NCBI RefSeq assembly: GCF_963678975.1
Contig: NC_089277.1
Span: forward strand, 24,006,672-24,070,671
Direction of reading: 5' to 3'
Length of the DNA: 64,000 bases
From: Dysidea avara
Taxonomy: Eukaryota; Porifera; Demospongiae; Dictyoceratida; Dysideidae
Positions 1 through 64,000 of the stretch are shown piece after piece; the first letter of the stretch is position 1, and every line of letters starts with the position of its first letter. Below the pieces are notes generated by a model, which worked only from the letters and a program-made list of their open reading frames with translations, did not search any database and had not been told where the DNA came from. Position numbers and translations under genes: made by a program.

Positions 1-206
1 ACCTTCTTTTTTAAGTCGCAAAAGTAACACAAATGTGAATTTAAGCCGACTTGATAGCACTGTTACAAGGCGGCTTTTACTGAGCCCGTAGAGAATGCAA
101 GAATTACCGGAGAATTATGGAAGAATACGGAATATGACTGGGCGCGCTCCAGCCGGCTTGTATTCGTATCCTGGAATTAGGTATTACCGTAAACGGGGAA
201 TCCAAG
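1..206. other. 5' flank of the sulfotransferase gene
   Basis: Upstream sequence of the first gene, cut by the window edge. It is somewhat richer in G and C than most of the window. I see no clear TATA box or repeat; it presumably holds the leader and part of the promoter. Confidence 0.4.
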
Positions 207-1577
207 ATGAACTATTACAAGAAAATCGACACAGCTGAGGACCTACCGCTAAAACCAAACATTTTCAGCGCTTTTAAAACTATCTTGTTTCAGTTTATCA
301 CGTCATTATTATGGATCCCGTTATCGCTAGTTTGTGCACCATTCTACCTGCTCGGTCTGATCGTTTGGGGACGACCCCCGATAATACCATCATGTTCTAG
401 ATTCTACAGGTATTTTACTGCTACGTGGACAGAAGGAAAACCCGAGGATAGTATTCCTTTCACTAATAGAATTTTGGCATTCCAAATAATACTTGACATT
501 ACGATAAAGTCACCCATCAACGGAGTTTGTTGGTTCCTGGATGAACTCCTCTATCCTTCATACCACAATACTGATATTAAGGATCCAGTCTTCATCATAT
601 CGGCTAGCCGCAGTGGCTCCACACAGTTAATTGAATATTTAGGTGAGGATAAAGATAATTTCATTGTTCCTATGGTGATTGAAGGGTTCTTCCCTTACAT
701 TTGGGTTTGGAGGCTGGTGTTACCAAGTTGTAAAATGCTGGGAATAGATAAACATTTGGAGGCAAGGTTTTTATCAGGATCTGGTGAAGAGCTCAGAAAA
801 CGCCACAATATTGATTTATGCAAGTCAGATACCTGGGAAGTGATACTGGGCTCAGGACACTTATTGACTTTTCTCTGTCAATATTTAGGTTGTTCATTTT
901 TCAAGTGGGGGTTTGTGTTTTCTGCCTTAAAGAACCATCCGGTGGATAAACAGTTTTGTAAATGCTTTGTTGACCTAAACGATTGTATAATGAAGAAAGT
1001 GATGTATCATCGTGGCTCACCAAAGCAACATTTAATGATTAAAGGACATTGTTTGTTTGCTGCTAAATATTTGGAGGAAAATTATCAGGGTTCTAAATTT
1101 ATCACCACAGTACGAGATCCAATTGCACGAATCCAAAGTTTAGTTAATTATGCAAAAGTGAAGTCATCTAATGCTCCACCACATAAACTTCTTGGGTTGT
1201 TTCCATTGACATGGCGAGTAGCACGTGATTGGTCTGTAGAAATAGCAATATCTTATTGTGAAGAGGAGATGTCGTTTTACAATCAGTCTGAAGAAAACAC
1301 AAAAAATAGACTTGCCATCTCTTTCACTGGTTATGTTAATAACTTGACTGGTACACTTCAAAACATTTACTCATTTTTAAACATTCCCTTACCAGTCGAA
1401 GTGTTGTCTAAAGCTTTTTCGCTACAGAGCAGCACACATAATCGTGCAAAGAGAAAGAGTACATATGATCCCAATTATAACCGAAGCCTATCCAGTCTTG
1501 GTGTAGATGAGGACAGGTTAAGAGAACATCTTACTGACTACATTAACTGGATGAAGGAACTTGATAAGAAGAACTGA
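207..1577 (+). CDS. Membrane-anchored sulfotransferase-family protein, single exon
   Basis: A complete 456-residue frame from an ATG at 207 to a stop at 1577. Residues about 25-55 form a long hydrophobic stretch, suggesting a type II anchor as in Golgi sulfotransferases. At about residue 128 the motif ISASRSGSTQL fits the 5'-phosphosulfate-binding loop of PAPS-dependent sulfotransferases, and near residue 298 FITTVRDPIARIQSL fits the 3'-phosphate-binding motif (arginine, then serine seven residues on). By family knowledge such enzymes move sulfate from PAPS to sugars or other acceptors; the acceptor cannot be read here. The closest general match is the Sulfotransfer_3 type. The lack of introns is notable for an animal gene and could reflect retroposition or simply an intron-poor family. 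It lies outside the duplicated block, so only one copy is present. Confidence 0.85.
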   Translation: MNYYKKIDTAEDLPLKPNIFSAFKTILFQFITSLLWIPLSLVCAPFYLLGLIVWGRPPIIPSCSRFYRYFTATWTEGKPEDSIPFTNRILAFQIILDITIKSPINGVCWFLDELLYPSYHNTDIKDPVFIISASRSGSTQLIEYLGEDKDNFIVPMVIEGFFPYIWVWRLVLPSCKMLGIDKHLEARFLSGSGEELRKRHNIDLCKSDTWEVILGSGHLLTFLCQYLGCSFFKWGFVFSALKNHPVDKQFCKCFVDLNDCIMKKVMYHRGSPKQHLMIKGHCLFAAKYLEENYQGSKFITTVRDPIARIQSLVNYAKVKSSNAPPHKLLGLFPLTWRVARDWSVEIAISYCEEEMSFYNQSEENTKNRLAISFTGYVNNLTGTLQNIYSFLNIPLPVEVLSKAFSLQSSTHNRAKRKSTYDPNYNRSLSSLGVDEDRLREHLTDYINWMKELDKKN

Positions 1578-1635
1578 AATGTATAGTTTGCTATATATGA
1601 TAGTTTAACACAGTCATCCACACTAGTTTGGCTAG

Positions 1636-1706
1636 ACTTTTTACAGTATTTATTAAGGCTTTACAGTACAAGTGTTGAAGGTCTGTAAGACGCCTGATCT
1701 TACAGC
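1636..1706 (-). repeat. SINE 3' tail fragment
   Basis: Read on the minus strand, this stretch matches the 3' part of the SINE-like repeats at 33460-33566 and 34800-35036: a short hairpin around a CTACAGACCTTC-type core, then CTGTAAAGC and TTAATAA. Only the tail is present. Confidence 0.5.
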
Positions 1707-3428
1707 CTGTTGAAAGATGTTGTATTAAGTATGTTTGAAAAGGTGCAGAAAGGAGAAAAATTTATGACCAGACCTGGGCATTAGTCCAAGTGTACCCTAC
1801 TAACTGGGGTAGTTAACGGTATCAAATATGTACAGCAACATTGCATAGATAAGAATACCTTCAGGATAAGAATACCTTCAGTTACATAGCACTAGATAAA
1901 ATAGGTGCTTGTATAGGTATACTGCTTTGCACAAAATTTGAGAGTGGTTCATGATGTTGGTCTTATAATGTGATAAGTGTCAAGACAACAACAAACAACA
2001 AAACGCTGCAACATAATAGCATTACAGTATATACATATAAGACAATTCATCCTAAATACTACTTACACCTTGTATAGATACAACTGGTATGATGTGAGAG
2101 CTGTAGCCTTTTAAATGACAGGTTTGTTAATGCTTTTGTTGGCTGTGAGCCATATGTATAGCAATCATTCAATTCTCGTATATCAAATAACTCCAGTCTG
2201 CTCACCAATACCGCTCTTGTTACCTGATATCCTTCAGCTACCTAGAGCTGTATAGCACTTGTACACTTGAATGCATACTACACATTCCTCTGTCACGTAA
2301 TATGTAGGAGATGATAGCTCATTGAATAACTAAATGTGAACTATCATCTCCTAATCACATATCCCACAAGAAGAAGCATCACCTTAAATTAAAGGTTATT
2401 AGAGCTAAATATGTACTATCACATGCTATGAAAACCATATAAAGGGCTGTGGCATAGCTAATGGGTATATGTGACCAGGCCTGCGAAAACAGGACATGTG
2501 GGCACAAACTAAATTTCATCAATCAACGAGTCATATCTCAGCATTGGTCAGACAGGAGTAGAATATTTACATTTTGTAACCTGACAGAGTGTGTCTTAAA
2601 GCCAATTAAACCATAACATGATGATATAAAAAGTTATGAGTCATGAAAGTTAAGACAGATTTTATCTGCCCACATGTCCTGTTTTTGCAGGTCCAGTATA
2701 GTATGATGTCCATTGGGTGACCAGTGGCAATTATGCCAAGAGTATATTGATATACAGCGTATATAATGGGTATAATATAGCAAAATCAACCAACTCGGTG
2801 AAGCTCTAAAACAAATCCCATATATCCCCGAAGAACTCTGGGATCTTCTGCCCATTATTTGTAATTCATGGTTGAATACATAGTTCTACCGGCTACTATA
2901 TATAAAAGATGATAAGCATTGGAATCTGATTGGCAATACATTTAGTCATATTGACAATAATTAGTGACTATAATAGCTAAACGTAATAGTGAAAGAGTGT
3001 AGCATTACAGAATCTTTCTGCAAAATGTCTGAGCCATGCATGGTGGATGGCTAGCCACTCCATCCATTGTTAGCAGGAGCGGATCCAGGAACTGGCAAGG
3101 GGAGGGGCACAAACAGGCTACGTTGTAGGTGGTTGTGGAGAGCAGATTCTCTTAGTTGTTATAAATTAGTTTTAAGCAGTAATGATCACTCCTTAGTAGG
3201 TTGATTTTTGTCATTGTGGCCTTTGCAGATGGTTGTGAAGTCTTAAAAGTTGTTTAAAAGGCTATGAAACTAATGAAAGTCTTGGACACTAGCAATATGA
3301 TAATAGTTTTTAGAGGCGCTCAGTAAATAGATGGTTTGACTGCTCTTTAACTTCTTTTAACATTGGATTCAGATGAGTTTGCAATAAGTGGTGGTAAAAT
3401 GTAGTTTTCATGAGTTGTGTATATTAAA
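1707..3428. other. Intergenic, repeat-derived, no gene seen
   Basis: It contains a 17-bp direct duplication near 1845-1875, a short hairpin at 2304-2354 with 14-bp arms reading TAGGAGATGATAG, and, near 3075-3115, a fragment resembling the end of the hAT element found at 11438. The foldback element at 2471-2695 is listed separately. Nothing looks protein-coding. Confidence 0.5.
2471..2695. mobile_element. Foldback MITE, GTGACC family
   Basis: The left end reads GTGACCAGGCCTGCGAAAAC and the right end is its near reverse complement, ending in TTTTTGCAGGTC. The arms also share the block ACAGGACATGTGGGCA. No coding capacity. Relatives occur at 21907, 34104 and 51707. Confidence 0.6.
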
Positions 3429-3459
3429 TACCTCAGTCTTGATAATTTATGTACGTATA

Positions 3460-3711
3460 TGCGACCGAATTTTGGAAATCACCCTTATGGTCGTGCCTGC
3501 AAACAAGTAGAATTTAGCATGGTGCTGTTAATGGTAGAAGACACTTTTCAAGTATTTCTAAATTTTTTCTTGTAATTCAAGGTATCTATGGTTTATTCTA
3601 TACCCTTAAGTGGGTAGGATATATAATAACTTATGTATAACGCTGTGTTTCAGAACTAAATATTTAATATGTTGAATGTGCTCATAAGGGTGATTTTCCA
3701 AAATTCAGTCA
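3460..3711. mobile_element. Foldback MITE, GTGACC family
   Basis: The left end, GCGACCGAATTTTGGAAATC followed by ACCCTTATG, is mirrored at the right end by CATAAGGGTGATTTTCC and AAAATTCAGTCA. It is non-coding and also present in copy 2, so it predates the duplication. Confidence 0.65.
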
Positions 3712-5349
3712 TATTATAGTATACAATTGTTGATGGACCAGGGTTTCTGGCTACTGCCTTGCTGAACTATCTTATAAAAGGGCAGCTCCAGAAATTTTAG
3801 TGACAGGTCTCCAATTTTCATTACATGTACAGTTAAACCTGGGGGTATGCACTTGCACTCCCCTATTGAAAATTATGTATTCTGAGATTGAATCTGATAA
3901 CAAATTTCACCAAAAAGTCATTTAAAAGCTGACAGTTTAAAACATGTTAGAGAACTGCAACAGGTTAAAGAGTTTAGAGATGGTGTTACAGTATCTGAAG
4001 TTAGAAGCATACAGCAGACGTGAATATTGTTCTGGGGCATATCCCAAGAATAATTTCAGGACTTAACCACTCTGAAATATGCTAATTTTTACTATGTGGC
4101 AAACTAAAAATATGGTTGCTCTATTAGAGTAGTTGACTGCTCTATTAAAGTATTTAGACCTTAACCTTTGATACCTCAGTTGCAAATCAATTTTAATTGG
4201 CTGAATATACTTGACCAGTTTCTGGAAACCTCAGAAACTAGATCTGCTCTGTTATAAAACCTGTACAATATATAGCTCTGCACAGAATACACCTATAACA
4301 TGCAGTGGTAGTAGCTAGACAGGATCTTAGAATGCAGCTCCCTTGAAAATGCTGACTGAATACTGAAAAGTTTTATTTAGCTAACTATTTTGACAACAAT
4401 CAAAGGAAAGTTACTAAAGAAAATAGGTAATACTGTATACATTTGTTTGACTAAATGCATGTACCCATGTATATGCACAGTTATAGCTGCTTACCATATA
4501 CAACATTCAAAATATTTAATTGTGGGTTTTAATTAGCATGTAGGCTTGCCGTTGGGACTACAGCATTTATAAGATAGCCATTGGTAGCATTTGTGTAGTT
4601 AAAAGTCACACTACACAACTAGAAAGATGAAACATCACTGAATGAGATTATACAGCACGATTGACATGTATACTAAATATTTTTAGAGGAGCCCTCTTGA
4701 CCCCCTAAATCTGCTCCAGAGCTTATGTAGGTTCCACTGTACATACTGTGAATCTAGGATATCATTTGAATATCCAATTTACTGGCACTGGCCACACATA
4801 AGTCTCCCATTTGCAGTTCCTCCATAGTTTCACTTGCAACTACAAAAGCATTAAACTGTCACCCCTTGTGCAAAAGCAGGGTAATTTGTTATTTTGAAAA
4901 ATATGTAATGGTATAAATGGCATTATATGTGTAGATCTATACACAACAATTCATGATATTATGTTGAAAGTGTTTTACAATGACTTGTTTGTATAGCAAT
5001 GATGTTTATATACATGTAACTGTGTAGCAGCTATTGTTATATTAGATGTATGTTTTGGTTTTCATTTCATGATTAATTTTTTTTTGCATATAAAGTAATC
5101 AGTAATTGTATGGTAAACAACAAGGTAGCTAATCCAACATTGTTCATATGTGCATGTAATACTGTACACTACAGTGAGATCATTTTAGTGTGTTTACTCA
5201 GTCTGTCAATGAAATCAGCTGCAGGTATACATATTGCTTATACAGTTATGTCATGGTATCTGTATGTTGTATTTACAAATTAAATTTATAGAGAGATCAG
5301 TAAAAGGACCATATACAGTTAAGTGTATTGAATATGAAGTGCACGTACA
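3712..5349. other. Intergenic region upstream of the beta-helix membrane protein
   Basis: The part at 3835-4260 belongs to a dispersed repeat family also seen at 11282-11437 plus 15042-15130, 37420-39300 and 44835-45080. Recurring words are GAAGCATACAGCAG, TGACTGCTCTATTA and CTTGACCAGTTTCTGGAAA. The rest up to 5349 is the probable promoter and leader of the next gene; no TATA box can be called with confidence. Confidence 0.5.
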
Positions 5350-8300
5350 GTGTTATGTAGTGTACTAAATTTGATTGGTTTGTTGCTAGCTTCATTATTC
5401 ATTTGCAATATTCTCTTAGTGATCATCATATTTTATATTTCACTTACTGGACTACTAACCATCATACTTGCTGCTCATAATCAATATCATGTTCATCCTG
5501 ATGATGCCCAATGTCTACAACCACCTTGTCATACACTAGAATACTTCATTAACAACTCTAATGATTACTTTGTGTCTGATACAACACTACTCTTTGGTCA
5601 AGGAGAGTATTATCACATAAAAGGCAACATTACAATTCAGAATGTCACAAATTTTTCACTATTAGGTATCAGTAACCATACCTTACCTGTAAGTGTCATT
5701 AAATGCTTGCCACTATATTCCATATATTTCTACAATGTAATTGATCTTACAATGAGAAACTTGAAGTTTGATGAATGTGGTACTTCATCGCCATCATTTG
5801 TTTATAGTATTCCACATTACTATGGTGAATTTGCATCTTTGTTTTTAGACTACTGCACTAATATCAACATTGCCAACATATACATTAACAACCCGGTAGG
5901 GTATGGGACATTTGCCTTTAATGTGATGGGAAACAATATCCTTGAAAATGTTACTATAATTATGGGTAAGCATGAAATAAACGGTGATTCTATATGTAGC
6001 CATGGAGTGTACTGGGTTACTGGAGATAACAACGCTGCAAAATATGACAAGATAGTTATGGTCAAAATTAGCAACATTGTTTTGAGAGATCATTGCAAGT
6101 CTTGTATATGTAATTCTGATAGGAGCATGCTTGAAATATTATTAAACGGCTACTTCAGTGTCTTTGTAGTTGTTACAAGCTCTAAATTTTCTAACTGGAA
6201 TGGTGGCATGGTGAAGACTTATATTCATTCTTTATCACTTATCAACATACATTTTAGCAAATGCACTTTTGTTTCTAGCAGTGTAACACATGGCCTGATT
6301 GATTTCCAATATGACGTCTCTTGTATCTTTGAGACAAACAAGCATCACCCAAGACTTGAGATTCACTTTTCTGAAACTTCATTTATAAATATTCATCGTA
6401 GAGATGCTGACACTAGTTTAGATCTTAAACTCCTGAAAATTAGGGTAGCGTCAGAGTGTCTTTATGCCAAAATTAAAATTATATTAAATAATATAGAATT
6501 TTATAACAATGGTTTAGCTTTATTGGAAGTGCTCCAGCACAGTCAAGATCAGACATCCATCATGATTTACACTGAAGGTAATTTCATTGCAGACACTAAT
6601 AAGAATGTTTATAGTGCTGATGGTAAATTAACATCATTTAAAAATGTACAATTGCACTTCAATGGAATTACAAAATTCATTAATAATGTTTTCAGTGAAA
6701 TTATTCATTTATTGTCTTCAAAGTTGACTGTCTCTAACACAGTACTGTTTGACAATAATTACAGTGTACAGGTAATTTCTATCATTGGTGTACGGTTGTA
6801 TTTGATGCTCTCAGGTAATATGACACTGACACTGTCCAATAACACAGTTCACAATCAACTAATACACGTTCACCTTGCATCCAATAATCCTTATCCTTAC
6901 TGTCTGTTCCAATACTACACACCCATTCACAACAGATATGAAGACTTTGAAATCAAAATATTCCAAAACAAACATAAATTGCCATATCCTACTGAATTAA
7001 TATATGGTTATATCTATCAGTTAACATCACATTGTGAGTGGGCTCCTGGTGCAGCATTTCAAAATGTCACCCCAAATATTGTGAATAATAGAATCATCAA
7101 TGTCAAGCATGAAAATAGCCTACTGTTAGACTCAATAGGTATTCACACCACAGTTTGCTACTGTCCATCATCATCACATTACAACTGTAGTGTTGATCAA
7201 TTAGGTCCTGTATATCCTGGTGAAAATTTGACTGTGGATTTGTGTCTGCCTTATAATGATGAGGATAGTGGCATCTTGTATGTGGAAACATACAATAAAA
7301 ATTTACCGAAATCAGCATGCCAAATTTATAAATTTGACAGTATGAGATATGTATTCTATAGCAACCAATGTAAGGCTGTTCATTTTCCAATTGCTTCAGA
7401 ACAAGCAGCAGTTTGTGAGTTATTCCTAACAGCACAGCCAAACTTATATACTGATTATGATGCCTTTTATGTAAACCTTCTTCCATGTCCATTAGGATTT
7501 ACATTACAACATGGAATTTGTGACTGTGATCCTGATCTTAGAAAATACATTGATGAGTGTATGATAAGTAGTCAAACAGTCAGAAGACTTTCTAATACTT
7601 ATATATTAGGTATTAACTCAACCAAACAGTACAAGGTGTCCACTGATTGTCCCACCTACTATTGCTTACAAGGTACGACAAGGATTAATTTACATCATCC
7701 AGATGATCAATGTCAGCCTCACAGAACTGGTTTGCTATGCTCACAATGTACAGAACGGTACAGTGTAGTGTTTGGTTCAAACCAGTGTAAAATGTGTTCA
7801 GATCTTCATTTATTATTTATACTTTATTTTGTTTGTACTGGTTTATTACTTATTGTGCTTCTTCTTGTCCTAAACTTGACAGTAACCTTGGGGACTATTA
7901 ATAGTATCACTGTATATGTAAACTTAGTTTGGATAAGTGGTCCGTATTTGCATTTCAAGCAAAGATTTGTGGCAATTTTACAGCCCTACATTTACATTGC
8001 TAATTTTGCACCACCATTTGTTTTGTGCTTTTATAATGGTATGGATCTGTATGCTAAAGTGTGGATACAACTTGCTTATCCAATATACTTGATAATAATC
8101 ACTATTACATTTATTTTGGGTAGCCGTTACTCCACTAAACTTTATCGCTTAACATTTAATAGAGCACTACCAGTACTAGCAACCTTTTTTATGCTTACTT
8201 ACACTAGTATACTACAAGCCATATCTAGTACACCTTTGTACACTACCATCATCACTATACCAAGTCACACTTCCAAGAATCTTTGGTTACTTGATCCAAC

Positions 8301-8970
8301 TATTCCACTATTTGGATGGAAGTTTTCACTTTTGATTAGTGTATGCTTGTTGTTGTTTCTGTTCTTGTTAATGTTCAATGTCATATTGTTGTTTACCAAA
8401 CCACTGATGAGATTCAAAATTATTCATCGATTTAAGCCATTAATAGATGCTTTTCAAGGACCATTCAAAAGTCGGCACTACTACTGGATTGGAATACAAT
8501 TATTGATCAGAAATGTTTTTGTGTTGCTTTCTATATTAGGAAAAACTGTATATCTCACATTTAGTTGTATAATAATGATAACTCTGGCTACAATTCATGG
8601 TTACATTCAGCCCTACAAGAGTAAGTTAATTAACATTCAGGAATCATTACTGCTATACAACTTTGCCATAATGTGTGTCCTCCTTATATTCAATGGAAAT
8701 GAAACAATGAACATAATCACAATGAATGTGATGGTTGGTCTGTCATTTCTTCACTGTCTGGTCGTTGTAGCTTATCATGTGTTTGCATTCATCATTGCCG
8801 TCCATTGTACCAGACTAGTAAAATCTGCAGCAAACATAAGGAATTGCATAGTGCATTATTGCTACCATAAAAGGCAAAGAAAAGTTCACGTTGAAAACTT
8901 GTGTACAGAAATTCCAGAAGTTGCATATAATTTTGCTAACTTTCGTGAACCATTAATAGGTGAAGATTGA
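5350..8970 (+). CDS. Beta-helix ectodomain protein with C-terminal multi-pass membrane region; start codon lost
   Basis: The frame is open for 1,206 codons. A hydrophobic segment (residues about 5-42) resembles a signal or anchor. Residues about 45-600 show irregular short repeats rich in Asn, Ile and Val with many N-glycosylation sites (NVTNFSLL, NMTLTLSNN), typical of a right-handed beta-helix. Residues about 600-815 are cysteine-rich, ending in CSQCTERYSVVFGSNQCKMC. Residues about 818-1160 hold some eight to ten membrane segments, followed by a short cytoplasmic tail. The architecture suggests a cell-surface receptor or channel-like protein; ligand and role are unknown, and any likeness of the membrane part to TRP-like families is a guess. 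The frame begins with GTG, not ATG. Where copy 2 reads ATGTATAGTGTA, this copy reads ATGTAGTGTA, so a 2-bp deletion puts a stop right after the ATG. It needs an upstream exon, a non-ATG start, or is a recent pseudogene. Confidence 0.75.
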   Translation: MLCSVLNLIGLLLASLFICNILLVIIIFYISLTGLLTIILAAHNQYHVHPDDAQCLQPPCHTLEYFINNSNDYFVSDTTLLFGQGEYYHIKGNITIQNVTNFSLLGISNHTLPVSVIKCLPLYSIYFYNVIDLTMRNLKFDECGTSSPSFVYSIPHYYGEFASLFLDYCTNINIANIYINNPVGYGTFAFNVMGNNILENVTIIMGKHEINGDSICSHGVYWVTGDNNAAKYDKIVMVKISNIVLRDHCKSCICNSDRSMLEILLNGYFSVFVVVTSSKFSNWNGGMVKTYIHSLSLINIHFSKCTFVSSSVTHGLIDFQYDVSCIFETNKHHPRLEIHFSETSFINIHRRDADTSLDLKLLKIRVASECLYAKIKIILNNIEFYNNGLALLEVLQHSQDQTSIMIYTEGNFIADTNKNVYSADGKLTSFKNVQLHFNGITKFINNVFSEIIHLLSSKLTVSNTVLFDNNYSVQVISIIGVRLYLMLSGNMTLTLSNNTVHNQLIHVHLASNNPYPYCLFQYYTPIHNRYEDFEIKIFQNKHKLPYPTELIYGYIYQLTSHCEWAPGAAFQNVTPNIVNNRIINVKHENSLLLDSIGIHTTVCYCPSSSHYNCSVDQLGPVYPGENLTVDLCLPYNDEDSGILYVETYNKNLPKSACQIYKFDSMRYVFYSNQCKAVHFPIASEQAAVCELFLTAQPNLYTDYDAFYVNLLPCPLGFTLQHGICDCDPDLRKYIDECMISSQTVRRLSNTYILGINSTKQYKVSTDCPTYYCLQGTTRINLHHPDDQCQPHRTGLLCSQCTERYSVVFGSNQCKMCSDLHLLFILYFVCTGLLLIVLLLVLNLTVTLGTINSITVYVNLVWISGPYLHFKQRFVAILQPYIYIANFAPPFVLCFYNGMDLYAKVWIQLAYPIYLIIITITFILGSRYSTKLYRLTFNRALPVLATFFMLTYTSILQAISSTPLYTTIITIPSHTSKNLWLLDPTIPLFGWKFSLLISVCLLLFLFLLMFNVILLFTKPLMRFKIIHRFKPLIDAFQGPFKSRHYYWIGIQLLIRNVFVLLSILGKTVYLTFSCIIMITLATIHGYIQPYKSKLINIQESLLLYNFAIMCVLLIFNGNETMNIITMNVMVGLSFLHCLVVVAYHVFAFIIAVHCTRLVKSAANIRNCIVHYCYHKRQRKVHVENLCTEIPEVAYNFANFREPLIGED

Positions 8971-9339
8971 ACATTATTGATTATGAGATGGTACTGCATT
9001 GTGTGTGTTGCACCATATAAACAATTTAAACATTTAAAAAATACTGTAGCTTTATCATGGACATGTATAACCAATATCAGTAATGCACATGATGTAATGA
9101 TAATTGTATATAAACATTTATAAAAAGCACATTCAGTAGATACATAGTTATAATAATGTTTTTGTGTGATTATACATGTATGCTGCAATGTGTTGTCAAC
9201 ATTAGATTTTACAAAAAGTGAGGTAGTATTTGAACACCTTTTGCTAACAAAATTTTAATTTTAATGTAGTGAAAATTAAGTTTGTAGTAATCAAGGAAAA
9301 TTAACATAAGAATTGTTTTTAATCATTAGAAACTATCCT
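8971..9339. other. 3' flank of the membrane protein gene
   Basis: AT-rich sequence matching 43972-44337 in copy 2, probably the 3' untranslated region and spacer. No further gene is seen. Confidence 0.4.
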
Positions 9340-10224
9340 CAGTGGCGTAGCCAAACCCGGGCAAGCCAGGGCATTGCCCGGGCATCAGACTTCTTTGCCC
9401 TACCATCAGCTCCTAGAGTAATTATAAAGACGTGGGCTGGATAGCTCGAGATTTTGCTAATGTTACTTAACTAGTCACTGTACAAGAATAAGTATAGCAC
9501 AACTTATACAACACTCACCGTGCCATTTTCGCCGATGGTTTCCTTCTTTTTGGCTAAACAGAGATGGGGTTATCCAAGGGATTTTCCCTCCGAGTAACTT
9601 GATTGTGCACAAATAGAGGAGGCAATAAATAGAAGCAAGATCACGTGATTACAAAAAACTGCGCAGCATTGTGGCAAGGAGTGAAGGACAAAGAATTGGT
9701 TTCACTATAGTGGGTTGGACGGTTTACATTTGGATTAAGTAATCACGGTAGCTATTGGTGTGGTCAAAACTCGGGAGGCAAAGCAGTCTAGAGGTGTTTG
9801 TGAAATTAGCACCCATCTATCCGTGTGGATACTGCTCAGTTCAAACGGTATGGAGTACTTGTTCAGTCAGCAATTCTTTTCTTTTTGATTCCACTTTTCT
9901 AGGCTAACAACTGTAGTGGCAGAGCATTAGTCATCACGTGATAGAGCGCCTCGTGCTTTAATTCAAGAATCTTAGTAGTCTGGTATTAAGACACATGTAG
10001 CTAGATGTATGTAATGTGTTAGAAGGCCAATAGCTAGCTAGGCGTTCGCTTCTATTAGGTTGATATTAGTCATCTTGCATACAGTAGTGTAGGATGATAC
10101 ATAATGCATTTTAAAAATGTTATATTGATGTCCATATGAAGATGGGCATGTGTACGTGTGTTATATAGGAAATGGCTTGCCCACCCATTGCCCAGGCATG
10201 GCGAAAACTCTGGCTACGCCACTG
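9340..10224. mobile_element. Non-autonomous hAT transposon, copy 1 only
   Basis: The 885-bp insertion has terminal inverted repeats starting CAGTGGCGTAGCCA and ending TGGCTACGCCACTG. It is flanked by perfect 8-bp duplications ACTATCCT (9332-9339 and 10225-10232). Copy 2 has the empty site with a single ACTATCCT near 44330. Ends and 8-bp duplication are diagnostic of hAT. No transposase is encoded. Confidence 0.92.
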
Positions 10225-10660
10225 ACTATCCTTATGGCCTCAAATTACTATCCAGATAGTAAATTGCTATCTGGATATCTGGTTAATACAGATATCTGTT
10301 TCAGCCCTAAAATCAAGTATGGATCATCATCCCTGTATTAAATCATGCAGTAATGCAACATGAGATGATAGTAAAGCACAGCTAAGTAGCTAGACAATCC
10401 GTATAATATTGTAGCTTCTGTGGATCATTCAAGGGTAGCTCCATGGAATTTTGGTTACATGTTTCTGTTGCATGCACACTTAACGCTCCCTCATGCAGGA
10501 AGGTTAAATTTTGAATATTATGTACGTATTGCAGTGAGACTGATCATGAATTCTAGATCTGGTAACAACAAAAAAATCTAATGTATATAAGTAAAACATA
10601 TATAGCTATTTAGGAATTGATTGATATATGCTGTTTAGTTCTATTAGCATAATATCTAAA

Positions 10661-11253
10661 TTATAGTTAGACGTCAAGAACCAGGGTTCTACGGGATTTA
10701 GAAAACTCGAAGGCCCTGGGCTGTAGCGCCTGAGGGTTTTCTAAATCCCGTAGAACCCAGTGGTTCTTGACGTCTAACTTATTTAGACTACAACTCGTTA
10801 TTGTACCTTGAGTTGACAGCTGCTTGGAAATGTATGGCTAATTACTAGAAACAAGCCCTCTACACCTCCCTACATGGCGGGACCTCAGCGTGGCTGTTGC
10901 TACCCGTTTAAACGCCCATGCGTTTCCAATGTTACAGGCGCGTGCTATGTATCGAAGTACTGGACTCAACGACTGGACTACAACTCATTGTTGCTGTTGT
11001 TTTGCCCCGACAGCTGCTTGTAAGCAAGTAATGTAGTGTTGATTAGTACAAACAAGCCCATTACACCTCCCTCTAATTCAGTACGGCTGTTACTAGCCAT
11101 TTAAATGCCCATGCGTTGCCAATGTTACAGGCGCGTAATTATCGTGTTTCGTATCGCCTCAGAGCGTGGTCTCTATTGGACATGACCGTGGCTCTACGAG
11201 ATTCAGAGACCACGTTTTCAGCCAATCAAATTTCAGTATCAAACTTGTTGTAG
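10661..11253. mobile_element. Hairpin-rich insertion of unknown class, copy 1 only
   Basis: This 593-bp sequence sits between two copies of TCTAAA (10655-10660, 11254-11259); copy 2 has one TCTAAA and no insert. It starts with a nearly perfect hairpin of about 110 bp: arms GTTAGACGTCAAGAACCA (10666-10683) and its complement (10761-10778), with inner arms around CTACGGGATTTAGAAAAC. Two diverged direct repeats of about 180 bp follow (about 10788-10970 and 10971-11155), each beginning near ACTACAACTC, then a second hairpin with arms GCGTGGTCTCT. The outer ends near ACTACAAC and GTTGTAGT are complementary. Non-coding. Confidence 0.7.
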
Positions 11254-11676
11254 TCTAAAGAGAGGTGGACTTATATGTGAAGTTTGAAGCATACAACAGG
11301 CATGATCCATGAATGCCATTCTGAGGGGATAGATTGGGGGTATGCCTTCAGGAAAATTTTCAGGTCTTATAAGCTCTGAGATTTAATTTTAGAGTGGTAG
11401 ACTAAATAACAAAATAATTGTTCTTCTAGGATAGTTGCAGGGGCTGATCCAGGAATAAATGAAAGGGGGTGGCTGGCTTAGTTCACAAGCTTTACATGTG
11501 CAGTAAGGGTGTAGCTATACACTGGTGAGAGAGGTGACTGCAGACAGCGTGCGGAGCACGCTTAGCGAAGTGCGAAGCACGAGCTGTCTAGGGGGGTCTG
11601 GGGGCATGCCCCCCCAGGAAAATTTTTAAAATTAGGTGTTCAAAACATGCTATTTAGATCAAATTTTACTTAGTTT

Positions 11677-11870
11677 CAAAACTTTTGTTCTTATACAGTA
11701 ACTGTTGGCTGCTACTGCTACTGCCCTAACTACACTATAGTGTACAGATACAATATCCTAAAAGGGTCCCTTTAGGATAAATTGTATCTGTACACTGTAG
11801 TGTAGTTAGAGCAGTAGCAGCTAAGAAAAGCAGTAGCAGCTAACAGTTACTGTATAAGAACAAAAGTTTT
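11677..11870. repeat. Long hairpin inside the hAT element
   Basis: The left arm, starting AAAACTTTTGTTCTTATACA, is complementary to the right arm ending in GAACAAAAGTTTT. The centre pairs too, around TGTACAGATACAAT, with AGGGTCCCTTTAGGAT at the tip. The right arm has an extra internal repeat of GCAGTAGCAGCTAA. It may be a nested foldback element or a structural part of the 5' leader. Confidence 0.75.
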
Positions 11871-12181
11871 ACCGTAGCCCCCTTCCCTCCACCCTGAATC
11901 CACCAAAGAATTAGATTGAATCTGGAAGTGATTTTGACTGAAAAGAACAATTGTATGTAGCTACTAGCTAGAATTTCAGACAGTGTACTAGCTGTTTAGA
12001 AGAAACACTGTAAAGCTAGCTACAGCATATAGTTTAAAAACTTGTTGGCAGCTGTGCTATTATGTCCATTTAACAACTGCAGCTGTAAATGAACAAAACC
12101 ATAATAATAAATGTCCACCTGAAGGTTTTGCTTCAAATAAAGTGCACTGTTAGTGTAGATGCCATGTGCTAGTTTGTACAG

Positions 12182-14944
12182 ATGTCCAGGTCTATTTTAG
12201 ATTATTTTAGATCAAAAGTTATAGCCCAACAAGGACAGAATCCTCTAAGTGAAACCCTTACTACTGATGGAAGTAACAGTGACAGTGAAGTTGGGGAAGA
12301 AGGTTTGATTGACAATGAGACTGAGTCTGGAAGTGAAACTCCAGTCACAATCACTAATGAAAGTGGTATCAACAATGACAGTGATGGGAATGAATGTCAA
12401 TCTCAGGGCATAAATGAAGAGACAGAGGCTACCCCTTCCACTACTGAAAGTATTAGAGTTAATGCGGATTTCATTGAAGCAGCTAACTGGCCAGATAATT
12501 TGACAGTGAGCCTTCAACAATCAACTGGTGAGCTTTGCCGTGAGGTTGCACCAGAAACTTTCCATGATAGTGATCCTGTTGAATTTAATAGCAATGGTGA
12601 GCCATCTTATCCTAACGTGAACTTTGTATCTAACTCAGAATCTAGTGATATTCTGCAAGTGGCCATTAGTAGATCAAGAATAATAAAAGATCATGAAAAA
12701 TATGAATTGATTACTTCATCACAAAGCAATCTAAGGAGCACTGATTTTGACACAGTCTACTTCACTGTTTCTGGAGGAAGGAAAAGAAAACAGATAACTT
12801 TTCAATCTCGATGGCTTCAAGATTACAAATGGTTACGTTATGGTTTGGAGAATAGTCAAGGAGGATGGTGTTTGCCCTGCATTTTGTTTTTAACTGACAG
12901 TGAAAAGACACATCTCGGTGCATTTGTGTGTACGCCCTTCAAGAATTACAACAAATCCAAGGAGTTGATGGAGAGGCATGCCAAACATGCATATCATTTG
13001 AGAGCAGTAGATCATGCCTTTGAATTTACAAGAAGGTGGGCTAATCCTGAATCAAGAATCGATAGTCAGTTAATTGATAAAAGCTCTAAGAATTTTAAAT
13101 TTAATACTGAAGTATTGCCAACAATTGCTGAGACAGTATTATTGTGTGCAAAGCAACGAATTTCTCTCCAAGGTCACAATCAGGATAAGGTGAACTTTAC
13201 ACAGGAGCCATTAAGAAATGAAGGAAATTTCATTGCCATACTTAGATTGCTGGCAAAGAACAATAAAGCACTGAGCGAACACTTAATACTTGGTCCAAAG
13301 AATGCAAAATATACCAGTAAGACCGTTCAAAACGAGATACTGGAAATAGCTGCTGACCAAATTCGTGCATTTTATCGAACCTGCATACAGAAGTGTCCAC
13401 ATTTTTCATTAATTGCTGATGAAGCTACATCTCATGGTAAGGAGATTTTGTCGGTTTGCTTAAGGTTCTTGGAAATTGATAATGAAAATTTTCGTGTGAA
13501 GCCAATAAAGCACGAAGTGTTACTTGACTTCCATTTTCTTCAGAGGATAACTGGGAAAAGCATTGCAGATGGCATCTTGCAAGTTTTACAAAAACATGAA
13601 ATTGATGTTAAAAATTGCCGAGGGCAGGCATACGATACAACAGCTTCCATGAGCTCTTCAAATTCTGGTGTACAAGCACATATAAAGAATAATGCACCAG
13701 ATGCAGAATTTCAAGGTTGCTGCCTGCATAGTTTGAATCTAGTAATATGCCATTCTTCAAAGGTTCAAGCTGTAAAAAATATGATTAATAACTGTCATCA
13801 GGCGTTCTTATACTTCCACAACTCTCCAAAGAGACAACGGTTTCTTGAACACATAATTCAGCGCTTGTGTCCATCTGCCAGGAAATCTAAGATAAATGGG
13901 CTGTGTAAAACAAGATGGGTTGAACGGCATAATACTTTCACCACAATTTTAGAATTGTATCCTTACCTTATTAAGACTTGGGAACATATTTGTTCACCTG
14001 CTGATGATGACAATGAAATTTATCCTGATGGAAATACTTGGAACTGGGATTCTGAATCTCGTAGCACTGCTAATGGTTTGAAGCACATTTTTACTAGCTT
14101 TGAGCACGTGGTTGCATTTTTGCTATCAAAAGAATTATTGGAGCCGATTAAACCAATTGCAGAATGTTTACAAGGTAGACTACAAGAGGTATACTTTGGT
14201 TTTAAAAAAGTTGATGAAGTCAAGGAGCATTACAAGCAACTTCGTGAAAATGTAAATGCTGAACATAATAGAATTTATCATAAAGCTCTAAATCTATGCA
14301 GGGATATTAGCAGCAGCGAAAGTATGCCCCGTGTTATAAGAGGCCGTCAAACTAGACCAAACCCTACAGTAAGCTCACCAACTGATTACTGGAGAGTGAC
14401 AATTACCATTCCTTTGTTAGACTCAATTATAAGTGAATTGGAAGCCAGATTTTCTGTAGATACACGAGCACATTATGAACTGTGTGCATTGGTGCCCACT
14501 GTAATTACCACAAAAGACGAACATCAACTGTGTACCATCTTAAAATCTAAATGGAGTCATTTGCTACCAGCAGAAGATGACCTTGACAGTGAACTTGCTA
14601 GATGGAAAGCTCACTGCAATAAATTCCATGCCACTTTAAAGGAGAAGTCTATAACTCACTTGCTGAGTGAAGATGCAGATCCAATATTCTTCCCCAATAT
14701 AAGAGAACTCCTGTGCATATTGGTAATACTTCCGATTGGAAGCACTGAAGCAGAAAGGACCTTTTCTTGTCTCAGGCAAATTCATTTGTGGTTGCGCACC
14801 ACTATGACGGATGAAAGACTGGGCAACCTTGGGGTGTTAGCAATGCAAGGATTTAGCTTTCAACTGAATGTTGAACAAATATGTAAAGAGTTTGCAACTA
14901 AACATAGCAGAAAAATGTGTACAAGTAGTGTTTTATATGATTAG
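12182..14944 (+). CDS. hAT-family transposase (ZMYM1-like, TTF zinc finger)
   Basis: A 920-residue frame without interruption, starting at an ATG. Residues about 1-180 are acidic and Ser/Asn-rich. Residues about 205-285 fit a TTF-type zinc finger (WLQDYKWLRY, then CLPC and HAKHAYHLRA). The following region fits DUF4371, as in ZMYM1-like and KIAA-type hAT transposases. Likely catalytic acids lie in LIADEATSHG (about residue 410), GQAYDTTASM (about 484) and GSTEAERTFSCLRQ (about 852); CCLHSLNLVI (about 512) matches the conserved Cys/His block. The C-terminal hAT dimerisation region is complete. It would bind the 16-bp ends and cut and paste the element. TTTGTACAG just before the ATG could be a splice acceptor, so a 5' leader intron is possible. 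Absence from copy 2 suggests recent movement. Confidence 0.9.
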   Translation: MSRSILDYFRSKVIAQQGQNPLSETLTTDGSNSDSEVGEEGLIDNETESGSETPVTITNESGINNDSDGNECQSQGINEETEATPSTTESIRVNADFIEAANWPDNLTVSLQQSTGELCREVAPETFHDSDPVEFNSNGEPSYPNVNFVSNSESSDILQVAISRSRIIKDHEKYELITSSQSNLRSTDFDTVYFTVSGGRKRKQITFQSRWLQDYKWLRYGLENSQGGWCLPCILFLTDSEKTHLGAFVCTPFKNYNKSKELMERHAKHAYHLRAVDHAFEFTRRWANPESRIDSQLIDKSSKNFKFNTEVLPTIAETVLLCAKQRISLQGHNQDKVNFTQEPLRNEGNFIAILRLLAKNNKALSEHLILGPKNAKYTSKTVQNEILEIAADQIRAFYRTCIQKCPHFSLIADEATSHGKEILSVCLRFLEIDNENFRVKPIKHEVLLDFHFLQRITGKSIADGILQVLQKHEIDVKNCRGQAYDTTASMSSSNSGVQAHIKNNAPDAEFQGCCLHSLNLVICHSSKVQAVKNMINNCHQAFLYFHNSPKRQRFLEHIIQRLCPSARKSKINGLCKTRWVERHNTFTTILELYPYLIKTWEHICSPADDDNEIYPDGNTWNWDSESRSTANGLKHIFTSFEHVVAFLLSKELLEPIKPIAECLQGRLQEVYFGFKKVDEVKEHYKQLRENVNAEHNRIYHKALNLCRDISSSESMPRVIRGRQTRPNPTVSSPTDYWRVTITIPLLDSIISELEARFSVDTRAHYELCALVPTVITTKDEHQLCTILKSKWSHLLPAEDDLDSELARWKAHCNKFHATLKEKSITHLLSEDADPIFFPNIRELLCILVILPIGSTEAERTFSCLRQIHLWLRTTMTDERLGNLGVLAMQGFSFQLNVEQICKEFATKHSRKMCTSSVLYD

Positions 14945-15305
14945 TATGAGCTGTTAATGCTTAATTTGCATGCCGTGATATATAGTTTAATCCAGGGTGG
15001 GTGGCTAGCCACCCCATCCACCCCCCCTGGATCAGCCCCTGAGTTGACTGTTCTATTATATATAGAATTGTCTGAAACTATACTTGACCAGTTTCTGGAA
15101 ATCTCAGAATCCCCCTAGATCTGCACTTGATCATTCACTGTCCAGTCCACTAGTCTAGTCCAGTGATTGTATACAACCGTGCATGCCATTGTTTCTTTAA
15201 GCGGTACTGTAGCTATGCATGGGTTCGATAAAGTGACTATGTTATTAAAAGTAAACGAATGAACTAGGAGGAAAATTAGAATTTTAAGTTGGATTAGCTA
15301 GGGAT

Positions 15306-16149
15306 CAGTGTTGGGGTAACGCGTTACGTTCTTTTGTGGTAACGAAGTACTGTAATATAACGAAATATGCTGTAAATACAGGTATAGCCAAGTTACTTTA
15401 CTTGCAAATGTAACGCGCTAGGCCAATGAAACTTGATTAGCAGTTTCGCGTAATCGCCCGCATGCTTTTGATACACCCGCATGGAATTTCATTATCGGTA
15501 TTTCACTGATCGAAATACTCTAATAGAGCAGTCACTTTTACTCTAATACAGCAATCAGCTATACTCTAATGGAAAAATCACTTGTTATACGGATTAGTAA
15601 CGCACTAATCGCATTATAGCTATTTAATGCAAGTCTGTAGAGTAATCAATGTAGATCTCACTGTTTTTTGGCAGAAATCTTCATGTTTGGGATGTGTGTC
15701 ATGTGTGCTTTTGAAAAATAATGAATAATAACCGCCCGCCCGCATCAAATTTTCAAAAATCTGAGCGAGAAACTAGTAATCAAGTTTCATTGGCTTTACC
15801 TAAGTAATGAAGTTACTGTAACTAGTCTAATATTATAACTTTAAGGCGAAGTTACTAATCTCGTTAGTAATCCACTGAGTAACACCTAGCCACTACAAAG
15901 TAACGAAGCCTACTGAATGAAGCTTATTCACCAACTTCTTGCTTATAACCAAGATTTGTACATTGTCCAACAACGCAATCATGTCACGTGATAAAGTGGC
16001 AGTTTCACACGTGACAGCTTAAGGCTGTGGACACAAAGTAATATAACATGTAATATTATTATATGTAACTGTAACTAAATAGTTCAGTTGTAAATAATAA
16101 CATATAATATGTAACGAGTTATGTTTAAAAAGTAACTGTCCCAACACTG
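15306..16149. mobile_element. Non-autonomous hAT element (copy 1)
   Basis: It begins CAGTGTTGGGGTAACGCGTT and ends GTAACTGTCCCAACACTG, the end type typical of animal hAT elements. The flanks are CTAGGGAT on the left and CTACGGAT on the right, an 8-bp duplication with one mutation; copy 2 keeps it perfect. Internal sequence is non-coding and full of GTAACG-like words. It predates the segmental duplication. Confidence 0.88.
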
Positions 16150-16257
16150 CTACGGATCAAAGAATAAAGAAACAAGGGAAACAAGAGAGGCCGGCTTAAA
16201 TTTAGCTTAGTAGCCTGTCATGATATACAGACACTCATATAGCTAGTATGCCCATTA

Positions 16258-17160
16258 GTGCAACCTCTTGTTTCATTAACTACATTTAATCCTTCTACTT
16301 GCAAATTTCTAATCACCATAACAAAAGTTTATTTTGTATGTAATGAATGGCACCTCACAGGCAGTTACAGAACAACATTTGTATCTTGGAGTAAAGTTAC
16401 ATCACAGACTTTCATGGAAACCACATATAGATTACATCTGCAATAAGGCAAACAGAGCTGTTGGTTTTTTGCGACGAAATCTTCAGCATTGTCCTAGCCA
16501 TGTAGCATATAAACAATTTGTCTTGAGTATCGTTCATCAATGATCCACACCACCAAACCAAGACAACATAAATCAAGTAGAGATGGTATAACATAGAGCT
16601 GCTCGTTTTGTCACAGGTCAACCATGGAGACGAAATAATAGAGACAGCATCACTAACATCCTTGAAAACTTGCAATGGCCTACACTACAAGAATGTCGCA
16701 AATCAGCTAAGACTAGTTTTACTATATAAAGTACTACATGATTTATTAATTATACCGAACTGTTACCTCCCATTTAAATTTACTGTATTACGGACCCGAC
16801 ACTCACACAACTTTAAACTAGTACCTTACCAACCAAGAATTGATGTATATAAATATTCCTTCCTCCCAAGAACTGTACCAGAATGGAATAGATTAGATGA
16901 TGAGATTATTGAGACTGACTGTGTTGAAGAATTTAAGCAAAGATTAGCCCCTTCTATGTATATAGTTAAGTAACTTATCGTAATTGTATATATTTTTATA
17001 GTTTATTATTGTAATTGTACATATGTATATAATTAAGTAACTTGTCGTAATTGTACATACTTATATAGTTAAGTAACTAATTGAAATTGTACACATGTAA
17101 TTGCACATCAGCATTATACCCCTGGAGGGTCCTGCTGATTAACAATAAATCAATAAATTG
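16258..17160 (+). pseudogene. 5'-truncated LINE, C-terminal reverse transcriptase region (copy 1)
   Basis: Two frames (about 16334-16543 and 16608-16973) give pieces typical of the end of a non-LTR reverse transcriptase: YLGVKLHHRLSWKPHIDYIC, KANRAVGFLRRNLQHCPSHV, a HRAARFVTGQPWR-like stretch, and YKYSFLPRTVPEWNRL. Stops and frame changes separate them. The 3' region has repeats of ATTGTAATTGTACATA and ends with AACAATAAATCAATAAA, a short A-rich tail. The family looks like CR1/L2, but I cannot be sure. It is a dead 5'-truncated insertion shared by both copies. Confidence 0.85.
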
Positions 17161-17273
17161 CATTTAAAAGCAGATCACCTGATTTAAAGCGTACCAAAAT
17201 TTTGTACGCGCGTGTGGAATTATTTAACCCTGGATTTATTTTAAGCTCAGACTGTAGCGGAGAGAACAGAACA

Positions 17274-20200
17274 ATGGAAAAGTTGCGGATGATTCCGTCG
17301 GATAAAGGGCTTATTCCTCCAGGAACAGTGCACGCAGGAGTGAATGTAAGAGGTATGATCTCGGTCGCTTCCCGGCGACTAGGTCAGCCATTGTACTGTG
17401 GTTAGGGCCCGGGGTGGCACTCCAATATATCCTGTACTCTGATCTTCGTCCTCAGTCAGAGTGAAAGTCAAGCTATAATTTGCAGTCGGTAAAAGGACAA
17501 GCACAGCTTGAAAGGTGTATACCAGTACTATCGATACTTTCAGACAAGAGTACATAATAATAATAGAAGAGGGAGGAGAGTGTCTAACTCTCAATATACT
17601 CCATACAAACACACTGCGCTCAAACCCTCCTACGTCAATCCATAAAACTTCTAGTAATAAATCAATACCTTTAAGTGAACAGAAGACTGTTGATATTTCC
17701 TAATTAAAGCAGTAGAAGTGCTACAACCTCCTTCATAGAGCAAACCATTTGTCACCCTTGGTGGCTATAGTTGATTGCGCGAGGTCTGAGCGCAGTGAGT
17801 TTGCACAAGGTCTTAGCGTTTGCGCAAGGTCTTAGCGCAGTGAGTTTGGTGAATCCACTGAAGTTAGACACTCTCCTCCCTACTCTATTATTATGTACTC
17901 TTGTTTCAGATTAGCATTGTGAACGTACACTGTAAATTTACAAAAATATAGAAAAATTTAGTCAAAATGTGATTTTTAGTGAAAGTCAAAGTTTATTTTT
18001 TGTGTTTGACAAGATCGGTATTGGCCCCTTGTGTGGTTAGCCGGAACAGACACTGAGCAGACTTCACACTGAGCATTGGTTAATATTTGCCTGGTGCTGG
18101 CCAAGGGGACGACATCAACTGTAATTCTGTATGAAACGTTTAGAAAATTGCAATCCGGCCAGGTGGGACCTATGAATCTGGTGAGTGGACTCTTACATAC
18201 TTTGCATACTCTCTTTTCATCGATGTTATTTACGTATATACCGTATATGACCGTATTAAAGCCGGGCTCAAATACACACAGGGGCTCAAATATACGCCAG
18301 GTACAGCTAGGGGACTGTCATAATAAACGCCTGGGCTCATTTAAACGCCGGGGTGCTAATGATATGCACTGAAAGGGGTTCTAAACTTGTGTCAGCTGCT
18401 AACTATATAGTGATGTCTCGTCACCAGTCTTGTGATGTCTTGTCTTGTTCGACTATGCCTTCTCTTCTGGTGATGGCCATAGCGTATTTATCGTGGTCAT
18501 TGTCATCTTTCCTCCCAACTTCCAATGTTTCACCCAGCAGAGGAGTCCAAATGGGCTTATGTACGTGATGGGCTATGGATTTCGTATTTCGTAGGTACTT
18601 GTACTGGCACCTGTCATTCTCAACGAGTGGCTAGTAAGAAATAAATTCCCGGGTCCAAATTAATGCCGGTCTCGTTTAAACGCCGGGTCAAAAATGATTT
18701 ATAGGAAATAAATGCCCAGGCTTCTATACGGTCATATACGGTAAGTTGATTGAAACAGTTTACAAATACAAACTCTCAATAATATTGCAGACTGGAATCT
18801 TGCTGTGGGATATAGCATACAGGATTTTCAAGGATCTTGGTGTCGGACCCCTTTGTTACAGCCTAGTGTGAAATCAACAACATATTGTTTTCTATTGAAA
18901 ATTTAACACAATCATCATGCATGTTGACCTCATCCTCTGTCCCTGCCTCAACTTTATTTACTCTTTGAACCTGGCTGGCACCATCGTGACCTAATCATAG
19001 GTTACGTAGTGTATACCTTAAAATTCTTGAGGTGCAAAATTTTTGTAAATCACTTTTTAGCTACGAAAATTTTCTTCCGGATTTGCAAATGATAACTGCC
19101 TAGCTACAATAGTTTCCCTCGAATCTTGCCATAGTCGCTAGTCTACAAAAGTTTTCTAGCTCAAAACTTTACGTATACTATAAACTACTTGAGTAACAGG
19201 GATGTGTTCTGGAATTCCTTTCTGAAATTTTGAACTTCATAATGAAAAAAAAAAGGGTATAACTAACTTGGAATTTTAAATAATGATGTAGTACAGTAGC
19301 TGAACAGTTTTCCTTTTCAGTTGGAGAATTTGTATTATGTATTTGGATCACTATAATACCAGACCAGCCACAACCATATGATTTAGTTATGTTAGCTATG
19401 ACATAATGGGAACCAAGCAAGAAAGCCAGTATGCCACACCGTGTATATAATGACAGGTGTGATTTTTACACATGCATAGCTCCATGGCTCCTCTGCACCC
19501 CATTATAGCTGTAGAGTAGACCACACTGAAAATTTGATTAAATTTGCACAAGCCATTTGTGAGGTACATAGGCATTGAAAATTTTGATTTTTCTCTTTAT
19601 TATTAACTTATTAGGGGTCTAGATTTTTTTTATGAACACTTTACAAAAATTGCTAACATGTAACTAAATTGCCTTGAACTTTGAACTTTAGTGCAAATAG
19701 AGAGGGTATAAAGGTGAATTTACATACTGTAGAAAGTTGGCTATGAATCTGTTAAGTATACAGTACATGATGTTATGAACATTAATTCTTATAAAAAAAA
19801 GATAAGACTTTTGTCATGGCTACAGGGTAAACCACATAAGGTTGAAATTTGGTGTGTTCATTGTAGTAGTGACTTTTGATGGCTTGAAAAACAGTGGAGT
19901 TTTAGCAGCACTGTTACAGAGTTACAAAGCAAAAATCAAACAAGTGTAAGATCACATGGTCGAGATAGTCAGTCAGTAAAAGAATCCACTAAATTATTCG
20001 TAGCAACTTTTTGGAAGTGTTTCAGGTTGTACTGAAGACACTTTTGGGCTTGGTTATTCCTAACCAATACTGCCAAGGTGCCATGGTGGTATTGCGGGAC
20101 TGATTTTAGGGTCATATATTTTTGGCCAAACCTTAATCATGATCCCTTATATATAGTATACTATTGTACTGTATGATTACTGATCATTTATCTTAGAATG

Positions 20201-21719
20201 TAGTTTAGTAACTATCAATAGTCGAAATGTAGCAATTACTAGCCTAACCTATAAAGCAAAACACACAACTTAATGCCCCGTGTTGCTCAATTTGTATCTT
20301 TGAGCATCAAAACCGCATTCCCATGATATTGCCTTGGGTTAATCCCTAGTTAACACCTTTGAATGATGCTTAAGTGCATATACACAGTATTTCTGTGTGT
20401 GCATGCACATGTGCATGTTACAGTACATATATGCCACAGTGGTTAACAATATGTCCATTATATTAGGTGAGACCCTCTACATTGGTCAGTATGCACCTCA
20501 CCATCCTTTTAATAATGAATATCCTTTTGGAATTATCACACCTTCACAAGAAATGATAGCATACTGTGACTACAGTAACACAAGTGACAAGGAGTTAACA
20601 CTGAAGCTTTGTGTAAGGTATAAAGCTTTGGCTGGCAGAGACTCTGTGGTGTTTTATTGGAAGCCATGTGATGAATATTTTCTAAAAGCTCCAAAGTACT
20701 TCCCAGAAGATATTGTGTTTTCAAACAAAACTCGTAAATCACTTCTCTATTTTGTTGCTCAGATTGATCCCCATATTATCACAGAGAGCAAAGTAGTAGG
20801 AAAATATAACAAAAGTAAATTTCCAGCAGATTTTTATGGCCCACTTGTTGGAGTCGGACATGCTTGGTATGTTGAAGGCACTTGTGAGCAAGGTCACCGT
20901 ACACCTATTACCTCTTTTAATGCTTATGTACCTTATGATGGAAAGATATATGAAGTGTCCAAATTTTCATTTCTCTGCTCACGTCAATTGCCCAGGTTAA
21001 GTCATATTACACATCCAAGAGATGAGTGGGTAAAAATCTTTAGCCATGATCTTCCATCTAATGCATTTCCTGCTGGAATTGCTCCTAATGGAGAAGTTAT
21101 ATATGTCGGTAGAGCAGAGCGCCTCAATGATGAGCCCAATGCTGATAAACTTGATCCTTATAATGAGATTCCTGGACATGTGACACCTTCAGATATGCAT
21201 CTTCATATTACATGGAAATTTCTTGAACATATTTATGACAGCAATGATGGGTTTGAAATGTTAGTTGAGGAGACTCAAGATTTGCTTGAATGGGTTGTAG
21301 GCTCTCTTAGAAGGGTGCCCCGAAATGCTGTAATTGCCGGCGTTGGAAAATTTACAGGTTTTGATATCACGTACTGCATTGGGCGTACAGTAACTGGCAG
21401 TGACCTATCAGTTGGGAAGACCTTCAGTGGTGCTCCTATTAAACTACCAGATAGTAGGGTTTACAACACACAGTTGGTAGGAAAGATTAATAGGCTTTAT
21501 GGCAATAGGTTGTGTGTTGCATGGAATGGCGATGAGTACTTATACAACAAATTTGAAGTGTTAGTGTTGAAAAAGAAGTTTTCACCAAAAAACCTGCAAC
21601 GTCTTTGTTGTAATGCCATCATCATTCTCACAAGGGGTATGCCTCACATAGTCAACCAGTTGGATCTTCCTGCACAGCTAAAAGAGTTCTGTAAAGTGAC
21701 TAGTAACAAAGTAGATTAA
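17274..21719 (+). CDS. DM9-repeat protein with C-terminal SOCS box (copy 1), two exons
   Basis: I join 17274-17352 to 20467-21719: 443 residues. Exon 1 (26 codons plus one base) ends at GTATGATC; exon 2 follows TATATTAG in the matching phase. The join is supported because IPPGTVHAGVNVR plus GETLYIGQY makes a DM9-like strand motif and three copies of exon 1 stop at the same base. Residues about 213-300 (NAFPAGIAPNGEVIYVGRAE) and 302-393 (PRNAVIAGVGKF to YNKFEVLV) are DM9 domains; the N-terminal 200 residues look like more divergent ones. Residues about 399-437 match a SOCS box: SPKNLQRLCCNAI fits the Elongin-BC box and LDLPAQLKEF the Cullin-5 box. DM9 proteins studied in insects and oysters bind mannose or mark infected cells. 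The likely role, by inference, is a cytosolic adaptor bringing glycan-bearing targets to a CUL5 ubiquitin ligase. Alternative: translation may start at a nearby ATG such as 20451 without exon 1. Confidence 0.8.
17542..17907. repeat. Foldback stretch, mostly absent from copy 2
   Basis: The left arm (about 17543-17590, ACAAGAGTACATAATAATA then GGGAGGAGAGTGTCTAACT) pairs with the right arm (about 17862-17907). Copy 2 lacks about 17542-17875 and keeps the right-arm remainder CCTCCCTACTCTATTATTAT. The loop has a repeated AAGGTCTTAGCG word near 17790-17850. It could be an insertion in copy 1 or a deletion in copy 2. Confidence 0.6.
18241..18741. mobile_element. TA-flanked MITE (copy 1)
   Basis: A 501-bp element with ends CCGTATATGACCGTATTAAA and its near complement (TATACGGTCATATACGG), flanked by TA on both sides. 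The TA target points to the Tc1/mariner/pogo group. Internal words AAACGCCGGG and AAATGCCCGG repeat in both orientations. Copy 2 carries the same element at the same place. Confidence 0.8.
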
Positions 21720-23149
21720 TTCTTCACACAAGTTTACTACTATAGGCAAGTCAGTATAAGAATGCTTTGATTATATTACAGATTTCTGAATATATGTATA
21801 TTGTGTCAATGTCCTAGTAAATTCCATTATACATTTATTTTTGTACTTGTACATGTGCAGTGATGTTTACTAGAATTTTGCAACAAAGGTAATGGTGATT
21901 ACCATATGTGTCAGTCTGGGCCTGTGAAACCTGGGCATGTGAGGTACACAATATTTGTGTTTATGCTTCAGCCATTATTGTGCAATATAATTGCGAGTTA
22001 TACAATGTAACTGATTATTGTATTCCACTACTGATATGATCTTGGTGTAGTTTATGCCCACATGTCCTGTTTTCGCACTCAGGCCCAATCACAAACTTAT
22101 ACATGTAATTGCCGGACAGCATGGTGCACGTACATGTTATCTATCAACAATAACTAAAATATCAACTTGTCAAACAATTGGCATGTAGCCAAGCCACACT
22201 GCTCAAAAGCATAATGCTCAATTTTTGGAGCATAATAGCCTCATGCCTAGCTATAAGACCCCTTTTCGCAGATCGGTTAGCTAGCTAGCCATAAAGAGCA
22301 CCTGACAGCAAAGTAATGTAATCTCTGCATTAGAAACAATTGTTGCATTGAAGACTGTCCCTATTAGCAAATCACAGTATTTTAACCAGCTGCAAGTTTC
22401 CACCAGCAGTTGTTCACAAATAACTTAAAAGTCATACTGAGTAAGAAATGGGTGAAAGGCATACAGTATGGTTCCCCCTAAAAGTGAACCAAAATACTGC
22501 CATTATAATAATCATGCATGATTAATATACAACAGCATCTTAAACGGAGTTATAAACAAAGTTAATGGTGTAGCGGCTCACGTAAGTTCACATGGCAGGT
22601 TTGTGAACTAATCAACCATATGCGCATGCGTAAATAGCAATAGCATGAAGACAACTACTGGCTGGTCAGAGTGCTTAACTGCCAGAAGTATAATTATAAG
22701 CATTAATGGAAAATTAAGAGTCTTGGTGCAGCTAGCATCATATCAAGCATTTAAAACAAAAACTATTTTTAAGAATTTTTTCCCATGAAATTCCTAATCA
22801 TAAAGCTTCTCACTTATAATTTAAAATTGATAAGTAGATAAACACTTATATATGAATGCTATTAGAGTACACTTGACTGCTCTATTAGAGTATCTCAAAC
22901 TTCCAAAACAATTCTCTGATCAGTATTATTATTTGTGCTCTACAATTTGCAAGATGGCATGACCTTTCTTCCATTCCAGAGTATAGCTAAACATATACAT
23001 GTGCATGCGTTGTAGCATACCGAGACACATGTACAGTACCAGTATACAAAGCAAATGTAAATGTCTAACATTGGCAACATAATTATGCTGATGCCCCTCC
23101 TAAATCCTTCCTAATGTAGGTTCTCTAAATTGTTGTGCTATACTAGATT
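21720..23149. other. Intergenic, MITE-bearing, no gene seen
   Basis: It holds the foldback element at 21907-22093 and a junction near 22195-22260 where copy 1 lacks about 1.7 kb found in copy 2 (52000-53770) and instead has GCATAATGCTCAATTTTTGG, related to the MITE at 35051. The TGACTGCTCTATTAGAGTA word occurs near 22870. Confidence 0.5.
21907..22093. mobile_element. Foldback MITE, GTGACC-related (copy 1)
   Basis: The left end GTGTCAGTCTGGGCCTGTG is mirrored by GCACTCAGGCCCAATCAC; an inner block near GGGCATGTG pairs with GCCCACATGTCC. Also in copy 2. Confidence 0.55.
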
Positions 23150-23740
23150 GGATGGAATTTTTCACTTTTGATTAGTGTGTTTCTGTTCTTAAATGTTTAA
23201 TGCCATATTGTTGTTTACTAAACCACTATTGAGATTCAAAATTATTCATCAATTTATGCCATTAATCGATGCTTTGTATAAGGACCACTGAAATGACAAT
23301 ATTATTTCTGCATTGGAATACATCTATTGATCAGAAATGTGACCATGTTACTTTCTATTTTGGGAACAATTAAGTCTCACATACATGTACTAGTTGCATT
23401 ATTAGATAACTCCGGCTACAATTCATGGTTGCATCCAAGAGCAAGTTAATGTTCAGGAATCATTAACTGTTGTACAACTTTGACATGTGTTACTCATGGA
23501 GCATAATGTGATGGTTGGTCTGTCATTTTTTCACTGTTTGATCATTTGAGTTTATCATGCGTTTGTTTGCCTTCATGATCATCCATTGTAGTAATTCTGC
23601 AAAATTTGTGTGAAATTGTACATTGGTAAAGTGCTACAACAGGATTCAAGGAATAGTTAAACTTTTCTATAGATTAAGAGTTTTCAAAAGTTGAGTACAA
23701 TGTTGCTAACTTTAAAGAACCATTGATTGGGAAAGATTAC
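23150..23740 (+). pseudogene. Decayed 3' fragment of the beta-helix membrane protein (copy 1)
   Basis: This stretch aligns by eye to the last 650 bases of the gene ending at 8970. Shared words include TTTTCACTTTTGATTAGTGT (with a small change), GAGATTCAAAATTATTCATC, CACATACATG in place of CTCACATTTAG, and AACTTT plus GAACCATTGATTGG near the end. Many indels and stops are present, so it is an old relic of the membrane and tail region. It lies on the same strand and is also in copy 2, so the family had a second member here before the block duplicated. Confidence 0.8.
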
Positions 23741-23954
23741 CTAACCTGAGTTATCGTTGATTACTTTTGCTACCTGATGGATTTATTGTTGCGCAAACTA
23801 GACACATATGATTTTGTATAAATTATGTTGTACTTAATGCATGTACATTATACACACATTACCATTAAACAGTACGATGAGGTCTCATTTGTAGTGTGTT
23901 GCATTAGTTTCTTATAATTATTATGATTATAATTATATCACTTCTGAGTCAGTA

Positions 23955-24690
23955 TTGATCTTCTACTTTCAGACTCAAAGCTATTTCATCCTGTCTGCTA
24001 CACAAAGTCATCTATCTTCCATGTCATTAGCACAGTCCTTATATAAGGCAGCCAAAGTCCAGCTAATGAAGGCTGTTGAGAAACTCACCTCAATCATCTC
24101 AGTGTATGGTGTAAATTCTAGATTCAGCAAGGTTGGAGTCTTCTTGCAGAACATGGAACAAGCTCCTAGGTGGGTTTCACTCTGGGCAGCTTTCCTTTCT
24201 GTTGAAGGCTTCCTCTGACATATTGCCCACTGCAGTCAACCTGTGCACGTTGCTGGCACATACAGTGTAATACAAAGTGTACCTTGTGTGACTCCAATTG
24301 GTAACTACAGCCCATATTCTGGGTGGCTGGCCAGTGACACTATCTTAACAGAGAGGTATACTCATTGTCATAATCAAGTATTGCACATTTTGGCCTTGAA
24401 ATTGACAACTGTTTCTGCTAATTGCAAAGGTGTCAGTGTCCATGCTGACAAGGGACTCCGCTTTAATCAGGAAACCATACCTTTGACTGTACATGCGCTG
24501 GTCACATCTTATATATCACCCTGACATTGTATATCTACCATTCCATTTCTCGATCCATATGCATGCATTGATGTGTATTTTAGAGTTAACCTGTCCTCTT
24601 GACCAAAGACAACATATTGAATCTGCATGTTGTCAAAAGCAACAAAAACCAGAATAATGTAATTTACAACTGCTTGCTGAGTTGGATTGT
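23955..24690 (+). pseudogene. Retroelement relic with endonuclease-like C-terminal motifs (copy 1)
   Basis: Broken frames carry motifs I recognise from the C-terminal part of sponge retroelement polyproteins: SDILPTAVNLCTL, then LTERYTHCHNQVLHILA, HADKGLRFNQETIP, HPDIVYLPF and, in a third frame near 24585-24660, LELTCPLDQRQHIESACC. The PDIV...ELT spacing resembles a restriction-endonuclease-like fold. Frame changes separate the pieces. The function is extinct; the exact element family is uncertain. The piece at 23955-24150 (QSLYKAAKVQLMKAVEKLTS) I cannot place. Confidence 0.6.
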
Positions 24691-26060
24691 TTAAACATCT
24701 CTAACTACTACACAATTGTGGAAGTCAGTGTTTTTGGGTCACTACCAACCAGTTTCGTGATCAATCAAAGGAAATAATTTCTTTAATCCAACAGGATGTT
24801 AGAGGCCTATTAAATAAAATGGCCAGAACATCAATCTCTGCATCTCAGAGAATCTTTTTTTCAGTAGAGAATGGACCGTCATCCCTGAGACCCTGACTTA
24901 ATAGTGTTTTTGTACGTACAGTTCTTTGTTTGTTGTTATGTATAGCTACATAGTCCTTATCATGCCCACAATGGATCTACTGTGTGGATCTGATAAGTGG
25001 TTCACGTTTGTTTGAGGATTCCCATACTATTTGTTTACTGTTGATTTTTTTTGTACACTTTCATCATAATCATGATGGTTTTCTCTCTTATATTGTTACA
25101 TAAATGGATGTTCAATTTCAATCCATATTTTCCTGCTGCCCATCAATCAGGACACTCATGTGCACGTACTGCCACATGCAATGCAGTGCCCAAACACTCC
25201 CAAGGAAGTATAATAGTGTGTACAAAGTTCTTTAAAGTAGCTATAAGTGCAATAAACAAACCAGTAGACAAAAAGTTCTCTTGACAGGATATCTGTTGAA
25301 ATGTTTCTTATGAATCATGTGTGTATGTGCAATACTCCACCTCAGCAAATACCAATTTTTATTTATTTCTTGGTCTAGAAATATACAATCATAAAGATAA
25401 GAAACGTGCCAAGGCCTCCTTCTCACGTATGCAATGGTTATTAAATGCCTGAGAAAAATGCAAGTTATGGGGTGCTCAACCTTTTCTGCATACGCACAGC
25501 ATCTATCTACGTAATCATGAAAACTACACTACAGATACACCTTAGTCTCTACTTGATAACTGCACAATCCCTTCTCCAAAATTAAACTGACCTGGCAGAG
25601 AATGTAATCAACAGACTAGGTAACCAGGTCATCTTAAACAGACAGTGGTGATAGTAAAGAATACATGCTTACTTAAATGTGCTGCTTACTTTTAACATGC
25701 AAACACCCTTTTGTTACAAACATTGTACATCAACTATTCTTGTTTAGCACTCCATATCCTGCAATATCAAGTACATATGCTCCACATTAGAATAAAAAAT
25801 GAAGCCTAGACACTTAGTCAATTTTGGGGAGATGGCAAGACCAGACACATAATACATTAATACATATATCTTTGCACAGCCTTAAACACAGTCACCATCT
25901 TTACATTAACATATTCTTCCTCAGGCACATGATGTATGGACCTCCCCCAGTAAGGTATATACAGTGGACATGCCCTATAGCCAGCTATTTTTGCATAGAA
26001 TTATATAAATGCATTATAATAAATGAATTTTCATAATTAATATAATAAAAAACTATTTAT
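24691..26060. other. Intergenic between retroelement relic and transporter gene 3' end
   Basis: AT-rich, closely matched by copy 2 at 56131-57538. Short open frames here change between copies and carry no motif. No gene or clear repeat seen. Confidence 0.45.
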
Positions 26061-29000
26061 TTAGCTACTGATTCCAATCAGTAACTTTTGTTCACTATAT
26101 GAAGCAGAGTCATCATCTGAATTGTCCAAGTTTACTAACTTATCATGTGCAGGACAACACCTCCACTCGCAGAATAGTGAGTGTCCATAGTTGTACCAGT
26201 AGCCAATACTGAACACTGACTGGTCTGTACCTCCTTCAGGTACTGATATAATATTGTATAGGATCAGTCCAAACATGATCACCACAAATCCTCCAATGTA
26301 GAATGATGAAAACTATTAGAGCATCAATTATAATTACGGCATAATTCTACTACACAGGGTGGTGTGTTGTGTGGCCAAAAAAGCTGACATGCCACACTGT
26401 AGGTGTATTATTACCAGGAAGAAAGAAAATGCGATTTTTCACACTACGTAGCTCTATGGTCCCTTATCCAAATTGCTATTATAGGCCGTACACTTAATAT
26501 GACCAAAATCACTTCAAGAATTCCTGAGATATGGGCATTGATTTTTCCTGAGGATTTAAGGAAGCCTGAATTTCAACATATCTATGAACCACAAAACTCA
26601 TTACTTGATTGCCCTGTAGGGTCATAATAAGACATGTAATGATATTCACTGAGACAGGTACCAAGTTTGATGCTAATCTAATCAATGTTCACAGGTTTAC
26701 GGACAGCTATTCGTACAATGAAAAGCTAACTCTGCTACATGGTGTGTACATAAATTAACCACATTGTAATGTAAACCCATTGTAGAAGTCGGAACAACAG
26801 CTTCAGGATACAAGACTAACATCATTAATAAGCATGGAATTACAGGCCATGTAAGATAATCTAATAATTATAACAGTCACCACGGATAAAAGAGAATATC
26901 AATAAACTGTCCGGGATTTGAACTAGGGACCTCCAAATCTAATTCCCGAACAGGTAACTACTGAGATATTCCTGTAAGTTATTTACCTCTACTGTCAATT
27001 ATGCAGCTCCAGTATGGATACCTCATATAAGCTCCCATATTGCCAAGCTGGAAGCATTCCAGAAACGTGCAGCACGTTTTTTTTTTCCAGACTATAAAAC
27101 ACTAGTAGTGTATCTAAAGTAATGTTGTGTGGTTTAAATGGGAATTCAGTGCAAATTCACCACATAAGCAGTTGCAATTGATTAGATTTTACAAATTTGT
27201 CGAATTCCTCTCACCTAATTACAGCCCCAAGAATTACTCAAGGAAATTCTGCAAACTCACCCAACCTGACATCCATACAAGTATAGTTTCTTCCCCAATG
27301 TGATTAAACTATGGAACACTCTACCCCCTAAATTCTAGTGTTTGAAATCTTCATTGGATTTGTATTTGTAATTGTTAGTTAAGTACTTAATGTTATAAAT
27401 ATTGCAATTATACAAATAAATGAAATTTATGTTTTAAAACTTTATACTTCATAGATATGTATGCTAGTGAGCCAAATGTGTTGCATTGGAAGTTATCAGA
27501 ACTATTAAAGTGTTACAAGATTATTAATATTCATTGCACAATTTTGTGGTTATTATTTGATGAATATTTTGTAGGCCACACAGGTTACCATAGGTAATAA
27601 AAATTTGAGGAGGAAATATTTTACAGACAACCAACTACAAGCAACCATGAAAATCTCAAAATTTTGTATAATATGGATGTGGCTAGTGTACACCCAGCCC
27701 CCTTACACCGTTGTATTATATTAGCCTGTGTATGGTCAAACCATGCACTTCTGCATAATTATATATACGTATGTGTGGTCATACTGTAACTCACATGGAT
27801 ACTTCATCAGGCAGTGTTACATTCCTTGAACACCACTCACAGTACTTACATGTACATAGTTTTCATCATACTCATGTGCCTTGCACATACAGTATATACT
27901 ATTACTACTTTTCAGTGACCATCACTGAAGGTCTGTCATATACTTGTGCTGCAACCTTATATAAGCAGCTGTGGACATCATAATATACTGAGGATCTGTG
28001 ATGATACATAATTATGACCAGATCTGCAAAAAGGGGTCTTATAGCCTTTCCAAATTCCCAAGTTTGTCTAATCACAACTACTCATGTGTTCAACCTATCA
28101 CCTTCAAATTGCACCAAATAATTATAATAGTGCTATCAAGAGTACATACTCTTGGTGCTATGCTAGGGCTATTATGCAAAGTTTACAAGAATTAACTATG
28201 CATGTGGCTTGCTGCTTCTAATACTAAGCTATTGACTTTCCACTAATACACATTAAGCATCAAAGAAATAATTTAAAAAAGAATATAATTGTATGGCTAA
28301 ATTTATAGTTATCAGTGCTGCAAAAGATTGAGATACAGTACTTTATACATAGCAGTTAGGTAAAATTACTTGTGTAATTAAAATCAAGACACACGGTAGT
28401 GAAATCCATGCAAAACAGTCAGGCTGTATAAAAAGGGTGTGGCCTTCAAAAAGCCTGGATGAGAACAGTTGTGAAATTAAAGGTGGTGGCCATGAAATGG
28501 CTGCAATGATGTTGATGATAAATTAAATATATTTTAATAATGGCTGTGTGCATGCATTATTAAAATTTATTATCTTCAACATCATTGCAGCCATTTCATG
28601 ACCGCCACCATTAATTTCACAATTTTTTTCATCCAGGCTTTTTGAAGGCCACATGCACCCTTTTTGCAGCTTGGCTGTTTTTGTGTGGATAAATCATACA
28701 AAATATCTTTACACAAAATTTTATATCATGACTAAAAAATTGTATGAAAATACAGTACCTGCATGCTACACTTGTTATATAAACTTAATTGATTGCATGC
28801 AATTAGTATACAATGGCAGCCCCAACTGTGGGAAATTGAGGCTAATGCCTCTCTCCATCCTTTCACACTACGGAATTTCATAAGCAATTTGGATACTCTA
28901 ATAAGAGCAGTTAATAACACCAATAGGTGCAGGTTTTACAGCACAATAATTACAGAACCAGTTACTAATCAGCAAGATCAACATTTGCACTGATCTATTT

Positions 29001-32000
29001 AAACCATTCAGCGGTGTATATACAACTATAGCATGGAGTATATATATACTGTATCAATATACGAACATACCTTGTCACCAAACAAGAATATGGCAAACAA
29101 GAGACTGTACACATTCGCAGTGAGAGTTGAGAGATTGACAACCATTGATGACGAGAATATCAGAACAAATGGTTTCAAACAGTAGTAGCCAATATTACAG
29201 AGATTGTATCCCAGTAAGTTGAGAACTGTAGTACAGAGATGAAACAGTAATCGTGAGCATGACAGTGTTATACATATAAATGATATATACAATTTACATA
29301 CCGACTGTAACATCCCATTTAATTTCAGTCAGAGCCTTTCGATCCAAAATACACCTGTAAACTCAAAATTATAAAAATGCTCAAAAGAAATAAACTTAGC
29401 TATGAAATGAGTTTGACAATATGAAGGGGTGCTCTTGTGCTTGTAAAAGTATGAATAACACACACACATTTGTGACCGGATTTGCAAAAAGGGGTCTTCC
29501 ACACACAACCAAATTGCCAACTTTGACAATTCATAACTTCAGATTGGAAACAGCTATTGGTTTCAAATTTGTTCAGTAGTGAGGGACCAACATAGGTTAA
29601 GAAATGGAGAAAATTTCAGGCATATATGTTTCTTGAATGCAAAGTTATGGTCTTCCAAATGCATAGAATTGGATGTGTGGAAGACCCCTTTTCACAAATC
29701 CGGTCACATTTGATGAAAAGTTATTTATATGCAAATAAGCAAAAAGTTGTTTTTTTAGCTTCCTATAACTTTGCAATACAAGTTACAGAATGGACAGATA
29801 TATTTATAGTAATAATTCGGTAATGAGATTGTTCATACATTTACAGTCACTTAAACACTTCAAATAGTTTTGTGGCATCCAAAATGCTCCTTTGAGTAAG
29901 CATTCCTGCATCTATTAGAGATTTTTTAACCATTACAGAACATATGATTAAATGTTAAATTGAAACAAGCTCAAAAATGTTACAGCTGAAATGACAATGA
30001 TTCATGCAATAAAAAGTAAGGAAACAAGTTGAACAAGATTAGATGGCTACTTGCTAAAATGACACACATTTTTACCTAGTGGCAAATATCTTGCTATGTC
30101 AGAATAGCCAAAAGTAGGTATTAAAATTTAGCAAGTAACCATCTTATCTTGTTCGGCTTGTTTCCTTACTTTTTATTGCATGGATCATTCTCATTTCAGC
30201 TGTAACATTTTTGAGCTTGTTTCCTTACTTTTTCTTGTTTTCTTACTTGGTGTATGCCAATCTCTACTTCCTTTTACTTTTTAATAGCTAGTTTGTTTAC
30301 TTTTTATCTAGTTAGCTATATTATACTCTTAGTTTTCCACATAATACAAATATCACGTGCACTTGAAGCTGCTATCCTTTACCATCGTACCCAATAAGTG
30401 CCTCTAAAAATAATTATTGTATTGTCTTTTCAAACTATTACAGCAACTGTTAAAGGCTTCAGTTACATTTTTGAAGGCCTAAATAGTAACGATTTAACAG
30501 TAAAGCATCGCTGGAAAGCATCGAACCCCTCTTTTACAATACTGGATTTGCCCCTCAAAGGCATACTAGCATGTCATTCTTAGTTATGGACATTTCTGGG
30601 ATGCGGACAGTAGTATATACCAGATCACCTGGATAAGAGAGGTTCCACTGTAGAGGACTCCTTAGCTACTAGCACCCATCTTACGCACACGTATTCACAC
30701 TTCGTTAAAATCACGTGTTTGGGCAGTGACGTGCACCACAAATATTAAGCGCTGGGTATAGTGCAGGCAGACGAAATTCAGGTGAATTCCAAAAATTTCA
30801 AAACTCACTGTACATCGAAACATTCGACTTTACGCTTCATTTAATCACAGTACAGCATCATTACAGCAGTACTAATGCATTCCAGGTGATTTTTTGTAGG
30901 TAAAACTTATTGCAAGGGTGCTTTTTTAAGTGCAAAAAGTCAAGCCATATGATTTCTTACCAATCCGTATTATGTACTGTATGATATAGAGCTGTTGCAT
31001 TCTGTATAGGACAGTTTTTCTCCCACACAAGGTTCATTATATATATACTATCGACACCCTGATACACAACATTATGACGCCACTTGTGTTGCTAGCCTGT
31101 TAACCTCTAGATCTGGCATACTTAGAGATTTGTATGCCAATACAGTTTACCTCAGAGCAAGCTAGGATAAGTACAACCTTGTTATAGATTTATCAAAATC
31201 GACTGGCCCAAGATGTCTGTTATAAAGAAAGTCACATATAAAAAAACTCACAGTTGAATACTTGCAGCTAGTGTTCCACTAAATCCTAACAATGCCATGA
31301 AATCAATTACACTAATTTCTTCCTTGATTAGAAATTCTTGTCCAACAAGACTGAGACACTGTGCCAGTGCAGCAAGGATACACAGGGAGTCTCCTAATAA
31401 CTGATGTCCTCCTATGTGTAAAAACTTGTTTACATGTATATACACAATCATAAAGCATCATAATGTGTGCATGTAATAAATGAATGCATAAAATAGATGG
31501 ACAATACATGTAGATATCACTTAATAACTATGGCTTTCATAAACAATACTTTTTCTACAAGCATATATGGTCATTTCAAATAAGTAGCATCTGAAATAGT
31601 ATTATATACGTTAAGGTCTAGTGGAGATGCTGACTTCATTGCATGATAGTTCATTACAAAGTGATACAAAATATACAAAGCATTCATAAGACTTTGATCT
31701 TGCTATCAATTTGATTAAAAACATATATACATGTTTCAGGTACTCAGAGTTTAAATATGTAATATGTATATAGCTACTATACCTAACCTGCCTGGTTACC
31801 TCCACTCTTTGCTGACTTAAAATCTTCAAAGATCAAAACTACCATACCAGCAGTGCAGATGATCATTGAAACATAATGAACAAGCTTGTATCTTGTTTTT
31901 ATTAAGAAAAGTGAAAGGATGACAATCCAAACTATAGATGCACCATTATCAATAACCTATTGGGTATAGCTATGTAATGTAATACATATTGATGAGACAT

Positions 32001-35000
32001 TTTCATGCAGCTATATTAGTTATATTGTGTATGTAGCATAATGTTTAAACTGCATGCCTTGATGTCTCAGTGTAAATTGCATGCACTCACAATGAGATGT
32101 GCAGTACAACTATATTGTTACAAAGCAAGGCAGTGAATATTCTCTTTGATATACTGTGTGATCATATTTGAACTTCCATGTACACAAAATCAAGTTCACA
32201 TTTTTATCACAAGTGGATTGCTGGCCTAATAGACTACCATATCTTTTCTTCACAGCTGATGAGTCTGGGTTCTGCATTAGCTTTTCTCAGACCCTATAAA
32301 AGCCACAGAGTGGAGGTTTGGCACCATTCAATGGCCGTGGGTTTGTTGGAATGGCATTTAGTGAGTGGGGGAAACCATTGAGGGTTGTTAGAAAAACGGA
32401 CGAAAACGTGGTGTGAAGTTTATTTACATACTATAGTACAACAATTACTTAAAATCACTATATCCACTAAGTCAAACGAAGCTTTCTGTGTTGAAGCTGT
32501 TTTTTTTTTTTGTTTGTTTTTTTCGCATATCGACATATGTACACAGTTTTATGTCTACAGAATTATAATCGATGTATGTACAATGTCATTCTAATACACT
32601 TATTTTGGTTACTAAGCCACTTGCTTTGTGTATGTAGGGCGTGCCAAATGTGTACACTGCATATATATAGCAACATATAATTATATTAATCATTACTATG
32701 TCACATGACAAAAGTAACAATCGCATTCATTACCATGCTACTTGTAACTGTAGTATCCTTCAGTGATAAATTCTGTAAATAAACTCCCTGTACATCGGCA
32801 ATCCCTAGTATTAAGAATTTCCACCAGTTTGCCTTAACCTTTGCCACAAAGTTTCTCTGCAGAGCCATGTAGGGTCCACAGGTTACACTGAGTACAAAGT
32901 AAACACCAGCAGCCAATGTAGTAGATATGTCCCTCCCTGTGTGGTTGTCTAGTAGGATAACAAATACTCCTGTTCCTGTCCATAACAAGGACAGCATCTG
33001 ACCAGTCACTAGGACATAAAAGAAGTATCTAGAAAATAAATCAGATTTTATAGATACACTGTAGCATGCAAGTATAATCTGATTATTAATGAATTAAATT
33101 TATGCATGTTCACTTATAATGTCTCCACTTTTTGGCTGCATAATGCAATGTCAAGCATCTTTCCTTGAGAGCTTAATACATACACAGAATTTCTGTGCAT
33201 GTATTAAGCCGTGACAGAATGGCATTGCCAGCTATGGACTTTAATTCACTTTTTGAATGAATCACACAGAGAGCTAATACTCATTTCAAAAGCATGGTTC
33301 TTGGCAAACATACATATACTATATTTCTTATTCATTCCATGCACATTGCACTGTATTACTACGTAAGTATATAAAAGTGTGCTGTGTGTGCACTGTATTA
33401 TATAAACACAGAGTTCTATGGAATAATGCCCTCAAGCTTGCTTAGTCATGCGCTACAACATAAAGCCGTTAAAGTCTAAGTAGCTAAAGTCTTTGAGCAG
33501 GCTGTAGGACCAGGTGTCCTACAGACCTTCCGCACTTGTGCTGTAAAGCATTAATAAAAAAAAAGCCTTCGGGTCTGTAAATTGTGCGTTTCAAAGTCTA
33601 TGTAGCCTCCTTGCAGTTCCATAGTGGGATGGTAGTATATTATGTACATTTGTAGACATAAATGATGTTTAAATTTGAGAGGTTGCCAATGGATACACAA
33701 GGTTTTAAAATCTTAATTGCTATTTTGGTATTATTTTCAATATTTACATATGTTTAAAATCTGTCTTTATGGAATACAGAATGTTAACGATTTCAGGATT
33801 GTTAGCACCCACATTTATGCATAGTGGAGGTAGAAAGCTACTATCATGTACTGTGACCATATACAGGGGATTTTGAAAATGGACTTATTTTTTGTTGTTG
33901 CTTTTCTGCTTAGTGGACTATATGCGTGATGATGCACACAGATTAAGCAACCACTATCAACAATGTGTTTGATCATGTGACAAAACATTTACAACTTATA
34001 TTATTATAATAGTCCTAAATGATAGTTCATACAAGTCGATTATTATCATAATATTTTCTTATAGTTATGTAGGCCTCAAGCTATATGGCCCAGAATATGC
34101 AACTGAGCCTGCGGAAACAGGGAATGTGGGCACAAATGACAGTATTATTAGCCTTGTCACACAACAGGTCATATCTTATATAGGACTAGAATAGAATATT
34201 TGTATACCATAACTTGCATCTTAACGCCAATTAAAATTTGTCTTAAGGCTGAAAATTTCATGACTATTATAGCATAACAACCTTAAAAGTTATGCGCTAT
34301 CAAAGTATAAAAAGACAGGAAAATTTGCTCGAGCAAATTTTATATGCCCACATGCCCTGTTTTTGCAGGCCTGGTCACATTAATTGAAACTCCTAAATTT
34401 CACATTGTGCAATGGCATGCTCATAAGGGACCGTACGCAAGGAAATTTTGACGTCAAAAAACTTTGACGAATTCAGACTTCAGCAGATTTGACAAATAAA
34501 ATGTTGACGAAAATCAAGAAATTGTAGGCAAAACCTGTACTTTTAAGGGCGCTTATAAACATTTGACGAATTTAAATTTGACGAATTAAATTGATTCGTC
34601 AAATTCGTCAAATTTTTTTGACATCAAAATTTCCTTGCGTACAGTCCCTGCTCATAATACTGTTTTGCATACTTGTTGCAAAATTGGTAATTATGTAGTG
34701 TAGACACTAGACAGAACCATTTTATCAAACAGATGTACAATTTTTTCCAGGGCATGCCCATGCAGGCCCTATATAGTATTGGCAGCAAATCCATGCTTGT
34801 TACTGTGCTCCATGCACGTGATGCGTATACACCCCGACTAGACATTGGGTGACCTGCAGTTCGAATCCTGGGGTTGGAGGGATTTTTTTCCTTACTTTGG
34901 CCCCTTTTCTGTTACACCTTTCCAGCTATAAGTCATTAAGTCTAAGTCCTTGAAATTAGGTTAGGTAATCCTAAGGCTGCAGCACATGTTGCTGTAGACC

Positions 35001-36214
35001 TTCAGTGCTGGTCACTGTAAAGTGTTAATAATAACACCCTGCCAGCAATAGGCACTGGCCTATTATGCTGGCATAATTTTGAGCATAATAGGTGCCTGAA
35101 AGCATCAAGCATAATGCTAGCATAATAGGCAGAATAGTTGTCACGCAGAAATACATGCCACAGAAAAAGGTTGACTTACACTAATAACACAGTTGATGCT
35201 ACTGATATCATGACAGTGGAGTAGTTATTTGACATGACTGTTATTATAGTTTACAATTCAGCCAATTCTTAATGCACAACGAGCACTTTTTACATTAACT
35301 TTTAACCAGTTGTTCAAAAGCCAACATTTGGGAACTGTGGCAAAAAATTTGAGCACAATTATAAGCATAATTATAGGAAATAATTTGAGCATTGTAGCAT
35401 AGCATAATAGGCAAAATTAAAAGCATAATTGGCTGGTGCCTAACCTAGTCAGCAAGACATTAAATTTGTGTAACACTACACATATACATTCCTTAATTGC
35501 ACTGGTCAATTAATAATTATAGTTAAGGCCACTCCAAATAAATTCTCTGTTTCCCGTCCACCACCCGCATCTGGTTACTGTCAGCTCTAAACATTCCATT
35601 ATTCAGTAGTATTCTTCTGGTTGTTCTTACATACTGTACTAATAGCCATCCTATAACAAGTGTCAGCAGTGCTATCAAGTCGGCACAAATTCATGCTTGT
35701 GTTATTTTTGCAACTTAAAAGGAAGGTACAAGTATTAAGCATGTTTTTATGCGCCCCGCTTTTTATGGCTGTGCCAGGCAAATAATGACTTGAAAGCTGC
35801 CAATTTTTTAATGGAATAATGGAAATGGACTGTCCACCCGCATGCAAATATGCCTTGAGTCCAGGACAGGAAACAAAGAATTTAATTGGAGTGGCCTAAC
35901 AGAATAATATGCCGGCGATAGCTAATAGGATAAAATGGACACATAGATTTAAATGATTTTATACAACTTGTCCCCCAGACACCTGGGGAGCAAATTCCTA
36001 CATAAATAATAATCAGATACCCCTGTCATGTTGCCGTACTCCGAGTGGACCATATACAGGTAGTTCTGTACATGCACAGTCCTGCACAGTCCTGCACAGC
36101 CAGCGCCGTAACAGGTAGCTATATCAACTAGCTATAGTTTATATATTTAATACCAGTATAATAGATCACATACGCAATTTGATTATTTATTTTCTTTGCT
36201 GGCCTTGTAGTCAT
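26061..36214 (-). CDS. SLC35F1/F2-like solute transporter, seven exons (copy 1)
   Basis: Exons on the minus strand: 36174-36214, 32734-33028, 31788-31956, 31252-31411, 29302-29354, 29071-29225 and 26061-26312. All junctions have GT and AG, and reading phases agree; the total is 374 residues, normal for SLC35F. Family landmarks include TGQMLSLLWTGTGVF, ANWWKFLILGIADVQGVYLQ, TTVTSSM then VIDNGASIVW, KTRYKLVHYVSMIICTAG, GDSLCILAALAQCLSLVGQE, SSMVVNLSTLTANVYSLLFA and GGFVVIMFGLILYN. These are the ten-helix drug/metabolite-transporter fold. SLC35F members sit in endomembranes or plasma membrane; substrates are mostly unknown. The last 40 residues are acidic (NLDNSDDDSASYSEQ), ending in a likely sorting tail. 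Exon 1 (MTTRPAKKINNQIA) is the least certain: it is chosen by phase and by the donor GTATGTG. The introns hold SINE, LINE and MITE relics. Confidence 0.85.
26875..26985 (-). repeat. tRNA-derived SINE head (copy 1)
   Basis: On the minus strand: TATCTCAGTAGTTACCTG resembles an A box, and CCTAGTTCAAATCCCGGA carries a B box at tRNA-like spacing. No cloverleaf with intact acceptor stem is seen, so it is a SINE head rather than a working tRNA. Also in copy 2. Confidence 0.6.
27030..27400 (+). pseudogene. LINE 3' relic, second family member (copy 1)
   Basis: Frame-shifted translation gives LEAFQKRAAR near 27055, then LQLIRFYKFVEFLSPNYS, and IKLWNTLPPKF near 27310, the same landmarks as the C-terminal region of the LINE at 16258. 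Ends in AAATAAATGAAA. Heavily decayed; sits in the transporter intron. Confidence 0.65.
28412..28682. mobile_element. Near-perfect foldback MITE (copy 1)
   Basis: Almost the whole 270 bp folds back on itself. The left arm, AAAACAGTCAGGCTG through GGCCTTCAAAAAGCCTGG and GGCTGCAATGATGTTGATGA, is mirrored to the right end, with a tip at GCATGCA near 28550. Transcribed, it would give a long hairpin RNA. Confidence 0.8.
29471..29708. mobile_element. Foldback MITE, GTGACC family (copy 1)
   Basis: Left end TGTGACCGGATTTGCAAAAA plus GGGGTCTTCCACACA; right end TGTGTGGAAGACCCCTTTTC plus ACAAATCCGGTCACA. ATTT occurs on both sides of the GTGACC...GGTCAC core, a candidate 4-bp duplication. In copy 2 its left end is mutated. 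Confidence 0.75.
29962..30222. mobile_element. Foldback MITE with AAACAAGCTC ends (copy 1)
   Basis: GAAACAAGCTCAAAAATGTT at the left is complementary to AACATTTTTGAGCTTGTTTC at the right, and inner arms around GCAATAAAAAGTAAGGAAAC also pair. Non-coding, in a transporter intron. Confidence 0.75.
31957..32733. other. Transporter intron, no additional feature
   Basis: AT-rich intron between the second and third transporter exons, with a T-rich run near 32500-32523. I see no repeat or gene that I can support. Confidence 0.4.
33460..33566 (+). repeat. SINE 3' part
   Basis: Matches the 3' portion of the repeat at 34800: AAAGTCTAAGT, then GGCTGTAGGACC...GTCCTACAG, CTGTAAAGCATTAATAA and an A run. 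Confidence 0.55.
33567..34103. other. Transporter first-intron sequence
   Basis: AT-rich, no match elsewhere in the window, no gene or repeat seen. Confidence 0.35.
34104..34380. mobile_element. Foldback MITE, GTGACC-related
   Basis: Left end GAGCCTGCGGAAACAGGGAA plus TGTGGGCA; right end TGCCCACATGCCCTGTTTTT plus GCAGGCCTGGTCAC. A central AAATTTGCTCGAGCAAATTT palindrome lies near 34320-34342. Confidence 0.6.
34426..34649. mobile_element. MITE with AGGGACCGTACGC ends
   Basis: Terminal inverted repeats AGGGACCGTACGCAAGG and CCTTGCGTACAGTCCCT, flanked by direct repeats GCTCATA (7-8 bp). Inside are repeated TTTGACGAATT words, similar to those in the TA element at 52391. Non-coding. Confidence 0.8.
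34800..35036 (+). repeat. tRNA-derived SINE, fullest copy
   Basis: The B-box-like AGTTCGAATCC at 34858-34868 is followed by a unique body and a tail with GGCTGCAGCACATG, GCTGTAGACCTTC and CTGTAAAGTGTTAATAATAA. Tail pieces recur at 1636 and 33460, which defines a family. The A box and cloverleaf are weak, so it is not a tRNA gene. Confidence 0.6.
35051..35440. mobile_element. Foldback MITE with GGCAC(C/T)(A/G)GCC ends
   Basis: Left end GGCACTGGCCTATTATGCTG; right end AAGCATAATTGGCTGGTGCC. GCATAATAGG words repeat in both orientations near each end. A small relative lies near 22200-22245. Confidence 0.65.
35441..36173. other. Spacer near the transporter 5' end
   Basis: No gene seen. A CTGCACAGTC unit is repeated at about 36073-36100. 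Confidence 0.35.
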
Positions 36215-36623
36215 AGTTGCCTTTATCACGCTATACTCCAGCTGTTCCTCAATTCTGTCAATCAAGAGGAGGCGAGAGGCGGTCCGGTTGCGGGAAAGGG
36301 TCAATATCGAGGTCAAATGATAAATAGACTCTATAAAGCAATAGACTCTATAAAACCTTCATTCGCCACTGGTAGCTATAGCTACGTAACTGAGTAGTAA
36401 CCACTCAATCTTCTTATCACTTAATCACTAAGCAGTCTGGTCGAGACACTAATACTGATATATCACATGTGGCTTCATACGGCATTATTTGTAACCGGGG
36501 CGCGCGTTCCATTCGACGTACCCCATAATAATACAATTATTATACGCTGATTGAATTCCTTTGAACTGATGTGGTCACCAGACCTTTACTTTTTTGCGAA
36601 AAGTGGGCAGCACCAGACGAGCA
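36215..36623. promoter_or_regulatory. Probable bidirectional promoter between divergent first exons
   Basis: The proposed first exon of the transporter (minus, ending at 36214) and a DM9-SOCS first exon (plus, from 36624) face away from each other across 409 bp. The stretch includes GC-rich segments such as GAGGCGAGAGGCGGTCC. No TATA box is obvious. This is inferred from gene layout only. Confidence 0.4.
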
Positions 36624-36702
36624 ATGGATAGATTGGAGATGATTGCTTCGGCTGAGGGGCACATTCCACCAGGAACAGTACACGCAGGAGTGAATGTGAA
36701 AG
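36624..36702 (+). CDS. Orphan first exon of a third DM9-SOCS gene (partial)
   Basis: The ATG at 36624 opens 26 codons plus one base and ends exactly at GTATGATC, as do the first exons at 17274 and 47327. About 18 of 26 residues match, including the unchanged PPGTVHAGVNV; several differences are silent, so the exon was under selection. No matching second exon follows: the duplicated block begins at 37025, where its intron should continue. It is either the stump of a third gene cut by the breakpoint, or an alternative distant first exon for the copy 2 gene. Confidence 0.65.
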
Positions 36703-37024
36703 GTATGATCGCCGGCTGTCTGGCTTCGCGAGACTATTATAGAGTAGTGGTGTAGTTATGAGACACTCAACTTCTGGTTAGGTAATCAGCCAGTACAGAG
36801 GTAGTCTCGCCATAGATATTAGAGTACAGGGATTAGAAACTAGCGCGCGCCCTGAAACACTCCGCCGTTGGTGAATTCATGAGGCCAAAATGGTGTATTC
36901 TGCTCTGGACTACTTTCTACGGGCGTGGAGTATTTCATGACAATCGCTTTATGTTTTACAAGTACTAGGCAAACTCCTATTGTAAGTCTTGTTGTGAGTT
37001 TATGCCGCCATCAATCATTTTGAG
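36703..37024. other. Sequence between orphan exon and copy 2 breakpoint
   Basis: Probable remnant of the intron after the orphan exon. No repeat seen. Unique in the window. Confidence 0.35.
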
Positions 37025-37059
37025 TACCTCAATCTTGATAATTTATCAGTGTACGTATA

Positions 37060-37305
37060 TGTGACCGAATTTTGGAAATCACCCTTATGGTCGTGCCTGC
37101 AAACAAGTAGAATTTAGCATGGTGCTGTTAATGGTAGAAGACACTTTTCAAGTATATCTAAAATTTTTCTTGTAATTCAAGGTATCTATGGTTTATTCTA
37201 TACCCTGAAATGGGTAGGATTTATAATAACTTATGTATAACGCTGTGTTTCAGAACTAAATATTTAATATGTTGAATGCACCTATAAAGGTAAAATTCGG
37301 TCACA
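37060..37305. mobile_element. Foldback MITE, GTGACC family (copy 2)
   Basis: Counterpart of the element at 3460, with the better preserved outer ends TGTGACCGAATTTTGG and AAAATTCGGTCACA. Confidence 0.65.
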
Positions 37306-37691
37306 TTATAGTATACAATTGTTGGACCACGGTTTCTGGCTACTGCCTTGCTGAACTATCTTATACAAGGACAGCTCCAGAAATTTTAGTGACAGGTTTC
37401 CAATTTTTCCATTGAATGCACAGTTAAACCTGGGAGTATGCACTCCCCCATTGAAAATTGTGTATTCTGAGATTGAATCTGATAACACATTTCACCAAAA
37501 AGTCTTTAAAAGCTGACATTTTAAAACATGTAGAGAACTGCAACAGGCTAAAGAGTTTAGAGGTGGTGTTACAGTATGTGAAGTTTGAAGCATACAGCAG
37601 ACATGAATGCCATTCTGGGAAACTGGGGGTGTATCCCAAGAATAATTTCAGGACTTAACCACTCTGAAATATGATTTTAGACTAGTTTTTA

Positions 37692-39127
37692 CAGGTTTTT
37701 GCAATTGAATTCGGCGACTTTGCAATTGAATTCGTCCTGTTTGCAATTGAGTTCGTCGCTGTTGCAATTGAATTCGTCCCGTTTGCAATTGAATTCGTCG
37801 GTTTGCAATTGAATTCGTCCCGTTTGCAATTGAATTCGTCGCTTTTGCAATTGAATTCGTCGCTTTTGCAGTTAAATTCGTCCGTAACAAGAATGGCAGC
37901 TGGAGCAAACACGAAAACATGATGTAGCAGCTGCTACAAGAACTTGTTCAAGTACAACGGTAGTAAACAACTCTTTATAAGGCAATAATTCTTCCTTTAC
38001 AGCCTATCCAGCAACATTCCAAACTCTACTACGCCATTCGCTATGGGTGTGGTCACTCGCGAGCAAGTTAATTTGTCAGACAGCTATCAACTTCGCGTAC
38101 TACCAGCTTCAATTACCTTCTAGTGTCTCAAGTGTAACTCTCCAAGGCATAAATAGTTCATCTCTTACAGGTTTTTGCAATTGAATTCGGCGACTTTGCA
38201 ATTGAATTCGTCCCGTTTGCAATTGAGTTCGTCGGTTTTGCAATTGAATTCGTCCCGTTTGCAATTGAATTCGTCGGTTTTGCAATTGAATTCGTCCCGT
38301 TTGCAATTGAATTCGTCGCTTTTGCAATTGAATTCGTCGCTTTTGCAATTGAATTCGTCGCTTTTGCAGTTAAATTCGTCCATAACAAGAATGGCAGCTG
38401 GAACAAACATGAAAACATGATGTAGCAGCTGCTACAAGAACTTGTTCAAGTACAACAGTAGTAAACAACTCTTTATAAGGCAATAATTCTTCCTCTACAG
38501 CCTCTCCAACAACATACCAAACTCTACTACGCCATTCGCGATGGGTGTGGTCACTCGCGAGCAAGCTAATTAACTTGTCAGACAGCTATCAACTTCGCGT
38601 ACTACCAGCTTCAATTACCTTCTAGTGTCTCAAGTGTAACTCTCCAAGGCATAAATAGTTCATCTCTTAATGAACGGGTTGGTTTCTTGGAGCAGTTTTG
38701 TTTATGACGAATTGTAATGCAAACGCGACGAATTCTATTGCAAAACCGACTAATTCAACTGCAAAAGCGACGAATTCAATTGCAAACGGGACGAATTCAA
38801 TTGCAATACCGACGAATTCAATTGCAATACCGACGAATTCAATTGCAAACGGGACGAATTCAATTGCAAAGGCGACGAATTCAATTGCAAAAACCTGTAA
38901 TGAACGGGTTGGTTTCTTGAAGCCGTTTTGTTTATGACGAATTGTAATGCAAACGCGACGAATTCTATTGCAAAACCGACTAATTCAACTGCAAAACCGA
39001 CGAATTCAATTGCAAAACCGACGAATTCAATTGCAAACGGGACGAATTCAATTGCAATACCGACGAAGTCAATTGCAAACGGGACGAATTCAATCGCAAA
39101 GGCGACGAATTCAATTGCAAAAACCTG
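37692..39127. mobile_element. TA-flanked element built of 21-bp repeat arrays, copy 2 only
   Basis: A 1,436-bp insertion with ends CAGGTTTTTGCAATTGAATT and its complement, flanked by TA (37690-37691 and 39128-39129); copy 1 keeps the empty site. Four arrays of a 21-bp unit (core GAATTCAATTGCAAA plus six variable bases) lie at about 37695-37888, 38168-38395, 38700-38896 and 38930-39127. The first two run opposite to the last two, so they act as long inverted repeats. The first array with its 280-bp spacer is tandemly repeated as the second; the fourth likewise repeats the third with its own short leader. TA target and inverted ends suggest a Tc1/mariner/pogo-type parasite. Every frame of the 21-bp unit stays open, giving spurious proteins of NSIAKAT-like repeats. 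Confidence 0.85.
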
Positions 39128-39129
39128 TA

Positions 39130-40134
39130 CTATGTGGCAAACTACGTAACTATTAAAAATGTGTTGTTCTATTAGAGTAGTTGACTGCTCTATTAAAGCT
39201 TTGATACTTTCAGTTGCAAATCAATTTTAATTGGCTGAATATACTTGACCAGTTTCTGGAAACTTCAGAAACTAGATCTGCTCTGTTATAAAACTTGTAC
39301 AATATATAGCTCTGCACAGAATACACCTATAACATGCAATGGTAGTAGCTAGACAGGATCTTAGAATGCAGCTCCCTTGAAATGCTGACAAACTCTGAAT
39401 ACTGAAAAGTTTAAGCATTTGTGTAGTTAAAAGTCACACTACACAAACAGAAAGATGAAACATCACTGGATGAGATTATACAGCACAAATGACATGCATA
39501 TATACTAAAAATTTTGGGAGGAGGTAAAAAGCCCTGACCCCCTAAATCTGCTCCAGAGCTTATGCAGATTCCATTGTACACACTGGTGAATCTAGGATAC
39601 CTTTTGAATATCCAATTTACTGGCATGCACTGGCCACACATAAGTCTTCCATTAGCAGTTCCTCCATAGTTTCACTCGCAACTACAAAAGCATTAAGCTG
39701 CTACCCCTTGTGCAAAAGCAGGATAATCTGTTATTTTGAAGGATATGTAATGGTATAAATGGCATTATATGTGTACATCTATACACAACAATTCATGATA
39801 TTATGTTGAAAGTGCTTTACAATGACTTGTCTGTATAGCAATGATAAGCAGCTATTGTTATATTAGATGCATGTTTCGGTTTTCATTTCATTATTAATTT
39901 TTTTTGCATATAAAAGTAATTACTAAATGTATGGTAAACAGTGAGGTAGCTATAATCCAGCATTGTTCATACATGCATGTAATACTGTATACTACAGTGA
40001 GATCATTTTAGTGTGTTTACTTAGTCAATGACACCAGCTGCAGGTATGTACACGTTATCATGGTATCTGTATGTTGTATTTACAAATAATATTTATAAAG
40101 AGATCAGTAAAAGGACCATATACAGTTAAGTGTA
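39130..40134. other. Upstream region of the copy 2 membrane protein pseudogene
   Basis: Matches 4085-5349. It contains the remainder of the dispersed repeat (to about 39300) and AT-rich presumed promoter sequence. Confidence 0.4.
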
Positions 40135-43100
40135 TTGATTATAAAGTGCACGCACAGTGTTATGTATAGTGTACTAAATTTGATTGGTTTGTTGCTAGCT
40201 TCATTATTTCTTTGCAATATTCTCTTAGTGATCATCATATTTTATATTTCACTTACTGGACTACTAGCCATCATACTTGCTGCTCATAATCAACATCATG
40301 TTCATCCTGATGATACCCCATGTCTACAACCACCTTGTCATACACTAGAATACTTCACTAACAACTCTGATGTGTACTTTGTGTCTAATACAACGTTGCT
40401 GTTTGGTCAAGGAGAGTATTATCACATAAAAAGCAACATTATAATTCAGAATGTCACAAACTTTTCACTATTAGGTATCAGTAACCATACCTTACCTGTA
40501 AGTGTCATTAAATGCTTGCCACTATATTCCATATATTTCTACAATGTGGTTGATCTTACAATAAGAAACTTGAAGTTTGATGAATGTGGTACTTCATCGC
40601 CATTGTTTGAATATAGTATTCCACATTACTATGGTGAATTTGCATCTTTGTTTTTTGACTACTGCACTAATATCAACATTGCCAACATATACATTAACAA
40701 CCCAGTAGGATATGGACATTTGCCTTTAATGTGATGGGAAACAATGTCCTTGAAAATGTTACTATAATTATGGGTAAGCATGAAATAAACGGTGATTCTA
40801 TATGTAGCCATGGAGTGTACTGGGTTACTGGAGATAACAACGCTGCAAAATATGACAAGATAGTTATGGTCAAAATTAGCAACATTGTTTTGAGAGATCA
40901 TTGCAAGTCTTGTACATGTAATTCTGACAGGAGCATGCTTGAAATATTATTAAACGGCTACTTCAGTGTCTTTGTAGTTGTTACAAGCTCTGAATTTTCT
41001 AACTGGAATGGTGGCATGGTGAAGACTTATATTGATTCTTTATCACTTATCAACATACATTTTTGCAAATGCACTTTTGTTTCTAACAGTGTAACACATG
41101 GCCTGGTTGATTTCCAATATGACGTTTCTTGTACCTTTGAGACAAACAAGCATCACCCAAGACTTGAGATTCACTTTTCTGAAACTTCATTTTTAAATAT
41201 TCATCGTAGAGATGCTGACACTAGTTATGATCTTAAACTCCTGAAAATTAGGGCAGCGTCAAAGTGTCTTTATGTCAAAATTAAAATTATATTAAATAAT
41301 ATAGAATTTTATAACAATGGTTTAGCTTTATTGGAAGTGCTCCAGCACAGTCAAGATCAGACATCCATCATCCAGGTTTACACTGAAGGTAATTTCATTG
41401 CAGACACTAATAAGAATGTTTATAATGCTGATGGTAAATTAACATCATTTTAAAATGTACAATTGCACTTCAATGGAATTATGAAATTCATCAATAATGT
41501 TTTCAGTGACATTGTTCATTTAGTGTCCTCAACATTGACTGTCTCTAACACAGTACTATTTGACAATAATTACAGTGTACAGGTAATTTCTATCATTGGT
41601 GTACGGTTGTATTTGATGCTCTCGGGTAATATGACACTGACGATGTCCAATAACAAAGTTCACAGTCAACTAATACATGTTCACCTTGCATCCAATAATC
41701 CTTATCCTTACTGTCTGTTCCAATACTACACACCCATTCACAACAGACTTTGAAATCAAAATATTCCAAAACAAACATGAATCACCATATCCTACTGAAT
41801 TAATTTATGGTTCTATCTATCAGTTAATATGACACTGACGATGTCCAATAACAAAGTTCACAGTCAACTAATACATGTTCACCTTGCATCCAATAATCCT
41901 TATCCTTACTGTCTGTTCCAATACTACACACCCATTCACAACAGACTTTGAAATCAAAATATTCCAAAACAAACATGAATCACCATATCCTACTGAATTA
42001 ATTTATGGTTCTATCTATCAGTTAACATCACATTGTGAGTGGGCTCCTGGTGCAGCATTTCAAAATGTCACCCCAAATATTGTGAATAATAGAATCATTA
42101 ATATCGAGTATGAAAATAGCCTATTGTTAGACTCAATAGGTATTCACACCACAGTTTGCTACTGTCCATCATCATCACATTACAACTGTAGTGTTGATCA
42201 ATTAGGTCCTGTATATCCTGGTGAAAATTTGACTGTGGATTTGTGTCTGCCTTATAATGATGAAGATATTGGCATCTTGTATGTGGAAACATACAATAAA
42301 AATTTACCAGAATCAGCATGCCAAATTTATAAGTTTGACAGTATGAGATATGTACTCTATGGCAACCAATGTAAGGCTGTTCATTTTCCAATTGCTTCAG
42401 AACAAGCAGCAGTTTGTGAGTTATTCCTAACAGCTCAACCAAACTTGTTCACTTCTTATGATGCCTTTTTTGTCCACCTTCTTCCATGTCCATTAGGATT
42501 TTCATTACAACATGGAATTTGTGACTGCAATCCTGATCTTAGAAAATACATTGATGAGTGTATGATAAGTAATCAAACAGTCAGAAGACTTTCCAATACT
42601 TACATATTGGGTATTATCTCAACCAAACAGTACAAGGTATCTACTGATTGTCCCACCTACTACTGCTTACAAGGTACGACAAGGATTAATTTACATCATC
42701 CAGATGATCAGTGTCAGCCTCACAGAACTGGTTTGCTATGCTCACAATGTACAGAAGGGTATAGTGTAGTGTTTGGTTCAAACCAGTGTAAAATGTGTTC
42801 AGATATTCATTTACTATTTATATTTTATTTTGTTTGTACTGGTTTATTTCTTATTGTGCTTCTTCTTGTCCTAAACTTGACGGTAACCTTGGGGACTATT
42901 AATAGTATCACTGTATATGTGAACTTAGTTTGGATAAGTGATCCTTATTTGCATTTCAAGCAAAGATTAGTGGCAATTTTACAGCCCTACATTTACATCG
43001 CTAATTTTGCACCACCTTTTGTTTTGTGCTTTTATAATGGTATGAATATGTATGCTAAAGTGTGGATACAACTTGCTTATCCAATATACTTGATAATAAT

Positions 43101-43971
43101 CACTATTACATTTATTTTGGGTAGCCGTTACTCCACCAAACTGTATCGTTTAACATTTAACAGAGCACTACCAGTACTAGCAACCTTGTTTATGCTTACT
43201 TACACTAGTATACTACAAGCCATATCTAGTGCACCTTTGTACACTACCATCATCACTATACCAAGTGACGGTTCTGAGAATCTTTGGTTACTTGATCCAA
43301 CTATTCCACTATTTGGATGGAAGTTTTCACTTTTGATCAGTGTATGCTTCTTGTTGTTTCTGTTCTTGTTAATGTTCAATGTCATATTGTTGTTTACCAA
43401 ACCACTGATGAGATTCAAAATTATTCATCGATTTAAGCCATTAATAGATGCTTTTCAAGGACCATTCAAAAGCCGGTACTACTACTGGATTGGAATACAA
43501 TTATTGATCAGAAATGTTTTTGTGTTGCTTTCTATATTAGGAAAAACTGTATATCTCACATTTAGTTGCATAATAATGATAACTCTGGCTACAACTCATG
43601 GTTACATTCAGCCCTACAAGAGTAAGTTAATTAACATTCAGGAATCATTACTGCTATACAACTTTGCCATAATGTGTGTCCTCCTTATATTCAATGGAAA
43701 TGAAACAATGAACATAATCACAATGAATGTGATGGTTGGTCTGTCATTTCTTCACTGTCTGGTCATTGTAGCTTATCATGTGTTTGCATTCATCATTGCC
43801 ATCCATTGTACCAGACTAGTAAAATCTGCAGCAAACATAAGGAATTGCATAGTGCAATATTGCTACCATAAAAGGCAAAGAAAAGTTCACGTTGAAAACT
43901 TGTGTACAGAAATTCCAGAAGTTGCATATAATTTTGCTAACTTTCGTGAACCATTAATAGGTGAAGATTGA
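40135..43971 (+). pseudogene. Beta-helix membrane protein pseudogene (copy 2)
   Basis: About 97% like the gene at 5350, with the same hydrophobic start, beta-helix ectodomain, cysteine-rich block and multi-pass C-terminus. It keeps an in-frame ATG at about 40162 (ATGTATAGTGTA), which copy 1 lacks. Three lesions break it: a 1-bp deletion near 40715 (TATGGGACAT became TATGGACAT), an A-to-T change making TAA at 41451-41453, and an 8-bp deletion after 41746. A 198-bp tandem duplication (41631-42026) also repeats the 8-bp lesion. The last 698-codon frame (from 41875) covers the cysteine-rich and membrane part without its natural start. If the locus is allelic to copy 1, this would be a null allele. 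Confidence 0.88.
41631..42026 (+). repeat. 198-bp tandem duplication in the pseudogene
   Basis: Two adjacent copies starting at ATGACACTGACGATG (41631 and 41829), effectively identical, so the event is recent. The repeat joins at CAGTTAATATGACAC. Confidence 0.85.
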
Positions 43972-45256
43972 ACATTACTGATTATGAGATGGTACTGCAT
44001 TGTGTGTGTTGCACCATATAAACAAACATTTAAAAAATACTGTAGCTTTATCATGGACATGTATAACCAATATCAGCAATGCACATGATGTAATGATAAT
44101 TGCATATAAACATTTATAAAAAGCACATTCAGTAGATACATAGTTATAATAATGTTTTTGTGTGATTATACATGTATGCTGCAATGTGTTGTCAACATTT
44201 GATTTTAGTATGATTTACAAAAAGTGAGGTAGTATTTGAACACCTTTTGCTAACAAAATTTTAATGTAGTGAAAATTAAGTTTGTAGTAATCAAGGAAAA
44301 TTAACATAAGAATTGCTTTTAATCATTAGAAACTATCCTTATGGCCTCAAATTACTATCCAGATAGTAAATTACTATCCAGATAGTAAATTACTATCCAG
44401 ATAGTAAATTACTATACAGATAGTAAATTGCTATCTGGATATCTGGTTAATACAGATATCTGTTTCAGCCCTAAAATCAAGTATGGATCCATCATCCCTG
44501 TATTAAATCATGCAGTAATGCAACATGAGATGATAGTAAAGCACAGCTAAGTAGATAGGCAATCCGTATAATATTGTAGCTTCTGTGGATCATTCAAGGG
44601 CAGCTCCATGGAATTTTGGTTACATGTTTCTGTTGCACGCACACTTAATGCTCCCTCATGCAGGAAGGTTAAATTTTGAATATTATGTACGTATTGCAGT
44701 GAGACTGATCATGAATTCTAGATCTGGTAACAACAAAAAAATCTAATGTATATAAGTAAAACATATATAGCTAATTAGGAATTGATTGATATACGCTGTT
44801 TAGTTCTATTAGCATAATATCTAAAGAGAGGTGGACTTATATGTGAAGTTTGAAGCATACAACAGGCGTGATCCATGAATGCCATTCTGAGGGGATAGAT
44901 TTGGGGTATGCCTTCAGGAAAATTTTCAGGTCTTAAAAGCTCTGAGATTTAATTTTAGAGTGGTAGACTAAATAACAAAATAATTGTTCTTCTAGGATAG
45001 TTGACTGTTCTATTAGAATTGTCTGAAGCTATACTTGACCAGTTTCTGGAAATCTCAGAATCCCCCTAGATCTGCACTTGATCATTCACTGTCCAGTCCA
45101 CTAGTCTAGTCCAGTGATTGTATACAACCGTGCATGCCATTGTTTCTTTAAGCGGTACTGTAGCTTTGCATGGGTTCGATAAAGTGACTATGTGATTAAA
45201 AGTAAACGAACGAACTAGGAGGAAAATTAGAATTTTAAGTTTGATTAGCTAGGGAT
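43972..45256. other. 3' flank of the pseudogene and spacer
   Basis: Matches 8971-9339, 10225-10660, 11260-11437 and 15042-15305 joined together, thus showing the empty sites of the three copy 1 insertions. The dispersed repeat lies at 44835-45080. Confidence 0.6.
44351..44440 (+). repeat. 19-bp tandem repeat expanded in copy 2
   Basis: The unit TACTATCCAGATAGTAAAT occurs about four times (one with a C-to-A change); copy 1 has a single unit near 10247. The core CTATCCAGATAG is palindromic. Confidence 0.8.
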
Positions 45257-46202
45257 CAGTGTTGGGGTAACGCGTTACGTTACTTTTGTGGTAACGAAGT
45301 ACTGTAATATAACGAAATATGCTGTAAATACAGGTATAGCCAAGTTACTTTACTTGCAAATGTAACGCGCTAGGCCAATGAAACTTGATTAGCAGTTTCG
45401 CGTAATCGCCCGCATGCTTTTGATACACCCGCATGGAATTTCATTATTGGTATTTCACTGATCGAAATACTCTAATAGAGCAGTCACTTTTACTCTAATA
45501 CAGCAATCAGCTATACTCTAATGGAAAAATCACTTGTTATATGGATTAGTAACGCACTAATCGCATTATAGCTATTTAATGCAAGAGTAATCAATGTAGA
45601 TCTCACTGTTTTTTGTGCTTTTGAAAAATAATGAACATAATAAAAAATTTATAATTTTTTTTCCTTGCCATGCCCACTGCTGTCCACTGTTGGTCAGACA
45701 TGTGGTCGCATGTTGTCCGAGGACACATAATATATAATTTGTTTGTAATCATGCATGTTTTCTCATCAATTATTAATGATGGTTCTCTCTCACCGCCCGC
45801 CCGCATCAAATTTTCAAAAATCTGAGCGAGAAACTAGTAATCAAGTTTCATTGGCTTTACCTAAGTAATGAAGTTACTGTAACTAGTCTAATATTATAAC
45901 TTTAAGGCGAAGTTACTAATCTCGTTAGTAATCCACTGAGTAACACCTAGCCACTACGAAGTAACGAAGCCTACTGAATGAAGCTTATTCACCAACTTCT
46001 TGCTTATAACCGAGATTTGTACATTGTCCAACAACGCAATCATGTCACGTGATAAAGTGGCAGTTTCACACGTGACAGCTTAAGGCTGTGGACACAAAGT
46101 AATATAACATGTAATATTGTTATTATATGTAACTGTAACTAAATAGTTCAGTTGTAAATAATATATAATATGTATATTTAAAAAGTAACTGTCCCAACAC
46201 TG
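45257..46202. mobile_element. Non-autonomous hAT element (copy 2)
   Basis: Counterpart of 15306-16149 with perfect 8-bp duplications CTAGGGAT (45249-45256 and 46203-46210). Has an extra segment near 45630-45795 that copy 1 lacks. Confidence 0.88.
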
Positions 46203-46321
46203 CTAGGGATCAAAGAATAAAGAAACAAAGGAAACAAGAGAGGCCGGCTTAAATTTAGCTTAGTAGCCTGTCATGATATACAGACACTCATATAGCTAGT
46301 ATGCCCATTAGTGCAACCTCT

Positions 46322-47187
46322 TGTTTCATTAACTACATTTAATCCTTCTACTTGCAAATTTCTAATCACCATAACAAAAGTTTATTTTTGCATGGCACCT
46401 CACTGGCAGTTACAGACTGAACAACATTTGTATCTTGGAGTAAAGTTACATCACAGACTTTCATGGAAACCACATAATTTATAGATTACATCTGCAATAA
46501 GGCAAACAGAGCTGTTGGTTTTTTTGCGATGAAATCTTCAGCATTGTCCTAGCCATCTAGCATTTAAACAATTTGTCTTGAGTATTGTTCATCAATATGG
46601 GATCCACACCACCAAACCAACATAAATTAAGTAGAGATGGTACAACATAGAGCTGCTCGTTTTGTCACAGGTCAACCATGGAGACGAAATATCCTTGAAA
46701 ACTTGCAATGGCGTACACTACAAGAACGTCGCAAATCAGCTAAGACTAGTTTTAATATATAAAGTACTACATGATTTATTAATTATACCGAACTGTTACC
46801 TCCCATTTAAATCTACTGTATTATGGACCTGACACTCACACAACTTTAAACTAGTACCTTACCAACCAAGAATTGATGTATATAAATATTCCTTCCTCCC
46901 AAGAACTGTACCAGAATGGAATAGATTAGATTATGAGATTATTGAGACTGACTGTGTTGAAGAATTTAAGCAAAAATTAGCCCCTTCTATGTATATAGTT
47001 AAGTATCTTATTGTAATTGTATATATTTTTATAGTTTAGTATTGTAATTGTACATAAGTATATAATTAAGCAACTTGTCGTAATTGTACATACTTATATA
47101 GTTAAATAACTAATTGAAATTGTACACATGTAATTGCACATCAGCATTATACCCCTGGAGGGTCCTGCTGATTAACAATAAATCAAT
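46322..47187 (+). pseudogene. 5'-truncated LINE, reverse transcriptase end (copy 2)
   Basis: Counterpart of 16258-17160 with more small deletions; the second frame is broken further. Same A-rich tail ending AATAAATCAATAAA. Confidence 0.8.
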
Positions 47188-47326
47188 AAATTGCATTTAA
47201 AAGCAGATCACCTGATTTAAAGCGCACCAAAATTTTGTACGCGCGTGTGGAAGTATTTAACCCTGGATTTATTTTAAGCTCAGACTGCAGCGGACATTCG
47301 AAGAGCGAGTCGAAGAGAACAGAACA

Positions 47327-50300
47327 ATGGAAAAGTTGCGGATGATTCCGTCGGATAAAGGGCTTATTCCACCAGGAACAGTGCACGCAGGAGTGAATGT
47401 AAGAGGTATGATCTCGGTCGCGTCCCGGCGACTAGGTCAGCCATTGTACCTCGCATTGTACTGTGGTAAGGGGGTGGCACTCCAATATATCCTGTACTCT
47501 GATCTTCGTCCTCAGTCAGAGTGAAAGTCAAGCTATAATTTGCAGTCGGTCAAAGGACAAGCACAGCTTGAAAGGTGTATACCAGTACTATCGATACTTT
47601 CCTCCCTACTCTATTATTATGTACTCTTGTTTCAGATTAGCAATGTGAACGTACACTGTAAATTTACAAAAATATAGAAAAATTTAGTCAAAATGTGATT
47701 TTTAGTGAAAGTCAAAGTTTATTTTTTGTGTTTGACTGAGGATGAAGATCGGGATTGGCCCCTTGTGTGGTTAGCCGGAAAAGACACTGAGCAGACTTCA
47801 CACTGAGCGTTGGTTAATATTTGCCTGGTGCTGGCCAAGGGGACGACATCAACTGTAATTCTGTAACGTTTAGAAAATTGCAATCTGGCCAGGTGGGACC
47901 TATGAATCTGGTGAGTGGACTCTTACATACTTTGCATACTCTCTTTTCATCGATGTTACTTACGTATATACCGTATATTACCGTATTAAAGCCGGGCTCA
48001 AATACACGCAGGGGCTCAAATATACGCCGGGTACAGCTAGGGGACTGTCATAATAAACGCCTGGGCTCATTTAAATGCCGGGGTGCTAATGATATGCACT
48101 GAAAGGGGTTCTAAACTTGTGTCAGCTGCTAACTATACAGTGATGTCTCGTCACCAGTCTTGTGATGTCTTGTCTTGTTCGACTATGCCTTCTCTTCTGG
48201 TGATGGCCATAGCGTGTTTATCATGGTCATTGTCATCTTTCCGCCCAACTTCCAATGTTTCACCCAGCAGAGGAGTCCAAATGGGTTTATGTACGTGATG
48301 GGCTATGGATTTCGTATTTCGTAGGTACTTGTACTGGCACCTGTCATTCTCAACTAGTGGCTAGTAAAAAATAAATGCCCGGGTCCAAATTAATGCCAGT
48401 CTCGTTTAAACGCCCGGTCAAAAATGATTTATAGAAAATAAATGCCCGGGCTTCTATACGGTCATATACGGTAAATTGATTGAAACAGTTTACAAATACA
48501 AACTCTCAGTAATATTGCAGACTGGAATCTTGCTGTGGGATATAGCATACAGGATTTTCAAGGATCTTGGTGTTGGACCCCTTTGTTACAGCCTAGTGTG
48601 AAATTAACAACATATTGTTTTCTATTGAAAATTTAACACAATCATCATGCATGTTGACCTCATCCTCTGTCCCTGCCTCAACTTTATTTACTCTTTGAAC
48701 CTGGCTGGCACCATCATGACCTAATCATAGGTTACGTACTGTATACCTTAAAATTCTTGAGGTGCAAAATTTTTGTAAATCACCTTTTAGCTACGAAAAT
48801 TTTCTTCCGGATTTGCAAATGATAACTGCCTAGCTACAATAGTTTCCCTCGAATCTTGCCATAGTCGCTAGTCTACAAAAGTTTTCTAGCTCAAAACTTT
48901 ACGTATACTATAAACTACTTGAGTAACAGGGATGTGCTCTGGAATTCCCTTCTGAAATTTTGGCCTTCATAATGAAAAAAAAAGGGTATAACTAACTTGG
49001 AATACTATAAACTACTTGAGTAACAGGGATGTGTTCTGGAATTCCCTTCTGAAATTTTGGCCTTCATAATGAAAAAAAAAGGGTATAACTAACTTGGAAT
49101 TTTAAATAATGATGTAGTACAGTAGCTGAACAGTTTTCCTTTTCAGTTGGAGAATTTGTATTATGTATTTGGATCACTATAATACCAGACCAGCCACAAC
49201 CATATGATTTAGTTATGTTAGCTATGACATAATGGGAACCAAGCAAGAAAGCCAGTATGCCACACTGTGTATATAATGACAGGTGTGATTTTTACACATG
49301 CATAGCTCCATGGCTCCTCTGCACCCCATTATAGCTGTTGGGTAGACCACACTGAAAATTTGATTAAATTTGCACTAGCCATTTGTGAGATACATAGGCA
49401 TTGAAAATTTTGATTTTTCTCTTTATTATTTACTCATTAGGGGTCTAGATTTTTTTATGAACACTTTACAAAAATTGCTAACATGTAACTAAATTGCCTT
49501 GAACTTTAGTGCAAATAGAGAGGGTATAAAGGTGAATTCACATACTGTAGAAAGTTGGCTATGAATCTGTTAAGTATACAGTACATGATGTTATGAACAT
49601 TAATTCTTGCAAAAAAAGATAAAGACTTTTGTCATGGCTACAGGGTAAACCACGTAAGGTTGAAATTTGGTGTGTTCATTGTAGCAGTGACTTTTGATGG
49701 CTTGAAAAACAGTGGGGTTTTAGCAACACTGTTACAGAGTTACAAAGCAAAAATCAAACAAGTGTAAGATCGCATGGTCGAGATAGTCAGTCAGTAAAAG
49801 AATCCACTAAATTATTCGTAGCAACTTTTTGGAAGTGTTTCAGGTTGTACTGAAGACACTTTTGGGCTTGGTTATTCCTAACCAATACTGCCAAGGTGCC
49901 ATGGTGGTATTGCGGGACTGATTTTAGGGTCATATATTTTTGGCCAAACCTTAATCATGATCCCTTATGTATAGTATACTATTGTACTGTATGATTACTG
50001 ATCATTTATCTTAGAATGTAGTTTAGTAACTATCAATAGTCGAAACGTAGCAATTACTAGCCTAGCCTACAAAACAAAACACACAACTTAATGCATGCTC
50101 CGTGTTGCTCAATTTGTATCTTTGAGCATCAAAACCGTATTCCCATGATATTGCCTTGGGTTAATCCCTAGTTAACACCTTTGAATGATGCTTAAGTGCA
50201 TATTACACATGTGCATGTTACAGTACATATATGCCACAGTGGTAAACAATATGTCCATTATATTAGGTGAGACCCTCTACATTGGTCAGTATGCACCTCA

Positions 50301-51519
50301 CCATCCTTTTAATAATGAATATCCTTTTGGAATTATCACACCTTCACAAGAAATGATAGTATACTGTGACTACAGTAACACAAGTGACAAGGAGTTATCA
50401 CTGAAGCTTTGTGTAAGGTATGAAGCTTTGGCTGGCAAAGACTCTGTGGTGTTGTATTGGAAGCCATGTGATGAATATTTTCTAAAAGCTCCAAAGTACT
50501 TCCCAGAAGATATTGTGTTTTCAAACAAAACTCGTAAATCACTTCTCTATTTTGTTGCTCAGATTGATCCCAATATTATCACAGAGAGCAAAGTAGTAGG
50601 AAAATATAACAAAAGTAAATTTCCAGCAGATTTTTATGGCCCACTTGTTGGAGTCGGACATGCTTGGTATGTTGAAGGCACTTGTGAGCAAGGTCACCGC
50701 ACACCTATCACCTCTTTTAATGCTTATGTACCTTATGATGGAAAGATATATGAAGTGTCCAAATTTTCATTTCTCTGCTCACGTCAATTGCCCAGGTTAA
50801 GTCATATTACACATCCAAGAGATGAGTGGGTAAAAATCTTTAGCCATGATCTTCCACCTAATGCATTTCCTGCTGGAATTGCCCCTAACGGAGAAGTTAT
50901 ATATGTCGGTAGAGCAGAGCGCCTCAATGATGAGCCCGATGCTGATAAACTTGATCCTTATAATGAGATTCCTGGACATGTGACACCTTCATATATGCAT
51001 CTTCATATTACATGGAAATTTCTTGAACATATTTATGACAGCAATGATGGGTTTGAAATGTTAGTTGAGGAGACTCAAGATTTGCTTGAATGGGTCGTAT
51101 GCTCTCTTGGAAGGGTGCCCCGAAATGCTGTAATTGCTGGCGTTGGAAAATTTACAGGTTTTTATATTACGTACTACATTGGGCGTACAGTAACTGGCAG
51201 TGACCTATCAGTTGGGAAGACCTTCAGTGGTGCTCCTATTAAACTACCAGATAGTAGGGTTTACAACACACAATTGGTAGGAAAGATTGATAGGCTTTAT
51301 GGCAATAGTTTGTGTGTTGCATGGAATGGCGATGAGTACTTATACAACAAATTTGAAGTGTTAGTGTTGAAAAAGAAGTTTTCACCAAAAAACCTGCAAC
51401 GTCTTTGTCGTAATGCCATCATCATTCTCACAAGGGGTATGCCTCACATAGTCAACCAGTTGGATCTTCCTGCACAGCTAAAAGAGTTCTGTAAAGTGAC
51501 TGGTAACAAAGTAGATTAA
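47327..51519 (+). CDS. DM9-repeat protein with C-terminal SOCS box (copy 2), two exons
   Basis: Exons 47327-47405 and 50267-51519, same splice sites and length (443 residues) as the copy at 17274. By direct reading exon 2 differs from copy 1 at about 25 of 1,253 bases: roughly 17 change the residue and 8 are silent. Changes include Asp to Tyr and Cys to Tyr in the second DM9 repeat (FTGFYITYYIGR), Gly to Cys at the start of that repeat, and Cys to Arg inside the Elongin box, giving LQRLCRNAI, which is nearer to the usual SOCS-box consensus. Exon 1 encodes the same residues as copy 1 with one silent change seen. No frame lesion, so both copies appear able to make protein. The role is inferred as for copy 1. 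Confidence 0.8.
47971..48471. mobile_element. TA-flanked MITE (copy 2)
   Basis: Counterpart of 18241-18741, same length and TA flanks, ends CCGTATATTACCGTATTAAA and TATACGGTCATATACGG. Confidence 0.8.
48920..49113 (+). repeat. 97-bp tandem duplication, copy 2 only
   Basis: A unit starting near GAGTAACAGGGATGTG and containing AATGAAAAAAAAAGGGTATA appears twice; copy 1 has it once near 19190-19285. Confidence 0.8.
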
Positions 51520-51706
51520 TTCTTCACACAAGTTTACTACTATAGGCAAGTCAGTATAAGAATGCTTTGATTATATTACAGATTTCTGAACATATGCATA
51601 TTGTGTCAATGTCCTAGTAAATTCCATTATACTTTTATTTTTGTACTTGTACATGTGCAGTGATGTTTACTAGAATTTTGCAACAAAGGTAATGGTGATT
51701 ACCATA

Positions 51707-51893
51707 TGTGTCAGTCTGGGCCTGTGAAACCTGGGAATGTGGGGTACACAATATTTGTGTTTATGCTTCAGCCATCATTGTGCAATATAATTGCGAGTTA
51801 TACAATGCAAATGATTATTGTATTCCACTACTGATATGATCTCAGTGTAGTTTGTGCCCACATGTCCTGTTTTCGCACTCAGGCCCAATCACA
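51707..51893. mobile_element. Foldback MITE, GTGACC-related (copy 2)
   Basis: Counterpart of 21907-22093 with the same complementary ends. Confidence 0.55.
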
Positions 51894-52390
51894 AACTTAT
51901 ACATGTAATTGCTGGACAGCATGGTGCACGTACATGTTATCTATCAACAATAACTAAAATATCAACTTGTCAAACAATTGGCATGTAGCCAAGCCACAAT
52001 ATTAGTTTTTAATTTATGTAATAATGTAAAGCTGCAACTGAACCTTTAATGCTCCTAATTAGTAGCGTGTATCAAAGAAGTGGCAATAAAAATGTGAAAT
52101 TTCATCATCTTTGCTTATACATTGCTTATTACAACCAGTGAATGAGGAGATCAATATTAAGGCCTATAAGCTACATGCAAGGAACCAGAATCTTGACACT
52201 AATACTCTGGGTTGACTTTCATGTATAAGAACTGCATTTGGATCATCAATTTCTTGAACCTTAGGTGAGTGACAGGTGAGTATACACTCACTAAGAGATT
52301 TGTGGACACCAGCAACCAACAAATCACATGCATGCATACATTTGCACCACAGGAATATTAAGTTAAGTTGCCTGAAGTATACAGTAGCTA
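51894..52390. other. Spacer largely absent from copy 1
   Basis: From about 52000 this sequence has no match in copy 1, where the two flanks of the 52000-53770 region are joined near 22195-22260. No gene seen. Confidence 0.4.
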
Positions 52391-53296
52391 CCGTATAGAG
52401 GGAAATTTTGATGGAGGGAAAATTTGACGAATTGCTTTCCTGATGATCTTTGGCGGAATAAAATTTGACGAATTATCCGGGTTTCGCGCGCCCTTCCTAC
52501 AGTTAGGGTCCGCAATCCAAAAAATCAACTTCTACAAATCAATACCCTACCATCTTTTTTAATCCCCCTACCATTGTGGGATGTTCATTGTAGTATCCCA
52601 TTGCTTGATCCACCATGAAACCGGAGGCACGATTGTTGTCTTCACAGAAATATCATTTTCAGTATCTCACAAGATGCAAGATTTATTTTTAAAATTTCGT
52701 GCCCCACACAAAGGAACGGATGAAACTTGTTACTTAGCTAAATCGTATCCAGAGTTGTTGTAGTTGAAAACTACGCACAGAAATAAGTAATTGGAAGCCT
52801 ATTGCTGGTCCGGATTGCCTGATAACTCTTTGTACAAGTTCTTAAACCTCCGCACACTAGGTTCTGTTAATTTTAGCTTCGGATACTTTTCGGCATAGTA
52901 ACGTAAGGATACCGTTGTGTTGTGTTCCGCTGCCCTCTTGCCAATTTCATATCTCTGGGCAGGTGTCAGGATTTGATACGGTCCTCTTTTACCTCCACTG
53001 GCCGAGCCTCCGCTGTCACGTGCCTGTACTTTCTTAACTTCAGTGTTAGCAAGTTCAATAGCCTTCACTGGCACAGACTTGCTCAACGGACCCAATTGGT
53101 TCAGGTAGTCCCTCATCGCGTTTCACCGGTTCAGAAGAGACACGCTTAAAATACTTCCATATCGACATCACCACGCGCCTTTCTTAAAATATCACGTGCA
53201 GGACTTTACAAATTTTGGCTGAGGAAAATTTGGCGAATTTTTGCATTCGTCAAATTCGTCAAATTTAAACCGGCGTCAAATTTTCACTCTATACGG
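52391..53296. mobile_element. TA-flanked DNA transposon remnant with small ORF, copy 2 only
   Basis: A 906-bp element, ends CCGTATAGAGGGAAATTTTG and a near complement (CAAATTTTCACTCTATACGG), TA on both sides. Subterminal TTTGACGAATT words occur at both ends. It encloses a 105-codon frame on the minus strand. TA targeting again suggests the Tc1/mariner/pogo group; the internal part is too short for a full transposase. Confidence 0.8.
52799..53116 (-). CDS. Small transposon-borne protein, possible N-terminal DNA-binding part of a transposase
   Basis: 105 residues from an ATG at 53116. The C-terminal half, YQILTPAQRYEIGKRAAEHN to EPSVRRFKNLYKEL, has the look of a helix-turn-helix as found at the start of pogo-type transposases; the N-terminal half is Ser/Gly/Lys-rich. 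No catalytic DDE part follows, so it is a truncated transposase or a captured DNA-binding domain. The frame ends cleanly in a stop. Confidence 0.5.
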   Translation of the reverse strand: MRDYLNQLGPLSKSVPVKAIELANTEVKKVQARDSGGSASGGKRGPYQILTPAQRYEIGKRAAEHNTTVSLRYYAEKYPKLKLTEPSVRRFKNLYKELSGNPDQQ

Positions 53297-53563
53297 TACT
53301 CATACATGTGTTAAAGTGTTTGTGATACAGTAGAATTCTAAATCTTGATCAGCTTTGCTTTGCCTCAGTTTCTGTAGTATCATTTAACACCTCCTCTTAG
53401 CTACTTCTAAGATGTTTGTGCATTCCATGCCAGTTTCTATTATGACAGCCATAGAAAAATAATGGCATTGTCACGGCTGGTGTGCATGCATGTGACTGTC
53501 TGATTGCCAGTGATTGGTAGTTAATTAACCTCTTATTAGTGCCACCCTAAGGTTCTTATATAT

Positions 53564-53800
53564 GTGACCTGGTCTGCAAAGAGGGGTCTTATAACCTATT
53601 CAATTGCATGTACTTGGCAACCTGTAACTTGACTTGTTAATGTGGTATCACCCTGAAATTTAGTTCCTGTATACCCCAAACATAGCACTATGAAGGTGAT
53701 ACTGTAGGTTGAAAGCATGAGGAGTTATGATTAGTCAAACTTGACGGTTTGGAAAGGCTATATAAGTTAGCCTATAAGACCCCTTTTTGCAGATCGGTTA
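53564..53800. mobile_element. Foldback MITE, GTGACC family (copy 2)
   Basis: Left end GTGACCTGGTCTGCAAAGAG plus GGGTCTTATA; right end CTATAAGACCCCTTTTTGCA plus GATCGGTTA. Copy 1 retains only the right end near 22250-22275. Confidence 0.65.
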
Positions 53801-54649
53801 GCCAGCTAGCCATAAAGAGCACCTGACAGCAAAGTAATCTCTGCATTAGATACAATTGTTGCATTGGAGACTGTCCCTATAAGCAAATCACAGTATTTTA
53901 ACCAGCTGCACGTTTCCACCAGCAGTTGTTCACAACTAATTTAACACTCATACTGAGTAAGAAATGGGTGAAAGGCAGTAAAAGTGAACCAAAATACTGC
54001 CTTTTTCAAGCCATTATAATAATCATGCATGATTATACAACAGCATCTTAAATGGAGTTATAAACAAAGTTAATGGTGTAGTGGCTCGCGTAAGTTCACA
54101 TGGCAGGTGTGTGAACTAATCAACCATATGCGCATGCGTAAATAGCAATAGCACGAAGATAACTACTGGCTGGTCAGAGTGCTTAACTGCCAGAAGTATA
54201 ATTATAAGCATTAATGGAAAATTAAGAGTCTTGGTGCAGCTAGCATCATATCAAGCATTTAAAACAAAAACTATTTGTAAGAATTTTTTCCCATGAAATT
54301 CCTAATCATAGAGCTTCTCACTTATAATTTAAAATTGATAAGTAGATAAACACTTAAATGAATGCTATTAGAGTACACTTGACTGCTCTATTAGAGTATC
54401 TCAAACTTCCAAAACAATTCTCTGATCAGTATTATTATTTGTGCTCTACAATTTGCAAGATGGCATGACCTTTCTTCCATTCCAGAGTATAGCTAAACAT
54501 ATACATGTACATGCATTGTAGCATACCGAGACACGTGTACAGTACTGGTATATAAAGCAAATGTAAATGTCTAACATTGGCAACATAATTAGGCTGATGT
54601 CCCTCCTAAATCCTTCCTAATGTAGGTTCTCTAAATTGTTGTGCTATAC

Positions 54650-55247
54650 TAGATTGGATGCAATTTTTTACTTTTGATTAGTGTGTTTCTGTTCTTAAAT
54701 GTTTAATGCCATATTGTTGTTTACTAAACCACTATTGAGATTCAAAATTATTCATCAATTTATACCATTAATAGATGCTTTGTATAAGGACCACTGAAAT
54801 GACAATATTATTTCTGCATTGGAATACAGCTATTGATCAGAAATGTGACCATGTTACTTTCTATTTCGGGAACAATTAAGTCTCACATACATGTACTAGT
54901 TGCATTATTAGATACCTCCGGCCACAATTCATGGTTACATCCAAGAGCAAGTCAATGTTCAGGAATCATTAACTGTTGTACAACTTTGACATGCGTTACT
55001 CATGGAACATAATGTGATGGTTGGTCTGTCATTTTTTCACTGTTTGATCATTTGAGTTTATCATGCGTTTGTTTGCCTTCATGATCATCCATTGTAGTAA
55101 TTCTGCAAAATTTGTGTGAAATTGTACATTGGTAAAATGCTACAACAGGATTCAAGGAATAGTTAAACTTTTCTATAGACTAAGAGTTTTCAAAAGTTGA
55201 GTACAATGTTGCTAACTTTAAAGAACCATTGATTGGGAAAGATTACC
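54650..55247 (+). pseudogene. Decayed 3' fragment of the beta-helix membrane protein (copy 2)
   Basis: Counterpart of 23150-23740 with the same frame damage plus a few private changes. Confidence 0.8.
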
Positions 55248-55439
55248 TAATCTGAGTTATCGTTGATTACTTTTGCTACCTGATGGATTTATTGTTGCGC
55301 AAACTAGACACATATGATTTTGTATAAATTATGTTGTACTTAATGCATGTACATTATACACACATTATCATTAAACAGTACAATGAGTCTTATAATTATT
55401 ATGATTATAATTATATCACTTCTGAGTCAGTATTGATCT

Positions 55440-56130
55440 TCTACATTCAGACTCAAAGCTATTTCATCCTGTCTGTTACACAAAGTCATCTATCTTCCAT
55501 GTCATTAGCACAGTCCTTATATAAGGCAGCCAAAGTCCAGCTAATGAATGCTGTTGAGAAACTCACCTCAATCATCTCAGTGTATGGTGTAAATTATAGA
55601 TTCAGCAAGGTTGGAGTCTTCTTGCAGAACATGGAACAAGCTCCTAGGTGGGTTTCACTCTGGGCAGCTTTCCTTTCTGTTTAAGGCTTCCTCTGACATA
55701 TTGCCCACTGCAGTTAACCTGTGCACGTTGCAAAACACATACAGTGTAATACAAAGTGTACCTTGTGTGACTACAATTGGTAACTACAGCCCATATTCTG
55801 GGTGGCTGGCCAGTGGCACTATCTTAACAGAGAGGTATACTCATTGTCATAATCAAGTATTGCACATTTTGGCCTTGAAATTGACAACTGTTTCTGCTAA
55901 TTGCAGTGTCTATGCTGACAAGGGACTCCGCTTTAATCAGGAAACCATACCTTTGACTGTACATGCGCTGGTCACATCTTATATATCACCCTGACATTGT
56001 ATACCTACAATTCCATTTCTCGATCCATATGCATGCATTGATGGGTGTATTTTAGAGTTAACCTGTCCTCTTGACCAAAGACAACATATTGAATCTGCAT
56101 GTTGTCAAAAGCAACAAAATCCAGAATAAT
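55440..56130 (+). pseudogene. Retroelement relic with endonuclease-like motifs (copy 2)
   Basis: Counterpart of 23955-24690. SSDILPTAVNLCTLQ reads clearly here, followed in other frames by LTERYTHCHNQVLHILA and the PDIV and ELTCPLDQ pieces. A stop falls after AAFLSV where copy 1 reads on. Confidence 0.6.
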
Positions 56131-57538
56131 ATAATTTACAACTGCTTGCTGAGTTGGATTGTTTAAACATCTCTAACTACTACACAATTGTGGAAGTCAG
56201 TGTTTTTGGGTCACTACCAACCAGTTTCGTGATCAATCAAAGGAAATAATTTCTTTCATCCAACAGGATGTTAGTGGCCTATTAAATGAAATGGCCAGAA
56301 CATCAATCTCTGCATCTCAGAGAATCTTTTTTTCAGTAGAGAATGGACCGTCATCCCTGAGACCCTGACTTATAGTGTTTTTGTACGTACAGTTCTTTGT
56401 TTGTTGTTATGTATAGCTATATAGTCCTTACCATGCCCACAATGGATCTACTGTGTGGATCTGATAAGTGGTTCATGTTTGTTTGAGGATTCCCATACTA
56501 TTTGTTTACTGTTGATTTTTTTGTACACTTTCATCATAATCATGATGGTTTTCTCTCTTATATTGTTACGTAAATGGATGTTTAATTTCAATCCATATTT
56601 TCCTGCTGCCCATCAATCAGGACACTCATGTGCACGTACTGCCACGTGCAATGCAGTGCCCAAACACTCCCAAGGAAGTATAATAGTGTGTACAAAGTTC
56701 TTTAAAGTAGCTATAAGAGCAATAAACAAACCAGTAGACAAAACGTTCTCTTGACAGGATATCTGTTGAAATGTTTCTTATGCATCATGTGTGTATGTGC
56801 AATACTCCACCTCAGCAAATACCAATGTTTATTTATTTCTTGGTCTAGAAATATACAATCATAAAGATAAGAAAAGTGTCAAGGCCTCCTTCTCATGTAT
56901 GCAATGGTTATTAAATGCCTGAGCAAAAAATGCAAGTTATGGGGTGCTCAACCTTTTCTGCATACGCACAGCATCTATCTACGTAATCATGAAAACTACA
57001 CTACAGATACACCTTAGTCTCTACTTGATAACTGCACAATCCCTTCTCCAAAATTAAACTGACCTGGCAGAGAATGTAATCAACAGACTAGGCTAGGTAA
57101 CCAGGTCATCTTAAACAGACAGTGGTGATAGTAAAGAATACATGCATACTTAAATATGCTGCTTACTTTTAACATGCAAACACCCTTTTGTTACAAACAT
57201 TGTACATCAACTATTCTTGTTTAGTACTCCATATCCTGCAATATCAAGTATATATGCTCCACATTAGAATATAAAATGAAGCCTGGATACTTGGTCAATT
57301 TTGGGGAGTTGGCAAGACCAGACACATATACATTAATACATATCTTTGCACAGCCTTAAACACAGTCACCATCTTTACATTAACATATTCTTCCTCAGGC
57401 ACATGATATATGGACCTCCCCCAGTAAGGTATATACAGTGGACATGCCCTATAGCCAGCTATTCTTGTGTAGATTTATATAATGCATTATAATAAAATAT
57501 TAATGAATTTTCATAAAATATAATAAAAAACTATTTGC
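56131..57538. other. Intergenic, no gene seen
   Basis: Matches 24691-26060. No motif-bearing frame and no clear repeat. Confidence 0.4.
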
Positions 57539-60500
57539 TTAGCTACTGATTCCAATCAGTAACTTTTGTTCACTATATGAAGCAGTGTCATCGTCTGAAT
57601 CGTCCAAGTTTACTAACTTATCATGTGCAGGACAACACCTCCACTCGCAGAATAGTGAGTGCCCATAGTTGTACCAGTAGCCAATACTGAACACTGACTG
57701 GTCTGTACCTCCTTCAGGTACTGATATAATATTGTATAGGATCAGTCCAAACATGATCACCACAAATCCTCCAATGTAGAATGATGAAAACTATAAGAGC
57801 ATCAATAATTACGGCATAATTCTACTACACAGGGTGGTGTGTTGTGTGGCCAAAAAAGCTGACATGCCACACTGTAAGTGTATTATTACCAGGAAGGAAG
57901 AAAATGCGATTTTTCACACTAGCATAGCTACGTAGCTCTATGGTCCCTTATCCAAATTGCTATTATAGGCCATACACTTAATATGACCAAAATCACTTCA
58001 AGAATTCCTGAGATATGGGCATTAATTTTTCCTGAGGATTTAAGGAAGCCTGAATTTCAACATATCTATGAACCACAAAACTCATTACTTGATTGCCCTG
58101 TAGGGTTATAATAAGACATGTAATGATATTCACTGAAACAGGTACCAAGTTTGATGCTAATCTATTCAATGTTCACAGGTTTACGGACAGCTATTCGTAC
58201 AATGAAAAGCTAACTCTGCTACATGGTGTATACATAAATTAACCACATTGTAATGCAAACCCATTGTAGAAGTCGAAACAACAGCTACAGGATACAAGAC
58301 TAACATCATTAATAAGCGTGGAATTATAGACCGTGCAGGATAATCTAATAATTATAACAGTCACCACGGATAAAAGAGAATATCAATAAACTGTCCAGGA
58401 TTTGAACTAGGGACCTCCAAATCTAATTCCCGAACAGGTAACTACTGAGATATTCCTGTCAGTTATTCACCTCTACTGTCAATTATACAGCTCCAGTATG
58501 GATACCTCAATAAGCTCCCATATTGCCAAGCTGGAAGCATTCCAGAAACGTGCAGCACGTTGTTTTTTTTTCAGACTATAAAACACTAGTAGTGTATCTA
58601 AAGTAATGTTGCGTGGTTTAAATGGGAATTCAGTGCAAATTCACCACATAAACAGTTGCAATTGATTAGATTTTACAAATTTGTTAAATTCCTCTCACCT
58701 AATTACAGCTCCAAGAATCACTCAAGGAAATTCTGCAAATTCACCCAACCTGACATCCATACAAGTATAGTTTCTTCCCCAATATGATTAAACTATGGAA
58801 CACTCTACCCCCTAAATTCTAGTGTTTTAAATCTTCATTCGTATATTTTGTAATTGTTAGTTAAGTACTTAATGTCATAAATATTGCAATTATAAAAATA
58901 AATGAAATTTATGTTTTAAAACTTTATACTTCATAGATACATTATTATGCTAGTGAGCCAAATGTGTTGCATTGGAAGTTATCAGAACTATTAAAGTGTT
59001 ACAAGATTATTAATATTCATTGCACAATTTTGTGGTTATTATTTGATGAATATTTTGTAGGCCACACAGGTTACCATAGGTAATAAAAACTTGAGGAGGA
59101 AATATTTTGCAGACAACCAACTACAAACAACCATGAAAACATCAAAATTTTGTATAATATGGATGTGGCTAGTGTACACCCAGCCCCCTTACACCGTTGT
59201 ATTGTATTAGCCTGTGTATGGTCAAACCATACACGTCTGCATAATTTTATACATACGTGTGGTCATACTCTAACTCACATGGATACTTCATCAGGCAGTG
59301 TTACATTCCTTGAACACCACTCACAGTACTTACATGTACACAGTTTTCATCATACTCATGTGCCTTGCACATACAGTGTATACTATTACTACTTTTCAGT
59401 GACCATCACTGAAGGTCTGTCATATACTTGTGCTGCAGCCTTATATAAGCAGCTGTGGACATCATAATAATTATATATAATATAATGAGGATCTGTGATG
59501 ATACATAATTGTGACCAGATCTGCAAAAAGGGGTCTTATAGCCTTTCCAAATTCCCAAGTTTGTCTAATCATAACTACTCACGTGTTCAACCTATCACCT
59601 TCATATTGTACCAAATAATTATAATAGTGCTATCAAGAGTACATACTCTTGGTGCTATGCTAGCAAAGTTTCCAAGAATTAACTATGCATGTGGCTTGCT
59701 GCCTCTAATACTAAGCTATTGACTTTCCACTAATACACATTTAGCATCAAAGAAATATAAAAAAAGAATATAATTGTATGGCTAAATCTATAGTTATCAG
59801 TGCTGCAAAAGATTGAGATACAGTACTTTATATATAGCAGTTAGGTAAAATTACTTGTGTAATTAAAATCAAGACACACGGTATTGAAATCCATGCAAAA
59901 CAGCCAGGCTGTATAAAAAGGGTGCGGTCTTCAAAAAGCCTGGGTGAGAACAGTTGTGAAATTAAAGGCGGTAGCCATGAAATGGCTGCAATGATGTTGA
60001 TGATAAATTAAATATATTTTAATAATGGCTGTGTGCATGCATTATTAAAATTTATTATCTTCAACATCATTGCAGCCATTTCATGACCGCCACCGTTGAT
60101 TTCACAACTTTTTTCATCCGGCTTTTTGAAGGCCGCATGCACCCTTTTTGCAGCTTGGCTGTTTTTGTGTGGATAAATCATACAAAATATCTTTACACAA
60201 AATTTTATATCATGACTGAAAAAATTGTATGAAATACAGTACCTGCATGCTACACTTGTTATATAAAGTTTTAACTTGCATGCAATTAGTATACAATGGC
60301 AGCCCCAACTGTGGGAAATTGAGGCTAATGCCTCTCTCCATCCTTTCACACTACGGAATTTCATATGCAATTTGGATACTCTAATAAGAGCAGTTAATAA
60401 CACCAATAGGTGCAGGTTTTACAGCACAATAATTACAGAACCAGTTACTAATCAGCAAGATCAACATTTGCACTGATCTATTTAAACCATTCATCTGTGT

Positions 60501-63500
60501 ATATACAACTATAGCATGGAGTATATATATACTGTATCAATATACGAGCATACCTTGTCACCAAACAAGAATATGGCAAACAAGAGACTGTACACATTCG
60601 CAGTGAGAGTTGAGAGATTGACAACCATTGATGACGAGAATATCAGAACAAATGGTTTCAAACAGTAGTAGCCAATATTACAGAGATTGTATCCCAGTAA
60701 GTTGAGAACTGTAGTACAGAGATGAAACAGTAATCGTGAGCATGACAGTGTTATACATATAAATGATATATACAATTTACATACCGACTGTAACATCCCA
60801 TTTAATTTTAGTCAGAGCCTTTCGATCCAAAATACACCTGTAAACTCAAAATTATGAAAATGCTCAAAAGAAATAAACTTAGCTATGAAATGAGTTTGAC
60901 AATATGAAGGGGTGTTCTTGTGCTTGCAAAAGTATGAATAACACACACACATTAATTTTGTTACTGGATTTACAAAAAGAGGTCTTCCACACACAACCAA
61001 ATTGCCAACTTTGACAATTCATAACTTCAGATTGGAAACAGCTATTGGTTTCAAATTTGTTCAGTAGTGAGGACCAACATAGGGTAAGAAATGGAGAAAA
61101 TTGCAGGCATATATGTTTCTTGAATGCAAAGTTATGGTCTTCCAAATGCATAGAATTGGATGTGTGTGGAAGACCCCTTTTCACAAATCCGGTCACATTT
61201 GATGACAAGTTATTTATATGAAAATAAGCAAAAAGTTGCTTTTTAAGCTTCCTTTAATTTTAATTAACTTTGCAATACAAGTTACAGAATGGACAGATAT
61301 ATTTATAGTAATAATTCGGTATTGAGATTGTTCATACATTTACAGTCACTTAAACACTTCAAATAGTTTTGTGGCATCCAAAATGCTCCTTTGAGTAAGC
61401 ATTCCTGCATCTATTCGAGATTTTTTAACCATTACAGAACATATGATTAAATGTTAAATTGAAACAAGCTCAAAAATGTTACAGCTGAAATGAGAATGAT
61501 TCATGCAATAAAAAGTAAGGAAACAAGTTGAACAAGATTAGATGGCTACTTGCTAAAATGACACACATTTTTACCTAGTAGCGAATATCTTGCTATGTCA
61601 GAATAGCCAAAAGTAGGTATTAAAATTTAGCAAGTAACCATCTTATCTTGTTCGGCTTGTTTCCTTACTTTTTATTGCATGGATCATTCTCATTTCAGCT
61701 GTAACATTTTTGAGCTTGTTTCCTTACTTTTTCTTGTTTTCTTACTTTGTGTATGCCAATCCCTACTTCCTTTTACTTTTTAATAGCTAGTTTGTTTACT
61801 TTTTATCTAGTTAGCTATATTATACCCTTAGTTTTCCACATAATACAAATATCACGTGCACTTGAAGCTGCTATCCTTTACCATCGTACCCAATAAGTGC
61901 CTCTAAAAATAATTATCGTATTGTTTTTTCAAACTATTACAGCAACTGTTAAAGGCTTCAGTTGCATTTTTGAAGGCCTAAATAGTAACGACTTAACAGT
62001 AAAGCATCGCTGGAAAGCATGGAACCCCTCTTTTAAAATACTGGATTTGCCCCTCAAAGGCATACTAGCATGTCATTCTTAGTTATGGACATTTCTAGGA
62101 TGCGGACAGTAGTATATACCAGATCACCTGGATAAGAGAGGTTCCACTGTAGAGGACTCCTTAGCTACTAGCACCCATCTTACGCACACGTATTCACACT
62201 TCGTTAAAATCACGTGTTTGGGCAGTGACGTGCACCACAAATGTGACCAGATTTTACAGAACCGATCCAAATCGCACATCAGGCAAAATCAAACTAACAC
62301 CACCAGTGGATAGCTACACTATCGTACTACAAGTTTTGACCCTCAGCACTACTCAAACTACACCAGGCTGGTTTTTACACACGTCTTTTCTGGGTGGTGT
62401 GGAGTGCTCAAATGGCGGTTTCAGGCCTTGTGAAGGACCTGGCTTGGCAAGAGTCAGTGGTTTACTGGTGGACAGCCTTATAATGTTGGCCAGACGTGTT
62501 CTCTGTTGATTTTGCTACATATCAGCCACTAAGGAGCCAGCACAGCCCTGTAATCTCGTGTCTGGACTCCAATCGTGGTCTGCCTCCATTTTGAGGTCTA
62601 ACTTTTGCCCTCCCCGCCACCCCCCAGCCTCCACCCCTTTGTGAGCACTCGTGATACTACTTTGCTCGTCCAACTGCTCAGATTTTCTATCTTATTTGGC
62701 GGGAAACTGTACAAGCAGCTACAAGTACTGGAAGTGGCTTGAAGGGTAACAGATTGATGCATCTTTTGTGTAAATTTCATACGCGTGCTTGCTATCCTTG
62801 GAGAGTTATGCTGGCTTCAATTCTTTAAAACCGTTTATCTCGGAACTTCTAATGTGCGATTTGGATCGTTTTTCCAAAATCCAGTCACAAATATTAAGCG
62901 CTGGGTATAGAGCAGGAAAACGAAATTCAGGTGAATTCCAAAAATTTCAAAACTCACTGCACATCGAAACATTCGACTTTATGCTTCATTTAATCACAGT
63001 ACAGCATCATTACAGCAGTGCTAATGCATTCCAGGTGATTTTTTGTAGGTAAAACGTATTGCAAGGGTGTTTTTTAAGTGCAAAAAGTCAAGCCATATGA
63101 TTTCTTACCAATCCGTACTATGTACTGTATGATGTAGAACTGTTGCATTCTGTATAGGACAGTTTTTCTCCCACACAAGGTTCTTTATATATATATACTA
63201 TCGACACCCTGATACACAACATTATGATGCCACTTGTGTTGCTAGCCTGTTAACCTCTAGATCTGGCATGCTTAGAGATTTGTATGCCAATACAGTTTAC
63301 CTCAGAGCAAGCTAGGATAAGTACAACCTTGTTATAGATTTATCAAAATCGACTGGCCCAAGATGTCTGTTATAAAGAAAGTCACATATAAAAAAACTCA
63401 CAGTTGAATACTTGCAGCTAGTGTTCCACTAAATCCTAACAATGCCATGAAATCAATTACACTAATTTCTTCCTTGATTAGAAATTCTTGTCCAACAAGA

Positions 63501-64000
63501 CTGAGACACTGTGCCAGTGCAGCAAGGATACACAGGGAGTCTCCTAATAACTGATGTCCTCCTACGTGTAAAAACTTGTTTACATGTATATTATACACAA
63601 TCATAAAGCATCATAATTTGTGCATGTGATAAATGAATGCATAAAATAGATGGACAATACATGTAGATATCACTTAATAACTATGGCTTTCATAAACAAT
63701 ACTTTTTCTACAAGCATATATGGTCATTTCAAATAAGTAGCATCTGAAATAGTATTATATAAGTTAAGGTCTAGTGGAGATGCTGACTTCATTGCATGAT
63801 AGTCCATTACAAAGTGATACAAAATATACAAAGCATTCATAAGACTTTGATCTTGCTATCAATTTGATTAAAAACATATATACATGTTTCTGGTACTCAG
63901 AGATTAAATATGTAATATATAGCTACTATACCTAACCTGCTTGGTTACCTCCACTCTTTGCTGACTTAAAATCTTCAAAGATCAAAACTACCATACCAGC
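57539..64000 (-). CDS. SLC35F1/F2-like solute transporter, partial (copy 2), cut by the window end
   Basis: Exons on the minus strand: 63937 to beyond 64000, 63402-63561, 60785-60837, 60554-60708 and 57539-57790. Splice borders and phases equal those of the copy ending at 26061; no frame lesion is seen. The same motifs are present (GDSLCILAALAQCLSLVGQE, LSTLTANVYSLLFA, GGFVVIMFGLILYN). The two 5' exons would lie beyond 64000. The acidic tail has a small change (NLDDSDDDTASYSEQ). Confidence 0.85.
58363..58465 (-). repeat. tRNA-derived SINE head (copy 2)
   Basis: Counterpart of 26875-26985, with the same A-box-like and B-box-like words. Confidence 0.55.
58490..58880 (+). pseudogene. LINE 3' relic (copy 2)
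   Basis: Counterpart of 27030-27400; the QKRAAR and KLWNTLPPKF words are still readable. Confidence 0.6.
59896..60167. mobile_element. Near-perfect foldback MITE (copy 2)
   Basis: Counterpart of 28412-28682; the two arms remain complementary over nearly the full length. Confidence 0.75.
60960..61198. mobile_element. Foldback MITE, GTGACC family, left end mutated (copy 2)
   Basis: Counterpart of 29471-29708. The left end reads GTTACTGGATTTACAAAAAG while the right end is intact. Confidence 0.65.
61460..61722. mobile_element. Foldback MITE with AAACAAGCTC ends (copy 2)
   Basis: Counterpart of 29962-30222, with the same complementary arms. Confidence 0.75.
62243..62888. mobile_element. 646-bp GTGACC-family element, copy 2 only
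   Basis: Ends GTGACCAGATTTTACAGAAC plus CGATCCAAATCGCAC and GTGCGATTTGGATCG plus TTTTTCCAAAATCCAGTCAC. Flanked by AAAT on both sides (62239-62242, 62889-62892); copy 1 has the empty site near 30740. The interior is GC-richer than its surroundings, and its open frames have no recognisable domain. It is the longest member of the family in the window. Confidence 0.85.

What the first reader, a model, noticed from the sequence alone, without database searches (positions are those of the whole stretch)
17274..21719. DM9 lectin-like repeats fused to a SOCS box: a possible sugar-sensing ubiquitin-ligase adaptor
Seen: two clear DM9 repeats (about residues 213-393) are followed directly by a SOCS box with both an Elongin-BC box (SPKNLQRLC) and a Cullin-5 box (LDLPAQLKEF). 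Known: DM9 proteins bind mannose-type sugars or relocate to intracellular pathogens in insects and molluscs; SOCS-box proteins recruit CUL5 ligases. I do not know of a described DM9-SOCS fusion. Inference: a cytosolic receptor that tags glycan-bearing intruders or damaged vesicles with ubiquitin.
Basis: partly seen in the sequence, partly recalled or inferred. Interest (0 to 1): 0.8.

Follow-up and report, generated by a model that had tools for sequence, protein, structure and literature searches.

The report
DM9 repeats fused to SOCS box
An animal gene present in two near-identical copies joins repeats of a sugar-binding type (DM9) to a tail that normally recruits a ubiquitin ligase, but a key residue that holds mannose in the best-studied DM9 lectin is changed, so what it recognises is open.

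Summary
Exons 17274-17352 and 20467-21719 encode a 443-aa protein with DM9 repeats (E 2.2e-25, four stretches) and a C-terminal SOCS box. The SOCS match covers all 39 profile positions. It scores just under Pfam's cut-off in the whole protein (22.3 vs 23.5 bits) but above it in the tail alone and in a second gene copy. The tail is predicted as three helices; 43 of 50 listed Foldseek rows are from SOCS- or VHL-box entries, none significant alone. A copy with 96% protein identity lies at 47327-51519, and a third first exon at 36624. Best reading: a cytosolic substrate receptor of an Elongin B/C-cullin ligase. The 'sugar-sensing' part is weakened: of two residues essential for mannose binding in the oyster DM9 lectin, Asp22 is Ala in 15 of 15 alignments, and Lys43 is not Lys in 13 of 15. 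Counterparts of the weaker second site are partly kept. Cullin 5 is likely but unproven: LP-Phi-P reads LDLP, and a Cullin-2 box fits too. No DM9-SOCS fusion appeared in what nine open-access literature searches listed. New variant of a known kind.

The parts
17274..17352 (+). Exon 1 of copy A (26 codons plus 1 base): start codon, first half of the N-terminal DM9 unit; donor AG|GTATGA
   Evidence: Translation; exon-1 copies with 100% and 70% protein identity at 47327 and 36624, start and donor kept; no other ATG between it and the in-frame upstream stop in all 3 copies
17353..20466 (+). Intron, GT-AG
20467..21719 (+). Exon 2 of copy A: rest of the DM9 array, SOCS box and stop in one frame
   Evidence: the stop-to-stop frame 20367-21716 has 450 codons, the longest in any of 300 base shuffles of that stretch (3 frames of one strand) 137
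17295..20555 (+). N-terminal DM9 half unit, about residues 4/8-56, interrupted by the intron
   Evidence: PF11901 E 2.2e-4, 21.6 bits (cut-off 26.2) on residues 1-60
20556..20888 (+). Unassigned stretch, about residues 57-167, no family match; a possible insertion into the first DM9 unit
   Evidence: No Pfam match at E up to 1 for window:20469-20880; none at E up to 10 for window:20739-21020
20889..21080 (+). Back half of a DM9 unit running into the next (about residues 168-231), weak
   Evidence: PF11901 E 0.01 and 0.0046, both under the cut-off
21021..21272 (+). DM9 repeat R2 (residues about 212-295); carries Ala232, Lys254, His264, residue 269, His273, Trp276, Glu280
   Evidence: PF11901 E 1.4e-16 for window:21003-21569; CGL1 alignments
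21285..21569 (+). DM9 repeat R3 (residues about 300-394); carries Lys344/Lys366, Trp379, Glu383
   Evidence: PF11901 E 1.9e-5, 25.0 bits alone
21582..21695 (+). SOCS box (residues 399-436): BC-box-like NLQRLCCNAI (402-411), cullin-box-like LDLPAQLKEF (425-434)
   Evidence: PF07525; three predicted helices 400-414, 419-424, 429-442, mean pLDDT 70.9; Foldseek rows
47327..47405 (+). Exon 1 of copy B
50267..51519 (+). Exon 2 of copy B, open; 17 residue changes over the 443 aa of both exons, no indel
   Evidence: SOCS_box 25.4 bits, above the gathering score
36624..36702 (+). Third, diverged exon 1 (copy C, 70% protein identity), start and donor kept; no exon 2 found in the window, the repeated block starts at 37025

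Best explanation
The gene encodes a cytosolic substrate-recognition subunit of an Elongin B/C-cullin-RING ubiquitin ligase. The C-terminal SOCS box docks on Elongin C and a cullin, CUL5 more likely than CUL2. The three-to-four-unit DM9 array in front of it is the recognition part and presents a bound ligand for ubiquitin transfer. Shown here by computation: the gene model, both domain types in one exon, two open copies, a predicted three-helix tail, and loss of the Asp22 counterpart that is essential for mannose binding in the oyster lectin. Inferred: location in the cytosol, assembly with Elongin/cullin, transfer of ubiquitin. The ligand is unknown. I think a protein, or a glycan held in a remodelled or site-B-type pocket, is likelier than mannose held in the known site A.
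For: DM9 and SOCS_box profile matches. One uninterrupted reading frame joins R2, R3 and the SOCS box. The SOCS box is C-terminal, as in the CIS/SOCS family (PMC4812663, passages). BC box meets 3 of 4 defining positions (Leu403, Cys407, Ile411; Asn402 for S/T/P; consensus from PMC4878042, passages). Predicted three helices; the first 19 of 50 listed Foldseek rows, and 43 of the 50, are from SOCS1, SOCS2, ASB9 or VHL entries. 0 of 10 reversed or shuffled tails match SOCS_box. No signal-peptide-like or transmembrane stretch, best 19-residue mean hydropathy 1.15. Second copy open, with no gap column in 1253 aligned exon-2 bases against 493 gap columns in the intron.
Against: In the whole protein of copy A the SOCS match is 1.2 bits under Pfam's cut-off. 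Foldseek E-values are 2.1 or worse, the two best rows have rmsd above 11, most others align only 33-34 of 53 positions, and VHL entries are many in the PDB; no control fold was run. LP-Phi-P is LDLP. phmmer of the 63-aa tail finds no PDB chain at E up to 10. Constraint between the copies is weak: dN/dS about 0.52 and exon 2 hardly more conserved than the intron (98.0% and 97.7%). No expression, binding or complex data. The whole exon-2 model failed (pLDDT 27.9).
Confidence: 0.6

Rival explanations
1. One reading: the DM9 array binds mannose-type glycans and the ligase tags glycan-bearing intruders or damaged vesicles, as the F-box protein Fbs3/FBXO27 does for lysosomes.
For: The DM9 lectin CGL1/CgDM9CP-1 binds mannose (PMC4932603, PMC5712788). 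Glu59, His52, Lys114 and Glu130 counterparts are present (Glu280, His273, Lys344 or Lys366, Glu383). phmmer on copy A pairs Lys43 with Lys254. Lectin-type ubiquitin ligases exist (PMC6389600, passages).
Against: Asp22 is Ala232 in 15 of 15 alignments; Lys43 meets a residue other than Lys in 13 of 15. D22A and K43A each abolish mannose binding in the oyster protein, and both residues are called highly conserved over 477 DM9 proteins.
Confidence: 0.23
2. The SOCS-like tail is decayed or serves only as an Elongin B/C-stabilised fold; the protein works as a binding protein without ubiquitin transfer.
For: Deviations at both motifs (Asn402, Asp426); SOCS1, with an incomplete Cul5 box, shows no detected Cul5 binding (PMC4812663, passage).
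Against: All 39 profile positions matched in both copies; the tail differs by 2 residues (C408R, S439G), and copy B scores higher.
Confidence: 0.15
3. The ligase is a CUL2 (VHL-box-type) ligase, not a CUL5 one.
For: Residues 427-435 fit the Cul2 box Phi-P-x-x-Phi-x-x-x-Phi if Cys435 counts as hydrophobic (consensus); VHL entries are the most frequent Foldseek rows, 34 of 50.
Against: Pfam matches SOCS_box over its full length and lists no VHL family at E up to 10 (that Pfam holds a VHL-box model is recalled); L425, L427 and P428 of LP-Phi-P are kept.
Confidence: 0.2
4. The two copies are alleles placed in tandem by the assembler, or recent copies on the way to decay, so copy number and 'cluster' carry no meaning.
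For: The blocks align in pieces of 90-98% identity; weak constraint; the neighbouring 1210-aa frame is broken into several frames in the second block.
Against: A 3.6-kb hAT-like element in one block only, several other insertions, and a diverged third exon 1 between the genes; both DM9-SOCS frames are open.
Confidence: 0.35

Closest known systems
SOCS-box substrate receptors of CRL5 (SOCS/CIS, SPSB, ASB, WSB and others)
   Same: C-terminal SOCS box of about 40 residues behind an interaction domain; predicted three helices
   Different: Interaction part is a DM9 array, not SH2, SPRY, ankyrin or WD40; LDLP for LP-Phi-P; Asn at the first BC-box position
DM9 lectin CGL1 / CgDM9CP-1 of Crassostrea gigas (PDB 5id8, 5mh0-5mh3)
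   Same: Paired DM9 repeats; R2-R3 of copy B aligns with its residues 3-104 (E 0.0039 for wild type, 0.00059 for the D22A mutant); whole copy A only at E 1.1 and 0.17
   Different: Asp22 counterpart is Ala, Lys43 counterpart probably lost; insertions in R2 and R3; further N-terminal DM9 parts and a SOCS box
Lectin-type F-box proteins Fbs1-3 (FBXO2, FBXO6, FBXO27)
   Same: Would combine a lectin-like domain with a cullin-ligase adaptor in the cytosol
   Different: F-box/SKP1/CUL1 instead of SOCS box/Elongin/cullin; a different sugar-binding domain (recalled as unrelated); here sugar binding is unshown and doubtful
Natterins and the insect DM9-farnesoic acid O-methyltransferase proteins
   Same: DM9 fused to another domain (PMC5712788, passage)
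   Different: Partner is a pore-forming or a methyltransferase-type domain; no Pfam match to either here

Membership tests
SOCS-box proteins (PF07525) | Profile match over the box | tested here: met
   39 of 39 positions. Whole copy A 22.3 bits, under the cut-off of 23.5; exon-2 product of copy B 25.4; 53-aa tails 27.6 and 30.6
SOCS-box proteins (PF07525) | BC box (S,T,P)Lxxx(C,S,A)xxxPhi | tested here: inconclusive
   Leu403, Cys407, Ile411 met; Asn402 in place of S/T/P (consensus, residues)
SOCS-box proteins (PF07525) | Cul5 box with LP-Phi-P | tested here: inconclusive
   L425-D426-L427-P428: 3 of 4; the region also fits a Cul2 box
SOCS-box proteins (PF07525) | Three-helix fold | tested here: met
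   Helices 400-414, 419-424, 429-442, mean pLDDT 70.9, pTM 0.44, two-row alignment; 43 of 50 listed Foldseek rows from SOCS- or VHL-box entries, none significant alone. A moderate-confidence prediction
SOCS-box proteins (PF07525) | Binds Elongin B/C and cullin; ubiquitin ligase activity | not testable with these tools
   Needs complexes or assays; no complex prediction on hand
DM9 proteins (PF11901) | Profile match, usually as tandem repeats | tested here: met
   E 2.2e-25, 4 stretches
Mannose-binding DM9 lectins | Asp22 of CgDM9CP-1 | tested here: not met
   Ala232 in 15 of 15 alignments, both copies
Mannose-binding DM9 lectins | Lys43 of CgDM9CP-1 | tested here: inconclusive
   Residue 269 (Asp or Tyr) in 11, His264 in 2, Lys254 in 2 of 15 alignments
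Mannose-binding DM9 lectins | Second site: Lys114, Glu130, Phe55, Tyr123 | tested here: inconclusive
   Lys (344 by MAFFT, or 366 by its GK motif), Glu383 and Trp276 present; Tyr123 is Leu353 in the two-repeat and Cys376 in the single-repeat MAFFT alignments
Mannose-binding DM9 lectins | Binds mannose | not testable with these tools
   Needs purified protein

The most novel reading that the evidence does not exclude
A class of Elongin B/C-cullin ligase receptors in an early animal lineage uses a DM9 array, with a remodelled pocket, to read foreign or misplaced glycans or glycoproteins in the cytosol and mark the carrier with ubiquitin: a SOCS-box counterpart of FBXO27, arisen independently and expanded in tandem.
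Probability: 0.2. Interest if true: 0.8.

Novelty: new variant of a known kind. Interest (0 to 1): 0.52.

Why it matters
SOCS-box receptors are known with a limited set of recognition domains, and the DM9 proteins studied so far are sugar-binding immune proteins or parts of pore-formers. A DM9-SOCS protein would tie a pattern-recognition domain directly to ubiquitin transfer. That a residue essential for mannose binding is lost makes the ligand the real question, and it is testable with a two-repeat construct.

Tried and rejected
Structure prediction of the exon-2 product with copies A and B as alignment gave mean pLDDT 27.9 and was discarded; no fold search was run on it. Relatives: the search for related loci with exon 2 confirmed none in genome contigs or viral contigs (34 and 2 stretches matched a pattern, none by tblastn); a degenerate DM9 motif (recalled, not taken from a call) had 0 exact matches in either; tblastn in phages at E up to 0.01 found none. 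These hold bacteria, archaea, viruses and phages, so other animals with the fusion could not be looked for. No whole genome is held for this window. NCBIfam gave only one weak, below-cut-off row. Rejected: fusion as a gene-model artefact (R2, R3 and SOCS box share one exon and frame); chance SOCS match (0 of 10 controls). Considered and not carried: positive selection between the copies, too few changes.
Full report
What is there. Spliced at 17352/20467, the window encodes a 443-aa protein. hmmscan finds DM9 (PF11901) at E 2.2e-25 in four stretches and SOCS_box (PF07525) at E 1.5e-4, 22.3 bits, residues 399-436, all 39 profile positions. That score is under the family's gathering score of 23.5. 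The same box in the exon-2 product of a second copy scores 25.4, and the 53-aa tails of copies A and B score 27.6 and 30.6. None of one reversed and nine shuffled 60-aa tails was listed with SOCS_box at E up to 10.

Gene model. Exon 1 occurs three times: at 17274, at 47327 (identical protein) and at 36624 (70% identical; NG86 dN 0.17, dS 0.53 over 26 codons), each with the start as the only ATG after an in-frame stop and a GTATGA donor. Adding exon 1 raises the DM9 score from 72.3 to 89.3 bits, because an N-terminal DM9 half unit runs across the intron. R2, R3 and the SOCS box share one frame in exon 2. The stop-to-stop frame, which includes some intron upstream, has 450 codons against at most 137 in 300 base shuffles. 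Scored alone, the N-terminal half unit (21.6 bits), the stretch near 168-231 (16.2 and 17.3) and R3 (25.0) fall under Pfam's 26.2; R2-R3 together score 60.9.

Duplication. Blocks 3429-31851 and 37025-64000 align in pieces of 90-98% identity (pieces of 250 bases or more were listed), with insertions. The two proteins differ at 17 of 443 residues; dN 0.0165, dS 0.0320; 26 base differences. Exon 2 is 98.0% identical with no gap column, the intron 97.7% with 493 gap columns. So constraint is weak evidence, mainly the lack of indels. The third exon 1 lies about 0.3 kb before the second block, and no exon 2 for it was found in the window. I infer a duplication breakpoint in its intron, with its exon 2 to the right of the window. 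Misplaced alleles are not excluded.

SOCS box. AlphaFold2 on the 53-aa tail with two sequences gives three helices (residues 400-414, 419-424, 429-442), mean pLDDT 70.9, pTM 0.44. Foldseek against the PDB gives no hit at E 0.001 or better; the best E is 2.1. Of the 50 rows listed (56 in all at E up to 10), 43 are from entries of SOCS1 (2), SOCS2 (5), ASB9 (2) or VHL (34), and ranks 1-19 are all of these; the other 7 rows are unrelated. Which chain was matched I take from entry titles and chain lengths. The two best rows (SOCS1) have rmsd above 11; most of the rest align 33-34 columns at about 2 A. VHL is heavily represented in the PDB and no control fold was run. The first BC-box position is Asn, not S/T/P, and LP-Phi-P reads LDLP. 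The Cul2 consensus Phi-P-x-x-Phi-x-x-x-Phi also fits 427-435 (consensus sequences from passages of PMC4812663 and PMC4878042). So 'Elongin B/C-cullin adaptor' is better supported than 'CUL5'.

DM9 and sugar. In CGL1/CgDM9CP-1 site A uses Asp22, Lys43, Glu59, His52 and Ala127/Phe126; site B uses Lys114, Glu130, Ala56, Phe55 and Tyr123 (PMC4932603, section read). D22A and K43A each abolish mannose binding (PMC5712788, passage), and both residues are called highly conserved in 477 DM9 proteins (section read). HMMER aligns R2-R3 of copy B with residues 3-104 at E 0.0039; the best match is the D22A mutant 5mh2 at E 0.00059. Whole copy A matches only at E 1.1 (wild type) and 0.17 (D22A). I then made 15 alignments of R2-R3 with CGL1 (MAFFT in four settings, phmmer in both directions and blastp for each copy, hhalign for the pair; one further weak blastp row per copy pairs other repeats and is not counted). 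Asp22 meets Ala232 in 15 of 15. Lys43 meets residue 269 in 11 (Asp in copy A, Tyr in copy B), His264 in 2 (phmmer, copy B) and Lys254 in 2 (phmmer, copy A, as). I prefer His264, because IPGHVTPS reads like the PGK motif and has CGL1's spacing to Glu59, but this is a judgement. His52 is His273, Phe55 Trp276, Glu59 Glu280, Phe126 Trp379, Glu130 Glu383 where the alignment reaches; Lys114 falls on Lys344 (MAFFT) or, by its GK motif, Lys366. Site A is therefore unlikely to hold mannose in the known way; a site-B-like pocket may remain.

Location. No signal-peptide-like or transmembrane stretch by a simple hydropathy scan, best 19-residue mean 1.15. No signal-peptide predictor was at hand. Cytosolic location is an inference.

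Literature. Library: open-licence PubMed Central only. 'DM9' with 'SOCS box': 1 paper, the two terms in unrelated places. 'DM9' with 'Elongin': 0. 'DM9' with 'ubiquitin ligase': 7, listing only, none on such a fusion by title or abstract start. 'DM9' with 'Amphimedon': 2; passages of one were read and describe natterin-type proteins. 'DM9 domain': 30, 20 listed. 'SOCS box', 'sponge', 'Elongin': 10, listing only. Searches (20 of 148 listed; 12 of 12; 20 of 298 listed) showed no such fusion in the titles and abstract starts listed. One paper lists DM9 fusions with pore-forming and methyltransferase domains and, in the passage seen, names none with SOCS. Domain databases of animal proteins could not be searched, so the fusion may be in predicted proteomes without having been described.

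Verdict. A real DM9-SOCS reading frame, most likely an Elongin B/C-cullin substrate receptor; ligand open, canonical mannose binding unlikely.

Noticed in passing
11438-15041: A hAT-like element with a 16-bp perfect terminal inverted repeat and a 923-codon open frame (DUF4371 E 4e-8; hAT dimerisation region E 0.0014, under its cut-off), present in the first block and absent at the matching place (about 45004) in the second.
   Followed up: partly
5338-8967 and 40111-43968: A 1210-codon frame (DUF7630, just below cut-off) is open in the first block; in the second it is split over several frames and holds a 198-bp tandem duplication at 41627-42032.
   Followed up: partly
37698-39129: Arrays of a 21-bp unit (about TTTGCAATTGAATTCGTCGCG), in both orientations, close to the start of the second block.
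   Followed up: no
138-1574: 479-codon open frame with a sulfotransferase match (PF13469 E 1.6e-9).
   Followed up: no
32704-33093: Minus-strand frame matching SLC35F (E 8.8e-12), probably an exon of a solute carrier gene, in the spacer between the blocks.
   Followed up: no
20556-20888: About 110 residues between two DM9 half units match no Pfam family and may be an insertion in the first DM9 unit.
   Followed up: partly
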